Below are positions 1-64,000 of a stretch of DNA of 64,000 bases, piece after piece. This stretch comes from Conchocele bisecta (Eukaryota > Mollusca > Bivalvia > Lucinida > Thyasiridae), in assembly GCA_029237695.1 (NCBI GenBank), contig CM055269.1:31654956-31718955 (forward strand), given 5' to 3'. Numbering within the stretch: the first letter of the stretch is position 1; each line of letters opens with the position of its first letter. The notes beneath the pieces are model-generated. The model saw only the letters and a program-made list of their open reading frames with translations. It had not been told where the DNA came from and made no database searches. The position numbers were made by a program, and so were the translations under genes.

Positions 1-984
1 CAGTGATATCTAATCCGACATGTATGTCTATAACGCAGGGCGACTTATAGCCAGAACGCACAAAAGGCATTAAACTATCAAATGGAAACAGTACGTTGTA
101 CCTGCATCGTATATATACATAGCTAAATAATTCAGCAAATGGTCAACACTAATTATAGTTGTAATCAAGTATAACTTATTTTTTTAAGTGAACAAAGTAG
201 CTATGATATCGTATATGTCGAGTTTTACAATAATATTAACAGTAATAAAACCATCAAAAGAATATAATTATGTTTCAATTCATTTTAAAGGTACATGCCC
301 ACTCAGTAGGCACAAACTGTTCTTTAATTATGTTTATTTTCAGGTACGTGTTGTTTTGAAGAGATAAATGTTCCATATGTAGTATGAAGGAACTTGTGAT
401 ATTTGAATGATTTAATTGTTACACATACCATATTATGTAATTATAATGGTGGTTCATGCTGTTAAAAACACAGGCACAAACCTGTCCAGAAAACTGACAT
501 ATTTTACAGTGTATTGTTGTAATTGATAGGAGTCCGTTCTCCTGGCATTTCTACATGTGATTAGCGACATTATATCATATGTTCTACTTCATATTTTGAG
601 TTCCCATACCCTGCAGCCATTCTGCTCTGGATATTCACTAATTAAAATATAGTTTTAATTATTGTTAAAAAATATAACTTCTCCTGTGACCACCCTGGCG
701 GTGGCGCAAAAAGTCAGCGGATGGAATTTAAACCGCCTTACATGACAAACATACGAAATAATGCCAACGCATATGCTTGAAACTGATGTAAATGATACAT
801 TAACATGCCTGCTACGTAGATTAATGCATCAATTGACTGGAGACACACACACAAGTTTTTGATTGTGTTTTGATTTAAAACAACAACAACAATGAGGGTA
901 TGTATGACATGTATATACATGTAGTTCTGATTCCAGGTAGAATTCAGGCATTACAGATCGAAATAAATAGTAAAGATATAATTC
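1..984. other. Non-coding stretch with dispersed repeat pieces
   Basis: No gene is recognisable. Positions about 286-330 carry the short repeat that begins AAAGGTACATGCCCACTCAG and recurs near 12.35, 12.62 and 13.30 kb. Positions about 443-560 match 20,887-21,003 closely in the same orientation, so this is one copy of an unnamed dispersed repeat. The remainder is AT-rich and featureless to me. Confidence 0.6.
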
Positions 985-3064
985 ATTTTAATAAAATTTT
1001 CGGTCCAAATGTGGAAGATAAAACTGGATGGTTTTATTTCGACTAAGGAAAATTCGCGAATCATTTTGTGAGGGGATTTCAATGCTGTACTAAATTATGA
1101 CCTTGATAAAAGGGGTGGGCTCCAAAATACAAACAAAAGTAATAGAGAAATGATAATTAATATTATGGAAACATATAATATGGCTGATATATGGAGGATA
1201 AAACATGGAGCACAACAAAGATTTACATGGCATTCCAATTCAAGACCACCGATTTTATGTAGACTATATTATTTCTTTTGATATTAGATAACATAGCACA
1301 TAATATTTCTAAATGTGAAATAAAAAGCAGCATTAAAATAGATCATTCATTAGTACAACTCAAGATGAATATTAATAACCAGACAAGAGGACCAGGATAC
1401 TTTAAAGTAAATAACTCGAATCGAGGAAATAAATAATAACAAAACTCGTTTGGAAGAAATTTATAAAAGAAGAGCAGAAAGTATTATGTTTCTATCCAAT
1501 GTAAACTCGTTGGAAGGGGGAGAAAAATTGGAAAGGAAAATTATTTCACAATTAAAGGTAAATGGAAACGACATAACAAACAAAGAAGAAATCTTAGTCG
1601 AAGAAAAACGATATTATGTTTTATGTTTATTACTACATACTGTGATGAAAAACAATTTTCTTGGACAACAGACAGGGCTAAACATTAGGTTTGTATTTCT
1701 CTAACGATAAAAACGGAGTCCACTAAATTTAATCCCAAAAATAAATGAATTTCAACAATGTTTGGAAATATGGAAATATGGAAAGCTTACCACTTTAGGA
1801 AATATAACAGTTATTAAGAGTTTTGAATTTCCTAAACTAGTCTTCTCTTTAAATATCCTAGATAAAGCGAGAAAGGAAATCATAAAGGTAATAATTAGTA
1901 TCATGTTTGATTTTCTATGGGACTCTAAACCAGACAAAGTTAGTCGGAAAATGAGTGTTCAATGTGTTGAAAAGGGTGAACTAAAAATTATTGATTTGGA
2001 GTCCTTTATTGATGCATTAAAGGCTACATGGGTCAGACGTCTTACAAATTCAGAAACACATGGACAATGGAAAATACTATATTTAAATTTCATGAAACGT
2101 TTTGGTGGTGTTCATGTTTTTGAAGGGATGTCTAACGTGACTAATGCAAAACAAATTACTAAACATATATTTTGAACAAATGATATGGAATAATTCTAAG
2201 CTAAAATGAAATGGCCGAGTGTTTTTCTATAAAGAGTGGCATGAACGTGGAATTAAGTATATAGAACAAATATATGATTATAGAAATAAGTCATTCTTTA
2301 AATTCATAGATGATAAAATAACCTTACAATATCAGTAATAACGATTGTTTAACATATTGCAAGATTGTAGCAAGCATAAATACAGATCGGAAGAGACAGA
2401 CCAAAAACGAATGAATAAATGCAATAAACACAAACATACAAATAATATAAATAATTAAATCTACAAAATAATGTAACAAAATTCTATATACTATGCTTCT
2501 TAATCGTCAAACAAATGTAGTTTATAAAGCAAGAACAAAATGGAATGAACAATCCGTCGATACAAATATTAACTGGAAGGTAATAAAGACACATTATTTT
2601 CAAAGCACAATAAATTCTAAGCTAAGACAGTTTCAATACAAATTTCTGATGAAACTTGTAGCAACAATTGGTTACTTATACAAATGTAACATAATACATT
2701 CTAATTTGTGTGACCACAGTCCAGGAAACAAATAAACATCTATTTTGGGAATGCATTAAAGGTCACAAGTGGGCTCCTTTTTAAAGGATGATAATGATAC
2801 ATGTAACCTAGATTGGCATTTAATAAGTTTTGGAGTATGAACAGAAAAAATATATTCTTAAACCTATGCATTATACTTGGAAAATATTTTATATGTTCTT
2901 GTAAATTAAGGAATACAGAACCAAACTTTTATGATTTTAAAAGCTATTTAAAAAATACAAAATATATTGAGAGAACAATAGCTATAAATAAAAATAAATT
3001 TGGTACACATGAACGAAAGTGGGATGGAATACAACTAGATTACCAATACAGTATGTACATATAA
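985..3064 (+). mobile_element. LINE (non-LTR retrotransposon) remnant, internally deleted
   Basis: Pieces of a non-LTR retrotransposon ORF2-type protein appear in order in changing frames. The endonuclease motif GDFNAVLN starts at about 1,073 and is followed by a recognisable endonuclease tail. A linker region (KRRAESIMFLSNVN) lies at 1,450-1,704. A segment from the C-terminal side of the reverse transcriptase (GKLTTLGNI, FDFLWDSKP) lies at 1,756-2,330. The C-terminal zinc-knuckle region lies at 2,493-3,064. The catalytic palm of the reverse transcriptase, which should lie between 1,700 and 1,760, is missing, so the copy cannot be autonomous. The sequence style resembles the L1/Tx1 group, but the clade assignment is from memory. 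It lies antisense to the host gene, downstream of the last exon found. Confidence 0.8.
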
Positions 3065-3626
3065 CATAGTGACCCGAAGTAGAAGACATACTAATGCTTA
3101 TTACGACATTGCTCGATTCAAATACAATCGTTATAACCATTAACATTCTCAAATTTATTCATGTATCTATGCATGTCAATTCACATGGATACATGTCAAG
3201 GTACATGAAAATAATAATTTTATTGTATGTTGATATATATGTCTACATGTTGAACTTAAATTGTGTTTATAAATGCCTATATTTATATGGAAATAAAACT
3301 ACAAAATCAGAAAATGCAAATAAGGAATGGAAATAGTATTCCGGAATTTTCATTTTCAGAGCATGAATTTTTCATTTCAGCGGCACAAATGTAATAATGT
3401 AATATTTGGAGTATAAAGTTGAAATTTTTAGATAATTGATTGTAATGATAAAGTATATTGAGATACTATACATAAATTAAAATGAGATATGAGAATTTGA
3501 ATGTTGGGATTTGTTTTATCCATTTGATATAATGTGTATACATTAGAAGCCACTGTGGCGTGTCAGTGTCTAAATCACCACGAATGATTGTATGTGCCTA
3601 ACTATAAACTGCAATGAAACATTTAC

Positions 3627-3743
3627 TTTTACTGCAAGTCTTTCCTGCTGTTCCAGGAATGCATTCACACAGGAAATCCTCTGGATCCGATGGATTTATT
3701 TTACATACGGCATTGTTTTTACACGGATATGTGTTACATGGAT
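3627..3743 (-). CDS. Host gene exon 11: EGF-like domain
   Basis: The exon follows a CTGCTTTCAG acceptor and ends at an AAAA|GTAAAT donor. It encodes DPCNTYPCKNNAVC, a short spacer, then CECIPGTAGKTC, which gives the six-cysteine pattern of an EGF module. It is a symmetric phase 1-1 exon, as is usual for shuffled EGF exons. It joins in frame to exon 10, whose last base supplies the first base of the Asp codon. Further downstream exons are not seen in the window. Confidence 0.88.
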
Positions 3744-4219
3744 CTGAAAGCAGATGTAAATATTATATAATTATGACATTATAATGACTTTGGGTAAAGT
3801 ATTGCACGAATAAGACGTCTTTCAAAACCGCTTACAACACATATTTTGTTATTTCGTACATGTATAATCTAGTTCCATGTAGCACATTTAAATACAATAA
3901 AAAATATACCATAACAATGGGCCCATATATACATCACACGAACATACGAAACAAAGTGCAGATGGATGCGGAACAGTGCCTTACCGCATCTATGTAGGGG
4001 CCATGTACGTATGCTTTTTGCTGTATGTTTTTGCGTTAATTTATTTTGTATAGTATGTGTATACGTGTACTTAACAACTGGGATATTTTCCTAAATGTAA
4101 CGTTTGTACTCTTCAAGGGAGGCTCTGTCATCGTGGATGTATAGGACAGTTTTTTGGTCGGTTGATCCTCATCGTATATGTGTAGTAAATACGTGTGCAC
4201 GTATTGTAATTGTACGTAC

Positions 4220-4266
4220 CTGTTGGTATGACATCCGATTTAATGCATGTTTCCTTGCTATGCAAG
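4220..4266 (-). CDS. Host gene exon 10: 47-nt microexon
   Basis: The microexon lies between acceptor TATTTCAG and donor CAACAG|GTACGT. It encodes LHSKETCIKSDVIPT with one spare base at each end, fitting phase 2 on entry and phase 1 on exit. It is the counterpart of exon 6 (VDTPADRCFDIHVI): both supply the Cys-containing strand after a module end of the type VDSNG or VDNTG. Confidence 0.8.
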
Positions 4267-4329
4267 CTGAAATAGACATTGACATAGGATTATGAAACAG
4301 GCCATGTGAGTTTGTTCCTACATGTAAGA

Positions 4330-4872
4330 AGATGAAACAAAACTAAATGGAATGCAGAGTTTTCAGAAACAACTATTAATTGGAAAATTGTAAATACACT
4401 GTATTTTAGAAGCACTATAAGTTCAAAACTTAGGAATTTCCAGTAAAAATGCTTGATGAAAATTGTTGCCGCGAACGATTATTTATATACATGCGGAATT
4501 GTAAATTCTAACTGATGCGATTTATGCAGTATGACACCAGAAACAAACAAGCACTTATTTTGGGAATGCAAAACAAGTCAGCAATTTTGGTCTCTGCTAA
4601 GCACGTTTTTGCATGATAACGGTAGAAATTTTACATTGAATTGGCAATCAATAAGTTTAGGGCAGTATGAAACAGAAACTATATTCTTGAACTTTTGTAT
4701 TATACTAGGAAAGTACTTTATTTATGGATGTAAATTAAGAAATATTGAACCGATTTTCTCAGCTTTTAAGAACTATTTAAAAAAAACTAAAGAGCTTGAA
4801 CATCAAACAGCAGTAAATAGAAACAAAGCTGAAATACACAATAGAAAATGGAATGGTTTACCGCTAGACTAA
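4330..4872 (+). mobile_element. 3' fragment of the same LINE family
   Basis: An open frame at 4,531-4,872, plus a degraded lead-in from about 4,340, encodes the C-terminus of the LINE seen at 1.0-3.1 kb. It includes the zinc-knuckle-like MTPETNKHLFWEC and ends at RKWNGLPLD. It is 5'-truncated, as expected of failed target-primed reverse transcription. It is less decayed than the first copy over the shared C-terminal region. Confidence 0.78.
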
Positions 4873-5539
4873 CTTATTTCTAACTTACATTCTTCTAGCA
4901 TTCTTTCCCTTACAATATTTAATCCAACAAAAAATATTGCAAACATATGATCATGCTGCTCGTACTTATCTAATTAAACTCTGTTTTTTCTATCGGTGTA
5001 TTTTTTTTTACTTCCTCTATCTGTTTTTTATCTCTATTATTAATTGATATTTACATCCCATTTCCTGCGTTCTCGGGCATTTTACAGCAGAAAAATCTTT
5101 ACTCGCCGAATTTTGATGGAATTTTAATCCGCTCTTGTACATTATATATATTATACATTAGGTGTATATGTAAACTAAACACGTGGTATCTGATAACATA
5201 AACACACAAATAACGCAAAAAAAACAAATGATTAAGAAAAGATGAAACATATTAACACCAACTGTGATATCTTCGGTAAATTTTTGCAACGATTTTTCAT
5301 GAGATATTGCATATCAGGATATATCGTCTTCGGTACAAGATCACATGGCTCGTCTCATATATTGAACATGCTTTTTTGATTTCTGTGAGCAACCTAGAGA
5401 TAAATCTGCCAAGTCCGTGGAAGATTTTAAGAGCAAATACATAGTACATGTTCATACAAGTACTCACCATGATTAGCTCTTAATTTAATACTCATGTATG
5501 TTTACATGTACATGTACTTGTATTATTATTATTTGTTAA

Positions 5540-5645
5540 ATATACGTGTACGTGTAGATAGATAGATGATCACAGGGAATATTGGCTAGGCCAACTGAGC
5601 TTCTTCTATAAATAAAGACGTTACTTACTTACTTACTTACTTACT
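5540..5645 (+). repeat. SINE/LINE-type tail with (TTAC)n
   Basis: A run of six TTAC units at 5,621-5,644 follows the phrase TTCTATAAATAAAGACG. A tetranucleotide tail after an AATAAA-like sequence is typical of SINE or LINE 3' ends. The body of the element is short and not otherwise recognisable. Confidence 0.55.
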
Positions 5646-7224
5646 ATACATTTGTCGAAGGGAAGTCACTAAATGCGACTGCAAGTCAAAACGGCCCCGT
5701 CCCAAAACGGACCAAGTCAGTAACGGCCGTGTTTTTATCAAAATGACATTTGGCGATTCGCGTTTTTAAAATAGCCGCTGTCTATCCAGTTACGTACGTC
5801 TTGGAAAAATGAACATTGCATGAATAATATAGACTGGGTATGGGATTATCAAGTGGTTTTCCGAATGTTACGAACCTTATTTTCAGGAGGTGACGTAATC
5901 TGTGACGTCATTATTACTGTAATTTGTTCATTAAAATCTTCCTACCAGACGGGTGGATATTGGTTGTATATAGAGCACGACGATAAAGTCGATTACGTAT
6001 GTGCTGCATGGGTGCTCTAAAAGTGCTTTACAATAATTCTTAACTTTCACGAAGCATCGACTACCGTTTGTTTCTTACGTTCACGGGCTGTCAATCTCCA
6101 TCCACATTAGCGTTAACCGATTCTATGTCAAAACGACAGAATCCGCATTTGTTGCGCTATGTTTTACAACAAATACCAGGGCATAGGATCACGTGGTCCA
6201 TTGTTTTGTATGGAGTAATGGCGGAGCCCATGAGTTTTCAGGTAATCTTATTTTTCATCAATACGGCTGCGGTTTATTCCTTTTAATGATGACTGTCACA
6301 AAATTTTCTTGTATTACAATGTTTTGAGTGAAACTTGCAGCTGGCTGGTCAAGGGAAACAACCTCAATATATTGGGAGCAGGAGGGTATCAGGAGTTATC
6401 TTTCTTGTTGTACCCAACAGTCTAGCAGGTGGTTGGTATTGAGGAGTTACCATTCCTGTAGTATGCCCATATTGGTAGAACTGGTTTGGCTGGTGCTAAA
6501 TATAGATTCAGTTGGGCCTATGCAGTTTGGCTGAGAAGTGGTCAGTTGTTGAGATGCCTTTGACGTGACAACACCCTTGCTCGTTAGCAGTTGTACAGTT
6601 GTATAGTAGTATTGAAGTTGATAGCAGTTGTGAAGGCCAGTCCATATTGTAAGTGGTTTTAACTCCCATTTTATTTTGTCGATTGTATTTGAAGTATATT
6701 TGTGCATTGTTTGAAGTAGTGTTCATATAATTTGATTGAATAGAATTTTCTTTCCCATTTTTTTTGACTTAGTAAATTTGGGCTCGAGTTGTGATGAAAT
6801 ATTCAATGTAATATTTCATCATTCACGTTGTAATTCATTACACGTGCATATCGTGAATGATACGGTTGAAGTCTCTTTATGTATATATTGGAGATAGGTG
6901 AATTGAATTTTCTTTTGAATGACGAGCCGATGCCCGTATTTATTTTCTTAGAACTTATATTTTATACGAGTACTTAGTGCGTTTTTTCCTCTCGTATGTT
7001 TAAGGTCCCTTTTGGCAGTGGTCCCTTCGAGGCGGTTACGGTGGTCTTAACAGTTGTACCGGTGTATCTACGAGGATAGTTACCATGGGGAAACCCGTCT
7101 GAGAGAGCTCCATTCCCGACCCGTATTCTGAACTCTTGGGGGAATATGTATTCGTAACAACGATTCTGATGTACTCTCAACATGCGAGTTGATCATGTGG
7201 AATGTGAAGATGATAGTAGCCGCA
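5646..7224. other. Intronic stretch without recognised genes
   Basis: This lies in the intron between host exons 9 and 10. Open frames of 60-86 codons occur on both strands at 5.8-7.2 kb, but none has splice sites in phase with the gene, a recognisable motif or a partner frame. I see no RNA gene here. Confidence 0.5.
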
Positions 7225-7450
7225 TGCCGCTACACATGTCTGTGTGAAATCACATGTCTGTGTAACATCATTCACTGTCTATGGTCTATGTGACATACAT
7301 AAATATCCCGTCTGTGTGACATCCAATTAGAGCTTGTCTGTGTGACAACCAATTAGAGCTCGTCTGTGTGACATCCAATTATAGCTTGTCTGTGTGACAT
7401 TCATTGATATCTTGTCTGTGTGACGTTCGTCGAATATCGTCTGTGTGACA
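7225..7450 (+). repeat. 26-bp minisatellite
   Basis: The phrase TCTGTGTGACATCCAATTAG recurs with a period of 26 bp at about 7,311, 7,337, 7,363, 7,389, 7,415 and 7,440 (last step 25 bp). Looser copies lie to the left from 7,225. It is intronic. Confidence 0.8.
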
Positions 7451-7845
7451 TCAATTCCAATAATGTGCTATTGAAGAACTAGACATGTATGTTACTCATT
7501 TCCGCTGGTCGTCACTATGTATAAGCTATGTATGCGAATCATTACGCATCATTACTTGTGATCGAGAGAAGAAATGACATTATATCACTAGTATAAAAGG
7601 ACACAATCTTAGAGCTGTTTGTGTATATCACGTGACATTATTACATGTACTGATTTTACTACAAGGATAAATTATTGTATGTCCACTATCGTTATGTTGT
7701 TCACTGTGCTCCGGTGTGTTGTGTAGCTCCGATCAATCATGTCGACCAAACCTGTGACAATGACCATGATCCAACCGTTTCAAACAGTGTAATATCGAGC
7801 GATATTCCACTAATAAATCTCGGTAATTCACCGTCAGTCATAAAA

Positions 7846-9190
7846 TAAACAAGAGGGCTATGATGGCCCTAATTCGCTCACCTGACTCCATGAACACCAG
7901 AGGAGAATGTGACATTGAGTTTAAAAAAAGTGTGCTATTTTTAGATGGCGGTCATCTTGGATTAAGCGATGACTCTCATTTTACCAAATCTGAAAATGCT
8001 TCACCCAAGGATCTTAACTTACTATGAAGTTTGGCCAGCATCGGCCATGTGGTTCCTGAGAAAAAGACGTTCAAAATCTCGAATAAATGGACCTTTTGGA
8101 GGCCATCATGGATGACATAATCATCCGATTCAGACACATATTGCACCAGAGCAATCGCAATTGATACCTTCAATTTGATATATGACATGAGCATATTTGG
8201 TAAAAAATAAAATTTGACCCCACGGGCCCCGCCCATTTTTGACCCCGGGGTCACCATTTTAACAGCTTTGAAAGAGCATTCTACGTCGATCATTCCTACC
8301 AAGTATTGTCGAAATCCGGAAGTTTGGCCACCATGGGCCGAGCGGTTTGTGTGAAGAATAATTTTGAAATCTCTAATAAAATAACGACCTTTTGACCTTA
8401 CGGTGGCCATCTTGGATAACATGACCATACAATTTCGACAAAAAATGTACCAGAGCGATCGCATTTTTGATACCTTCGATTTGATATAGATATGACCATA
8501 TTCGGTCAAAAATAAAATTTTACCCCAATTTGACCCCACGGGCCACGCCCATTTTTGATCCCGGGATCACCATTTTAACAAATTTGAAAGAGCATTGTAC
8601 ATCGATCATAGCTAACAAGTTTCGTTAAACTCCAGCTGGCGGTTCATGAGAAGAAGATCTTGGATTAGCGACGACCTCCGTTTTAACAAATCTGAAAAGG
8701 CTTCACCCATGGACCATAACTGTGAAGTTTGGCCACCATGGGCCAAGCGGTTCGTGTGAAGAAGAATTTTGAAATCTCTAATAAAAGAACAACCTTTTGA
8801 CCTTGCGGCGGCCATCTTGGATGACGTGACCATCCAATTTCGACAAATAATGTACCAGAGCGATCGCCTCTTTGATACCTTCGATTTGATATAGACATGA
8901 CCATATTAGGTCAAAAATAAAATTTGACCACAATTTGACCCCACGGGCCACGCCCATTTTTGACCCCGGGTCACCATTTTAACATTGTACATCGATCATT
9001 CCTACCAAGTTTTGTCGAAATCCGGTTGGCTAAGGACCATGACCATGAAGTTTGGTGACTATATGCCCAATGGTTACATAGGAGAATACGTTTGCAAATG
9101 TTCACGGACGGACGACCGACGGACGACGGACGACGGACACATTGCGGTAACAATAGCTCGCATGAGCTTCGCTCAAGTGAGCTAAAAAGG
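7846..9190 (+). repeat. Dispersed repeat with internal tandem units
   Basis: The element starts with AAGAGGGCTATGATGGCCCT and CGCTCACCTG and ends with CGCTCAAGTGAGCTAAAAAGG. This end style is familiar from abundant marine-invertebrate repeats. The middle holds about three diverged units containing TTTGACCCCGGG...CACCATTTTAACA, ATCGATCAT and GGCCACCATGGGCCAAGCGG. A short (GACGGAC)-type run sits at 9,105-9,140. Open frames inside it (for example 187 codons on the minus strand at 7,976-8,539) repeat with the unit and look like chance reading of a non-coding repeat. Confidence 0.7.
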
Positions 9191-9900
9191 TGCATGATTT
9201 ATTGTCTGATATTGACTAATATGATTTATTTACATTCCTAATTTTCAGTTTCTATGGGGTATTATCCACAGGTATGTAATATTTCAGTGACTGATAGCTG
9301 ACTACTGGGGAATTTCGACCCCCTATGATGCTCTAATCTATATATCTCACCAACGTCTGAAGATAAAAACCTGCAATTTGGCGTGTATGAATATAAATGT
9401 TTGTAGGTTCTGACAATGAATCCAACCTGCAACTGGTACTAATATCTACATACGTGGCCAGACACTTTTTGATCAACCCTCATTCGATTACATATTTGCA
9501 TTTTAGGCTTTTGATGGTGAATGGACATCTAGTCAGTAGGAGCCGAACATACATATCGGTAGTTGTCAAAACATTAGTTCTAGTGGTGTGGCTGAGCAAA
9601 AGATCGGCACGCGCTGGCAGAAATTACTAACATTTGGCACAGGTATATTGTTATAGGTGAATACAATGTTGTTTGTGTTTTCATTTGGAGCGGCCTATCC
9701 GAATTTAATTGTCAATGCCAACGTCAGGTCAATGTAATGTCAAACAACGATATAATTTAGCAATTAACTAGACACAAACATAACAGCGTAATGTTGTAAA
9801 ATAATATATAATACAATTGGTAAGCTATCAGGTACCAGAAGTGTGCTTTTGATCAGGAGCTACACTAGTCACAAATAACAGCCACCAATAATGAATATAC

Positions 9901-10068
9901 CCATTTGAGTCGACTGCCACGAGGCAGAGCTTCTTGATTCCATGTGTCACATCTGAGAAGGCAACGTCCGCTTTGTAAACATCGGGGCCTTTACCCGGCG
10001 CCGCCGTAATGTTCCCTATGTGGATCTTGTCGATGAAACTCGTAACTTTATTTATGGCCGTGATTGTT
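9901..10068 (-). CDS. Host gene exon 9: second copy of the beta-module exon
   Basis: The exon lies between acceptor CATGTTTCAG and donor AATGG|GTATAT. It starts with one base completing a codon and ends with two spare bases, exactly like exon 5. It encodes TITAINKVTSFIDKIHIG and ends in IKKLCLVAVDSNG, parallel to exon 5 (TIDAFTVTG to IICASAVDNTG). The two exons are therefore duplicated modules of one protein. Confidence 0.85.
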
Positions 10069-10185
10069 CTGAAACATGCTCTATCAACAATATGTGGTCT
10101 GTCGACACACAAATTCCCGCCGCACCCACAGGTGTGTAAAGCACGGAGCCCCGCAGGGGACGTAAAATACTTTTCTGTATTAATC

Positions 10186-10392
10186 CGTTCCAACGAAATA
10201 ACATTTCGTTCCCACGAATTAACAATTCGTTCCCAATTTTTAATTCGTGGAAACGAATTGTTATATCGTGGGAACGAATTGTTATATCGTGGGAACGAAT
10301 TGTTAATTCGATGGAACGAATTGTTAAATTGAGGGAACGAATTGTTAATTCGACGGAACAAATTGTTATTTCGTGGGAACGAATTAATATAC
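10186..10392. repeat. About 21-bp tandem repeat with inverted left arm
   Basis: Several units of the type GGGAACGAATTGTTATATCGT run from about 10,245 to 10,390. The left part, 10,186-10,235, carries the same word in inverted orientation (CGTTCCCACGAATTAACAATT). The array can therefore fold back on itself. It lies in the intron between exons 8 and 9, just upstream of exon 9. Confidence 0.75.
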
Positions 10393-10965
10393 TAGATAGC
10401 CGTGGCCTGCATGTCGCGCCTTGGGGCGAGGCATGGACACTAAAAAAATAGATATAGTAGACGGAAAAACTTTAACCAAAAAACTTAAACCAAAAAACTT
10501 TAACCGGACACACGGACATACGGACAGACGGACGTACGCCAAAGTGGCGACTATATCGTGTTTTCCGCAAGTCAAGCGTGCGTGACAATGATGATAAACA
10601 CCCATGTGAAGTTTCAAGCTAATGGGTGAAGCAGTTGCAGAGATATAGTATAAGGAAAAACTTTAACCAAAAACTTTAACCAAAAACTTTAACCAAACAT
10701 TTCAAAGTAATTATACCTTGACATTGGGCACAGGGGCCACACGGTAGGGGGGTAGAATGAAAATATAGACGATGATTAACACCCATGTGAAGTTTCAAGG
10801 TAATGGGCGAAGCAGTTGCAGAGATATAGTATAACAAAAAACTTTAACAAAAAAAACTTTAACCAAAAACTTTAACCGGACACACGTACGTACGTACGAT
10901 ACGTACGTACGCCAAAGTGCCGACTATATCGCGCTTTCCGCAAGCGGGCGCGACAAAAAGAATCC
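10390..10965 (+). repeat. Dispersed repeat, copy 1 (ends GCGCGACAAAAA)
   Basis: It begins CTAGATAGCCGTGGCCTGCATG and ends CCGCAAGCGGGCGCGACAAAAA. It shares both ends with 19,466-19,885. Inside, a segment with CACCCATGTGAAGTTTCAAG and AACTTTAACCAAAAA occurs twice in tandem, followed by short CGGA/ACGT runs. The family is not named here. Confidence 0.65.
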
Positions 10966-12339
10966 ATGTCCCCTGTGGGGCTCCGTAGTAAAGCGTTACA
11001 GCGATGGTACAAGACGAAGGCCACACTCACTTTTACTAACCTTCCTCTAATAATAGGCATTTAGAGCCGATTAATTTTGTTTTCATTGCATGTTTATTTC
11101 TAAACATAATAAGAATGTTTTAACCATTTCACCAACGCCACGCTTTATCCACCTCTGGTACTCTGGTACTAACTGCGTAAGTGGACTGTCTCTTAGAACG
11201 TAGGTTGTGATATACCACAATGTTTGTGAACGTCTCTAGTTTAAGAAACCACTTGATGCCACACTGGGTTCCATGGACAAATTCGAAATGGCGAAAACAA
11301 GGAAAGTTAATGTTTTGTCATAGTTAGAGTAAAATGCATGTAGTAAGTGAAAACAAATGGTAGATACTACATATCGAATCATTCCAGATGGACACTATAC
11401 CATTATATAAGTTTATCACATGACGACCTTGTTATGCCGTGTTGTAACCCATTTAATAAATGTGATATGCCACACGTGTAATAAAACCTTCAGCGAATTT
11501 GATTGGCTAGCCGCATCACACTAATTACGTATTCGTATTATGCGATAACGTTATGCCAAACGAACAAAATGAATACATACCAAATGACGTCCCTAATCGC
11601 GTGACAAAGCAATGTTGTTTTGCCGTTGACGTCAGCAGAACCCTCCATGACTCAGTAAAATCAATACAACTGTTCACATGCGCTCTAGTTAGGTAATATG
11701 AAGTGTTTTCAAAGAACCGGAACCTATTAATATGGCATATTTATAATATATGTATTGCTAGTATTAAAACTATTTTTCTTGGTGGAGCTTTTCAACTCGA
11801 TCTGAAAATATTCAATGGCGTCTTCTCACTGAAACGTATCAGATATATACAAGGTTTCTGCTATTTGGAGTGTGAAGTCATGTAATAAACAGAATCTCAA
11901 ACTCGTTTCCATTTGATATGAGATCTGTGAAACTCGTCAGCAATTGTATGCACCTCTACAGAGGCTCGGTGCATAAATTGCGCGTGACTCGTTTCATATA
12001 TCTCTTATTCACATCCTCTACACATAGTTTCCCTGTAGCAAAAATACAATTTTCCACTTTGAAATATGGATGAAGTAATAATGGTTGTATTTGAAGTCGC
12101 AGTCATGTTTACAAAATGTAATGAATTTATATATTGTTAGTGAAACGCACACACTAATCTGTAATATGTATTTATACCACAACCATTGCTCCATGTGGCG
12201 TAATAAAGTGGGTTGAATAAATGCTGTTTATATCTGAAGTAACCTAATATACACGACGTAGCCTAATATGTATACATGAAGTGCCGTTTTGAAAAATCAT
12301 AAGTTTGCACTCTACGCGGCGTAAAAACTATATAACCAC
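10966..12339. other. Intronic stretch without recognised features
   Basis: AT-rich sequence in the intron between host exons 8 and 9. No exon in phase, RNA gene or clear repeat is recognised. Short open frames here have no supporting signals. Confidence 0.45.
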
Positions 12340-12640
12340 ATTTAAATGTACATGGCCACTCAGTAGGTACAACATGTTCTTTATTTCAGAGACATCATCT
12401 GAGACATTTTCTGGCAAAATAAACATTCATTCACCATTACCCCATAGCATGTCATATTTGCATATGAAAATAGTCTGATACCACCGCGAGTTAAAATAAA
12501 TATGACTAAATGATTATATTTGTATCGTGGCCACTCGTAAGTTTTGGAACGGGTGGAATAGTGAAACAAATATACACTTATTTAATTCATATAAAGAACA
12601 GTTTGTACCTACTGAGTGGGCATATATCTTTAAAGGTACA
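12340..12640. mobile_element. Foldback (MITE-like) element
   Basis: The left end (TACATGGCCACTCAGTAGGT then ACATGTTCTTTAT) and the right end (ATAAAGAACAGTTTGTACCT then ACTGAGTGGGCAT) are inverted copies of each other, about 300 bp apart. The core is AT-rich and non-coding. Related right-hand halves occur at 13,190-13,325, and a single end occurs at 286-330. This fits a non-autonomous inverted-repeat element. Confidence 0.65.
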
Positions 12641-13189
12641 TGCCCACGCAGCAGGTTACACTGTACTACTACTTTTAATTTTCTGTCATGCCTTATATGA
12701 GCCATTTGTCTACCCACTAACGAGTTATATTTAATTACGGCGCGTGTTAATTGGTGTTAAATCGCATTTTATATGCCGCGACCAGAAAGGGTATTTTCCG
12801 ACCTCGTGCTATTTTTACCAATAAGCGTCACGTGACAGGGTCAATCATATCACATCGTTGACATGCGCAGTGAAGTATCGGAAGATGAGAAGAAAAATCT
12901 CTGTTCGAGTCCAAATCTAAATCTCCACGTAACTCTTTCCATTTGGTGATCTGGTCGCCAATATTAACCACTCTCTCTATGTACTGCCTGTCTCTCAGCC
13001 ATTTCGCCTTTTTTTTTCCGACGCCGTTTCATACAATTTCCGTCCTGGACGTTTCGACATATTGGGAAGCCTACTGGCGCGCGTAGTATACTGTGCATGC
13101 GCACCGCAAGCCGTGATGTGAAAGTCGTCGTCCCCGCACATTATCAAAATAGACTGTTATCGCCGCGCGTCGCTAACAGTAAATTGATA

Positions 13190-13325
13190 ATTAATAAATT
13201 ATTATATTTGTATAGCGGGCACTCGTAATTTTTAGAACTGGTGGAATAGTGACATAATTATACACTTATTTAATTCATATAAAGAACATTTTGTGCCTAC
13301 TGCGTGGGCATGTACCTTTAAGGGT
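13190..13325. repeat. Partial copy of the 12.3-kb foldback element
   Basis: The sequence matches the right half of the 12,340-12,640 element. It includes TTATATTTGTAT, TGGTGGAATAGTGA and ATAAAGAACA, and ends TGGGCATGTACCTTTAAGGG. The left half is missing. Confidence 0.6.
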
Positions 13326-13611
13326 AAGTACATTGAGGGCGTGTAAGAAACCAGATTGAGAGCCCGTTCCATTTTCCTGGTTAATCTCGTCTGTCGATCA
13401 TGGAGGATGATATGGTACATGTAACACATGTAACACATAGCCATGTTACTGCCATCACATCGTGGAGTTTATTTTAGCCGTCCTTTTTGACATTTGACGT
13501 GCATACGTTGGAAAATTCGAATACAATTTAGGGAGAAACATTTCTGTACAACACAAAATGTCATCCACAACGCAACAGTGGATAACTGATTTGCCTGTAA
13601 AAACTACCGTG

Positions 13612-13925
13612 CTCCAGTAGCCTATTTCACCAACATTGCAAAGTATACTTTTCTAGCAAAGTATACTTTGAGGGAGAAATTTTCAATTTTAGGATAAATT
13701 TATTAATTTTTATTATACTGAATGTATTACATTATCACAGCCAATTTGGCTGTGATATTGTAATAAATTCAGTATAATAATTCTGCATACTTTTAATCAT
13801 CAAATATATGCAGTTGTTAGTTCTATATGAAATAATGCATTTCAGGAAAAATAAATGATTACTCCCTCAAAGTATACTTTGCTAGAAAAGTATACTTTGC
13901 AATGTTGATGAAATTGGCTACAGGT
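13612..13925. mobile_element. Foldback element with nearly perfect 58-bp arms and nested hairpin
   Basis: Left arm 13,618-13,675 (TAGCCTATTTCACCAACATT...) and right arm 13,863-13,922 (...AATGTTGATGAAATTGGCTA) are near-perfect inverted copies. Each contains the 13-bp palindrome-like AAAGTATACTTTG twice. The core carries a second hairpin around CACAGCCAATTTGGCTGTG flanked by ATTGTAAT/ATTACA. No open frame is present. It is most likely a non-autonomous DNA transposon. Confidence 0.75.
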
Positions 13926-14208
13926 GCTGACCGTCCATGAATGACATTAGTGGAGGCTGGGAATTTAAACCCATTCACTTTCAGTTTTCGTCCCAAAGTA
14001 TATAAAACGATACTCTAGACTAGGTAGATAATACAGAGGACATGACCTAGACGTGGTGCCAGCACCGCATGTCACAGAAACCTGTTAATCCTATTGGGCT
14101 AGCTCACTCAAGGACCCCAGGTGTAGTAGCATATGACACATTGTGAAATCATTCTGGCAAATAATCTATTTAACAAACACAAACGTATAAGCAATACCGG
14201 GCTCATGT

Positions 14209-14432
14209 GTGGCTGTGACTGGAGAATTGGGATAATTGAACTGTGTGTGACTAGTGCAGCCCCTGATCAACTAGCACATTCATGTAGCTTGATAACGATA
14301 TATAGTGCTCGTTATAAGCATGGCTACCGTTCCACTGATGGCGTGCAGTGCAGATCCTGTTCACACTGAGTGGATGTGGACCTACACTGGTTGCAACACC
14401 TATAAGCACTATTTTTCCAGTCACAGCCACAT
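14209..14432. repeat. Imperfect inverted repeat
   Basis: GTGGCTGTGACTGGA near 14,209 is matched by its complement TCCAGTCACAGCCAC near 14,417. An internal phrase (GTGACTAGTGCAGCCCCTGATCAA) recurs in diverged form and inverted orientation near 9,850-9,875. It is probably part of another dispersed foldback family. Confidence 0.5.
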
Positions 14433-14495
14433 ATATTACCGCAAGATAGCAAAGGACATTTACCTCGATCTGTAATTACGCGCACATACACTTAC

Positions 14496-14596
14496 GTTCC
14501 TGGTTCAGCGTGGACGTAGACGGGAAACACGCACGTGACATCCGCATTACACGTCAAGTCTGTGGCCAACGGCAGGTCGAGGAAATACGGCCGGCC
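14496..14596 (-). CDS. Host gene exon 8
   Basis: The exon lies between acceptor TTTCTGCGCAG and donor GGAAC|GTAAGT. It encodes GRPYFLDLPLATDLTCNADV and ends in VHAEPG plus two bases. It enters in phase 0 from exon 7 and joins exon 9 in the same phase (2) that exon 4 uses to join exon 5, so it is the positional counterpart of exon 4. The higher GC content than its surroundings supports coding use. Confidence 0.8.
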
Positions 14597-14687
14597 CTGC
14601 GCAGAAAGGCGAATATGTCAACGTATTGGAGATATTAGTATAAATAGCTATGCCGTATTGACAGACTGTGGGCTTAAGTAATAGTTA

Positions 14688-14772
14688 TAGATCACATATA
14701 GGATTTTTAATAAATTAATTTCGTAGCGAGCGAGAAAATAATTTATTAAAAATTCAATATGTGATCAATAAC
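14688..14772. repeat. Short hairpin element
   Basis: GATCACATATAGGATTTTTA...TAAATTA and TAATTTATTAAAAATTCAAT...GTGATC are inverted arms of about 30 bp around a short GC-containing loop. No coding content is seen. Confidence 0.55.
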
Positions 14773-15439
14773 GTATTTATTCTTTACCAGCCTACTCGCG
14801 AAGCTTCGCCCCTAAAAGTGATTTTAAATCGCTATGCTATGTGATTGGCGGTGTGACACGTAGTGATCGCGTGTGTGGGCGCTAGTATGTGCTGTGTCAT
14901 GTGAACTGATGAAGCAACGCTTACAATCAATTCTAAATATAGCGGCTGACCATTTATTGACTAATTTAATATTTATTGGCGAAAGCTTGGCAATATGCGA
15001 TTAATTGAGACGAAATACTGTTCTTTCATTGGTCGAGAAATTATGGTAAACAATAAGTGTTATTATGAATGAAATCATTATATTATATAATAGCTATATT
15101 ACGTTCTATATTTGTTTTCGGCTATTGCTCTTAAGATCATAGCGTGTTCCCTACTGGTATAGTGCAAGGATACTGTGAATAACCCATAGCTTTATAGATG
15201 ATTACACTAGTACGAACGCGTCTGAATGGAACTAGCTATAGTGCCATGCATTTGAGCCTCAACAGATATGGAATATAAAGAGCTGTATTCACAACGTTTT
15301 AATCAACTGGAACACGTGTTTAACTGGCGATAAATACATGCATACATGTAACTATATAATGCTCATCATATCAAATAATTTGTTTTATCCAAAATCAAAA
15401 TCAAAATAAAAGCATTACTAGCGATTTTATATATCTGCC

Positions 15440-15790
15440 ATATCCATCCTAGTAATTATGTAAATTCATATTTCATTATGTTCATTTTAATACAATATTC
15501 ATTGCGGTATTCGACATATATGTACATGCACATATTAGAATGTAAATTAATATTTCATTATAATCAATGTAATACGATATTCATTGCGGTATTCGGCATA
15601 CATGTATATGCACATATTAGAATGTAAAGTCATAGTTCATTATATACAGTGTAATACGATATTCATTGCGGTATTCGACATACATGTATATGCACATAAT
15701 TATTAGAATGTAAAATCATAGTTCATTATGTACAGTGTAATACAATATCCATTGCGGTATTCGACATACATATATATGCACATATTAGAG
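15440..15790 (+). repeat. About 82-bp tandem repeat, four units
   Basis: The phrase ATTCATTGCGGTATTCGACA recurs near 15,497, 15,580, 15,661 and 15,748 (spacing about 82, 82 and 86 bp). Each copy is followed by a TACATGTATATGCACATATT-type stretch. It lies directly downstream (minus strand) of exon 7 in the intron. Confidence 0.8.
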
Positions 15791-15796
15791 ACTTAC

Positions 15797-15831
15797 AGTA
15801 GTGGTATGGGATTTATCCACAAACGCATCAG
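15797..15831 (-). CDS. Host gene exon 7: 35-nt microexon
   Basis: A strong acceptor (TTTCCTTTACAG) and a consensus donor (ACTACT|GTAAGT) bracket 35 nt. Two bases complete the codon begun in exon 6, and eleven codons follow (DAFVDKSHTTT), ending in phase 0 as exon 8 requires. It is short enough that automatic gene prediction would probably miss it. The phase agreement on both sides is the main support. Confidence 0.75.
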
Positions 15832-16199
15832 CTGTAAAGGAAATACGATTACTGTTATGATGCACCAATCAGTCATGTGCTGCACTTTTATGGACATGCA
15901 TGTGTAAATAAAACATACAACTGAATTCATAAACACGGTTCCATTAATCGCTATTTGCATCTATCAATTCAAGAGAACATATATCATGGTTTTACTACCG
16001 GTGCCATAAACAAGGAAACTGAATATGGATTTTCTAGTATCACACGTTTGGGATAGATATTCATACACATATTTCATATGTAAATATTGACTGCAAATGA
16101 CATAAAATATACTAACCAAAAGTAATAGTTTATTTAAAACCATGCCATGGCGTTTATTATGAATTACATATTTTAACAACATTTATTAACGAGATACTG

Positions 16200-16615
16200 T
16201 TACAGTAGTTTTATTGGTTAGTACATACTGTTTAATCATTTGCACGAAACGTCTTTCTATGTGTATTATAGTACATGTACATGTATGATCATTTCACACT
16301 AAGATGTCAACATTTGTGATACGTTTACAAAATTTACAATAGTTTTCATAAATAAAGTAAAAAGTTGACAAAGATTTATACGGAATTTATCGTTTCTACT
16401 TTTAACGCCATTTACGGAAATTATTGTAATATTTTGTAGCATTACGCAGATGTCCGAAGCTACAAATTCACATGGCGTATCTCAACTGTACAAGGGAACA
16501 CAGATTGTGATTGACATGTTATTGTGACATGATCAGACATGCATTATAATACACATAGAAAGACGTTTCGTGCAAATAATTAAACAGTATGTACTGACCA
16601 ATAAAATCGCAAAAG
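16200..16615. mobile_element. Foldback element in intron 6
   Basis: About 65 bp at 16,207-16,275 (TTTTATTGGTTAGTACATAC...) reappear inverted at 16,541-16,608 with few mismatches, including GCACGAAACGTCTTTC. The core is non-coding and AT-rich. The structure is that of a MITE-like element. Confidence 0.7.
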
Positions 16616-16766
16616 CTAGCCGTAATGGACATGGAGTGGTCAATGTGTAGATATATTGCTTGAAGAGACCTACATAATGGCCGAAATAGTATGCCCCCAA
16701 CAGTATGTCCTAATGTATGATAGTTTATGTTTGGGGCAAATATTATGCTCTTAAGGAATGGCTTAC

Positions 16767-16810
16767 CTATGACATGTATATCAAAACACCTGTCTGCGGG
16801 AGTATCCACA
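16767..16810 (-). CDS. Host gene exon 6: 44-nt microexon
   Basis: Between acceptor ATATTTTAG and donor CATAG|GTAAGC lie 44 nt encoding VDTPADRCFDIHVI, with one spare base at each end. It completes the Gly codon split at the end of exon 5. It provides the Cys strand that closes the first module. Confidence 0.82.
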
Positions 16811-17199
16811 CTAAAATATATAAAGTATACACAGTAACTCCTACATGTTCCGCTTAAATATTCGATGGGTCTTTGTCAATTACGAGTCATGGTTTTGAAG
16901 AATGTACTTAAAGTTTGATAATCTTGCGATATCATATGTTACTGTTCTAAAATCGGTGGAGTTTACGTGGAACAGTCTGTAGTTACGTGTATGTCATACT
17001 GGCCATCGACAAAGTTAAATTAACGTGCATTCATTTAAATATGTAGAAGAATACAGCCAACAAGATGTATCTGAGAACAGAGTAGCTCGACTATTGACAG
17101 CCTCTTAATTATAAAATGGTTTAGCTACGACAGAACACGTTTCATGTAATACGTAGCACAAATAAAATCACGTGACACGTATATGATGAATGTACGCAC

Positions 17200-17370
17200 C
17201 CTGTGTTGTCCACCGCTGATGCACATATAATATGTTTTCCAAGGGCGTCGCTAGATGGTCGCCAAGTTACAAACACGAACTGTTCATTTGGATCTGTAGC
17301 GTGGTTCTGTACTGGTGATATATGTATAACCTCTTCCAGACGGCCGGTCACAGTGAATGCATCGATAGTC
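17200..17370 (-). CDS. Host gene exon 5: first copy of the beta-module exon
   Basis: Acceptor GATATACAG and donor ACAGG|GTGCGT bound 171 nt encoding TIDAFTVTGRLEEVIHISPV and then a tail ending ALGKHIICASAVDNTG. The entry base completes the Thr codon of exon 4. Exon 9 is its paralogous partner, with the same phases and nearly the same length. Confidence 0.87.
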
Positions 17371-18059
17371 CTGTATATCATCAATATAATTAAGGAGACT
17401 TAAATACAGAAATTACAGTCATGTCCACAAGCCGTTCCAAAAAATATATCGTGTGGATAAAACTGCCTCAAAAATTCATAAGTCTCATATCTCACAAACT
17501 ATGCAAAACAATTCAGTATACCTTTCAATGCTATCCCTTCATGCGATGATCTATGACATATAAAGTTTAAAATCAGATAATTGTAATATTAACTTGTTGA
17601 CGCCGCTGAAATCCAAAGCATGACTCAAAAATGCAATTGATGGAACTCGGAACTCGGAAAAATGAAAAATTCAACATGTATACTGGCATGTGAACATTCT
17701 AAGCACCAGCACGCACATGTGTGTGTCATATACTTGCCAGGATATACAAACTTACCTGTCTATCTGAGTGACTGGCATGCCTTGTTCCGTATTTTTCAGG
17801 TAGATCAGTACTGGTGCATTTGCAATTTTGACCACTATACTAAACACTATATATTTTAATGTACATTTCTCACAAATTACTGGATGCATTACCCTGTTAT
17901 TTGTTTTGTACATATAAAAGTGATTGTAGTTTCCAATAACGAATTCAAACTGTTAGTTAGTTATCTAATATTTCAGGGTAGGAATTGGCTCGAAGACCTT
18001 CCAACCCCGGGCATATGATCACAGAAAATGTGTCACGTCAATGGCCGTTGGTCCGTATT

Positions 18060-18345
18060 TCTTTCCGAATTTAGTATTAGTTGCAATAGAGTCAAAGTTT
18101 TTTCAAATTGCTACATCTCTGTGACCACTCGCAATATCAACTTGAAACTTCATCTACACATTGATTACCATCCATATATTAACGTAAGCTTTAATAAACA
18201 AGTCATTTGACCTTGACCTTGAATACCTGGGCAGCATGGGTAGGGTATACAATGAAAATATGGATGGTGATCAATGTGTATATGAAGTTTCACGTTGATA
18301 TCGGAAGCGGTCACAGAGATATAGCAATTTGGAAAACTTTAACGT
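18060..18345. mobile_element. Foldback repeat
   Basis: AGAGTCAAAGTTTTTTCAAA...TGTGACCACT...CATCCATATATT is followed by a near-complement (ATATGGATGGTGATCAATGT...AGCGGTCACAGAGATATAGC...). This forms arms of roughly 80 bp around a short spacer. The right side runs on into CGGACGCCGGACAAAG and GATTTTCGGGGAGCATAAC. It resembles part of the family at 10.4 kb (shared GCAGAGATATAG-type word). Confidence 0.6.
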
Positions 18346-18825
18346 AAAACTCGGATGGCGGACGCCGGACAAAGCGGTAATTATATGCTCCCTCGAAAAA
18401 GATTTTCGGGGAGCATAACAAATATTTAGCAACATTTTGAGGTTTGAATATATATCTGCTTTCTGCAAAATTATGTGGTGGCCCTCTTGAAAATATGTAG
18501 AGGGTAAAACATATTTTGTTACGGAAATAATTGCTAAATATACAAGTATATAGAAAAGTATTAACACTTTTGTTTACATGTTTATATCTTACAGAATAAT
18601 GTATTAGGTGAGACTTGTAGTTTGTCCGGCGTTCATTTTGGATTATTCGAGTTGCTCAGTATATATAATAATATGACTTTTTAAATCAAACGTAGGCGAG
18701 TTTGGATAACCAACAGTTTATTGTGACGACATTGGTATGTCCGTAGATTTTTAAAATATAGTTGCGGGCAGAGTTTGGCAGAGTTACGTACCCGCAACTA
18801 CATGTAGTAATTGCGCAATATTTAC

Positions 18826-18959
18826 GTGTTGGTAGGAGCGCGGGCACGGATCTCCACTGACCACACCGTATCCCCATAGAGGAGGAACTCATGTCCGTCG
18901 TCCGGCGTCGGCGGCACAAACTCCGGCTGGCTGAGGTTCGCCAACACATGCACCAAAAA
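18826..18959 (-). CDS. Host gene exon 4
   Basis: Acceptor TGTTCCAG and donor CAACAC|GTAAAT bound 134 nt encoding FLVHVLANLSQPEFVPPTPD and ending in VEIRARAPTN plus two bases. It enters in phase 0 after exon 3 (ending ATVVQ). The resulting VQ-FLVHV junction is what I would expect for a hydrophobic beta strand. GC content is clearly higher than in the flanking intron. Confidence 0.86.
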
Positions 18960-19465
18960 CTGGAACATAAACAATGATACAGTGAGACGTTTTATGTATG
19001 AAATTGTTTTTATTGCATAGTTGCGCTTTCACAGTGCAATTGAACAGTGTATTAACCATCATATTGTACTAATGCAATAACTATGCAAATGAGACCGCTG
19101 TAGATACAATGTTAGGTGATCAGTACAGATTCACTGTATTATACTGTGTTTATGAAATAAATATAAATATAACATTTGTGTTGATTAAATATGATATTTT
19201 TACAACTTTCGACGTAATTATCAAGGTTTCTGTAAGTATTTTTCATAAGATATGGCACATCTTGGGCAAAAAATCACGTGTCACGTGTCTCATACCTATA
19301 TGGTAGTATTGCAATTAGAAAATTAAAAGGCATTGGGGAAATGTCCAAGCAATTCGGGACAATACTAGCATCTGAATTTATCAGGAAACGAGCTTTGTAC
19401 TGACTGATAACATACTGACTGATAACATATTGCTGATACAAGAATATCGGGGTTACAACAAATTA

Positions 19466-19885
19466 ACTAGATGGCCGCGGCCCGCATGTCGTGTCCGCCG
19501 AGGCTTTGCTAGTATACCGAAAAACTTTAACGAAAAAAACAACATTTTAACAAAAATCTTTAACACGGACGAACGTACGGACGGACGGACGGACGGACGG
19601 ACGTTCCAACATTTTGGGTTTATGGGGTATTTCCATTGTTTGAAGAACAAAGAAAAAGCCCCTAAACAACAATAGAGTTTAAGAGCTTACTGAATATTAC
19701 AAAGGAATCTTTTGTTCCTAACCACGCCCCTAAGCTCTCAAACCCCCGGACGTTGGCCCGGACGGACGGACGCACGCACGCACGTACGCACGCACGCACG
19801 CACGGACGCACGGACGCACGGACGTATATACGCCAATGTGCCGATTATATCGCGCTGTCCGCAAGCAGGCGCGACAAAAAATGAC
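19466..19885 (+). repeat. Dispersed repeat, copy 2, with (CGGA)n and (ACGC)n runs
   Basis: The ends CTAGATGGCCGCGGCCCGCA and GCAAGCAGGCGCGACAAAAA match the repeat at 10,390-10,965. Simple CGGA repeats lie at about 19,572-19,603 and ACGC/ACGG repeats at about 19,757-19,825. Open frames crossing the simple repeats are artefacts of repeat periodicity. Confidence 0.65.
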
Positions 19886-20886
19886 GTTTCATTGGTCAAA
19901 TGACGTCACATGACGTTACCGACTTAAGTCAGTAAGCCTTGCCTGGTAAACTTCATATTAATAGACATTAGCCTGGTATTCTCTATAGTCATGCCCGTTC
20001 ATCAAGTAATGTATCATTTATATGACGGATGTCGTGACGCAAACAGAATGAGCAAACACTGTCAAAAAATTTATCACGTGTAGTTTTCGGAATGAGAATT
20101 GGTTTTAAATGTTCTAACAAGTATACAAACAGTAACTGTTGAATAAAAATAGACAATGCACATCCCAACTGTGACGTTAAGCTATAATGGTACTCAAGAT
20201 TGGTTAAGAAGTCGATGCCGGTTTGTCATAGATTACTATTATTGCTGTGGTAAGTTGTCAAATTATGAGTAGTTCCTACAAATAGTGTTTCTGTTAATAA
20301 GGGAAGAATCTTTACTTTAGTGAATTATGTCACAACGCAAATGAAAACGTTTAACAGGAACGTGCAGGAACCAATACTTTGAATATATGTTATGCTTAGT
20401 CTTTAGATGCACGCTTTTCTCCTTGGTATAAAGAAGTTAGATACTACATTTCGGTTCGAAATCGTAACACGTTGTCGCAAATAAAATGATGGCACGCTAC
20501 AATGTTGGTGCAATAAATAATAGTTGGTGCAATAAATAATAGACAGATATGACAACGACAAGCTATAAATATTATGCCAGCAAACTATACAACAGACGAG
20601 ATATCAGAGCATTTCTCCCATCAATCTCAAAATAAATGTTGATGTGTAAACTTTTAAATCTGATGCATAGCCTATGTTAGTGTACACGTTATCCATAGGT
20701 AAAGCCATATTTACTCGCATAGTAGGTGAGTAGACATCAGGGAAAATACACTCAGGCAACTGCTTACATGTCACTGGATTTGATAGCTGATAACAGAGTA
20801 CAGTAGTGCGTATATATGGTAGGTGTTGTGTGGTTTGCCAGGTAAAAGTGATACACTGTGCGATTTTCTGTGTATGAGGCTATATA
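19886..20886. other. Intronic stretch without recognised features
   Basis: AT-rich sequence between host exons 3 and 4. A short direct duplication TTGGTGCAATAAATAATAG lies near 20,505-20,540. No exon, RNA gene or transposon end is recognised. Confidence 0.45.
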
Positions 20887-21003
20887 TAATGGTGGTTCAT
20901 GTTGTTAAAATCACAGGCACAAACCTGTCCAGGAAACTTAATATATTGAACAGTTTGGTGTAACATAACTGATACGAGTCCGTTCTCCTGGCTTTTCTAC
21001 ATC
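20887..21003 (+). repeat. Dispersed repeat (second copy of 443-560)
   Basis: The segment starts TAATGGTGGTTCATG and contains CACAGGCACAAACCTGTCCA and GAGTCCGTTCTCCTGGC, as does 443-560. Two copies in the same orientation about 20 kb apart indicate an interspersed repeat. Confidence 0.65.
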
Positions 21004-21547
21004 CTTGACTGAGAACATTTGCATCGGCCATATACAATCATATTTATTATTAAATATCATCTATTATTAGTACACCCACGTGGTACTTTCTTTGCCTTTA
21101 CTGGTGCTAATGATACAGACAGCCATTGTGTTATACCTGGGACCCAAGAACACATGTATTCTTGGACCCAAGTTGTATACGTAATCGTATCATCGCACTA
21201 GCAAAACTAGTCAACGCATAACACGACGCGGAAGTTTTTACGTTACCAAACAAATCACCATCATCGTAAATGTACGCCAAGCCAAAGCTTCAAACCATGT
21301 GTGTATTTTCACTATTCTTAGCTTGGACGTCATTATAGCATTGAAATCCAAAATGGCCGCTGTCCGTCATTTTGGAAATAATGAAACACGCTATGTGCGT
21401 GTTCATGTGCGCGTGCGAGGTGGAGAGGTATAGGATAGGCGTAAATAAGCATGGTGGAGGATAGTGAAATGTCAATAAATATAATTTAAATACAACAATA
21501 ATCGATGTACACCAGTTCCTGCAGTTTGATTCAAACGAGTTTCACGG

Positions 21548-22315
21548 CACCAGGGGGCCGTTCATTAAACTTCGTAGGACTAAAATGTTCGTAAGTGAAA
21601 GTATAGGATCGTCGGGAAATTTCAATTGATGGAATGACATGTATTCAGCATATGCTGCATATGCAGCCTATGTTCAATAAATGTAAATCCAATAATCGTT
21701 TGCAAGAAAACATTGTTAATGTGAAATTTACAGACTATCATAATTGTGCACACTTACGAANNNNNNNNNNNNNNNNNNNNNNNNNNNNNNNNNNNNNNNN
21801 NNNNNNNNNNNNNNNNNNNNNNNNNNNNNNNNNNNNNNNNNNNNNNNNNNNNNNNNNNNNNNNNNNNNNNNNNNNNNNNNNNNNNNNNNNNNNNNNNNNN
21901 NNNNNNNNNNNNNNNNNNNNNNNNNNNNNNNNNNNNNNNNNNNNNNNNNNNNNNNNNNNNNNNNNNNNNNNNNNNNNNNNNNNNNNNNNNNNNNNNNNNN
22001 NNNNNNNNNNNNNNNNNNNNNNNNNNNNNNNNNNNNNNNNNNNNNNNNNNNNNNNNNNNNNNNNNNNNNNNNNNNNNNNNNNNNNNNNNNNNNNNNNNNN
22101 NNNNNNNNNNNNNNNNNNNNNNNNNNNNNNNNNNNNNNNNNNNNNNNNNNNNNNNNNNNNNNNNNNNNNNNNNNNNNNNNNNNNNNNNNNNNNNNNNNNN
22201 NNNNNNNNNNNNNNNNNNNNNNNNNNNNNNNNNNNNNNNNNNNNNNNNNNNNNNNNNNNNCACACTTACGAACATTTTAGTCATACGAAGTTTGCTGAAA
22301 CGGACCCCTGTACGG
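21548..22315. mobile_element. MITE-like element interrupted by an assembly gap
   Basis: The left end (CAGGGGGCCGTTCATTAAAC then TTCGTAGGACTAAAATGTTC) and the inverse of the right end (CAGGGGTCCGTTTCAGCAAA then the same word) are inverted copies bracketing a gap. The TIR sequence style is common in marine-invertebrate genomes. Most of the interior is unknown. Confidence 0.65.
21761..22260. other. Assembly gap (500 N)
   Basis: Exactly 500 undetermined bases. The round number suggests a placeholder, so true length is unknown. The gap falls inside an inverted-repeat element, a usual cause of scaffold joins. Open frames spanning it are meaningless. Confidence 0.98.
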
Positions 22316-22447
22316 TTGGAGGTGGTCAAAAGAACATGATGAATGATGAGATGGCATTAATTACACATTGAATACAGCACTATATTAAAATGGAAATCGC
22401 TTCATTGAAACAGAATCAACTGTTGTACACCTATTTTTAAGTTGTAC

Positions 22448-22612
22448 CTGTACGACGGTTGCACTCATGCCAAATACGCCCGGTACAATCTTCTCGGTGC
22501 CCCGATATATCAAGTGCTTGCTGAGGTCAAGGGCCGTGATGGCGATGGCTCCCCAGTAGTCATCCGTGAAGTTGTTTTGCCGGGTGGCCGTTATCGTCAC
22601 CGTACAAGCTTG
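22448..22612 (-). CDS. Host gene exon 3
   Basis: 165 nt (55 codons, phase 0-0) encode QACTVTITATRQNNFTDDYW, then AIAITALD, then a tail ending MSATVVQ. The donor is ACAG|GTACAA. The acceptor TCGGATAG is weak in pyrimidines. GC content is much higher than in the surroundings. The Cys-Thr-Val strand after exon 2 (ending ITVDE) and the VQ-FLVHV junction to exon 4 fit the order. Confidence 0.82.
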
Positions 22613-23239
22613 CTATCCGACATAGAATTATATAAACTGGTTTAATATGCAAAATGTGTTATACAGTGGAACCCCTCTAAATCGGACACTCGGGGAAACA
22701 TATATGTTTACTTTTGATGTGTTTCGCTGTTATGTATCTCTGATTACAATGACTTTTCAAGATTGCAAAATACTAGAATATGTCATGAGGTTCTCACTCG
22801 TATAAATTTAAGTTAAAAAGCACTAAATAGATTTACTATACAATTCAACTGAGTACCAGATATATACCTCATTCTCTGCTGCTTTCAATTTTATATGGCC
22901 GTTGCAGAACCTAGTTTTTTACATAAGCTGCAATATGTTTGCACAGGATCTGATAAAACAGGTGTCCGCTTTATCCACTGAAAAACACATCCAATCTCCC
23001 CTCTGAACACCCTAGGTTTATGAACGGTCTACCGGTGCCAACACTGTTTGCACCACGTGATCATCATGTTCGAGTATGTTTTACGTATCCTACACATCTG
23101 CATGACGAACATGTAGTTAGATATGCAGTAGTATATTTCACAAGCCGATATTTACAACAGTTGATCAGGTCCTGCATGCAAACTGTGTACATGGCATAAA
23201 ACCTTCGGTTTACCGAACTTTTTTCGACACTACATTTTT

Positions 23240-26200
23240 ACGTAACACCTACACCAGTACCTCCCAGTGTCACATACCTCATCAACAGTAATGCCTGCTA
23301 TTGGTGTAACACATACATCAATACTTCCCAATGTTACATACCTCATCAAAAGTAATGCCTGCTATTCGCGTAACACCGACATCCATAGTTCCCAATGTTA
23401 CATAACCCATCAACAGTAATGCCTACTATTGGTGTAACGCCTACATCAATAGTTATCAATGTTACATACCTGATCAACAGTAATGCATGTTATTGGGGTA
23501 ACACATACATCAATAGTTCCCAATGTTACAAACCTCATCAACGGTAACGCCTACTATTGGGGTAACATATACATAAATGGTTCCCAATAATTCCCAATGC
23601 TACACACCTCATCAACATTAATGACTGCTATTGCCTACATCAATAGTTCCCAATGTTACATACCTCATCAACAGTAATGCCTGCTATTGGTGTAGCACAT
23701 ACATCAACAGTTCCCAATAGTACATACCTCATCAACAGTAATGCCTACTATTGGTGTAACACATACATCAATATTTCCCAATGTTACATACCTCATCAAC
23801 AGTAATGCCTGCTATTGGTGTTACACCTACATTAATAGTTCCCAATTACATACCTCATCAACAGTAATACCTGCTATTGGTGTAACACCTACATTCATAG
23901 TTTCCAATATTACATACCTCATTAACAGTAATGCCTACAATTGGTGTAACACCTACATAAATAGTTCCCAATGTTACATACTCCATCAACAGTAATGCCT
24001 ATTAGTGGTGTAACACGTACATCAATATTTCCCAATGTTACATACCTCCTCAACAGTAATAACTACTATTGGCGTAACACCGACATCAATAGTTCCCAAT
24101 GTTACATACCTCATCAACAGTAATGCCTGCTATTGGTATAACACATACATCAGTAGTTCCCAATGTTACATACCTCATCAACAGTAACGGCTGTTATTGG
24201 TGTTACACATACATCAATAGTTGCCAATGTTATATACCTCATCAACAGTAATGCATGCTATTGGTGTAACACATACATCAGTAATTTCCAATGTTACATA
24301 CCTCATCAACAGTAATGCATGTTATTGGTGTTACACATACATCAATAGTTGCCAATGTTATATACCTCACCAACATTAAATATACCTGCTATTGGTATAA
24401 CACCTACATTAACAGTTCCCAATGTTACATACCTCATCAACAGTAACTAATGCCTACTATTGGTGTAACACCTACATTAATAGTTCCCAATGTTACATAC
24501 CTCATCATCAGTAATGCCTGCCATTGGTGTAAAACCTACATCAATAGTTTCCAATGTTACATACCTCATCAACAGTAATACATGCTATTGGTGTTACACA
24601 TACATCAATAGTTGCCAATGTTATATACCTCATCAACAGTAAATATACCTGCTATTGGTGTAACACATACATTAATAGTTTCCAATGTTACATACCTCAA
24701 CAACAGTAAAGTCTACTATTGGTGTAACACATACATTAATAGTTCCCAAAGTTACATACCTCATCAACAGTAATGCCTGCTATCGGTGCTACACATACAT
24801 CAATAGTTGCCAATGATATATACCTCATCAACAGTAAATATACCTGCTATTGGTGTAACACCTACATAAATTAGTTCCCAATGTTACATACCTCATCAAC
24901 AGTAATGTCTACTATTGGTGTAACACGTACATTAATAGTTCCCAATGTTACATACCTCATCAACAGTAATGTCTACTATTGGTGTAAGACCTAGATCATT
25001 AATTGTTCCCAATGTTACATACCTCATCAACAGTAATGCCTACTATTGGCGTAACACCAACATCAATAGTTGCCAATGGCACATACCTCATCAACAGTAA
25101 TGCATGCTTTTGGTGTAGCACATACATAGTTCCCAATGTTACATACTTAATCACCAGTAATGCCTTCTATTGGTGTAACACCTACATTAATAGTTCCCAA
25201 TGTTACATACCTCATCAACAGTAATGCCTGCTATTGGTGTAACATATACATCGATAATTCCCAATGCTACATACCTCACCAACAGTAATCACTGATATCG
25301 GTGTAACGCCTACATCGATAGTTCCCAATGTTACATACCTCATCAACAGTAATACCTGCTATTTGTGTAACACATACATCGATAGTTCCCAATGCTGCAT
25401 ACCTCATCAACAGTAATGATTGCTATCGGTGCAACGCCTACATCGACAGTTCCCAATTTTACATACCTCATCAACAGTAATGTCTGCTATTGGTGTAACA
25501 CATACATCAGTAGTTCCCAATGCTACATACCTCATCAACAGTAATGACTGCTATTGCTGTAGCGCCTACATCAATATTTCCCAATGCTACAGACCTCACC
25601 AACAGTAATAACTGCTATTGGTGTAACGCCTACATCAATAGTTCCCAATGTTACATATCTCATCAACAGTAATGCCTGCCATTGGCGTAACACCTACATC
25701 AATAGTTTCCAATGTTACATACCTCATTAACAGTAATGCCTGCTATTGGCGTTACACATACATCAATATTTGCCAATGTTATATACCACATCAACAATAA
25801 ATATACCCAATGTTACATACCTCATCAACAGTAATGCCTACTATTGGTATAATATCTACATTATTAGTTCCCAATATTACTTACATCATGAACAGTAATG
25901 CCTAATATTCGTGTAACACCTACATAAATAGTTCACAATCTTACATACCTCATCAACGATAATGTCTACTATTGGTGTAACACCTACATCAATAGTTCCC
26001 AATGTTACATACCTCATCAACAGTAATGCCTACTATTGGCGTAACACCGACATCAATAGTTCCCAATGTTACATACCTCATCAACAGTAATGTCTACTAT
26101 TGGCGTAACACCGACATCAATAGTTCCCAATGTTACATACCTCATCAACAGTAATGCCTACTATTGGCGTAACACCTACATCAATAGTTCCCAATGTTAC

Positions 26201-28345
26201 ATACCTCATCAACAGTAATGTCTACTATTGGTGTAACACCTACATCAATAGTTCCCAATGTTACATACCTCATCAACAGTAATGCCTACTATTGGCGTAA
26301 CACCGACATCAATAGTTCCCAATGTTATATACCTCATCAACAGTAATGCCTGCTATTGGTGTAACACATGCATCGATAGTTGCCAATGTTATATACCTCA
26401 TCAACAGTAAATATACCTGTTATTGGTGTGACACCTACATTAATAGTTCCCAATGGTACATACCTGATCAACAATAATGCATACTATTGGTGTAACACCT
26501 ACATCGATAGTTCCCAATATTACATACCTAATCAATAGTAATGCCTGCTATTCGTGTAACACCTACATCAATAGTTCCCAATGTTACATATCTCATCAAT
26601 AGTCATACATGTACCTACTATTGGTGTAATAGCTATATCAATAGTTCTCAATGTTACGTACCTCATCAACATTAATGCCTGCTATTTGTGTAACACATAC
26701 ATCAGTAATTCCCAATGCTACATACCTCATTAACAGTAATGAATGCTATTGGTGTAACGCCTACATCAATAGTTCCCAATGTTACATACGTCATCAACAG
26801 TAATGTCAGCTATTGGAGTAACACATACATCAATAGTTCCCAATGATACATACCTCATCTACAGTAATAACTGATATTGCTGTAACGCCTACATCAATAG
26901 TTCCCAATGCTACATACCTCATCAACTGTAATGACTGCTATCGGTGTAACGCCTACATCGATAGTCTCCAATGTTACATACCTCATCAACAGTAATGCCT
27001 GCTATTGGTGTAACACATACATCAGTAGTTCCCAATGCTACATACCTCATTAACAGTAATGAATGCTATTGGTGTAACGCCTACATCAATAGTTCCCAAT
27101 GTTACATACGTCATCAACAGTAATGTCAGCTATTGGAGTAACACATACATCAATAGTTCCCAATGATACATACCTCATCTACAGTAATAACTGATATTGC
27201 TGTAACGCCTACATCAATAGTTCCCAATGCTACATACCTCATCAACAGTAATGACTGCTATTGGTGTAACGCCTACATCAATAGTTCCCAATGTTACATC
27301 CTCATCGGCGTAACACCTACATCTATAGTTCCTAATCTAATGTTACCTACCGTATGTGCAGCAATGCCTGATATAGGCACCTACATCTATAGTTCCCAAT
27401 GATACATACCCCATCAACAGTAATGCCTGCTATTGGTGTAACACATACATCAATAGTTCCCAATGTTACATACCTCATCAACAGTAATGCCTGCTATTGG
27501 TGTTAGACATACATCAATAGTTATCAATCTTACATACCTCATCAACAGTAAATATACTGTACCTGCTATTAATGTAACACCTACATTAATAGTTCCCAAT
27601 GTTACATACCTCATCAACAGTAATGCATACTATTGGTGTAACACCTACAGTATTAGTTCCCAATATTACTTACCTCATCAACAGTAATGCCTACTATTGG
27701 AGTAACACATACAGCAATAGTTCCTAATGTTACTTACCGTATGAACAGCAATGTCTGATATTGGCACCTACATCAATATTTCCCAATGCTACATATCTCA
27801 TCAGCAGTAATGCTTACTAGTGGCGTAGCACCTACATCAATATTTCCCCATGTTACTTACCTGATCAACAGCAATGCATGCCTTTGGTGTAACACTAGCA
27901 TCAACAGTTAGCAATGTTACATATCTGATCAACGGGAATGACTGCTATTGGCATCTACATCAATAGTTCCCAATGTTACATACCTCATCAACAGTAGTGA
28001 CTGCTATTGGCGTAACAGCTACATCAATAGTTCCCAATGCTACATATCTGATCAACATCAATGCCTGCTTTTTGTGTAACACATACAGCAACAGTTACCA
28101 ATGTTACATACCTGAGCAACAGCAATGACTATTCTTGGCACCTACATCAATAGTTTCCAATATTACATACCGCATCAACAGTAATTCCTGGCGCAACACC
28201 TACATAAATAGTTACATACCTCATCAACAGAATCGCTTACTATTGGCTTAACAACTCTTCGATAGTTCCCAATGTTACATACCTCATCAACATTAATGCC
28301 TGCTATTGCCCAATGTTACATACCTCATCAACAGTAATGCCTGCT
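23240..28345 (-). repeat. 64-bp minisatellite built from the exon 2 end plus splice donor
   Basis: About 5.1 kb of tandem units of 64 bp (roughly 80 units by length). On the minus strand each unit reads GTGTTACACCAATAGCAGGC, ATTACTGTTGATGAG, then GTATGTAACATTGGGAACTA and TTGATGTA. The first about 36 bases match the last 36 bases of exon 2 (coding GVKPIAGITVDE; the units encode the same with Thr for Lys). The next bases are that exon's GTATGT donor and intron start. Units differ by point changes and some are truncated or lengthened. Because 64 is not a multiple of three, the array cannot be read as a repeat protein. It fills the intron between exons 2 and 3. Confidence 0.92.
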
Positions 28346-28462
28346 ATTGGCTTAACACCTATATGGCCAGCTTCCACAAACTGGGATTGTTCACACCTGA
28401 CGTTATCACCATCCTGGTCCGTTGCTGTAACTTGTATCGTAGTTTTTTCATTCAACTTTATT
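28324..28462 (-). CDS. Host gene exon 2
   Basis: Acceptor ACAATGCAG and donor GATGAG|GTATGT bound 139 nt. The first base completes an Arg codon from exon 1. The rest encodes IKLNEKTTIQVTATDQDGDN, then VRCEQSQFVEAGHIGVKPIA and GITVDE. The DxDGDxVRC motif is a calcium-loop-like turn plus a conserved Cys. The 3' end of this exon is the source of the minisatellite next to it, so the true donor competes with about 80 copies. Confidence 0.87.
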
Positions 28463-28790
28463 CTGCATTGTAAAACATAAAACCAATGAACAACGTATCA
28501 AAGAACCGTGTAAAATAAATCTGCGTTTTGAAGGAATATAATTACTATTACATTGTTGTATTCCGAGTTATATGGTTAAAACGCATTCCAATGGATATTA
28601 AAGGCATACATTTGAAAGGTTTAGTGGGAAAAGGGGGCTAAGTCACTTATGAACTTAGCCCTCCCCCGTACCTTCCATTCTAATTTTTTACCGCAACACC
28701 ATGTCAGCTGACTGTATAACGGTTCAAGTACCACAGCCGTGTATCATAACAAAGACTATGTGTTGGAAAATGTGTGCAATAACCATTTAC

Positions 28791-28934
28791 CTGTATAAGG
28801 GTCTGGCCATTATTTGGGGACTTTTGTTTGGCAGCATGGTGTCATTCCTGATTCTGTGATCTATCTTCACCTGCATGTGCCACTTTGGTTGCTGATCTTG
28901 AACTGTTAGGTTGTGCCATGATTGTCCTTCGAAC
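28791..28934 (-). CDS. Host gene exon 1 of those found (internal exon)
   Basis: Acceptor TATCCCTGTAG and donor TACAG|GTAAAT bound 144 nt encoding FEGQSWHNLTVQDQQPKWHM and continuing to NKSPQIMARPLY. It starts in phase 2, so at least one upstream coding exon must exist; I could not place it. Two N-glycosylation sequons (NLT, NKS) are present, in keeping with an extracellular product. Confidence 0.82.
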
Positions 28935-29029
28935 CTACAGGGATACATGTTTCAACATAATCACACTTATACCGTTTAATAGCATCAGTTCACGATAAAA
29001 CATAGGTGAATACGTTACATAACTTGGAA

Positions 29030-30207
29030 AAAATAGTAACAACTATTGGTGTAACACATACACTACAACTATTGGTGTAACATCTACTCGTGGTGTATCA
29101 CCCGCGCTAGAATTGGCGGAGATTGTTTCTTTTGGGCTGTCCTTTCAGATGGTACACCCTAAGATGGTATTCACAAAAACAGTTAGAGATACACCAATGA
29201 ATATTGCATGAACACAGTCGCAAATTTTTCCTGATCATAAACATGCGTTTGTCGGCTAATTATCTAATTTGCATTTCAGTGTCGTAAACATCCAGTTGAG
29301 GAAATTTCATTCTAAATTTAATTTGCCAATATTGCGCAGTCTGTCTGGAAACTTCACTAGAAGTAGGTGAAGTAATTCCTTTCACCGATTCAGCAATACC
29401 ACTGACTACCGTTTCACTGAATATACGATAAAACAACATGCCTGTTTGAAAGTATTTTCCAGAAGCTGTATTACAATATAGTTTCAGCATTGAACACTCC
29501 TTTATAATCCCCATAAACACTACAATACGTTAACATACGATGTACGTGCATGATAAGCAGACATAACCGAATTTAAAGGGTCTATCGGATGCAGTTGAGG
29601 TTCATGTGCACAGTATAGTCCTTTGAAATTTAACAATACTGGTGAAAACCGCATACAACTGCACTCACACTCTACTCACCGTACAAACTTCACAGCCTTT
29701 ATTGGTGTGCTTCTTTATATCATTACATATTATAATTCAGTGGTGAGCTCGGGCGCACTTACGGTTGACACCTTAAAATTCAAGATGGCGTCCAACATGG
29801 CGGTCACTTAACTGAGAAATGCAAGGGCGTCACAATAAATACACAAGCAGTCATGTGTTGTATGCACTGTGTTCAGAACATTTAATAATAATGGTAAAAT
29901 GCTTCACAAGGCCGCTTTATGCTACGCGTACATGAAAACTTACCATCCAGTGAATCTAGGTTGAACACATGATTGAAAGTGTGAAATTTATTTTACCGTA
30001 GACCGAGCTAGAAGTATTTTACTAATACGGCCGACGAAGAATTTGCTTCTAAAACCCAATGTGCTACTTTTATCTCAACGCTGACGAGTCCCTAAGGGCG
30101 ATAATACACGTACGCTGCTGAATAAACGGAAAAAGCTTCGGAATTATACGTAGTTACATAAACAGATATTAATAATAAGTTTCTATTATTAAAAATAGTA
30201 CATATTA
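29030..30207. other. Upstream intron or flank with stray minisatellite words
   Basis: AACTATTGGTGTAACACATAC and ACTATTGGTGTAACATCTAC at about 29,039-29,092 are two partial minisatellite units on the far side of exons 1 and 2. An 86-codon minus-strand open frame at 29,260-29,520 has plausible composition but no splice sites in phase with exon 1, so I do not call it. The last segment before 30,208 is plain AT-rich flank of the Polinton insertion. Confidence 0.5.
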
Positions 30208-30215
30208 ACTAGCCG

Positions 30216-30450
30216 AGTAGTAGTAAGGGAGTCAAAATGATACCACCTACCGTGATATCATGTATAACCCTCTATAATACCCCCACCACCCCCGAAAAAT
30301 CAAAAATTGGTTAACGAGGAAAATTGTCTCCCGACAGCAAATTTATAAATTTTTGGAGAAAATAATTTTGATAAGAGGGAGTCAAAATGATACCACCTCC
30401 AACCAAAAGTTGGTGGTGTTATTGTAGTCCCAATTATATTGGTAATTGAC
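30216..30450 (+). repeat. Left terminal inverted repeat of Polinton copy 1
   Basis: 235 bp matching the inverted right end. The repeated internal word GGGAGTCAAAATGATACCAC occurs twice, at the tip and about 150 bp in. A C-rich stretch ACCCCCACCACCCCCGAAAA lies between. The end is AG...CT, as in other Polintons. Confidence 0.92.
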
Positions 30451-30489
30451 TTTTGAAAAAATGGTTATAATAAAATATTATTAGAGAAA

Positions 30490-30843
30490 ATGGATAATAC
30501 AATACAATTGGAATTGAAAGTTTGTAATGCCTGTGTTGAAGAAGTTTACGAAGAATACGGGGGTTATAGTCCTATATATAAATTCTATAAAATGAGAACA
30601 CTAGGCGATATCGAATACATGAAATACCAGCGTAATTTATTACACTCCGATAAAAACGTTGCATTTACAATATTATACCGGCAATTATGTCAACTATACA
30701 AGAGGCAAATACAAACATTAAGACGGATAATGCGTATCGGATATGAAACTAAGGTGTATTATATAAAATTATTAAAACCCAACGATTCGTTTACGAATGT
30801 ACATTTCTACGATAAAGATATGTATATTATTGAACAGAACTAA
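30490..30843 (+). CDS. Conserved small protein of unknown function (Polinton left-end gene)
   Basis: A 117-residue intact frame starting MDNTIQLELKVCNACVEEVY, just inside the left repeat. I do not recognise the family. It is rich in Tyr, Lys and Arg, with a basic, mostly helical middle (YKRQIQTLRRIMRIGYETK) and no membrane segment. Copy 2 has a 115-residue homologue at 55,283-55,630 differing by scattered substitutions and a different last few residues. Both frames remain open although most larger genes are broken. The start is the first ATG after an AT-rich leader (TTATTAGAGAAA). The position next to the terminus and strong conservation suggest an early or terminal function, but that is inference. 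Confidence 0.7.
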   Translation: MDNTIQLELKVCNACVEEVYEEYGGYSPIYKFYKMRTLGDIEYMKYQRNLLHSDKNVAFTILYRQLCQLYKRQIQTLRRIMRIGYETKVYYIKLLKPNDSFTNVHFYDKDMYIIEQN

Positions 30844-31462
30844 TTAATTTATGTTGTAATCACAACACCAAGCAGACGACAATGTTCCAATTACACGCGT
30901 TATGAAAATGTAAATTAGGTGTCCCACCTTACACGTATATTAAGTGTCCATTTATAGAGAGGTTTACACGATTACGTCTTCCGGGATGGAAAATAAACAC
31001 ACTGTAATATACATTACACACACGGTTATTTATACCCTTATCAATGGTATGTAAACGGGCTATCGATTTACACAGGTGGTGTACACAGTTTATAAACACT
31101 TAGTGAGGGTTATATAGTTCACGAATTTCCGGGATGGTTCGTTATTTAATTTTGTAAAAAATATTTATAATTTAAAGCCGAACACCCCCTATTATATAGA
31201 AAACATATTAATTAATATAATAAAATAATTAATTATCAATAAATAACATTTTTTTTTATTTCACCAGCAAAGTTAAGTTTATATACGAGAAATAAACACA
31301 GTTCGGTGTCGGACGCCGGCATTAATATCTCAACAGCGAGATAAGTTTCGTCACATGTACTTCACTCTGGCCGCTCTGCACATTATAGCGGATGGAGGTA
31401 ACGAAGGGGAGAGGTCCGCGGTATCGGTCCAATGATGGGGTGTAGGAGATGTGAGTGCAACA

Positions 31463-31602
31463 CACCTCGCTAAGCCGAAAAAATAAAAAAATAGAAGAAA
31501 TTTAAGCGAAGGCTTAGCGGGGTGGACCCAGAAGGGTTTTGCTGGCGCGGGTTCGAGCCTCGGTGGAACCTAAAACTTTATTTATTTTTTTTTTTTTTTT
31601 TT
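31463..31602 (+). ncRNA. Candidate Pol III-type structured RNA (tRNA-like promoter, T-run)
   Basis: A 14-bp stem is formed by CACCTCGCTAAGCC (31,463-31,476) and GGCTTAGCGGGGTG (31,511-31,524) around a 34-nt A-rich loop. An A-box-like TAGCGGGGTGG (31,515-31,525), overlapping the 3' arm, is followed 25 bp later by a B-box GGTTCGAGCC (31,550-31,559). A long T-run follows (31,585-31,602). Copy 2 has the counterpart at 56,051-56,180, with four stem pairs changed on both sides. No full tRNA cloverleaf can be drawn: there is no 5' partner for the presumed acceptor strand. A tRNA-derived viral RNA, in the manner of adenovirus VA RNA, is a possible reading; transcription is not shown. Confidence 0.5.
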
Positions 31603-31714
31603 AAATTGTTAATAATTTTCCTAAAATTAATTAATAAATTGTTTACTGCACCAATATAATTAATTTTATAATTAATTTAAAGAAAATTATAAAATTAATT
31701 ATTTAATAAAAATA
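31603..31714. other. AT-only spacer
   Basis: AT-rich spacer built from words such as TTAATAATTTTC and AATTAATTAATAAATTG and the phrase GTTTACTGCACCAATATAAT. The same words recur as gene separators elsewhere in both Polintons. In copy 2 this spacer is expanded by about 340 bp that include a second tRNA-like unit. Confidence 0.6.
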
Positions 31715-32350
31715 TTAATTTCCTCCGACTTTATCTCCAAGTTTTACCCTAAATTTATCCCAATCAGTTCTCTCAATCTTGGGCATGGTGGCGCGCGCTT
31801 TGATTCTAATATCATTTTTTAATTTTTCATATCTCCCCATTTCTTCCACCACGGATTCAAACTCTAAATTTGATATTTTCTTATCGGCCAACGCTTTGGA
31901 CACCATAACGTCGATGGTATTTTTCTTCGACCTGGCGAGAACAGATATTCTATCATGTTTTCTACATTTTTTCTCGAGTTTTCCACCCGACGCCCTAATT
32001 ACCATACACAACAACCCAGAAACGGCCGACACCGCACATAAAATCCCCGCTCCAGTAACCGTTATAATGGTGGATATAGTTGCAGCTGTCCCCGTCCCAC
32101 ACAACACAGAAACACTCGCCAGAGCCGTGCTAGATGCTTCAGCCATGTTCACCGCGCGTCTATATTTTTTAGCGTTTCTTTTTCTATTTTAGTATATTCT
32201 AACTAAAATATCCTGCATAGCGACGATATTATTCAACCTAAAATCTGAACTTCTTTCGTTAATTGTACACAGTGTTGATGGAGTGGTATTGACAATTGGA
32301 TACCGTGTTGATGGAGTGATATTGACAATTGGAAGCCGTGATTCGTTCAT
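31715..32350 (-). pseudogene. Polinton membrane-helix protein, frameshifted
   Basis: The C-terminal 145 codons are open at 31,715-32,152. The upstream part, starting MNES at 32,350, is in another frame because of a small indel near 32,190 (compare 57,160-57,190 in copy 2). The protein has two hydrophobic, Gly/Ala-rich helices (LASVSVLCGTGTAATISTII and AGILCAVSAVSGLLCMVI). A charged helical tail follows with KKCRKHDRISVLARSKKNTI and ALADKKISNLEFE. I recall similar proteins from invertebrate Polinton-like loci, always uncharacterised. A short tandem duplication (GTTGATGGAGTGGTATTGAC type, near 32,272-32,330) lengthens the N-terminal region relative to copy 2. Confidence 0.7.
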
Positions 32351-32370
32351 GATTTTCAATATATTAGTAT

Positions 32371-34363
32371 TTACAAAATAAGTTCAATTAACAATGAGAC
32401 AATAATGGAAGAACACTCTGGGTCACCGATTTTCGTAACAAAGTTAATAACACTACCTTGGGAAAGTTTAATTCGATCATAACCGGAGAACGAAACCACC
32501 GTCGAACTATCTCCAGCGATTTTAGTGACTCCAACCCCACGTTCTTCCCAATCTACTACAAGATTTATCGCGACCGCGCCCACAGGTTTACCACTAGCAT
32601 TAACCGAGCAGACCGCCATTCGGATAACTTCACCTGCAGCTGTCATAGCGTATCCCCCACATTTATTACTCGCTTTGGCACCGAACGAATATTCATAGTG
32701 CCCCTCAACCAATGGGCCCCGCTTCTCAGCCCAAACTGTTATGGCACGTTTTAGCGTTTTCATTGTTCGCACTATTCCGGCAAGCGCACTGTTTGAGGTA
32801 TATGCCTCAGTACGAATCTTATAAGAGGCCTCCTCAAGAGCTTTGGTCGCGGCTATACGATCATGTTTCAGTTTATCGGAAACTTCGGTTATCTTTCCGT
32901 CTAGTTCGGTAAGTGCCGCTTCTCTGCTGAGAGAGTCCTCTAAGCGCAACGCATCATAAGCCTCCGTAATGGTTGCCTGGTGGCCTTCTAGGGCTTTCTC
33001 AACACCCGACCGGGCCTCTTTTTGAAATTCGGTTATTTTCCCGTCTAGTTCAGCAACCGCGCTTCTCTGATGAGAGAGTCCTCTGAGCGCAACACCTTAT
33101 AAGCCTTCGCATGGGCTGCCTGGTGGTCTTCTCGGGCTTTCTCAATACCAGTTCGGACCCCCTCAACACCCGACCGGGCCTCTTTTTGAAATTCGGTTAT
33201 TTTCCCGTCTAGTTCAGCAACCGCCGCTTCTCTGATGAGAGAGTCCTCTGAGCGCAACACCCTATAAGCCTCCGTAAGGTCCGCCTGGTGGTCTTCTCGG
33301 GTTTTCTCAATACCCGTTCGGACCCCCTCAACCCCCAACCGGGCCTCCTTTCGAAATTCGGTTATTTTTTCGTCTAGTTCAGTAAGTGCCGCTTCTCTGT
33401 TGAGAGAGTCTTCTGAGCGCAACGCCCAATAAGCCTCCGCAATGGCCTCCTTGTGGTCTTCTCGGACCCCCTCAACCCCCGACCTGGTCTCTTTAAGAAA
33501 TTCAGCTATTTTCCCGTCTAGTTCATTAAGTGTCGCTTCTTTGCTGAGAGAGTCCTCTAAGTGTAACGCATCATAAGCCTCCGCAATGGCCTCCGCAAAG
33601 TTCACCTGGTGGTCTTCTCGGACTTTATCAATACCCGACCGGGTCTCTTTTCGAAATTTGGTTATTTTCCCGTCTAGTTCGGCAACCGCCGCTTCTCTGA
33701 TGAGAGAGTCCTCTGAGCGCAACACATCATAAGCCTCCGTAAGGTCCGCCTGGTGGTCTTCTCGGGCTTTCTCAATACCCGACTTGGCCTCTTTTCGAAA
33801 TTTGGTTATTTTTTTGTCTAGTTCGGTAAGTGCCGCATCTCTGATGAGAGAGTCCTCTAAGCGCAACGTATCATAACCCTCCGTTAGGGCCGCCTGGTGG
33901 TCTTCTCGGACTTTATCAATATCCGACCTGCTCTCTTTTTGAAATTTGGTTATTTTCCCGTCTAGTTCGGTAAGTGTCGCTTCACCGATGAGAGAGTCCT
34001 CTAAGCGCAACGCATCATAAGCCTCCGTAAGATCCGCCTGGTGGTCTTCTCGGACTTTATCAATCCCCAACCGGGCCTCTTTTCGAAATTTGGTTATTTT
34101 TTCACCTAGTTCGTTTAGTTCCGTATGCGTTTCTTCACGACTTTGTGTATTCACAGCCAGGGCATATTCTCTAAGTTGTGATAGTAGACTCTTGTGAATC
34201 TCGTCCGTGGCCACCGATATAGTTCTATTGATCAAGGCCTTTGTTTTTTGGGTAGTTAAAAAGTCGCCCTCTGTCGGGATGAATCCCCCTTCTCTCGGTT
34301 CCAAATTCTTTCTTTGAATTTGTCACCCAATCGGAAGAACTACCTCCGGTCGTATATACTCAT
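32371..34363 (-). pseudogene. Trimeric fibre-like protein with eight coiled-coil repeats, broken
   Basis: The reading order is a short N-terminal tail (with GGFIPTEGDFLTTQK), then eight repeats of roughly 45-60 residues built on LRLEDSLIREAALTELDGK, ITKFRKEARSGIDKVREDHQ and ADLTEAYDA. A C-terminal domain follows that begins ITVWAEKRGPLVEG and ends IIVSLLIELIL. That domain pattern (WAEK...G.Y..SFG...GGY, ending in a VSLL strand) is the kind of small beta-sandwich head I know from phage and viral fibres. The heptad-like charged repeats would form a long trimeric stalk. The role would be receptor binding at the vertex, next to penton. The frame is broken near the N-terminus (about 34,300-34,355) and near 33,050, so no full-length product is expected. 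Copy 2 has the same eight repeats with different breaks. Confidence 0.78.
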
Positions 34364-34471
34364 TTCAATAATGTTGATAATATATATATATAAATTACGA
34401 ACATGCGTTTAATTCTAAATAATTTTCTTAAAATTAATTAATTTGAAATTTCGAGAACGACCGAAATCGGG

Positions 34472-35111
34472 TTAATCGTTCTTCAACTCTCGCCCTTTAT
34501 CATCAAGAACAGAAATCTTCAACTCGTGGATGTGTCCCAATTCCAAAACTTTCATCTCGGGGTGTGTGAAGTCTAAGGTCACAGTCTCGCCATAGAAACA
34601 GTCGCTGGCGGGCACGGTTTTCAGTAATGTGGTGGGAGTGCCGTCTACCGTGTTGTACGATGTGTTCACCCAGATCCAGGTGCACCCCGAGAGTTTTCGT
34701 GAAGGCGAAGTTTACTGGGGTCGTGCCGACGTGCTCGCCCGGATCAAACATCCCATCATTGTTGGCAGGTAGTGTTATTTTAAATCCTAACAGTGAGCCC
34801 AACCCAGGTGAGACCCTTAACATTTTATCAACGGTCAATGTCGCAAGCCCCGTGGCTTTCGAGACTGAGAGAGTGACTACACCAGGAATCTTCGAAGCGA
34901 CAAAGGCTTGAAGATCTCCGAAACTCCAAAGGCCATGAGGTACTATAGCATGCTCGTCAACATCTGCTAAAAACTCGAGCGTTTCAATGTTTTTCCACCC
35001 GACCGTGAACGTGATTGATCTGAGGCCTACCCGGCGTTTTCCGCAGCAGTTATCGATTGACTTTTGAAGTTCACAACTCCCTTTTTGAACATTAGTGATA
35101 GTAGCAAACAT
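34472..35111 (-). pseudogene. Penton (minor capsid) protein, one frameshift
   Basis: It starts MFATITNVQKGSCELQKSID and ends in GRELKND, about 210 residues. The C-terminal signature NTSYNTVDGTPTTLLKTVPA, then FYGETVTLDF and HELKISVLDDKG, matches the conserved C-terminus of Polinton/adintovirus minor capsid (single-jelly-roll penton) proteins as I know them. One extra base near 34,669, within the codons before that signature, splits the gene into two frames. Only 14 bases separate its start codon from that of the divergent gene at 35,126. Penton would sit at the capsid five-fold vertices and carry the fibre encoded next to it. Confidence 0.82.
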
Positions 35112-35125
35112 AATAACATCTTTCA

Positions 35126-36574
35126 ATGGATACCAAAGCATTTAGCTTTAATTCTAATGCAAAGTACGCGGTCGGAGGTAAATGCACCCAAAAAGACGTT
35201 GTTAACCACCTTGTGCACCCAACCGTAACGGTTAGACCGGACAGTGGCTTTGCCACCAATTTCCCTAACACGTTTGAGAAATATAGGCTGCCCAAGATTA
35301 CTACGATGGAGGCGGTAAACAGGTGGAAAGCCACACCGATGCAGTTTTGGCAGAACCAGCTAAATTTCGCTGTATGGTGCGCAACAGCCGGATGTGGAGT
35401 TTCACATAAAGACCATCTGACATCCAAGAATGTCATGCTCCGAAGTGTCTACAACTTTCACGCGTATTATACTATTAGGAGGATTCTCAAAGAACTAGGT
35501 ATTTCACTACCTCAAGACGACGCCTGGGATCCCATTTCCAACGCATACGACCGTATGGCGGTTTGAAAGACTGTGTAACGAATTTAACGTTTCAAAAGAC
35601 GCGGACTGGAGACAGAAAGCATTTCCTACCAGCACCGGCCTCAGGGACGTTCTCATTCGGGGCCAGTCCGGGAATTGGACGCAGACTGATTTTAGACACG
35701 ATCACTTCGGTGACCACATCGTCAGTCTGAACGAGGGAAAAATTTTGACCACGCGACTATGACTTTCGGGCCGGAAGTGTCTGGAGGTCGGCACTGCGGC
35801 GTGTTTTCTTGTAAAATGTTACCTGCGAAACGGGCTCACGTCGATTACATACAGCAGGCTGCTGAGGTTCAGAACGCGTGGGGTACATTTATGTTAGATA
35901 AGGGTCTAGGGTTCACGCAGGCCGGGGTTACTCGCGTCAACGACTCCATTCGCACGTACGTCTGGGCCATCCTCGGCGCACAGAAGCAAACTCGCAGTTC
36001 TATACTGGGCACGGGAACGGCGTTTGATGCACAAAAACAATTTTTAGCACTTGTAGAGGACGCCATCTCAGCTAGGGTGGACCTGGAGAAGGCGATCCAG
36101 AATCATCAAGACGTTTTGCAGAATGCCAGCACTCCAGTAGACTATGTATTTGGAATAGGTCTTTATATGGCGCCGAGCAATATGATACTACGAGACGACC
36201 CGGTTGACGGTTACAATAATCAGATCGTAATCGCCACCGCCAATCAGAAAATCGACCACAACGGTAACGTGAACACGGATATCATCAAGCGCACCCCCAA
36301 CATGATCGGGTTCAACAGTGTTGAGGTTGTAAGTGGAACCGATTTCATAAAACGCCAAAAACACAAAATGGATACACCTCCCTCAACACAATCGAACCCA
36401 GTACCCCCAATTCGTAAATTGGATGCACCATCGAGTTCCCCAAATCCAATCATCAACAATGTTGGAACAGGAGCGGAAACACCAATCGAGATTGGAAGCA
36501 CAACACACGAGGAGGAGAAATTAGGGCTCGTCGTCGCCCTCGTGGCGATCGGATTATTTACGCTTTGGTTTTAG
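35126..36574 (+). pseudogene. Conserved Polinton protein of unknown function (large plus-strand gene left of capsid)
   Basis: A protein of about 480 residues, starting MDTKAFSFNSNAKYAVGGK. It contains KATPMQFWQNQLNFAVWCAT, SIRTYVWAILGAQKQTRS and GTGTAFDAQKQFLALVEDAI, and ends in a Pro/Ser-rich linker and a membrane helix (LGLVVALVAIGLFTLWF). I recall this family as common in cnidarian and mollusc Polintons; the role is unknown, with virion association plausible from the tail anchor. Two indels, near 35,563 and near 35,745, shift and then restore the frame, so the same frame is open on both sides. The linker contains palindromes of the CCAATTCG/CCAATCGAGATTGG type. Its stop codon overlaps that of the convergent gene on the minus strand. 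Confidence 0.75.
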
Positions 36575-37864
36575 GAACTCTCTGGCGAAGAATAGTAGGA
36601 GACCGGCGATTGCCACGATTAAAGCCCAGGTATTTTTTGCTAGTCATCCGGCCGTTTTTGATAACATAGATAGCAAGTAAGAAACGATACTTCCGATCAG
36701 TCCATGTAGTGCGGCAGCCGCCTTTTCGGATAATTTAGCCAGGAGACTGGCGAGGGCTTTTAGTTGTTTTTTTACCTACTCCTTGGCTCCGCCGGATGGC
36801 GCGGGTGGTGGTGTGGGTGCTAACGCGAGTGGTGGCGCCGCACCACCAGTGAAAGCTAGAACTATGGTCGATATAGTCATGCTGATAGCAACGAGGATGC
36901 TTGCTATCGTGACACCCTGCTCTCTGAACAGAGTGCGAAGACGCTCACCGAGTGTCGTCTCCTCGTGCAGGACCCTCGAGATTGTTTCGCGGATCCGACT
37001 TATTTGGGTGCGGAGAGCCTCACGGTTAGTCGATGCAGCCTGCAAGCGAGCTTCTCTTTCGTCCCGCAACGACCAAAGGCGTTCGGTGATCCGCTCGGTA
37101 GATTCTATATCGCCACCCGCTTCATCCAGTTTTCTTTCTTCTAGCGCGATATGTTCATCCAGCGACGAGAGTTTGGCGAGGTTAAGGACCAGTTCGCCCC
37201 GGACCGTTTGCATAACCTTATCGAGGCCCCGGAGTTCGCAAAGAGGTAACGGTGGGTCATCGTTGAGTATTTCGTTTTCGCTGAACGTGGTCTCCATCGT
37301 GTTAATAGCGTCGGTGGCTACTCGAGGGACCTCGCTGAGCTCGACCGTTTCTATTGTGGAGGCCGTTTTCGCCATCGTTTCGTCGGTAGACTGTAGGGCC
37401 TCTACAGCGCGGGGCGGCATAATTGTTTTACCCCTCTTCCAATCTGGGAATCCGAGTTCGTTCCTTATGAGTTGGCCACCGCCCGGGTTTCCTGCAATGG
37501 TGCTCAGTGCTAGGGGTTTACCGGTCATCGTGTTGACGATCGGGAGATTTGATGCTGCTTTTAGTCGCAATCTACCGTTCAGATCAAATTTGAACTTGGA
37601 GTAGTCGCGACCGACAGATGGGACCAGACCTTTTTCTGCCAAACTGTTGTAGTAGTCGTTTACAGCTCCCTCGAGTAATTCCCGACTTTGACTAGTAGTA
37701 GCGCCACCTAATTCCCCCGATTGCGATTGGATTGGAACTGGAGGCTCTATGAAGGTCGTTTCGTTAAAGTTATCGATGTCACCATCTATGTCATAATCAT
37801 CCTCATCCTCATCGACGTAATCGTCTCTGCCGATTTTATTCGTGTCAATATCGTAATCAGCCAT
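36554..37864 (-). pseudogene. Conserved Polinton protein with acidic N-terminus, coiled coil and membrane tail
   Basis: It starts MADYDIDTNKIGRDDYVDED; the first about 360 codons are open to a TAG at 36,776. Order: an acidic Asp-rich N-terminus, a middle region (NDYYNSLAEKGLVPSVGRDY), a coiled coil (about residues 215-310), a hydrophobic segment ISMTISTIVLAFTGG, a Pro/Ala-rich linker and GGAKE. Beyond the TAG, homologous sequence continues to a natural stop at 36,554-36,556. That tail would encode amphipathic helices and a second membrane segment. It contains a further in-frame stop at a Trp codon near 36,645. Copy 2 keeps Trp at both sites. I recall the family from other invertebrate Polintons; its role is unknown and a membrane-active minor virion protein is one guess. 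The last 21 bases overlap the convergent gene. Confidence 0.72.
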
Positions 37865-37939
37865 TATTTATATTTTTTCTTAAAATTAATTATGTATTAA
37901 AGACAAAACCATACGGGTTTAATATAGATTCACTAAATT

Positions 37940-39240
37940 ATGTCTTCGAGTCAATACGGTCGCAAACTCAATCCATACCGCAGACTGCGTGAGCCCCTCG
38001 GGGCAAAACGGCGTGAGACAGAGTGTCGTTATTACGAACAACCCATCGACGATCGACCAGAACCAGCAGCTCTTGGTCCGCTTCCCCAACCTCGGAGCTA
38101 ACGACGTCATTGTGCCGGGGACTGTTCGCCTCGCTTTCACTATTTCGCTGACGTCGACGGACGAGGACCGAACCGTCGTTCAGAACCTGGGTCGCGCCAT
38201 AGTCAAGAAGACCATGATAAAGATTTCTGGTAATGAGGTGATGTCGATTTATGACAGCGACGTCGACCATTGTTATCAGGACCTATGGAAGACGGCACAA
38301 GAGCGCGAAAACGCTGTCTATCAGGGTATTGACACCAGCAAAAATAAGAACGTAACCAAACTTAGAATCGGGGCTGCTAACAAGGCAGATAACAACGCGA
38401 GTGACAACGCGGTCGCGGGCGCTTACGGCAACCGCTTCTACATCCCGCTCGACTTTGAGTTGCTGGAGAGCCACATGCCCTACTATCAGAGTGCTTTGGC
38501 TGACCGCCTCGAATACGAACTAACGTTCAACGACTACTGGCCGAGTTCTCATAGCCACCGACGTGTTATCGACGTAAACGATCGACAATGTTTCGCTGGA
38601 GTACGACATGGTCACGATTCCCGAACTCGCGCGATTGATCAGAACCCAGTACACCGGGCGCGTTGCCATACTTTACGACCGAGTTCTTCGCCATCGCAAG
38701 ATGACGAAAGACAAAGGCGACACATTGTGGAATATTAACGTCAACGTACCCGCCCGCTCGATGAAAGGTATGCTGATGCTGTTCGAGGAGGCTCGGTTAG
38801 CGCTCGGTGCTAGAAAATCCGACAGATTCTATAACCCCAAAATCACGAAGGTAGAGGTGACGATCGAGGGAGTCCCCAATCAACTCTACAGCGCGGGTCT
38901 TCGCGCGCACCAGCAGTGGGACGAAGTAAGAAAGCAGTTTGCTGCCGGGTCTAATAAGCGCTCTCCGGAGGTTGCAGCGGTTGCCAAAGACCTGCATCTC
39001 TCGGCCGTCTCCCTCGCGGAGTTCCTGAATACCAAATACGCGTTATGGTTAGACATGCGAGCCAGCGACGACGACCAAATACACGGCAGCGGACGCCAAG
39101 TTGAGAACGCTAGTGAGGGTGTGACGATCCAGATAACCAAAGAGGCAGATGGAAATGGGCCATTGAACGTGTACTTATATATAATTACAGACGCACAACT
39201 CAACATCGAAGATGGTCGATACGTCTCAGCACTCTACTGA
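37940..39240 (+). pseudogene. Major capsid protein (double jelly roll), frameshifted
   Basis: About 430 residues, starting MSSSQYGRKLNPYRRLREPL and ending in NIEDGRYVSALY. Conserved blocks are NPSTIDQNQQLLVRFPNLG, GRAIVKKTMIKISGNEV, FYIPLDFELLESHMPYYQSA, VPARSMKGMLMLFEEA and GSGRQVENASEGVTIQI. These are typical of the Polinton double-jelly-roll hexon, which forms the icosahedral shell. Single-base insertions near 38,010 (run of A then CGG) and at about 38,541 break the frame twice. In copy 2 the gene is open as far as the window shows. The ATG follows the leader TAGATTCACTAAATT and is the first start in the conserved frame. The packaging ATPase follows directly on the same strand. Confidence 0.9.
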
Positions 39241-39245
39241 TTTAA

Positions 39246-39917
39246 TAAAAAAAATCTACTAACGATTTATTAATTAATAAATTTGAAAAAATTAAGAAAA
39301 TTAGCAATCAATACCAATTCACGATTGGAGATGCCCACTCTGCCATAATATGTGGGCAGACAGGATGTGGAAAAACGGTTTTTATCCTAGACTTGCTCGA
39401 GGGCTCCTACCGCGATGCCTTTCGTCACATTGTGATCCTGTGTCTCACTGTGCGGCACAACGATACTTATCAGCGGCGCCCGTGGATATGGACCGACCCT
39501 GAGGTATACGATATTGACCCCGGTAATAGGCTTCACGATTGGCTGCGTGGTTTATACCAAAGATTCCAGGGTGAGCCCACCCTATACGTGATTGACGATT
39601 GCTCGGCCAAGGCGGCGATGACCAAAAAGAAGGACATGCTCTCCGAGCTCGCATTTTCTGGCCGCCATGCTAGGCAAAGCGTATGGATCTCCACTCAAAA
39701 GTACAACGCCGTCCTCAAGGATCTGCGCGAGCAAACGAAATGGGTCGCCCTCTTTCACTGCAAGGACCGAGACTCATTCGATGACTGTCTTCGAGAGAAT
39801 GACGTTATCCCAACGCGCGAGGAGCGCCTGGAGGTTCGACAGATGCTTTCGGAAACTAAACACGCCAAGCTTCTGCTAAAGACTGATCAACCAACTGCTT
39901 ACGAAGTTATCAATTAA
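39246..39917 (+). CDS. Genome-packaging ATPase (FtsK-HerA/A32 type)
   Basis: The Walker A motif is GQTGCGKT (39,354-39,377) and the Walker B is TLYVIDDCSA. A later ISTQKYNAVLKDLREQ block is typical of Polinton and nucleocytoplasmic-virus packaging ATPases. The product would pump DNA into preformed capsids. The frame is open from a TAA at about 39,246 to the stop at 39,917. No in-frame ATG occurs before the Walker A motif, and a TTG after it (39,393) is unlikely to be the real start. Either the N-terminus is lost, a non-ATG start is used, or an upstream indel removed the start. The C-terminal portion (RQMLSETKHAKLLLKTDQPT) is complete. Confidence 0.85.
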
Positions 39918-40214
39918 TTTTATAATTAATTAGCAATTACTTAACGCTCGTTAGTAATTGCCGAGTAAATGCTTAACAATTAATTTTAAGAAAATTAGCA
40001 ATTGCTGAACAATACTGAACAATGCTGAACAAATGCTTAACAAATGTTGAACAAATGCTGAACAATGGTTAACAATGTTAACAATTTGGTGCTCCGCTGC
40101 GAGCTTTGTTGCGAGCATAATGGTGATCATAAGTATCGGGTGGTGCACTTGGCAATATGTTAAAGTGATGAGACTTGTTAGAATAGTTAAATTAATTTTA
40201 AGAAAATTAGCAAT

Positions 40215-40914
40215 AATGAACTGCGACGAACTTCTCGATCAGCTAATAGAAGAAACCTCAACTCCGACTGCCAACATCCTGAAAGATAATGAAACATCAA
40301 CTCCGACAGAGCAATCGGGATCAACTCCAAATCCAACGGCGGTTGGTATTGGGTTGAGTGCAACGACTCCGAATGAAAATGAAAATGCGGCGCGACGAGA
40401 GCGGCTAGCTGCGCTGGTTGCTGTGGGACAATCGGAGCATTATCTCGGTAGGCGTCTCTCAGTTTTTCAGGTGGATAAGATGTCAGATGCGGAGATCGAT
40501 AAAATGTATGCGCGATACGAATCTAGGTTAGGTGCGGAGATGACAAAAACTCTCGGATCGGCGGCTATTCATTTGTACGCATCCGCCGTTAGTATACTTC
40601 TCCCTATACCAAACACCGCGGGATTGATTGACGATCTAGAGACTGACCCTTTTATAGGTCACACTCTTAGAACAACCTGCTGCTCAATTTATCACAAGTT
40701 TGGAATGTACTTAGCTCCGCTGACAACCGCGTTGACCACGGGTAAACACTGTCAATTTGGATATATATGCCCACGAACTATAAGCCCTAATATTAATATC
40801 ATAAATGATGACACAAGACACACCCGCGAGAGTGACGGAACAGCAATCTCCAACAGCGTTGGGGATTGCTCCAACCCAATCGAACCCGATTGCAGCACTT
40901 CCAACTCCGATTGA
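40215..40914 (+). CDS. Conserved Polinton protein of unknown function
   Basis: I take the ATG of MNCDELLDQLIEETSTPTAN as the start: an AT-rich spacer precedes it, and the longer upstream frame (from 40,075) reads AT-rich low-complexity sequence and a fortuitous hydrophobic segment. The conserved core is HYLGRRLSVFQVDKMSDAEI, YARYESRLGAEMTKTLGSAA and HTLRTTCCSIYHKFGMYLAP, ending LTTGKHCQFG. I recall this core in coral and mollusc Polintons, without known function. The N-terminal Ser/Thr/Pro-rich linker and the last about 40 residues are built over clusters of CCAATC-type palindromes. It overlaps the next gene by about 110 bases in another frame. Confidence 0.68.
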
Positions 40915-41405
40915 TCCTCCAACCCAATCGCGATTGGAGTTGGGGGTTGCGCGACATAAAAACCCAAAAAGGCAGGCAACTGGGAGGGTGGAGGGCGGCG
41001 GCTGCCACCCGAAAAGTTAAACAAGATAAAATACTCGCCGAACTTCGAGAGGCTAAACAGTCGTTGAAATCGGGGACGGAGACAGCAAAACATCTGAAGA
41101 CAGAGCAATCGGGTTCAACAGTGTTGAGTACAACAACACCCCCAATTCACGAATTGGAAGCACACTCAACACCCAATCGAGGTTGGGCGAATCCGATTGA
41201 ACCCAAATTCGTGAATTATAGTTGGGTTGTTGGTGGTGGTCTGGCAGTTGTTGGTGCCCTGTGCATGTGGAAATACCCCCTTTTACACCAATCCTTATCG
41301 AAAAAACAACCCCCATCAATTCATCCAAAAACAGTTACGAAACACCAATCGCGATTGGATGCGCCCCATTTAAACATTGATCGCGACCCCTTTTATATGC
41401 AATAA
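40805..41405 (+). pseudogene. Small tail-anchored Polinton protein, frameshifted
   Basis: The first part starts MMTQDTPARVTEQQSPTALG (frame of 40,805). A shift near 40,985-41,000, in GGGAGGGTGGAGGGCGGCGG, moves the coding to the frame that ends at 41,405. The second part has a basic helical stretch (RKVKQDKILAELREAKQSLK) and a membrane helix (YSWVVGGGLAVVGALCMW) with a C-terminal tail. Several linker stretches consist of nested palindromes around CCAATCGCGATTGG. The function is unknown; similar small Lys-rich, single-span proteins are frequent in Polintons. Confidence 0.55.
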
Positions 41406-41410
41406 TTATA

Positions 41411-41644
41411 ATGGCTGAACAAGATGGTAAAATGTTAGTGAATGCGCTTTATCACGCCGTGGTGATATCGGGTTTCAGTATCGGGTATGCTCGACTATCA
41501 AAGATGGCCCTAGGAGGGTCCGCTCCCAAATTGGACTTTACTGTGAGAGACATAGGGCTCGCGACCTTAGATGTAGCGGCCGCAGTTTGGACCCGAGATT
41601 ATCTAGTTAAAGCTGGAATTCTACCAGTTAATATATGGAAATAA
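41411..41644 (+). CDS. Small conserved Polinton membrane protein
   Basis: An intact 77-residue frame, starting MAEQDGKMLVNALYHAVVIS. Two hydrophobic stretches are visible: VVISGFSIGYARLSKMAL and VRDIGLATLDVAAAVW. The stop codon lies four bases before the next gene's ATG, which suggests co-expression. I recall small proteins of this kind at the same relative position in cnidarian Polintons; function unknown. Confidence 0.62.
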   Translation: MAEQDGKMLVNALYHAVVISGFSIGYARLSKMALGGSAPKLDFTVRDIGLATLDVAAAVWTRDYLVKAGILPVNIWK

Positions 41645-42078
41645 ATGGCTTCAATCGCAGTAATAGTAGGTGGTGCGCTTGTAAACGCATTGGCGTTCAG
41701 CGGTAGCAACTTTATATTCTCGAAAATGAGAAGCTCGAACGTGGATGAGGAGCGTAAGCGTCACGATTTAGCTGTAGAACAACTCAATAGCGCAAAGGAA
41801 GCATGGTCGAAAAAACGAACCGCCCATCTGGACTGGGTCAACGAAGAGCTTCGCCGCGCGAAAATCACACCGCACAAACTTTTCAGAACGTTGAAGAAGC
41901 CAACCGCGAGTACGCGCTGGCATATGCGCATAAAAGGCTCGCGCCGCTGGATCGTGAGCCCCAACTTTCAGATTTCTATGTACCGTCAGAGCCCCAAAAA
42001 GACCGCGAGATCGCGTTCATCGTCGTGGGAATGGGTGTGGTGGGTATCGTCGGCTACTATATCCAATCGAGATTTTAA
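41645..42078 (+). pseudogene. Small conserved Polinton membrane-anchored protein, one frameshift
   Basis: It starts MASIAVIVGGALVNALAFSG with an N-terminal hydrophobic segment, then a charged coiled stretch (DEERKRHDLAVEQLNSAKEA and WVNEELRR). After a one-base shift near 41,865 it continues as AQTFQNVEEANREYALAYAH, DREPQLSDFYVPSEPQKDRE and a C-terminal membrane helix (IAFIVVGMGVVGIVGYYI). The segments in this order match a Polinton protein family I recall, without known function. The gene ends in an AATCGAGATT half-palindrome. Confidence 0.65.
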
Positions 42079-42130
42079 ATTAATTATTTTAAATAAAAAA
42101 AATTATAAATATATATATATATATGGAACG

Positions 42131-42481
42131 ATGTCAGTTGACGAACTTTATTTTGCTATGATTGATGTAGGCTACACTGCCCTTAAACACCGCATAGCTG
42201 GCGCAGGGGGTATGATTCGTCTGGCCCGAGATTCTCTCGAGACGTGGCGCGAGGACGAAAAAGCGGCCACACTTTTCGCAAAGCGGATGTTATATTCCTG
42301 CACCAATCCTGGGGGATTGGATTTTCCCAAGTTCCTTCAGAACTTAACCTCCAATCGCGATTGTACTTCCAACAAAGGTTTATTGTTATCGACGCAGTTA
42401 CCGGACGATCTGGCGAGGGCATGTTGGAGATTGTCCGATATATTAGAATACATCGCATACGATGAACACGCGCAAACTTGA
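42131..42481 (+). CDS. Hypothetical Polinton protein upstream of integrase
   Basis: 116 residues, starting MSVDELYFAMIDVGYTALKH. It is helical and soluble, with no recognised motif. The start is the ATG after an (AT)n run at 42,100-42,124. The middle contains CCAATCCTGGGGGATTGG and CCAATCGCGATTG palindromes, which encode the otherwise odd stretch around TNPGGLDFPK and NLTSNRDCTS. Its 3' end overlaps the integrase start by 20 bases. Confidence 0.5.
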   Translation: MSVDELYFAMIDVGYTALKHRIAGAGGMIRLARDSLETWREDEKAATLFAKRMLYSCTNPGGLDFPKFLQNLTSNRDCTSNKGLLLSTQLPDDLARACWRLSDILEYIAYDEHAQT

Positions 42482-43485
42482 TACCAAACTATCGGTTCGC
42501 CTAGCGCGTAAGCTAGCAAACACGTACTACAGCCCCCGCGGCTACTGGAAGGGACTCGCGGCCATCAAGAACCTCGCGGCGGCGACCAAGGTTTCAGAAA
42601 ACGCTGTCAAGGAATGGCTCAAGAAGCAGGCCATCTAGCAGATCTATTTACCCGCGCCTCACAATATTCCGTGCCCGAAATTCGACGTGCCGGTGCCGAA
42701 CCAAGTTCACCAAGCGGATCTCCTGTTTCTCCCTCACGATCGCGTCTGGTCGCAAGACGTACAAGTACGCACTGACAATCGTTGACGTAGCGAGTCGTTA
42801 TAAGGGGGCTGAGCCGTTGGCCACTAAAGAGTCTAAGGAGGTGGCCGAGGCTCTCTCCCGATATATAAGAGGAGTCCTCTCAAATGGCCGAATCTTCTCC
42901 AGGTCGATCCCGGCCGCGAGTTCATGGGCGCGGTCTCTCATCTATTGTCTAAGCACGAAGTTTCTGTCAGACGCGGCCGCTGTCAACATCCACCGGGACC
43001 AGGGGATCGTGGAGCGCTTCAATCGAACCCTGGCTGAGAGACTGTTCGGACACCAATACGCTAAAGAACTTGTAGACCCTCATTCGCGATCGACCGAGTG
43101 GGTGGCCAGACTGCCCGCCGTGGTCTCCACACTGAACGGAGAGGTGACCAGATTGATAGGTAAGAAGCCTGTAGATGCTATCAAGTTTAAAAGGGTGACG
43201 AGCAAGCCCTCTGCCGTCTCGCGCGGGCGACCCGTTGGTTTAGAGGAGCAACGGCTTCCATCGGATATTGACGTCAGGTACCTCTATCAACCGGGAGAGC
43301 TCGAAGGTGGCAGCCGCCGCGCGACTGATCCCGTGTGGTCTCTCAATGTATATCATCTAGATCGATCTATTACCAAACCTGATGAGCCCGTGCTCTACTA
43401 TTTGGATGATGGGCCATCTCGAGGGTTTGTTCGCGAAGAACTTCTTATTGTGCCTTCTGACACCCAGCTACCACCGAGTCTTTAG
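42462..43485 (+). pseudogene. Retroviral-type (DDE) integrase, multiply broken
   Basis: The N-terminal part starts MNTRKLDTKLSVRLARKLAN and includes YYSPRGYWKGLAAIKNLAAA, followed by a TAG (42,636) where related integrases have a Trp codon. The catalytic core is recognisable: HQADLLFLPHD (first Asp), an LQVDPGREFMGAV block (second Asp) near 42,900, and QGIVERFNRTLAERLFGH (Glu). Each piece is in a different frame, with breaks near 42,750, 42,890 and 42,980. The C-terminal region (RYLYQPGELEGG, TDPVWSLNVY, GFVREELLIVP) is open to 43,485. The enzyme would insert element DNA into the host genome and produce the 6-bp duplication seen. Inactive in this copy. Confidence 0.88.
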
Positions 43486-43532
43486 ATTGCTAATTTTCTT
43501 AATTTTTTCAAAATTATTAATTAAATAAATCA

Positions 43533-46500
43533 TTAGAGAGGTTCTGTATGTATTCCGTCTGGTAGCACGCGTCTTTTATCGTAGTATGCCGAGAGTCCTA
43601 ATTTTTGTTGACAGTACGTTTTCATAACGACGTCTTTCATTTTAAATCCTCTATTGTGTGCTACATCTATAATGTGTTTTCCATCTTCTGTAGTTTCACT
43701 TAGTACTCGTTTATATCTATCCCAATTTAAATTGTTAGTTCTCTTGGACATTCCTTTCGCAGAGTTTTTATTAATATAATTAATTTTTTCTACAAAATTA
43801 ACACTTACTAGATAACGCTATCGCCCTATCTCCGCTAAATTCCATTTTGAAAAGTCCGGGCTCTCTTTCGCTCCATTTATACCAAGCCAACCATTTCTTT
43901 TTTTCTTTTTCAAACCCGTCTAGTAAGTTAGGTCTAATCAATTCCTCTATCGTTTTTCCAATAACTCCTATATACATACTATCTGTATCCATCTGTATTA
44001 ATTCAAAGTCTTCTCTTTTTACGTATTTGTCTAGAAATTCGTAGTAAAATTCCAACATTCTCAATTTAGCTAGTTGATAAACCGCTATTCCACAATGGAA
44101 TGGTCTCTTTACCGCACACCTGGGTTTTCTTGAAGATATTTCGTACGCATCTCCTATCTCTTCCAAATCGTCAAAGAATGCAGATCTTAATGCTTTGTCA
44201 ACACAGGTTTCGTTTTGTGTATATGTCGTATTTAAATGTCCTCTCCGTTGCCTCTATCATTTTTCCACAACACGAGTTTCCTAATAATTTCATTATGTCG
44301 GCTACTGGTTTCTTATTTGGTTCTACATCACCTGTTCGTCTTGCGGCTGTAACTTCTTTTGCGAACCATTCGAATGGTTTTCCGCTAATATAATCTATAA
44401 CACGATGAACTCCAGTTATTTCTAGGCCGTGTTTTAAATACCATTTCAACAGTGGCGCGTACAGCAATACTTTAGTGGCGGTCATAGATTCCACCAATTG
44501 TTTTCCATCTCCTCTTGTTCGGCCAGTATCTTTTAAATATTTTAACATGTGTGTGGGAACTTCATCAACCTCTACTTCTCTGTTTATAAATATTGGGGAA
44601 ATTTCAGAAAACTTATCTTTTAAGTTGTGTGGAACTTCTATATCCACCTCCGCAAACCAAACCAGTCTCCAGATAAAACTCTCTTTTTACAAAACTTTTT
44701 AATAAATTTAGGGTTATGTGGGGTTTCTATATGGTGTATAGTTTCTCTCCCACACGGCATCTCTTTATTTAAAGTAGATAAATATAACGCGTTTGCATCG
44801 TACCCCAAAACACAGCCCTTGCAAGGTTTGGAACCCACTCTAATATTTGAAACACCAGCTTCTGCATATCGTGTAAATACTATTGATGGACCGCCAACTA
44901 GAGCGTCCTTCATCATTTCGTATGTTTCTTCTTTTGGTGCATATAGAGCATCCTCCGGTTATATAATCGTCTTTGAAGATTTTTGTTCTTTAATGGTTCC
45001 TCTCAATAAATATTGTATAACTACTCCAGGTAGTGTTACCGCATCTTTGAAAATATCCACCACACCTCTGTGTTTATAAAATTCACACATTTTTTCCACC
45101 GCTTCTAGGAACGGTGCTACATCTAAATCGTTATAATATTTCAACCAATCTCTGAAAGTTTTCATATTATTTTCTTCGAGAATTCTACGACATTTACTTA
45201 ATTCTGTTTCATCTATTAACATTTTCCCTGATAGTTTGGAATACCGATTCTCTATATTCGGTAGTCCTGGGTAATCCAGTTTGTCTGGAGAATCGAACCA
45301 CTCATAAGGAAAGAAAGATTTCTGTCCTTTGCATTCGTAGGCTTTTATCCAACTATCGTAACCTACACCAGGTCCTAGATAAAGTATTACTTCAAGAAAT
45401 CTAAACTCTGGAGTAAATAGAAATATTGTTGCGTTTGCACGTTTTCCGACCATTACTTTCTTTGTTGTTGATGCCAGTTCGCCTACTAGGCATTTCTTCA
45501 TTAAGTTTATATCGTACTTACTGCTGTTAAAACCTATAACCGGTACTTGCTCTATCCACTGTTCGATCTTGGCGATTTGGTTTTTACGTAAATGTTCTGT
45601 ATTAAACCCATATCTTGACCACACTTCTTCTCTTATAACTTTTCCCCTGACTTTCAAATCTTCTACGAATTTTTCTATAAGTTTTGCGGGATCTTTATCA
45701 CAAATATGAGTTACTGTTCCTGAGAAATTATCTCCTATACTAACGCTTACCGGAACGTGCTCGGCTTCGTACTCTAGATTATTACCGAGAGTTTCAAACT
45801 TCTGGGTTGAGATATGCCTCAAAATCGTTTTTGTACTTTTTATACTACTGATATGGATAAAGAGTAGTGTCGCAACCGATCTTTATGTCTTTACCCGTTC
45901 TTTGAAATTCGCATTCCCACATAACTACTAGGTTGAATTCTCTTTGCTTCTTCTAATAAATGTATCTCTTCTCATAGTGGATGCGCGTTCTTCTTTTCTA
46001 TGCTTTGCATGAATCTCACACCCGTGCCAGTAACAGCCGTGATATTGATATACTGTATTGGTTTCCGTACAGTATCCATCTACTGGAGCTCCTAAAACCC
46101 ATCTTTCACCCCCGTGTCCACACTGTTCGTGGTGAATGTGAATTCTCTCGCGCTTTTCCAGTACATCCAATCGTTAGAACTTTTTGGGTAGAACGCTTTC
46201 TCGAACGACGAACGCGGGCGCTCTAAATAATTACCATCACATATTACTTGTGTCTCACCTTTCATACATGTTGGTCCGTGTCTCTTGATATTACTCGCTT
46301 TCGTGAATTTCTGCTTGCAATTATCGCAGGCGTAAATTTTAGATAGGTTTTTAAGGTTTTTTATCAGAAATGCGTGATTATTAAACAGTCCTATTGTCAT
46401 TGGTTTATTACCTATTGCCTTATAGTGTGCTGGTACCTTTTTTGACCACCATACATTACATTCGGTGGGTTGATATACTTCTATACCGATTTTAAAAACT

Positions 46501-47528
46501 CCTAACTTTTTCAGATCGAACCTTCAGATCTGAAAAAGGAATTGGTGAAACCACATTACTACCAAAATATTGCTTACTAAGTTCTTTCGCCTTTTCTGTA
46601 CATCTGTCGGGTCTTTTATCTGTCATATGCATAGCTAGAAACTAACAGACAAAGGTCGTCATTATACTTATCTAAAGAATACATACCTTTTTTATTACTT
46701 CAGCCATTCTGGAAGTTCTCCTCCTGCTGCTTCTTTGGATTGTAGTCCCAAATCTATTCCCCTACTACCCTGTATTAGCTTTGACGAAAACCTCTACCCA
46801 TCTTACAAACTTCCACTTTGTATTCGGTCTGTCTATTTTATCGGACATTATTCTGTGTTTGCTCCTTATCTGACAGCCATTTTTTTTTTTTTTCAAACGG
46901 TTTTTTTCATTGATGATAGTGGTTCTTGCGCTACCGAGATTTTGTGCATTATTATAGTTACAGGTTTTCCATTTTTAGTTTCCTCCATATGTTCTAGCTT
47001 GTAAGAATATGAATATCTCAAATAAAAATTGGTTGTTATATAAGGAGCGAGTTTATCGGACATGCGTTCAAACCCCCCGTTAATGTCAATGTTTTTACGA
47101 AAGGATAATGTAACTACCCGTCTTCCATTTTTTACCTTTTCCAATGTTTCATCGTGAGCCCCCAATATTTCTTCACCTTTTTCCACTATCGCGCGAACTA
47201 TAGATCTTTTCTTATTATTTGGTATTTGGTCACCTGTGTGTCTAATTTGAGACAAATTATTGGTGCTTGAAGGTTTTATTACACTAGCCCTTAACTCCGC
47301 AATACTTTCTTTTTTGATTCTGTTACCAACTTCCTCCGCTTTGGATATATCATTAAATGCCCCTCTTTTATAGGCGCGGGTAAACCGTTTCATAAACACC
47401 TTATTCTTTGTGGCGTTTATCAGCTTTGTCAACCCCCTAACTCTCAACCGTTTACTATAAGTAATCCTTAGAGACTCGGCTTCTCTTCTCAAAATTTATA
47501 TTTCTGCTCTAGTTTCTGGCGTTATCAT
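43533..47528 (-). pseudogene. Protein-primed family B DNA polymerase, multiply broken
   Basis: Ordered pieces span about 4.0 kb. They are an N-terminal domain (from MITPETRAE at 47,528, with an early stop), a CDNCKQKFTKASNIKRHGPTC zinc finger (about 46,300), and a DGYCTETNTVYQYHGCYWHG motif (about 46,040). The exonuclease motifs IGFNSSKYDINLMK and YYNDLDVAPFLEA follow (45,150-45,530). Polymerase motif A is LGYDANALYLSTL (about 44,800), motif B is KLLGNSCCGKM and motif C is MDTDSMYIGV (about 43,985). The C-terminus is LGLSAYYDKRRVLPDGIHT. I did not see a convincing exonuclease motif I. Seven or more frame segments show advanced decay, several at poly-A/poly-T runs (for example 46,880-46,893). 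This enzyme class replicates linear genomes from a terminal protein, consistent with the inverted-repeat ends. Inactive here. Confidence 0.9.
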
Positions 47529-47669
47529 ATTTTCTGCATATACTTTTGTATATATATTTTTGTATAACCTATACAATTTATCTGTTCAATTGGACGTCAA
47601 AAATTTACATAATGTTTTTTTTTCACGTCCAATTGAACAATTACATTTCATAGGTTATATACATATATA
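47529..47669. promoter_or_regulatory. Divergent intergenic region with CACGTCCAATTGAAC hairpin
   Basis: Between the divergent polymerase and zinc-finger genes, GTTCAATTGGACGT (47,584-47,597) and ACGTCCAATTGAAC (47,625-47,638) form a perfect 14-bp inverted repeat with a 27-nt spacer. One copy of the same word with its T-run lead-in stands upstream of the left-end gene of copy 2 (55,237-55,251). Shared placement before start codons suggests a regulator-binding or promoter element; this is inference. Confidence 0.5.
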
Positions 47670-47960
47670 ATGGAGTGTGTGACTTGTTGTAAGACGTTTA
47701 CGTGCAAAGACTATCTACGAAGGCATCTAGCGAGACGTAGAAAGTTTCCTTGTGTCCCCCCACAATTTCAATGCTCCAGATGCCCTTGTAAATTCGTTAG
47801 TGCCCAAACTCTTTTTAGACATAAGCAACTACGCTGTCAGGTGGCTAAAGGTGAACGTGGTAGACTAGAGCTGGTAGAATTAGTTGCTGATCTGCGAAAT
47901 AAATTAACTATATCGGAGGAGATGAGGTGTTGGAATATAAATACTATTGTACTTGCATGA
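47670..47960 (+). CDS. Small double zinc-finger protein (Polinton right-end gene)
   Basis: An intact 96-residue frame, starting MECVTCCKTFTCKDYLRRHL. Two Cys/His clusters are visible. The first is CVTC...LRRHL...C and the second is CSRCPCKFVSAQTLFRHKQL followed by RC, both of C2HC/C2H2 type. A leucine-rich helical tail (ELVELVADLRNKLTI) could dimerise. It is likely a DNA-binding regulator of the element. It starts 141 bp from the divergent polymerase gene and ends shortly before the right terminal repeat. It is one of the few unbroken genes of copy 1. Confidence 0.68.
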   Translation: MECVTCCKTFTCKDYLRRHLARRRKFPCVPPQFQCSRCPCKFVSAQTLFRHKQLRCQVAKGERGRLELVELVADLRNKLTISEEMRCWNINTIVLA

Positions 47961-47984
47961 ATGATTTCGACTTTTTTCAAATTT

Positions 47985-48219
47985 GTCAATTACCAATATA
48001 ATTGGGACTACAATACCACCACCAACATTTGGTTGGAGGTGGTATCATTTTGACTCCCTCTTTTCAAAATTATTTTCTCAAAAAATTCATAAATTTGCTG
48101 TCGGGAGAAAATTTTCCTCGTTAACCAATTTTTGATTTTTCGGGGGTGGTGGGGGTATTATAGAGGGTTATAAATGATATCACGGTAGGTGGTATCATTT
48201 TGACTCCCTTACTACTACT
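47985..48219 (-). repeat. Right terminal inverted repeat of Polinton copy 1
   Basis: Inverse of 30,216-30,450, ending GGAGTC-complement ...GACTCCCTTACTACTACT. It is followed by AGCCGA, matching the 6 bp at the left edge. The two repeats are the same length and differ by only a few substitutions. Confidence 0.92.
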
Positions 48220-48225
48220 AGCCGA

Positions 48226-48567
48226 CATCGGTTGTCAAATAAATATTTTTTTATTTTGGTTATTTAATAATAATATTAATAATACTAATAAAGTAGGCAC
48301 GAATTTTACCGAACCATTTTCGGAATTATCCGCTGATGCAGCAGCCGACGAACCTACTGCGTAACTGTGCAAATTGGCCGAATGCAGCGAAAGTGGTTGT
48401 AACGGAAGGAAAAAACAGTCATGGTTTCTGGTTGAAATCATAGTCAATAAATTAATTAATTAAGTGGGAGGACGTGTCACACTGTCTCCCATTCTGCTGA
48501 GTGTTTATAATTTAACACATCTTTCTCTCTCCCACAACCATAATACCATGTATGTCTGCCCCCCCCC
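48226..48567. other. Host flank between Polinton copy 1 and CT-rich region
   Basis: AT-rich flank with no recognisable gene. A CGGCTGCTGCATCAGC-complement stretch near 48,330-48,350 shows nothing further. The short frame at 48,235-48,447 is unsupported. Confidence 0.5.
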
Positions 48568-48662
48568 CCCTCTCTATCTCTCTCTGTCTCTCTCTCTCTC
48601 AACATAATTACATGTAGATATAAACCACAATATCTCTCTCCCGCGCCCCCTGTCTCTTTACC

Positions 48663-48738
<76 letters not shown>

Positions 48739-48762
48739 CCGCGCCCCCTGTCTCTTTACCAC

Positions 48763-48795
<33 letters not shown>

Positions 48796-48805
48796 CCCCC
48801 CCCCC
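48568..48805 (+). repeat. (CT)n microsatellite with a duplicated CCCGCGCCCCCTGTC block
   Basis: Long CT/CTCTCT runs are interrupted twice by CCCGCGCCCCCTGTCTCTTT followed by ACCAC (about 48,640 and 48,737). This indicates a local duplication within the microsatellite. C-runs flank it at both ends. Confidence 0.85.
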
Positions 48806-49834
48806 TAAATATTAATATTGCGATACATGAAATATGATGGGCGGTGGCCGAGTGCCAATTTAGCTCTGTCGGTTTTATAACCTTTGTATACACTACAGCC
48901 GCGTGACAGAAAATTGTATATACTTTTTCAATGCATAGGGTTTACAAAAATCGGGGGCTACACAAACCGTTGACGGACGCGCCGGTTTCTGTAAACCCCC
49001 GATTTTTGTAAACCCCCAACCCCCGGTTTTTGTAACCCCAAATATTAATATTGCGATACATGAAATATGATTGCTTTAAACTTCAAATAAAGTATGTTTG
49101 GGCCTGACCCGACGTTCCCAGTTTGATACTCATGCTTTTGGGCACTGGCCGAGGTGATTTTTAACTTTGTCGATTTTACAAACATTTTACAGAAACTGTG
49201 GACAAAAACTGTTGTCGTATGCGCCGGTGTTTGTAACCCCCAGGTTCTATTATTATTATTATTATTGCGGTACATGATATATGCTTGAAATAAGGTAAGC
49301 TTGGGCCTTGTAGAACCCCCTATTGTTCACCCTCCCCTGTTGCAGATGCAGGGATATTATATCGGAGGTTTGGAGCTTGATATAGCGCACATTCACATAC
49401 CGATATCACCGTTCACATGCCAATTTCACAATTGTAGTCGCCAATGCAACTTGATGTTTGAGGCGGGTAACAATAGGGGAGAGTAACAATCGGGAGGACG
49501 GTAGCATCCTATATTGGTCACCCTTGTAGAACCCACTAGTGTAACCCCAGATATTAATATCCCGATATGTAATATATGTTTGGTGTCTGAGTGTGCAGGC
49601 ATGAAAGAAAGTACAACCACCGTCGGCCCGACGTTCCGAGTTCGATACTCGAGATTATCTCCCCTTGTTGTAATTATCTGAAAGAAAATACGTTAAATTG
49701 GGTACAAAAGGTCGTCTATTTCAAAATACATACATAACTTTATTTATTGTGGTAGGTGTTTTGTGAAGCTTGCATTGCTTATGAACTTTTGGTTTATTTC
49801 ATTTGGTTTTCATTTTATTGTGAGGATTGTCGAG

Positions 49835-50060
49835 TAGTCGCGGCCAGCAAATGGGACTATACCTTTTTTCTGCTACTTTGTTGTAGTGGTCATTTACAGC
49901 CGACTCGCGGAGTTCCTGTCTAAGAGGAACACATCAGCGCCGCATATTTCGAAGAGGGCTCCTCCCACTGGGGGCATGTGGCTTCGTCTACATCTACGGT
50001 GTCTACTGGTCGCCTGGCTTGAAATCGTACTCGTCCATCCTCTTATTGAAGATTAGTACC
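49835..50060 (-). pseudogene. Fragment of the acidic/coiled-coil Polinton gene (element 3)
   Basis: On the plus strand, GTAGTCGCGGCCAGCAAATG, then TTTTTCTGCTACTTTGTTGT and AGTGGTCATTTACAGC follow the same order as 37,600-37,665 of copy 1 with many substitutions. This places a remnant of the 36.6-37.9-kb gene just left of the capsid fragment, in the same divergent arrangement. The remaining coding sequence is lost. Confidence 0.6.
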
Positions 50061-50077
50061 TGTCGGTTCAATACAGC

Positions 50078-51254
50078 ATGGCTTCAAGGCAATACGGGCG
50101 CATAATCCATTAATCCGTACCACTGGCTCGACGATTGACAACGTCTCGACGATTGACCAGAACCAACAGCTCCTGGTCCGCTTCCCCAACATAGGGGCCA
50201 ACGACGTTATTGTGTCAGGGACCTCTCGTATCACCTTCAAGATCTCTGACGTCGGCAGACGCCGATCGAACTATCGTCCAAAACCTGGTGCGCGTGGTCG
50301 CCAAGAAGACGATGTTATGTCAAGAAGACCACTCCGACGTATATTACTGCTACTGCGACCTCTGGAAGACCGAGCGAGAACGCGCGAATGCCAACTATCA
50401 GGTCGTCAACACATCTAAACATCGGGACGTGACGAAGCTCCGGATAGGGGCTGGCGATAAGAGAGATAACGCGGCGGCTGACCGGGCCATAGCGGAGGCA
50501 TATGGCAACCGCTTCTACATTCCGCTTGACTTCGAACTGCTGGAATCGCGTATGCCCTTCTACCAAAGCGTGTTGGACGACCGCCTAGAATACGAGCTTC
50601 AACGACTATGGCCGGGTTATGATAGCCACTGACATTGCATCAAGCTATGCAATCTACAACATAGCTTTGGAGTTCGACATGGTAACCCTGCCCGACCTCG
50701 CCCACACGATTCGCAATCAGTACGCCGGGCGTGTAGCTCGATAAGAGCGCCACTCTGTGGAACATGAACATCAATGTCCCCGCGCGCTCGATGAAAGGCA
50801 TATTGATGTTGTTCGAGGAGGCCCACATCGCATTAAGGGCGCGAGACACAAATAAGTTTTATAATCCAAAGATTACCAAAGTCATGGTGAAAATTGAGGG
50901 CGTTCTCAACTAGTTGTACAGCCTGGGAATGTGACTCTATCAACTATGGGATGAAGCCAAGAAGCGGAATGCCGGCTGCCCAAAGCGTGAACCTGTTGTT
51001 GCTGCGGTCGTCAAAGACCTGGCACTCGATGATGTACCTTTACTCCGAAATACGCGCTCTTGCTCGACCTGCGGACAAGTGACGACGACCAGTTCCACGG
51101 TAGTGGTCGCATGGTGGAGAACGCCAGCGAGGGAGTGACGATCCAGATCGCCAATGAGGCGGACGGCAATGGCGCTTTGAACGTCTACCTGTATATACTT
51201 GAAGACGTGCAGCTGGTCATCGAAAATAGCAGGTTGATCTCAGCACTCTACTGA
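50078..51254 (+). pseudogene. Major capsid protein, decayed (element 3)
   Basis: It begins MASRQYGR and ends SRLISALY. Recognisable blocks are TIDQNQQLLVRFPNIGANDV, AYGNRFYIPLDFELLESRMP, NVPARSMKGILMLFEEAHIA and GSGRMVENASEGVTIQIANE. Several indels, an internal deletion around 50,740 and stop codons split it. It is homologous to 37,940-39,240, but the difference from copies 1 and 2 is much larger than between them, indicating an older or separate family. Confidence 0.82.
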
Positions 51255-51262
51255 TCCTGACA

Positions 51263-51585
51263 GACAGACATTAACAAACCCACCCCCCATTCGGCCATCA
51301 TCTGCAGCCAGACTGGCTTCAGAAAAACAGGTTTCATACTTCTTCCGGTACATTATGGTCATATGACTTACGGTGCGGCACAACCAAACGTACCAACGGC
51401 GCCCTTGGATATGGGCCGACCCCGAGGTGTACGTTGTAGACACCGGTGAGCGCCTCCACGATTATATGCGGGCCCTCTGCCAACTCTGTCAGGGCGAGCC
51501 CACGCTATACATCATCGACGACTGCTCGGATAAGTCCTCTCGGGTCATCCGCATGGACTTGGGCTGGCCAGCACCGCCTTAATTT
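51263..51585 (+). pseudogene. Packaging ATPase, truncated (element 3)
   Basis: The P-loop region reads HSAIICSQTGFRKTGFI, so the Walker A glycine-rich turn is altered (FRK instead of the expected CGK). The Walker B (TLYIIDDCSD) survives, with the preceding YQRRPWIWADPEVYVVD block. A deletion near 51,345 removes the strand after the P-loop. The gene is cut off at about 51,585, where minus-strand polymerase sequence begins directly, marking a deletion junction. Confidence 0.75.
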
Positions 51586-51589
51586 TGTC

Positions 51590-52622
51590 CTATTCTTCCG
51601 GGAGTGCTTGAAGGAAGTGCTCCGCTACGTTATGTCCTCTGTATTCCACTGGCGACTATGTGTGGCCATCGCAGCGCACGATCACATAGCAGTAGCTGTA
51701 GGCCTCGTGATGCTTAATCCTTTGCGTATTGCTTTTTGCGGGGTCAAGCTCTGGGCCGTCGACCTTTGTGGTGAGGGCCTCGAAGTCAGCGTATGTGATG
51801 AAGGGGCTGGGAGCTGCTTGTGGTGGTTCTGAAAGCTCAGCTTGTTTTCCACTCTTCAGGCATCTCCACTCTCACCGCCGTCTGTCCAATCCCGCGGCAC
51901 TCTGGCTTGTGTGCCCCCAGCAAGTCCTCCCTTGAATAGCCGTGGGGGCAGCGCTCGCAGACGTGCTTACGCTCCAGGTGCTTGCGCTGGTCGTAGAGAA
52001 GTCGTAGAGAGGTTAATATCCTTGATCCACGTGTAATGCAACTTGTCGGTCTCTCTCCTCTCAATAAACAGCAGACTCATCCGTGGGATATCTTCATGCT
52101 GCTTACTTAGGCTGTGGACTATGACCCTCTTATCACAGCCGCATACGTTGATCGCCAGCATATCCTTTTGTTCGACCTTCTCGATCTGAGAGATGGGTGT
52201 GGGGGCGTCGATCCCTGAGAAATCGAGGCCGTCCTGGGTGGGATACTGTGTGGTCCTATATGCATGATTTCCATGAGCAACTGGAAAGAGGGCAGACCAG
52301 GGACCATCCCAGGCAGTGGTCATCCTTGTTCCGCACGTTTATGACCGCGTTCTTGTGCCTCACTGCCGATGGTAGTGGGATGTAGGAGCCACACCCGCAG
52401 AGGTTGGTATCGGGCGATGTACAGTGAAAGCGTTTGCACTATGTCTACCACCCATCCTGTGCCTCTTTGCGTCCACTTTTCGAACGTCTCCAGGATACTA
52501 GGGAATGCCTTGTCTAGTGCCTCTTTGATATCATGAGCCTTCAGAACAGCTTCTTGTTTATGGCGGAGAACGGGGTATGTGAGCTCATAAGTACCATCGA
52601 GTTTGAAGTTTGAAGCAATCAT
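51590..52622 (-). pseudogene. N-terminal part of a family B DNA polymerase (element 3)
   Basis: Starting MIASNFKLDGTYELTYPVLR near 52,622, the segment runs through the VLKAHDIKEALDKAFPSILE and PTQDGLDFSGIDAPTPISQI blocks. A CERCPHGYSREDLLGAHKPEC zinc-finger-like motif follows (about 51,920-51,965). It ends with the ITYADFEALTT exonuclease-I motif (about 51,790-51,810), where D and E are the metal ligands. Frames change at least four times and a TAG follows the exonuclease motif. Downstream polymerase domains are absent. The sequence type differs from the polymerase of copy 1 and resembles a coral/mollusc Polinton polymerase family I recall. Confidence 0.78.
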
Positions 52623-52989
52623 ATTTCATGTATCGCAATATTAATATTTGGGGTTACAAAAACCGGGGGTTTACAAAAACCGGCGAGTGCGTCTACGGTT
52701 TTTGTTACCCCAGGTTTTTGTTAACGGGGTTGACAAAAACCGGGGGGTTACAAAAACCGGCTCTACACACGTGCTCACTGCAGAGAGATGTACACTCTAT
52801 CATATCCTTATACAAGACGTTTTCACCACACCTGACAAGGTTATTCATATCTTCGACTCTCCTACTGACAATACAGTATGTACATTGTACATTGTGTTTT
52901 TTTGTGATTTGATGTACGCTACTAACAGACAACAGACAGAGTGCATGGCAGGTTCGCCTTTATGTCTGTCACAGGGCGAGAAAAATGTG

Positions 52990-53062
52990 CTCAACCCGGG
53001 GCTCGAACCCGGGACCTCTGTATTACCCTACCATCGCTCTTACCGACTGAGCTAGCCGGGCA
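52990..53062 (-). other. tRNA-like sequence in the 3' LTR of the TRIM
   Basis: The sequence starts GCCCGGCTAGCTCAGTCGGT, with D-arm and A-box GGCTAGCTCAGTCGG and a B-box/T-arm GGTTCGAGCC in a CCCGGGTTCGAGCCCCGGG hairpin. The acceptor stem pairs imperfectly (GCCCGGC with GTTGAGC) and the anticodon arm is poor. I therefore read it as a promoter module of the retroelement, not a functional tRNA gene. Confidence 0.65.
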
Positions 53063-53248
53063 CGAATACACATCTTCTCCCCATAGTGAGTTACGTACCG
53101 TGACATACTTCCCCGCCAAATTGGAATTCGTCCACGAATTCTATATTTAACTCGTTTCTGAATTCCATATTTTTGATACAATTTGGACAGTATTTATCAG
53201 TCACGGTCTCTCGTTCGGCGCCAAATGTCACAGGGGGAGAAAAATGTG

Positions 53249-53321
53249 CTCCAGCCCGGGGCTCGAACCGGGGACCTCTGGTTTACCGTACCATCGCTCT
53301 AACCGACTGAGCTAGCCGGGC
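53249..53321 (-). other. tRNA-like sequence in the 5' LTR of the TRIM
   Basis: The second copy of the same tRNA-like module (GCCCGGCTAGCTCAGTCGGT start, GGTTCGAGCC box). It differs from the other by several substitutions in the anticodon-arm region and by GCTGGAGC against GTTGAGC at the 3' side. Divergence between the two LTRs indicates an old insertion. Confidence 0.65.
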
Positions 53322-53332
53322 ACGAATACACA

Positions 53333-55000
53333 GGAAAGCATTTCTACAAATTCCCTCACGCTTGTTTATAATACATGTACATGTAGTTGTAAAATGAATA
53401 GATGAATAGAGTTTAAACGAATGTACATGGCAGACAAGTATATACATTAACAGGGTCATCTGCACTAGAGCTATGGTACGGTCCACAGCATTGTCATGTA
53501 GAGTAGTCTGGAGTATGACCAATGTTCATTTTCCACAACCAGATCAGAGGGTGATGGTGTAAATAGACACACACGCATAATGAACACAGCTAATTCACGA
53601 AAATGGAGAGAACTTACCACAATTAATACCAAAAGTAGGCAAAATGTGTATAATTTCGAATTGATAGTCGTGCTCCATGACCACCGAGGATTTACACATA
53701 GCACTATGGCTTTACCAAATAATAGCAAAGTAAATAATAATAATAAGTTAAACATGATAAAGAGACATGGCATGTTAGTCTACCAAGGATTGAGAAAATA
53801 ATAATATCACTGGAGATGCTTAGCTTTTTACTTTTTTCTTAAAATGATGTCATAAATGTACTAGCGCAGTTTTTATAATATAGCAAAAGCGAAAACACCG
53901 ATTGTATCACTTGTTCAAATAAGAGAATTTAATTAGCATAGAGAAGTTGTGACATCATGGTCGTTGCGGGAAGATGGGCCAAATGAAGGATATCACGATT
54001 ACTGTAAGGATAACCCGCACCACCCAGCCAACCACCCAAAGTTTGTCAGTTAGTGTAAATATGTTTTCACGGACAGGTTGTTAACAGTAAACTTCAAGGG
54101 AGTAAGATCTGGACAGTGTGTCACATACATGTACTTCCATATACATGCAAGATCAGTCTTGCATGATTCTACAAAGTGTGTACTCATATAATGTATACAT
54201 TGCCGTGCAATCCATATGCATTACACATACTATATAACTTGAACCATTGTAAACAATATATATCCCTGGTAACCTCATTCGAAGGTCATACTATCTAACA
54301 TTTGATTAGTAACATATGTTATGTATTATAATGTATCAAATATATATATCTTAAAATATATGATCTGAAAATATATAAACAATTTAAAGTACCGGCAGGC
54401 ATAGACGCATACAATTATAGGCTGGCATGCAAAACTACACATTTTTCCTCACATATAATTAGTTATTTCACATGAAATTTATACCTTATGTCTACAATGT
54501 ACTCGTGTATATAAATATAATTACGGTAACAGGACGATACTTCTGAAACAGTATACACAGTTTGTTACTGATCAATATAATATACAAATTAGCAGGTTTT
54601 GTCAGTCATATTTGAGGCGACATTGAATTAGATGGATCTTACATACTGTATTACAATATGCTTTATTTTATCAAATTTATAGTTAAAGTGAATTATTTCA
54701 AGAATATATACGTATACTAAAGTAATTGCTTGTCGAGTCCATCGTGGAAAGCGAGACATAGTGGTCATGAGGACACATGTACATCCGCCTTTGCGAGAGT
54801 CCGTCCGAAATGTACATCACTTATAATAATCAGATTGTGTTATAACGTTTTTCACTAATTTTTTTAGATACCGTATACGTCGATTTGCAACGCAATGTAG
54901 CGTCAACATGAGACGTCAAACCTTTTTTTTACCATCCATACATGATTCCGTAGACCATCCATTTGGCCTTCCTACACAAGGTAAATATCAAATTACATTG
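53333..55000. other. Host flank without recognised genes
   Basis: AT-rich sequence between the TRIM and Polinton copy 2. Frames of 60-100 codons exist, but none has splice signals or motifs. I see no RNA gene or repeat boundary except palindromic ATG/TACATGTAC-type microrepeats near 53,375 and 54,125. Confidence 0.5.
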
Positions 55001-55191
55001 AGTAGTAGTAAGGGAGTCAAAATGATACCACCTACCGTGATATCATTTATAACCCTCTATAATACCCCCACCACCCCCGAAAATCAAAAAATTGGTTAAC
55101 GAGGAAAATTGGGTCTCCCGACAGCAAATTTATGAATTTTTGGAGAAAATAATTTTGAAAAGAGGGAGTCCCAATTATATTGGTAATTGAC
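55001..55191 (+). repeat. Left terminal inverted repeat of Polinton copy 2
   Basis: It matches 30,216-30,450 except for a 44-bp deletion between GGGAGTC and CCCAATTATATTGG. The deletion removes one of the two GGGAGTCAAAATGATACC words and the ACCTCCAACC/GGTGGT palindrome. Confidence 0.9.
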
Positions 55192-55282
55192 TTTTGAAAG
55201 TATATATTGGTGTCATAAATACATCATGTTTTTTTTCACGTCCAATTGAACAGAAAAAACAAGTACCAATATAAAAGAGAAA

Positions 55283-55630
55283 ATGGATAATTCAATACAA
55301 TTTGAATTGCAAATTTTTAATGACTGTGTTGAAGAAGTTTACGAAGAATACGGGGGTTATAATCCTGTATATAAATTCTATAAAATGAGAACACTAGGCG
55401 ATATCGAATATATGAAATACCAGCGTAATTTATTACGCTCCGATAAAAACGTTACATTTCCAATATTATACCGGCAATTATGTCAACTATACAAGAGGCA
55501 AATACGAACATTAAGACAGATAATGCGTATCGGATATGAAACTAAGGCGTATTATATAAAACTATTAAAACCCAACGATTCGTTTACGAACGTACATTTC
55601 TACGATATCACTTATAAATTTATGTTGTAA
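55283..55630 (+). CDS. Conserved small protein of unknown function (copy 2)
   Basis: 115 residues, starting MDNSIQFELQIFNDCVEEVY; homologue of the 30,490-30,843 gene. Conserved blocks are EEYGGYNPVYKFYKMRTLGD and YKRQIRTLRQIMRIGYETKA. The frame is intact. Unlike copy 1 it is preceded by CACGTCCAATTGAAC (55,237-55,251), which in copy 1 occurs as an inverted pair at the other end of the element. The last residues (DITYKFML) differ from those of copy 1 because of a small indel before the stop. Confidence 0.7.
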   Translation: MDNSIQFELQIFNDCVEEVYEEYGGYNPVYKFYKMRTLGDIEYMKYQRNLLRSDKNVTFPILYRQLCQLYKRQIRTLRQIMRIGYETKAYYIKLLKPNDSFTNVHFYDITYKFML

Positions 55631-55749
55631 TCACAACACCAAGCAGACGACAATGTTTCACTTACACGTGTTATAAACACGCAAATTATGTGTCCTACCT
55701 TACACGTATATTAAGTGTCCATTTTATAGAGAGATTACACGATTACGTC

Positions 55750-55915
55750 TTCCGGGGGGATGAAACATAAACACACTGTAATATATACTACACACACGTG
55801 GGTATGTATTACACAACCCGCTATCGATATTCCGGAATGAAACATAAACACACTGTAATATATACTACACACACGTGGGTGTGTATTACACAACCCGCTA
55901 TCGATATTCCGGAAG
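55750..55915 (+). repeat. About 74-bp tandem duplication
   Basis: ATGAAACATAAACACACTGT and ACACACACGTGGGT...TACACAACCCGCTATCGATA occur twice in succession, ending in ATTCCGGA. Copy 1 has a single related block near 30,985-31,070. It is non-coding. Confidence 0.75.
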
Positions 55916-56050
55916 TATTTCTTACATTGTGATTGGTTGGCATGTTTTTTATTTTTTTAATTTTACTTTTAATAATTTAGGACGTTATAACCTATATTAT
56001 ATTTCCTAGATCAGCCGATAGATGGGGGTGTGCTGTACAGGCAGCTATTA

Positions 56051-56180
56051 CACCCGGCTAGCCACAACATGAGACGAGCAAGACAAAGATAAGATCAGAG
56101 AAGGTGGCTAGCCGGGTGGGCCCAGAAGGGTTTTGCTGGCGTGGGTTCGAGCCTCGGTAGGACCTAAACTTTTTTTTTTT
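56051..56180 (+). ncRNA. Candidate Pol III-type structured RNA (copy 2)
   Basis: A perfect 15-bp stem is formed by CACCCGGCTAGCCAC (56,051-56,065) and GTGGCTAGCCGGGTG (56,104-56,118) with a 38-nt loop. An A-box-like TAGCCGGGTGG and a B-box GGTTCGAGCC (56,144-56,153) follow, and a T-run (56,170-56,180) comes right after TAAAC. Downstream of the stem the sequence (CCCAGAAGGGTTTTGCTGGC) is identical to copy 1. The loop is unrelated and the stem differs by paired changes. Confidence 0.5.
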
Positions 56181-56287
56181 AAATTATTAATAATTTTCTT
56201 AATTAATTCTTTAGAATTATCAAAATTATTAATTAATAAATTGTTTACTGCACCAATATAATTAATTAAGAAAATTATTAATAATTT

Positions 56288-56372
56288 AAAAAAAAAAGTT
56301 TAGCTCCAACCGCGGCGCGAACCCACGACCCTCGTCTCTATAGAGTATCTCCTTAACCCACACGACCAAGTA
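56288..56372 (-). ncRNA. Second tRNA-like unit, inverted (copy 2 only)
   Basis: On the minus strand it reads CTTGGTCGTGTGGGTTAAGG (a Leu/Ser-type D-arm/A-box) and CGTGGGTTCGCGCCGCGG (a well-paired T-arm/B-box). It then reads TTGGAGCTAAAC followed by a T-run. The 3' end and downstream AT spacer resemble those of the 56,051-56,180 unit, so the two units are inverted relatives with convergent T-runs. No good acceptor stem is present. It is absent from copy 1, where the spacer phrase GTTTACTGCACCAATATAAT occurs once instead of twice. Confidence 0.45.
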
Positions 56373-56683
56373 GGCTGTTATGATAAACATTACCTAGTGT
56401 TGTACAATTATCAATTACGACAATGTTTCAATTACACGGGTTATGAACCATGCGTAAATTGATAGCCAAGGTAAACAGAGCCGAGTGTATCAATTACACA
56501 GACGGTGTGTACAGTGTAATCCTCGACTGAATTTGTAATTCTCAGTGAAAAAAACATGTTGTATAGGTATGTAAATTTGTTTACTGCACCAATATAATTA
56601 ATAATTTTGAAAAAATTAGGAAAATTATAAAATTAAGAAAATTAGAAAATTAATTATTTTTTAAAAAATTATTTTATAAAATA

Positions 56684-57301
56684 TCACAATGGTGCTGTAG
56701 CATTTCTTCCGACTTTATCTCCAAGTTTTTCCCTAAGTTTATCCCAATCAGTACACTCAATTTTGGGCATGGTGGCGCGTGCCTTGATTCTTATATCATT
56801 TTGTAATTGTTCATATCTCCCCATTTCTTCCACCACGGATTCAAACTCTAAATTTGATATTTTCTTATCGGCCAACGCTTTGGACACCATAACGTCGATG
56901 GTATTTTTCTTCGACCTGGCGAGAACGGATATTTTATCATGTTTTCTGCATTTTTTCTCGAGTTTTCCACCCGACGCCCTAATTACCATACACAACAACC
57001 CAGAAACGGCCGACACCGCACATAAAATCCCCGCTACGGGAACCGTTATAATGGTGGATATAGTTGCAGCTGTCCACGCCCCACACAACACAGAAACACT
57101 CGCCAGAGCCGTGCTAGATACTTCAGCCATGTTCACCGCGCGCCTATATTTTTTAGCGTTTCTTTTTCTATTTGTATATTCTCTAACTAAAATATCCTGC
57201 ATAGCGACGATATTATTCAACCTAAAATCTGAACTTCTTTCGTTAATTGTACACAGTGTTGATGGAGTGGTATTGACAATTGGAAGCGGTGATTCGTTCA
57301 T
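56684..57301 (-). CDS. Polinton membrane-helix protein, intact (copy 2)
   Basis: A 205-residue unbroken frame, starting MNESPLPIVNTTPSTLCTIN. A soluble N-terminal part with FRLNNIVAMQDILVREYTNR is followed by a basic stretch (KRNAKKYRRAVNMAEVS) and two Gly/Ala-rich hydrophobic helices (about residues 70-115). The charged helical tail carries KHDKISVLARSKKNTIDVMV and ALADKKISNLEFESVVEEMG. It is the intact version of 31,715-32,350. I recall this family as common and uncharacterised in cnidarian and mollusc genomes, which suggests it rides on Polintons. The next gene on the same strand is the fibre. Confidence 0.75.
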   Translation of the reverse strand: MNESPLPIVNTTPSTLCTINERSSDFRLNNIVAMQDILVREYTNRKRNAKKYRRAVNMAEVSSTALASVSVLCGAWTAATISTIITVPVAGILCAVSAVSGLLCMVIRASGGKLEKKCRKHDKISVLARSKKNTIDVMVSKALADKKISNLEFESVVEEMGRYEQLQNDIRIKARATMPKIECTDWDKLREKLGDKVGRNATAPL

Positions 57302-57338
57302 ATTTAAATTTTACAAATTTATTTCAATATATTAGTAT

Positions 57339-59309
57339 TTACAAAATAAGTTCAATTAACAACGAGACAATAGTGGAAGAACTCTCTGGGTCACCGATTT
57401 TCGTAACCAAAGTTAATAACACTAACCTTTGGAAAGTCTAATTCGATCATAACCGGAGAACGAAACCACCGTCGAACTATCTCCAGAGATTTTAGTGACT
57501 CCAACCCCCCGTTCTTCCCCATCTACTACAATATTTATCGCGACCGCGCCCACAGGTTTACCACTACCATTAACCGAGCAGACCGCCATTTGGATAACTT
57601 CACCCGCGGCTGTCATAGTGTATCCCCCACATTTATTACTCGCTTTGGCACCGAACGAATATTCATAGTGCCCTCAACCAATGGGCCCCGCTTCTCAGCC
57701 CAAACTGTTATGGCACGTTTTAGCGTTTTCATTGTTCGCACTATTCCGGCAAGCGCACTGTTTGCGTTATATGCCTCAGTACGAATCTTATAAGAGGCCT
57801 CCTCAAGAGCTTTGGTCGCGGCTATACGATCATGTTTCAGTTTATCGGAAACTTCGGTTATCTTTCCGTCTAGTTCGGTAAGTGCCGCTTCACTACTGAG
57901 AGAGTCCTCTAAGCGCAACGCATCATAAGCCTCCGTAATGGTAGCCTGGTGGCCTTCTAGGGCATTCTTAACACCCGACTGGGCCTCTTTTTGAAATTCG
58001 GTTATTTTCCAGTCTAGTTCAGCAACCGCCGCTTCTCTGAGGACAGAGTCCTCTGAGCGCAACGCCTCATAAGCCTTCGCAAGGGCTGCCTGGTGGTCTA
58101 CTCGGGATTTCTCAATACCCGACCGGGCCTCTTTTTGAAATTCGGTTATTTTTCCGTCTAGTTCACCAACCGCCGCTTCTCTGAGAGAGTCCTCTGAGCG
58201 CAACACCCTATAAGCCTCCGTAAGGTCCGCCTGGTGGTCTTCTCGGGCTTTCTCAATACCCGTTCGGACCCCCTCAACCCCCAACCGGGCCTCTTTTCAA
58301 AATTTGGTTATTTTTTCGTCTAGTTCAGTAAGTGCCGCTTCTCTGTTGAGAGAGTCCTCTGAGCGCAACGCCCCATAAGCCTCCGCAATGGCCTCCTTGT
58401 GGTCTTCTCGGACCCCCTCAACCCCCGACCTGGTCTCTTTCAGAAATTCGGCTATTTTCCCGTCCAGTTCAGTAAGTGTCGCTTCTCTGTTGAGAGAGTC
58501 CTCTAAGCGCAACGCATCATAAGCCTCCGCAAGGGCCTCCGCAAGGTTCGACTGGTGGTCTTCTCGGACTTTATCAATACCAGACCGGGTCTCTTTTCGA
58601 AATTTGGTTATTTTTTTATCTAGTTCGGCAACCGCCGCTTCTCTGACGAGAGAGTCCTCTGAGCGCAACACCTCATAAACCTCCGTAAGGTCCGCCTGGT
58701 GGTCTTCTCGGGCTTTCTCAATACCCGACGTGGCCTCTTTTCGAAATTTGGTTATTTTTTTTGTCTAGTTCGGCAACCGCCGCTTCTCTGACGAGAGAGT
58801 CCTCTAAGCGCAACGTATCATAACCCTCCGTAAGGGCCGCCTGGCGGTCTTCTCGGACTTTATCAATATCCGACCTGGTCTCTTTTCGAAATTTTGTTAT
58901 TTTCCCGTCTAGTTCGGTAAGTGTCGCTTCTTTGCTGAGAGAGTCCTCTAAGCGCAACGCATCATAAGCCTCCGTAAGGTCCGCCTGGTGGTCTTCTCGG
59001 ACTTTATCAATCCCCAACCGGGCCTCTTTTCGAAATTTGGTTATTTTTTCACCTAGTTCGTTTAGTTCCGTATGCGTTTCTTCACGACTTTGTGTATTCA
59101 CAGCCGGGGAATATTCTCTAAGTTGTGATAGTAGACTCTTGTGAATCTCGTCCGTGGCCCTCGATATAGTTCTATTGATCAAGGCCGTTTGTTTTTTTTG
59201 GGTAGTTAAAAAGTCGCCCTCTGTCGGGATGAATCCCCCTTCTGTCGGTTCCAAATTCTTTGAATTTGTCACCCAATCGGAAGAACTACCTGGTCCGTAT
59301 ATACTCATT
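57339..59309 (-). pseudogene. Fibre-like protein with eight coiled-coil repeats, broken (copy 2)
   Basis: It starts MSIYGPGSSSDWVTNSKNLE, followed by the conserved tail GGFIPTEGDFLTTQK, eight EDSL...ELD repeats and the same C-terminal head domain as copy 1. It has a frameshift at a T-run near 58,760, an Arg-to-stop CGA-to-TGA change near 58,295, and indels near 57,665 and 57,410. The breaks differ in position from those in copy 1. Repeat number is the same (eight) in both copies, while individual repeats differ in length (the third copy-1 unit type with GVEGVRTGIEK is redistributed). Confidence 0.76.
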
Positions 59310-59411
59310 TTCAATAATGTTGATAATATATATATTACGAACATGCGTTTAATTCTAAATAATTTTCTTAAAATTAATTAATTTGAAATTTCTAGGACGA
59401 CCGAAATCGGG

Positions 59412-60121
59412 TTAATCGTTCTTCAACTCTCGCCCTTTATCATCGAGAATAGAAATCTTCAACTCGTGGATGTGTCCCGATTCCAAAACTTTCATCTTGG
59501 GGTGTGAGAAGTCTAAGGTCAGGGTCTCACCATAGAAACAGTCGCTAGCGGGCACGGTTTTCAGTAATGTGGTGGGAGTGCCGTGTACCGTGTTGTACGA
59601 TGTGTTCACCCGATCCAGGTGCACCCCGAGAGTTTTCGTGACGGCAAAGTTCACCGGGGTCGTGCCGACGCGCTCGCCAGGATCAAACACTCCGTCATCG
59701 TTGTAAGGGTATGTTATTTTAAATCCTAACAGTGAGCCCAACCCCGGTGAGATCCTTAAACGCCTATCAACGGTCAATGTCGTGAGCCCCGTGGATTTCG
59801 AGATTGCGAGAGTGACTACACCAGGAATCTTCTCCGCGACAAAAGCTTGGAGATCTCCGAAACTCCAAAGACCGTGAGGTACTATAGCATCTGGAGTTCT
59901 ACGAAATCCTGAGGTCACTGGTTCAGTTATGAGGTAGTTTCCGAAAGCCACAGGGCTTACACCCTCGACTTCTGATGTGAAAACTCGAGCGTTTCAACGT
60001 TTTTCCACCCGACCGTGAACGTGATTGATCTGAGGCCTACCCGGCGTTGTCCGCAGCAGTTGTCTATTAATTTTTGAAGTTCACAACTCCCTTTTTGAAC
60101 ATTAGTGATAGTAGCAAACAT
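59412..60121 (-). pseudogene. Penton protein, one frame disruption (copy 2)
   Basis: The N-terminal part (from MFATITNVQKGSCELQKLID) and the C-terminal 179-codon part (59,412-59,951) are in different frames. The join, near 59,950-59,985, carries about 50 bases not present in copy 1. The C-terminal signature (NTSYNTVHGTPTTLLKTVPA, FYGETLTLDF) is intact here, whereas copy 1 has its frameshift just before it. The start codon lies 14 bases from that of the divergent neighbour, as in copy 1. Confidence 0.8.
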
Positions 60122-60135
60122 AATAATATCTTTCA

Positions 60136-61670
60136 ATGGATACAAAAGCATTTAGCTTTAACTCTAATGCAAAGTACGCGGTCGGTGGTAAATACAAGCA
60201 AAAAGACGTTGTTAACCGCCTTGTACACCCAACCGTAACGGTTAGACCGGCCAGTGGCTTTGCCACCAATTTCCCTAACACGTTTGCGAAATATAGGCTG
60301 CCCAAGATTACTACGATGGAGGCGGCAAACGGGTGGAAAGCCACACCGATGCAGTTTTGGTTTTCAGAACCAGCTAAATTTTGCTGTATGGGTGCGCAAC
60401 AGCCGGGTGTGGAGTTTCACATAAAGACCATCTAACATTCAAGAATATCATGCTCCGAAGTGTCTACAACTTTCACACGTATTATACTATTAGGAGGATT
60501 CTCAAAGAACTAGGTATTTCTCTACCTCAAGACGACGCCTGGGATCCCATTTCCAACGCATACGACCGTATGGCGTTTTAAAGACTGTGTAACGAATTTA
60601 ACGTTTCAAAAGACGCGGACTGGAGGCAGAAAGCATTTCCTACCACCACCGGCCTCGGGGACGTTCTCATTCGGGGCCAGTCCGGGAATTGGACGCAAAC
60701 TGATTTTAGACACGATTACTCCGGTGACCACATCTTCAGTCGGAACGCCGGGAATTTTGACCCCGCGACTATGACTTTCGGGCCAGAAGTGTCTGGAGGT
60801 CGGCACTGTGGCGTGTTTTCTTGTAAAATGTTACCTCCGAAACTGGCTCACGTCGATTACATACAGCAGGCTGCTGAGGTTCAGAACGCGTGGACCACAT
60901 TTATGTTAGATAAGGGTCTAGGGTTCACGCAGGCCGGGGTTACTCGCGTCAACGAATCTATTCGCACGTACGTCTGGGCCATCCTCGGCGCACAGAAGCA
61001 AACTCGCAGTTCTATACTGGGCACGGGAACGGCGTTTGATGCACAAAAACAGTTCTTGGCACTTGTCGAGGACGCCATCTCAGCTAAGGTGGACCTGGAG
61101 AAGGCGATCCAGAATTATCAAGACGTTTTGCAGACTGCCGGCACCCCAGTGGACTATGTATTTGGAATAGGTCTTTATATGGCGCCGAGCAATATGATAC
61201 TACGAGACGACCCGGTTGATGGTTACAATAATCAGATCGTAATCGCCACCGCCAATCAAAAAATCGGTCACAACGGTAACGTGAACACGGATATCATCAA
61301 GCGCACCCCCAAAATGATCGGGCGCGGAGTTGTAAATTCAAATAAATTTGAAAAAGATTTCATAAAACCCACAAAACACAAAATGGATACACCTCCCTCA
61401 ACACAATCGAACCCAGTACCCCCAATTCGTAAATTGGATGCACCATCGAGTTCCATCAACAATGTTGAAACACCAATCGAGATTGGAAGCACAACACACG
61501 AGGAGGAGAAATTAGGGCTCGTCGTCGCCCTCGTGGCGATCGGATTATTACGCTTTGGTTTTAGGAACTCTCTGGCGAAGAATAGTAGGAGACCGGCGAT
61601 TGCCACGATTAAAGCCCAGGTATTTTTGGCTAGCCATCCGGCCGTTTTTGATAATATAGATAGCAAGTAA
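60136..61670 (+). pseudogene. Conserved Polinton protein of unknown function (copy 2)
   Basis: Homologue of 35,126-36,574. Insertions at about 60,361 (TTTT) and 60,400 (G) shift the frame. A nonsense codon (TTT TAA where GAA is expected) stands at 60,579, the same codon boundary at which copy 1 has its first frameshift. From 60,582 to 61,670 the frame is open. Loss of one T near 61,548 removes the natural stop, so the frame reads on for about 30 codons (RNSLAKNSRRPAIATIKAQV...). Confidence 0.73.
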
Positions 61671-62843
61671 GAAACGATACTTCCGATCAGTCCAGGTAGT
61701 GCGGCAGCCGCCTTTTCGGCTAATTTAGCCAGGAAACTGGCGAGGGCTTTTAGTTGTTTTTTTATCCACTCCTTGGCTCCGCCGGATGGCGCGGGTGGTG
61801 GAGGTGTGGGTGGTGGCGCGGGTGGTGGCGCCGCACCACCAGTGAAAGCTAGAACTATGGTTGATATAGTCATGCTGATAGCAACGAGGATGCTTGCTAT
61901 CGTGATGCCCTGTTCTCTGAACAGAGTGCGAAGACGCTCACCGAGTGTCGTCCCTCGTGCAGGACCCTCGAGATTGTTTCGCGGATCCGACTTATTTGGT
62001 TGCGGAGAGACTCACGGTTAGTCGAGGCGGCCTCCAAACGAGCTGCTCTTTCATCACGCAACGACTGTAGGCGTTCGGTGATCCGCTCGGTAGATTCTAT
62101 ATCGACACCGGCTTCCCCTCCAGTTTTCTTTCTTCTAGCGCGATATGTTCATCCAGCGACGAGAGTTTGGAGAGGTTAAGGACCAGTTCACCCCGTACCG
62201 TTTGCATAACCTTATCGAGGCCCCGGAGTTCGAGAAGAGGTAACAGTGGGTCATCGTTAGACAGGTCGATCTCGCTGAACGTGGTCTCCATCGTGTTAAT
62301 AGCGTCGGTGGCTACTCGAGGAGTTCGCTGAGCTCAACAGTTTCTATATCGGCGGCCGTTTTCGCCATCGTTTCGTCGGTAGACTGTAGGGCCTCTACAG
62401 CGCGGGTCGGCATAATTGTTTTACCACGCGTCCAATCTGGAAATCCTAGTTCGCTCCTTATGAGTTGGCCACCGACCGCCCCGGTTTCCGGCAATGGTGT
62501 TTAGCGATAGGGGTTTACCGGTCATCGTGTTGACGATCGGGACATTTGATGCTTTTAGTCGCAATCTACCGTTCAGATCAAATTCGAACTTGGAGTAGTT
62601 GCGACCGACAGACGGGACCAGACCTTTTTCTGCCAAACTGTTGTAGTAGTCGTTTACAGCTCCCTCGAGTAATTCCCGACTTTGACCAACGCTGCTGGTA
62701 GCGCCACCTAATTCCCCCGATTGGATTGGAACTGGAGGCTGTATCAAGGGCGTTTCGTCATTATAATCATCTATATCATCATCATCCGCATCGACGTAAT
62801 CGTCTCTGCCGATTTCATCCATGTCAATATCGTAATCAGCCAT
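61268..62843 (-). pseudogene. Acidic/coiled-coil/membrane-tail Polinton protein (copy 2)
   Basis: It starts MADYDIDMDEIGRDDYVDAD. Frameshifts occur near 62,480, 62,320, 62,115 and 61,945. Unlike copy 1, the C-terminal tail is open: GGAKEWIKKQLKALASFLAK, AAAALPGLIGSIVSYLLSIL and NTWALIVAIAGLLLFFARE, giving an amphipathic helix and a terminal membrane helix, ending at KPKR near 61,553. The natural stop is removed by the single-base deletion that also affects the convergent gene, so the frame continues antisense to 61,268. Confidence 0.72.
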
Positions 62844-62912
62844 ATTAATTTCTTAAAATTAATTATGTATTAAAGACAAAACCATAAGGGTTTAATATAG
62901 ATTCACTAAATT

Positions 62913-64000
62913 ATGTCTTCGAGTCAATACGGTCGCAAACTCAATCCATACCGCAGACTGCGTGAGCCCCTCGGGGCAAAAGGCGTGAGACAGAGTGTCG
63001 TTATTACGAACAACCATCGACGATCGACCAGAACCAGCAGCTCTTGGTCCGCTTCCCCAACCTCGGAGGCTAACGACGTCATTGTGCCGGGTACTGTTCG
63101 CCTCGCTTTCACTATTTCGCTGACATCGACGGACGAGGACCGAACCGTCGTTCAGGACCTTGGTCGCGCCATCGTCAAGAAGACCATGATAAAGATTTCT
63201 GGTAATGAGGTGATGTCGATCGACGACAGCGACGTCTACCATTGTTATCAGGACCTATGGAAGACGGCGCAAGAGCGCGAAAACGCTGTCTATCAGGGTA
63301 TTGACACCAGCAAAAATAAGAACGTAACCAAACTTAGAATCGGGGCTGGTAACAAGGTAGATAACAACGCGAGTGACAATGCGGTCGCGGGCCCTTACGG
63401 CAACCGCTTCTACATCCCGCTCGACTTTGAGTTGCTGGAGAGTCACATGCCCTACTATCAGAGCGCTTTGGCTGACCGCCTCGAATACGAACTAACGTTC
63501 AACGACTACGGCCGAGTTCTCATAACCAGCGACATGTTATCGACGTATACGATCGATAATGTTTCGCTGGAGTACGACATGGTCACGATGCCCGAACTCG
63601 CGCGATTGATCAGAACCCAGTACGCCGGGCGCGTTGCCATACTTTACGACCAAGTACTTCGCCATCGCAAGATGACGAAAGACAAAGGCGACACATTGTG
63701 GAATATTAACGTCAACGTACCCGCCCGCTCTATGAAAGGTATACTGATGTTGTTCGAGGATGCTCGGTTCGCGTTCGGTGCTAGAAAAACCGAAAAATTC
63801 TATAACCCCAAAATCACGAAGGTAGAGGTGACGATCGAGGGAGTTCCCAATCAACTCTACAGCGCGGGTCTTCGCGCGCACCAGCAGTGGGACGAAGTAA
63901 GAAAGCAGTTTGCTGCCGGCTCTAAGCGCTCTTCGGAGGTTGCAGCGGTTGCCAAAGACCTGCATCTCTCGGCCGTCTCCCTCGCGGAGTTCCTGAATAC
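62913..64000 (+). CDS. Major capsid protein, open to window end (copy 2)
   Basis: From the ATG of MSSSQYGRKLNPYRRLREPL the frame has no stop for all 362 codons up to the window edge. A one-base loss near 63,015 and a one-base gain near 63,068 change about 18 residues locally but restore the frame (the NPSTIDQNQQ block is replaced). All other capsid blocks are present: GRAIVKKTMIKISGNEV, FYIPLDFELLESHMPYYQSA and VPARSMKGILMLFEDA. This is the best-preserved large gene in either full element. Its C-terminus lies beyond the window. Confidence 0.88.
   Translation, partial: MSSSQYGRKLNPYRRLREPLGAKGVRQSVVITNNHRRSTRTSSSWSASPTSEANDVIVPGTVRLAFTISLTSTDEDRTVVQDLGRAIVKKTMIKISGNEVMSIDDSDVYHCYQDLWKTAQERENAVYQGIDTSKNKNVTKLRIGAGNKVDNNASDNAVAGPYGNRFYIPLDFELLESHMPYYQSALADRLEYELTFNDYGRVLITSDMLSTYTIDNVSLEYDMVTMPELARLIRTQYAGRVAILYDQVLRHRKMTKDKGDTLWNINVNVPARSMKGILMLFEDARFAFGARKTEKFYNPKITKVEVTIEGVPNQLYSAGLRAHQQWDEVRKQFAAGSKRSSEVAAVAKDLHLSAVSLAEFLN

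Follow-up and report, generated by a model that had tools for sequence, protein, structure and literature searches.

A Minisatellite Probably Derived from a Predicted Exon-Intron Boundary in the Bivalve Conchocele bisecta

The Host Gene and Its Protein Family

The DNA that we have analyzed, hereafter the window, is a stretch of 64,000 nt from the thyasirid bivalve Conchocele bisecta (assembly GCA_029237695.1, contig CM055269.1, positions 31,654,956 to 31,718,955 of the forward strand), the minus strand of which carries a predicted gene with a large tandem repeat in one of its introns. Counting from the first letter of the window, the gene model comprises exon A (28791–28934, 144 nt), exon B (28324–28462, 139 nt, ending in phase 0) and exon C (22431–22612, 182 nt), to which an open frame preceded by an acceptor adds exon D (17143–17370, end uncertain); when joined in phases 2, 0 and 2 across three GT-AG introns, these exons leave 230 codons open. 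The B/C intron extends from 28323 to 22613 (5,711 nt) and is closed by the acceptor of exon C, and an array of 5,067 nt fills 89% of it. The hexamer that opens this intron, GTATGT at 28318–28323, is predicted as the true donor of exon B from the gene model and from donor scoring. The C/D intron contains a gap of 500 N at 21761–22260.

Protein searches with the predicted full protein or with the exon B open reading frame (ORF) found no match, while the peptide of exons A and B retrieved Pfam entries only below the curated cut-offs (DUF2490, E 0.0025; PapD_N, E 0.015) and a single PDB entry at E 0.19. The family behind exon B was reached only by way of a bait domain, VRCRWA...ECGGVC...YAVA, modelled on proteins whose hosts we take to be invertebrates. 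This bait yielded 36 candidates, of which 33 proteins had E values of at most 1, and a Pfam scan of three of the family proteins so found gave no match. With a profile of the N-terminal part of the family, exon B tops the 2,012 ORFs of the window (E 1.2e-4), and the control, the window reversed (2,166 ORFs), gives E 1.4 at best; exon A ranks fourth with the same profile, at E 5.3. With the C-terminal profile alone, exon C is absent from the best 12 matches, other ORFs leading at E 0.056 and worse. The joined prediction of the four exons reaches 43.8 bits (E 9.3e-13 for 1,001 sequences) against a combined profile of 27 sequences, from which the prediction itself was excluded, and the best of 1,000 shuffles reaches 6.9 bits. 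The alignment spans residues 11–120, thereby crossing the A/B and B/C joints and including exon A and the first part of exon C; exon D lies outside it.

At the B/C joint, the predicted ITVDE/QACTV pairs with the family sequence vlde/eqCkl. The residue that follows the loss of homology is valine, as expected from read-through into GTN, in 11 of 14 trimmed relatives (the exceptions being P0012, P0003 and P0004), a count that is not independent since the relatives were trimmed by eye with the donor reading known beforehand. Glutamine followed by cysteine appears after residues that are not family-like in six of nine C-terminal parts (P0003, P0004, P0011, P0017, P0023 and P0024). Given the alignment through the joints and the trimmed edges of the relatives, the position of the B/C intron looks old; to judge from these comparisons, the end of exon B looks like an ancestral boundary and not like a product of the array. 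The prediction lacks the tryptophan of CRWA and the cysteines of ECxxxC, reading CEQS and EAGHIG instead, which argues for a divergent relative rather than a typical member of the family. The host gene could thus be decaying, and exon B could be free of constraint.

The Array and the Exon Edge

Tandem Repeats Finder (TRF) and wrap-around alignment delimit a minisatellite with a unit of 64 bp at 23242–28308, entirely within the B/C intron and described here from one haplotype. Its 81 intronic units, counting the partial first (28308–28256) and the partial last (8 nt), lie head to tail over 5,067 bp, in keeping with the definition of minisatellites as arrays of units of about 10–100 bp; 57 of them are exactly 64 bp long, and across the units the wrap-around alignment gives an average identity of 0.915 to the consensus. 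When up to three mismatches are allowed, a 46-nt segment of the consensus is found 33 times in the window, always on the minus strand, and never in 100 shuffles. Read on that strand, the unit consists of GGTGTTACACCAATAGCAGGCATTACTGTTGATGAG followed by GTATGTAACATTGGGAACTATTGATGTA, namely the terminal 36 nt of a coding exon and 28 nt of intron beginning with GTATGT.

Variants common to at least five units account for 254 of the 431 substitutions in the array, which is consistent with exchange among units, and a block of four units on the minus strand (27018–27273) recurs five units further on, at 26698–26953, with at most two differences per unit. Except for a few such repeated blocks, regular higher-order repeats can be dismissed, the mean difference between units being flat (0.1375–0.1494) at lags from 1 to 30. 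Wear is greatest in the 17 units closest to the exon, at 0.838 versus 0.910 for the next 63 when gaps are counted as differences. Coding repeats are likewise rejected: the unit measures 64 bp, translation continued in frame from exon B would encounter 155 stops over the length of the B/C intron, and no frame of the three stays open for more than 59 codons. The copies are without coding constraint, as follows from substitution rates of 0.107, 0.113 and 0.084 at codon positions 1, 2 and 3. A structured RNA in the array was also considered and discarded (z = -0.81 for a stretch of four units), and Rfam returned for positions 20000–31000 a single match below threshold, SNORD45 at E 0.56, outside the array and on the other strand.

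The edge of exon B is the outermost copy of the unit. On the minus strand, the segment 28309–28364 aligns with the consensus, the match crossing the donor at 28323 and extending 15 nt beyond it; around the true donor, positions 28350–28309 are identical to the array consensus at 42 of 42 sites. The same complete identity with the exon segment is found in five of 75 comparable units, so that the exon edge may have undergone gene conversion by the array. TRF also detects, at 28268–28349 of the minus strand, a tandem pair of 41 bp in which the true boundary is joined to the first intronic copy at 97% identity; as its spacing implies, the true exon is still followed by no more than 15 of the unit's 28 intronic nt. 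Similarity of the first part of exon B to the unit, which might have made it an older copy, is reached by 171 of 500 shuffles, indicating that amplification took only the exon end. The A that the exon has at column 7 occurs in one unit only, at 28255, the nearest unit that retains those columns.

An exact 9-mer, TAGGTGTTA, lies near each edge of the array on the minus strand, inside exon B at 28353–28361 and at the far end at 23243–23251, and the window holds no exact copy of it outside the stretch from 28361 to 23251. Upstream of exon A, the minus strand carries two partial copies of the unit at 29043–29087, scoring 32.2 and 30.2 bits where the best of 20 shuffles scores 30.2; besides these fragments, no copy above the shuffle level exists elsewhere in the window. 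A 26-nt pattern had no exact match in viral contigs. The original prediction of an exon end plus its donor amplified about 80 times within the following intron, with the real exon as outermost unit, is therefore borne out by the repeat analysis and by the consensus alignment at predicted exon B, in which the match does not end before the donor. Its span of 23240–28462 does contain the array, yet it describes the array together with the whole of exon B.

Splice Signals within the Array

The copies of the boundary bring with them copies of its donor, or decoys, for 79 of which an alignment could be made. GT is retained in 73, the hexamer is GTATGT in 56 and GTAAGT in four, and the exact sequence GAGGTATGT is present at 46. 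On a vertebrate matrix, 52 of the 79 equal or exceed the true donor in score, and pairing with the 5' end of U1 is at least as strong as that of the true donor in 51 of the 73 decoys with GT. Donors of at least the true donor's score reach 10.3 per kb in the array, compared, outside it, with 0.24 on the same strand and 0.36 on the opposite one. Selection on the decoys was considered but does not reach significance: the donor hexamer has a substitution rate of 0.048 and base-matched columns one of 0.078 (P = 0.14), and the hexamer ranks fifth in conservation among the 64 rotations of the unit.

Splicing from a decoy to exon C would yield a message that, after exon B, encodes VCNIGQ and then stops, six codons past the exon. 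The stop, at 28305, precedes the first decoy at 28282 and would thus be identical whichever decoy were used, and such an early stop should make decoy use costly. On the predicted gene structure, this cost would fit either rare use of the decoys or a regulatory role.

Under a permissive rule, the array has 7.1 acceptor-like AGs per kb and its two flanks have 6.6 and 7.4 per kb on the same strand, so that their density is that of the background. AG/GT sites are present at the unit borders in 63 of 80 units. Of these sites, 58 have GAG, a poor acceptor form, and five have CAG or TAG, and the pyrimidine content ahead of the unit-border AGs is 0.52.

As to what these signals had been thought to mean, the overall reading survives in part. 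An amplified boundary with dozens of strong decoys beside the true donor is what the counts above describe. A sink for U1 or an altered choice of splice site finds no support in the conservation of the donor hexamer, and the notion that the array is tolerated because acceptors are absent was too strong.

Discussion

How could a splice boundary have been multiplied about 80 times next to the exon that it terminates? The explanation that we favor, at a probability of about 0.6, is that of a minisatellite born at the boundary and tolerated thereafter, with the true donor winning over its copies by being the first. A stretch of 64 bp lying over the boundary of exon B (36 exonic plus 28 intronic nt) would have been duplicated in tandem, the first event probably consisting of slippage or unequal exchange between 9-bp direct repeats, one in exon B and the other in the intron. 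Later rounds of unequal exchange would have expanded the array to its present size, and exon B would have been kept as the outermost copy for its protein-coding role, the other copies being non-coding passengers. As it is transcribed first and is the closest to the acceptor of exon B, the true donor would normally be used, and the array would be tolerated for this reason. The presence of the 9-mer at both array edges and nowhere else in the window outside the array fits slippage or unequal exchange across the boundary, even if chance can also produce an array that ends in phase with its start. The two unit fragments upstream of exon A speak against a local birth, which leaves them unexplained. 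The use of the first donor has a counterargument as well, for, according to work cited in PMC5933811, U1 binding to both of two donors separated by more than 40 nt favors the downstream one.

These fragments would be better accommodated if the array had come first, as a dispersed 64-bp satellite that entered the intron and then overwrote the exon edge by gene conversion, a sequence of events for which the five units identical to the exon segment could also be invoked. We regard this order as very improbable, because the exon end coincides with the join in the family alignment and, apart from the two fragments, the window holds no unit copy above shuffle level. Somewhat less remote, if still improbable, is a gene that is already decaying and an array without consequence. 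The loss of the CRWA tryptophan and of the ECxxxC cysteines would agree with such decay; against it stand 230 codons that remain open over four exons with GT-AG borders. This reading is compatible with that of the tolerated, boundary-born minisatellite.

Other alternatives would give the array a function. Messages spliced from the decoys might be truncated or degraded at their common early stop, so that the length of the array tunes the output of the gene; the strength of 52 of the 79 decoys and the position of the stop before the first of them, by which every message joining a decoy to exon C would be equally stopped, lend themselves to this idea, as does the use of downstream repeat units as donors in human IFI6 (PMC4526556). 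The lack of significant conservation in the donor hexamer (P = 0.14) argues the other way, and we consider such tuning unlikely. The same columns weigh on the possibility that U1 is bound at the decoys, which themselves remain unspliced, and thereby aids the upstream donor or shields the long intron from premature cleavage. U1 bound downstream of a donor is described as enhancing PAH exon 11 (PMC5933811) and 51 of the 73 decoys with GT match or surpass the true donor in pairing with U1; however, AATAAA and ATTAAA are absent from the sense strand of the array (5,067 nt), as opposed to 104 occurrences in the 58,781 nt outside, hence the array has no such internal signal that would need protection. 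This role, too, seems improbable. There is finally the prospect that AG/GT at the unit borders acts as both acceptor and donor, so that excision of the intron would advance by whole units and the decoys would eliminate themselves. Introns that are multiples of the repeat and have dual sites are reported as enriched in human tandem repeats (PMC10809524), and 63 of 80 units possess the tetranucleotide. With GAG in 58 of the 63 and a pyrimidine content of only 0.52 before the unit-border AGs, we would give this scheme very little credence. Were it true, about 60 AG/GT rungs would be spaced at steps of 64 nt, each hop restoring exon B with a fresh donor, and an intron of 5.7 kb would be removable piecewise by a recursive-splicing ladder derived from a single exon edge.

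Among known systems, the closest precedent by analogy is the minisatellite of human IFI6 (also called 6-16 or G1P3), the unit of which is reportedly about 12 bp long and situated at the border of exon 2, with the frame kept. The array of C. bisecta similarly is a repeat over a predicted exon-intron border, with units that bear (predicted) donors; it differs in having a 64-bp unit that is not a multiple of three, in about 80 copies over 5 kb, and in belonging to a gene family of invertebrate type. The IFI6 repeat provides multiple donors, and its downstream units are used (PMC4526556). Dual-specific AG/GT sites are described in the tandem repeats of human UBC and VCX3A (PMC10809524), and the AG/GT of our unit would similarly make introns of whole-unit multiples possible, whereas the units of UBC encode ubiquitin monomers and those of our array are intronic, with an AG that is mostly GAG. 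A tandem duplication across a splice boundary is also known from the RdRp gene of potato, where, as reported in PMC4974935, a single duplication on the acceptor side gave rise to a new intron. In C. bisecta it is the donor side that is repeated, in about 80 copies and inside an intron already present.

Intronic donor-like sites able to influence a real splice have been demonstrated with minigenes for the U1 site in PAH intron 11 (PMC5933811) and for decoy exons (PMC8706089). The decoys in our array resemble them as intronic donor-like sites, although neither system is a minisatellite. The DDX3Y minisatellite (PMC3039753) concerns a start site and not donors borne by a repeat. Among the literature matches listed, from a coverage that leaves out most subscription journals, no case of this size deriving from the donor side of an exon was present.

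The preferred reading of a boundary-born minisatellite, in which exon B persists as the outermost copy, would have implications for how arrays of this kind arise. The locus suggests a route by which a minisatellite can originate from a splice boundary with the coding exon preserved. The choice between donors is usually studied in designed minigenes with few competing sites. In this array, about 50 donors that match the true one in score follow it in succession, mostly spaced 64 nt apart, so that the locus constitutes a natural test of how a choice is made among many near-identical splice signals, and junction counts along the array would reveal the effect of position alone on that choice.

Partial array units upstream of exon A

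Two partial copies of the 64-bp array unit lie in tandem upstream of exon A of the predicted gene, at 29043-29087 on the minus strand, and these copies contain the hybrid joint between exon and intron, scoring 32.2 and 30.2 bits vs 30.2 bits for the best of 20 shuffles. The proposed birth of the array at exon B, by tandem duplication across the boundary between this exon and its intron, leaves them without explanation.

Other features of the window and related proteins

Two regions, at 31700-48000 and 50000-64000, are what we take to be Polinton/Maverick-like copies. The ORF at 39249-39914 is an A32-like packaging ATPase by its match to PF04665 (E 8.8e-10), and paired ORF regions of the two copies, at ~33.0-34.3 and 57.6-59.4 kb, bear tandem units of 144-165 bp. 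In the predicted gene, an assembly gap of 500 N (21761-22260) falls within the C/D intron, and four copies of an 82-bp unit (15458-15789) lie past exon D.

The relatives of this gene, P0001-P0033, form a protein family identified in the present analysis; a Pfam scan of three members gave no match in any. Equally without a Pfam match is the minus-strand ORF at 9830-10385, which resembles exon D by eye (..KLCLVAVDSNG..) and carries a 21-bp tandem array on its upstream side (10182-10385). This ORF may represent an additional exon or else a paralogue.
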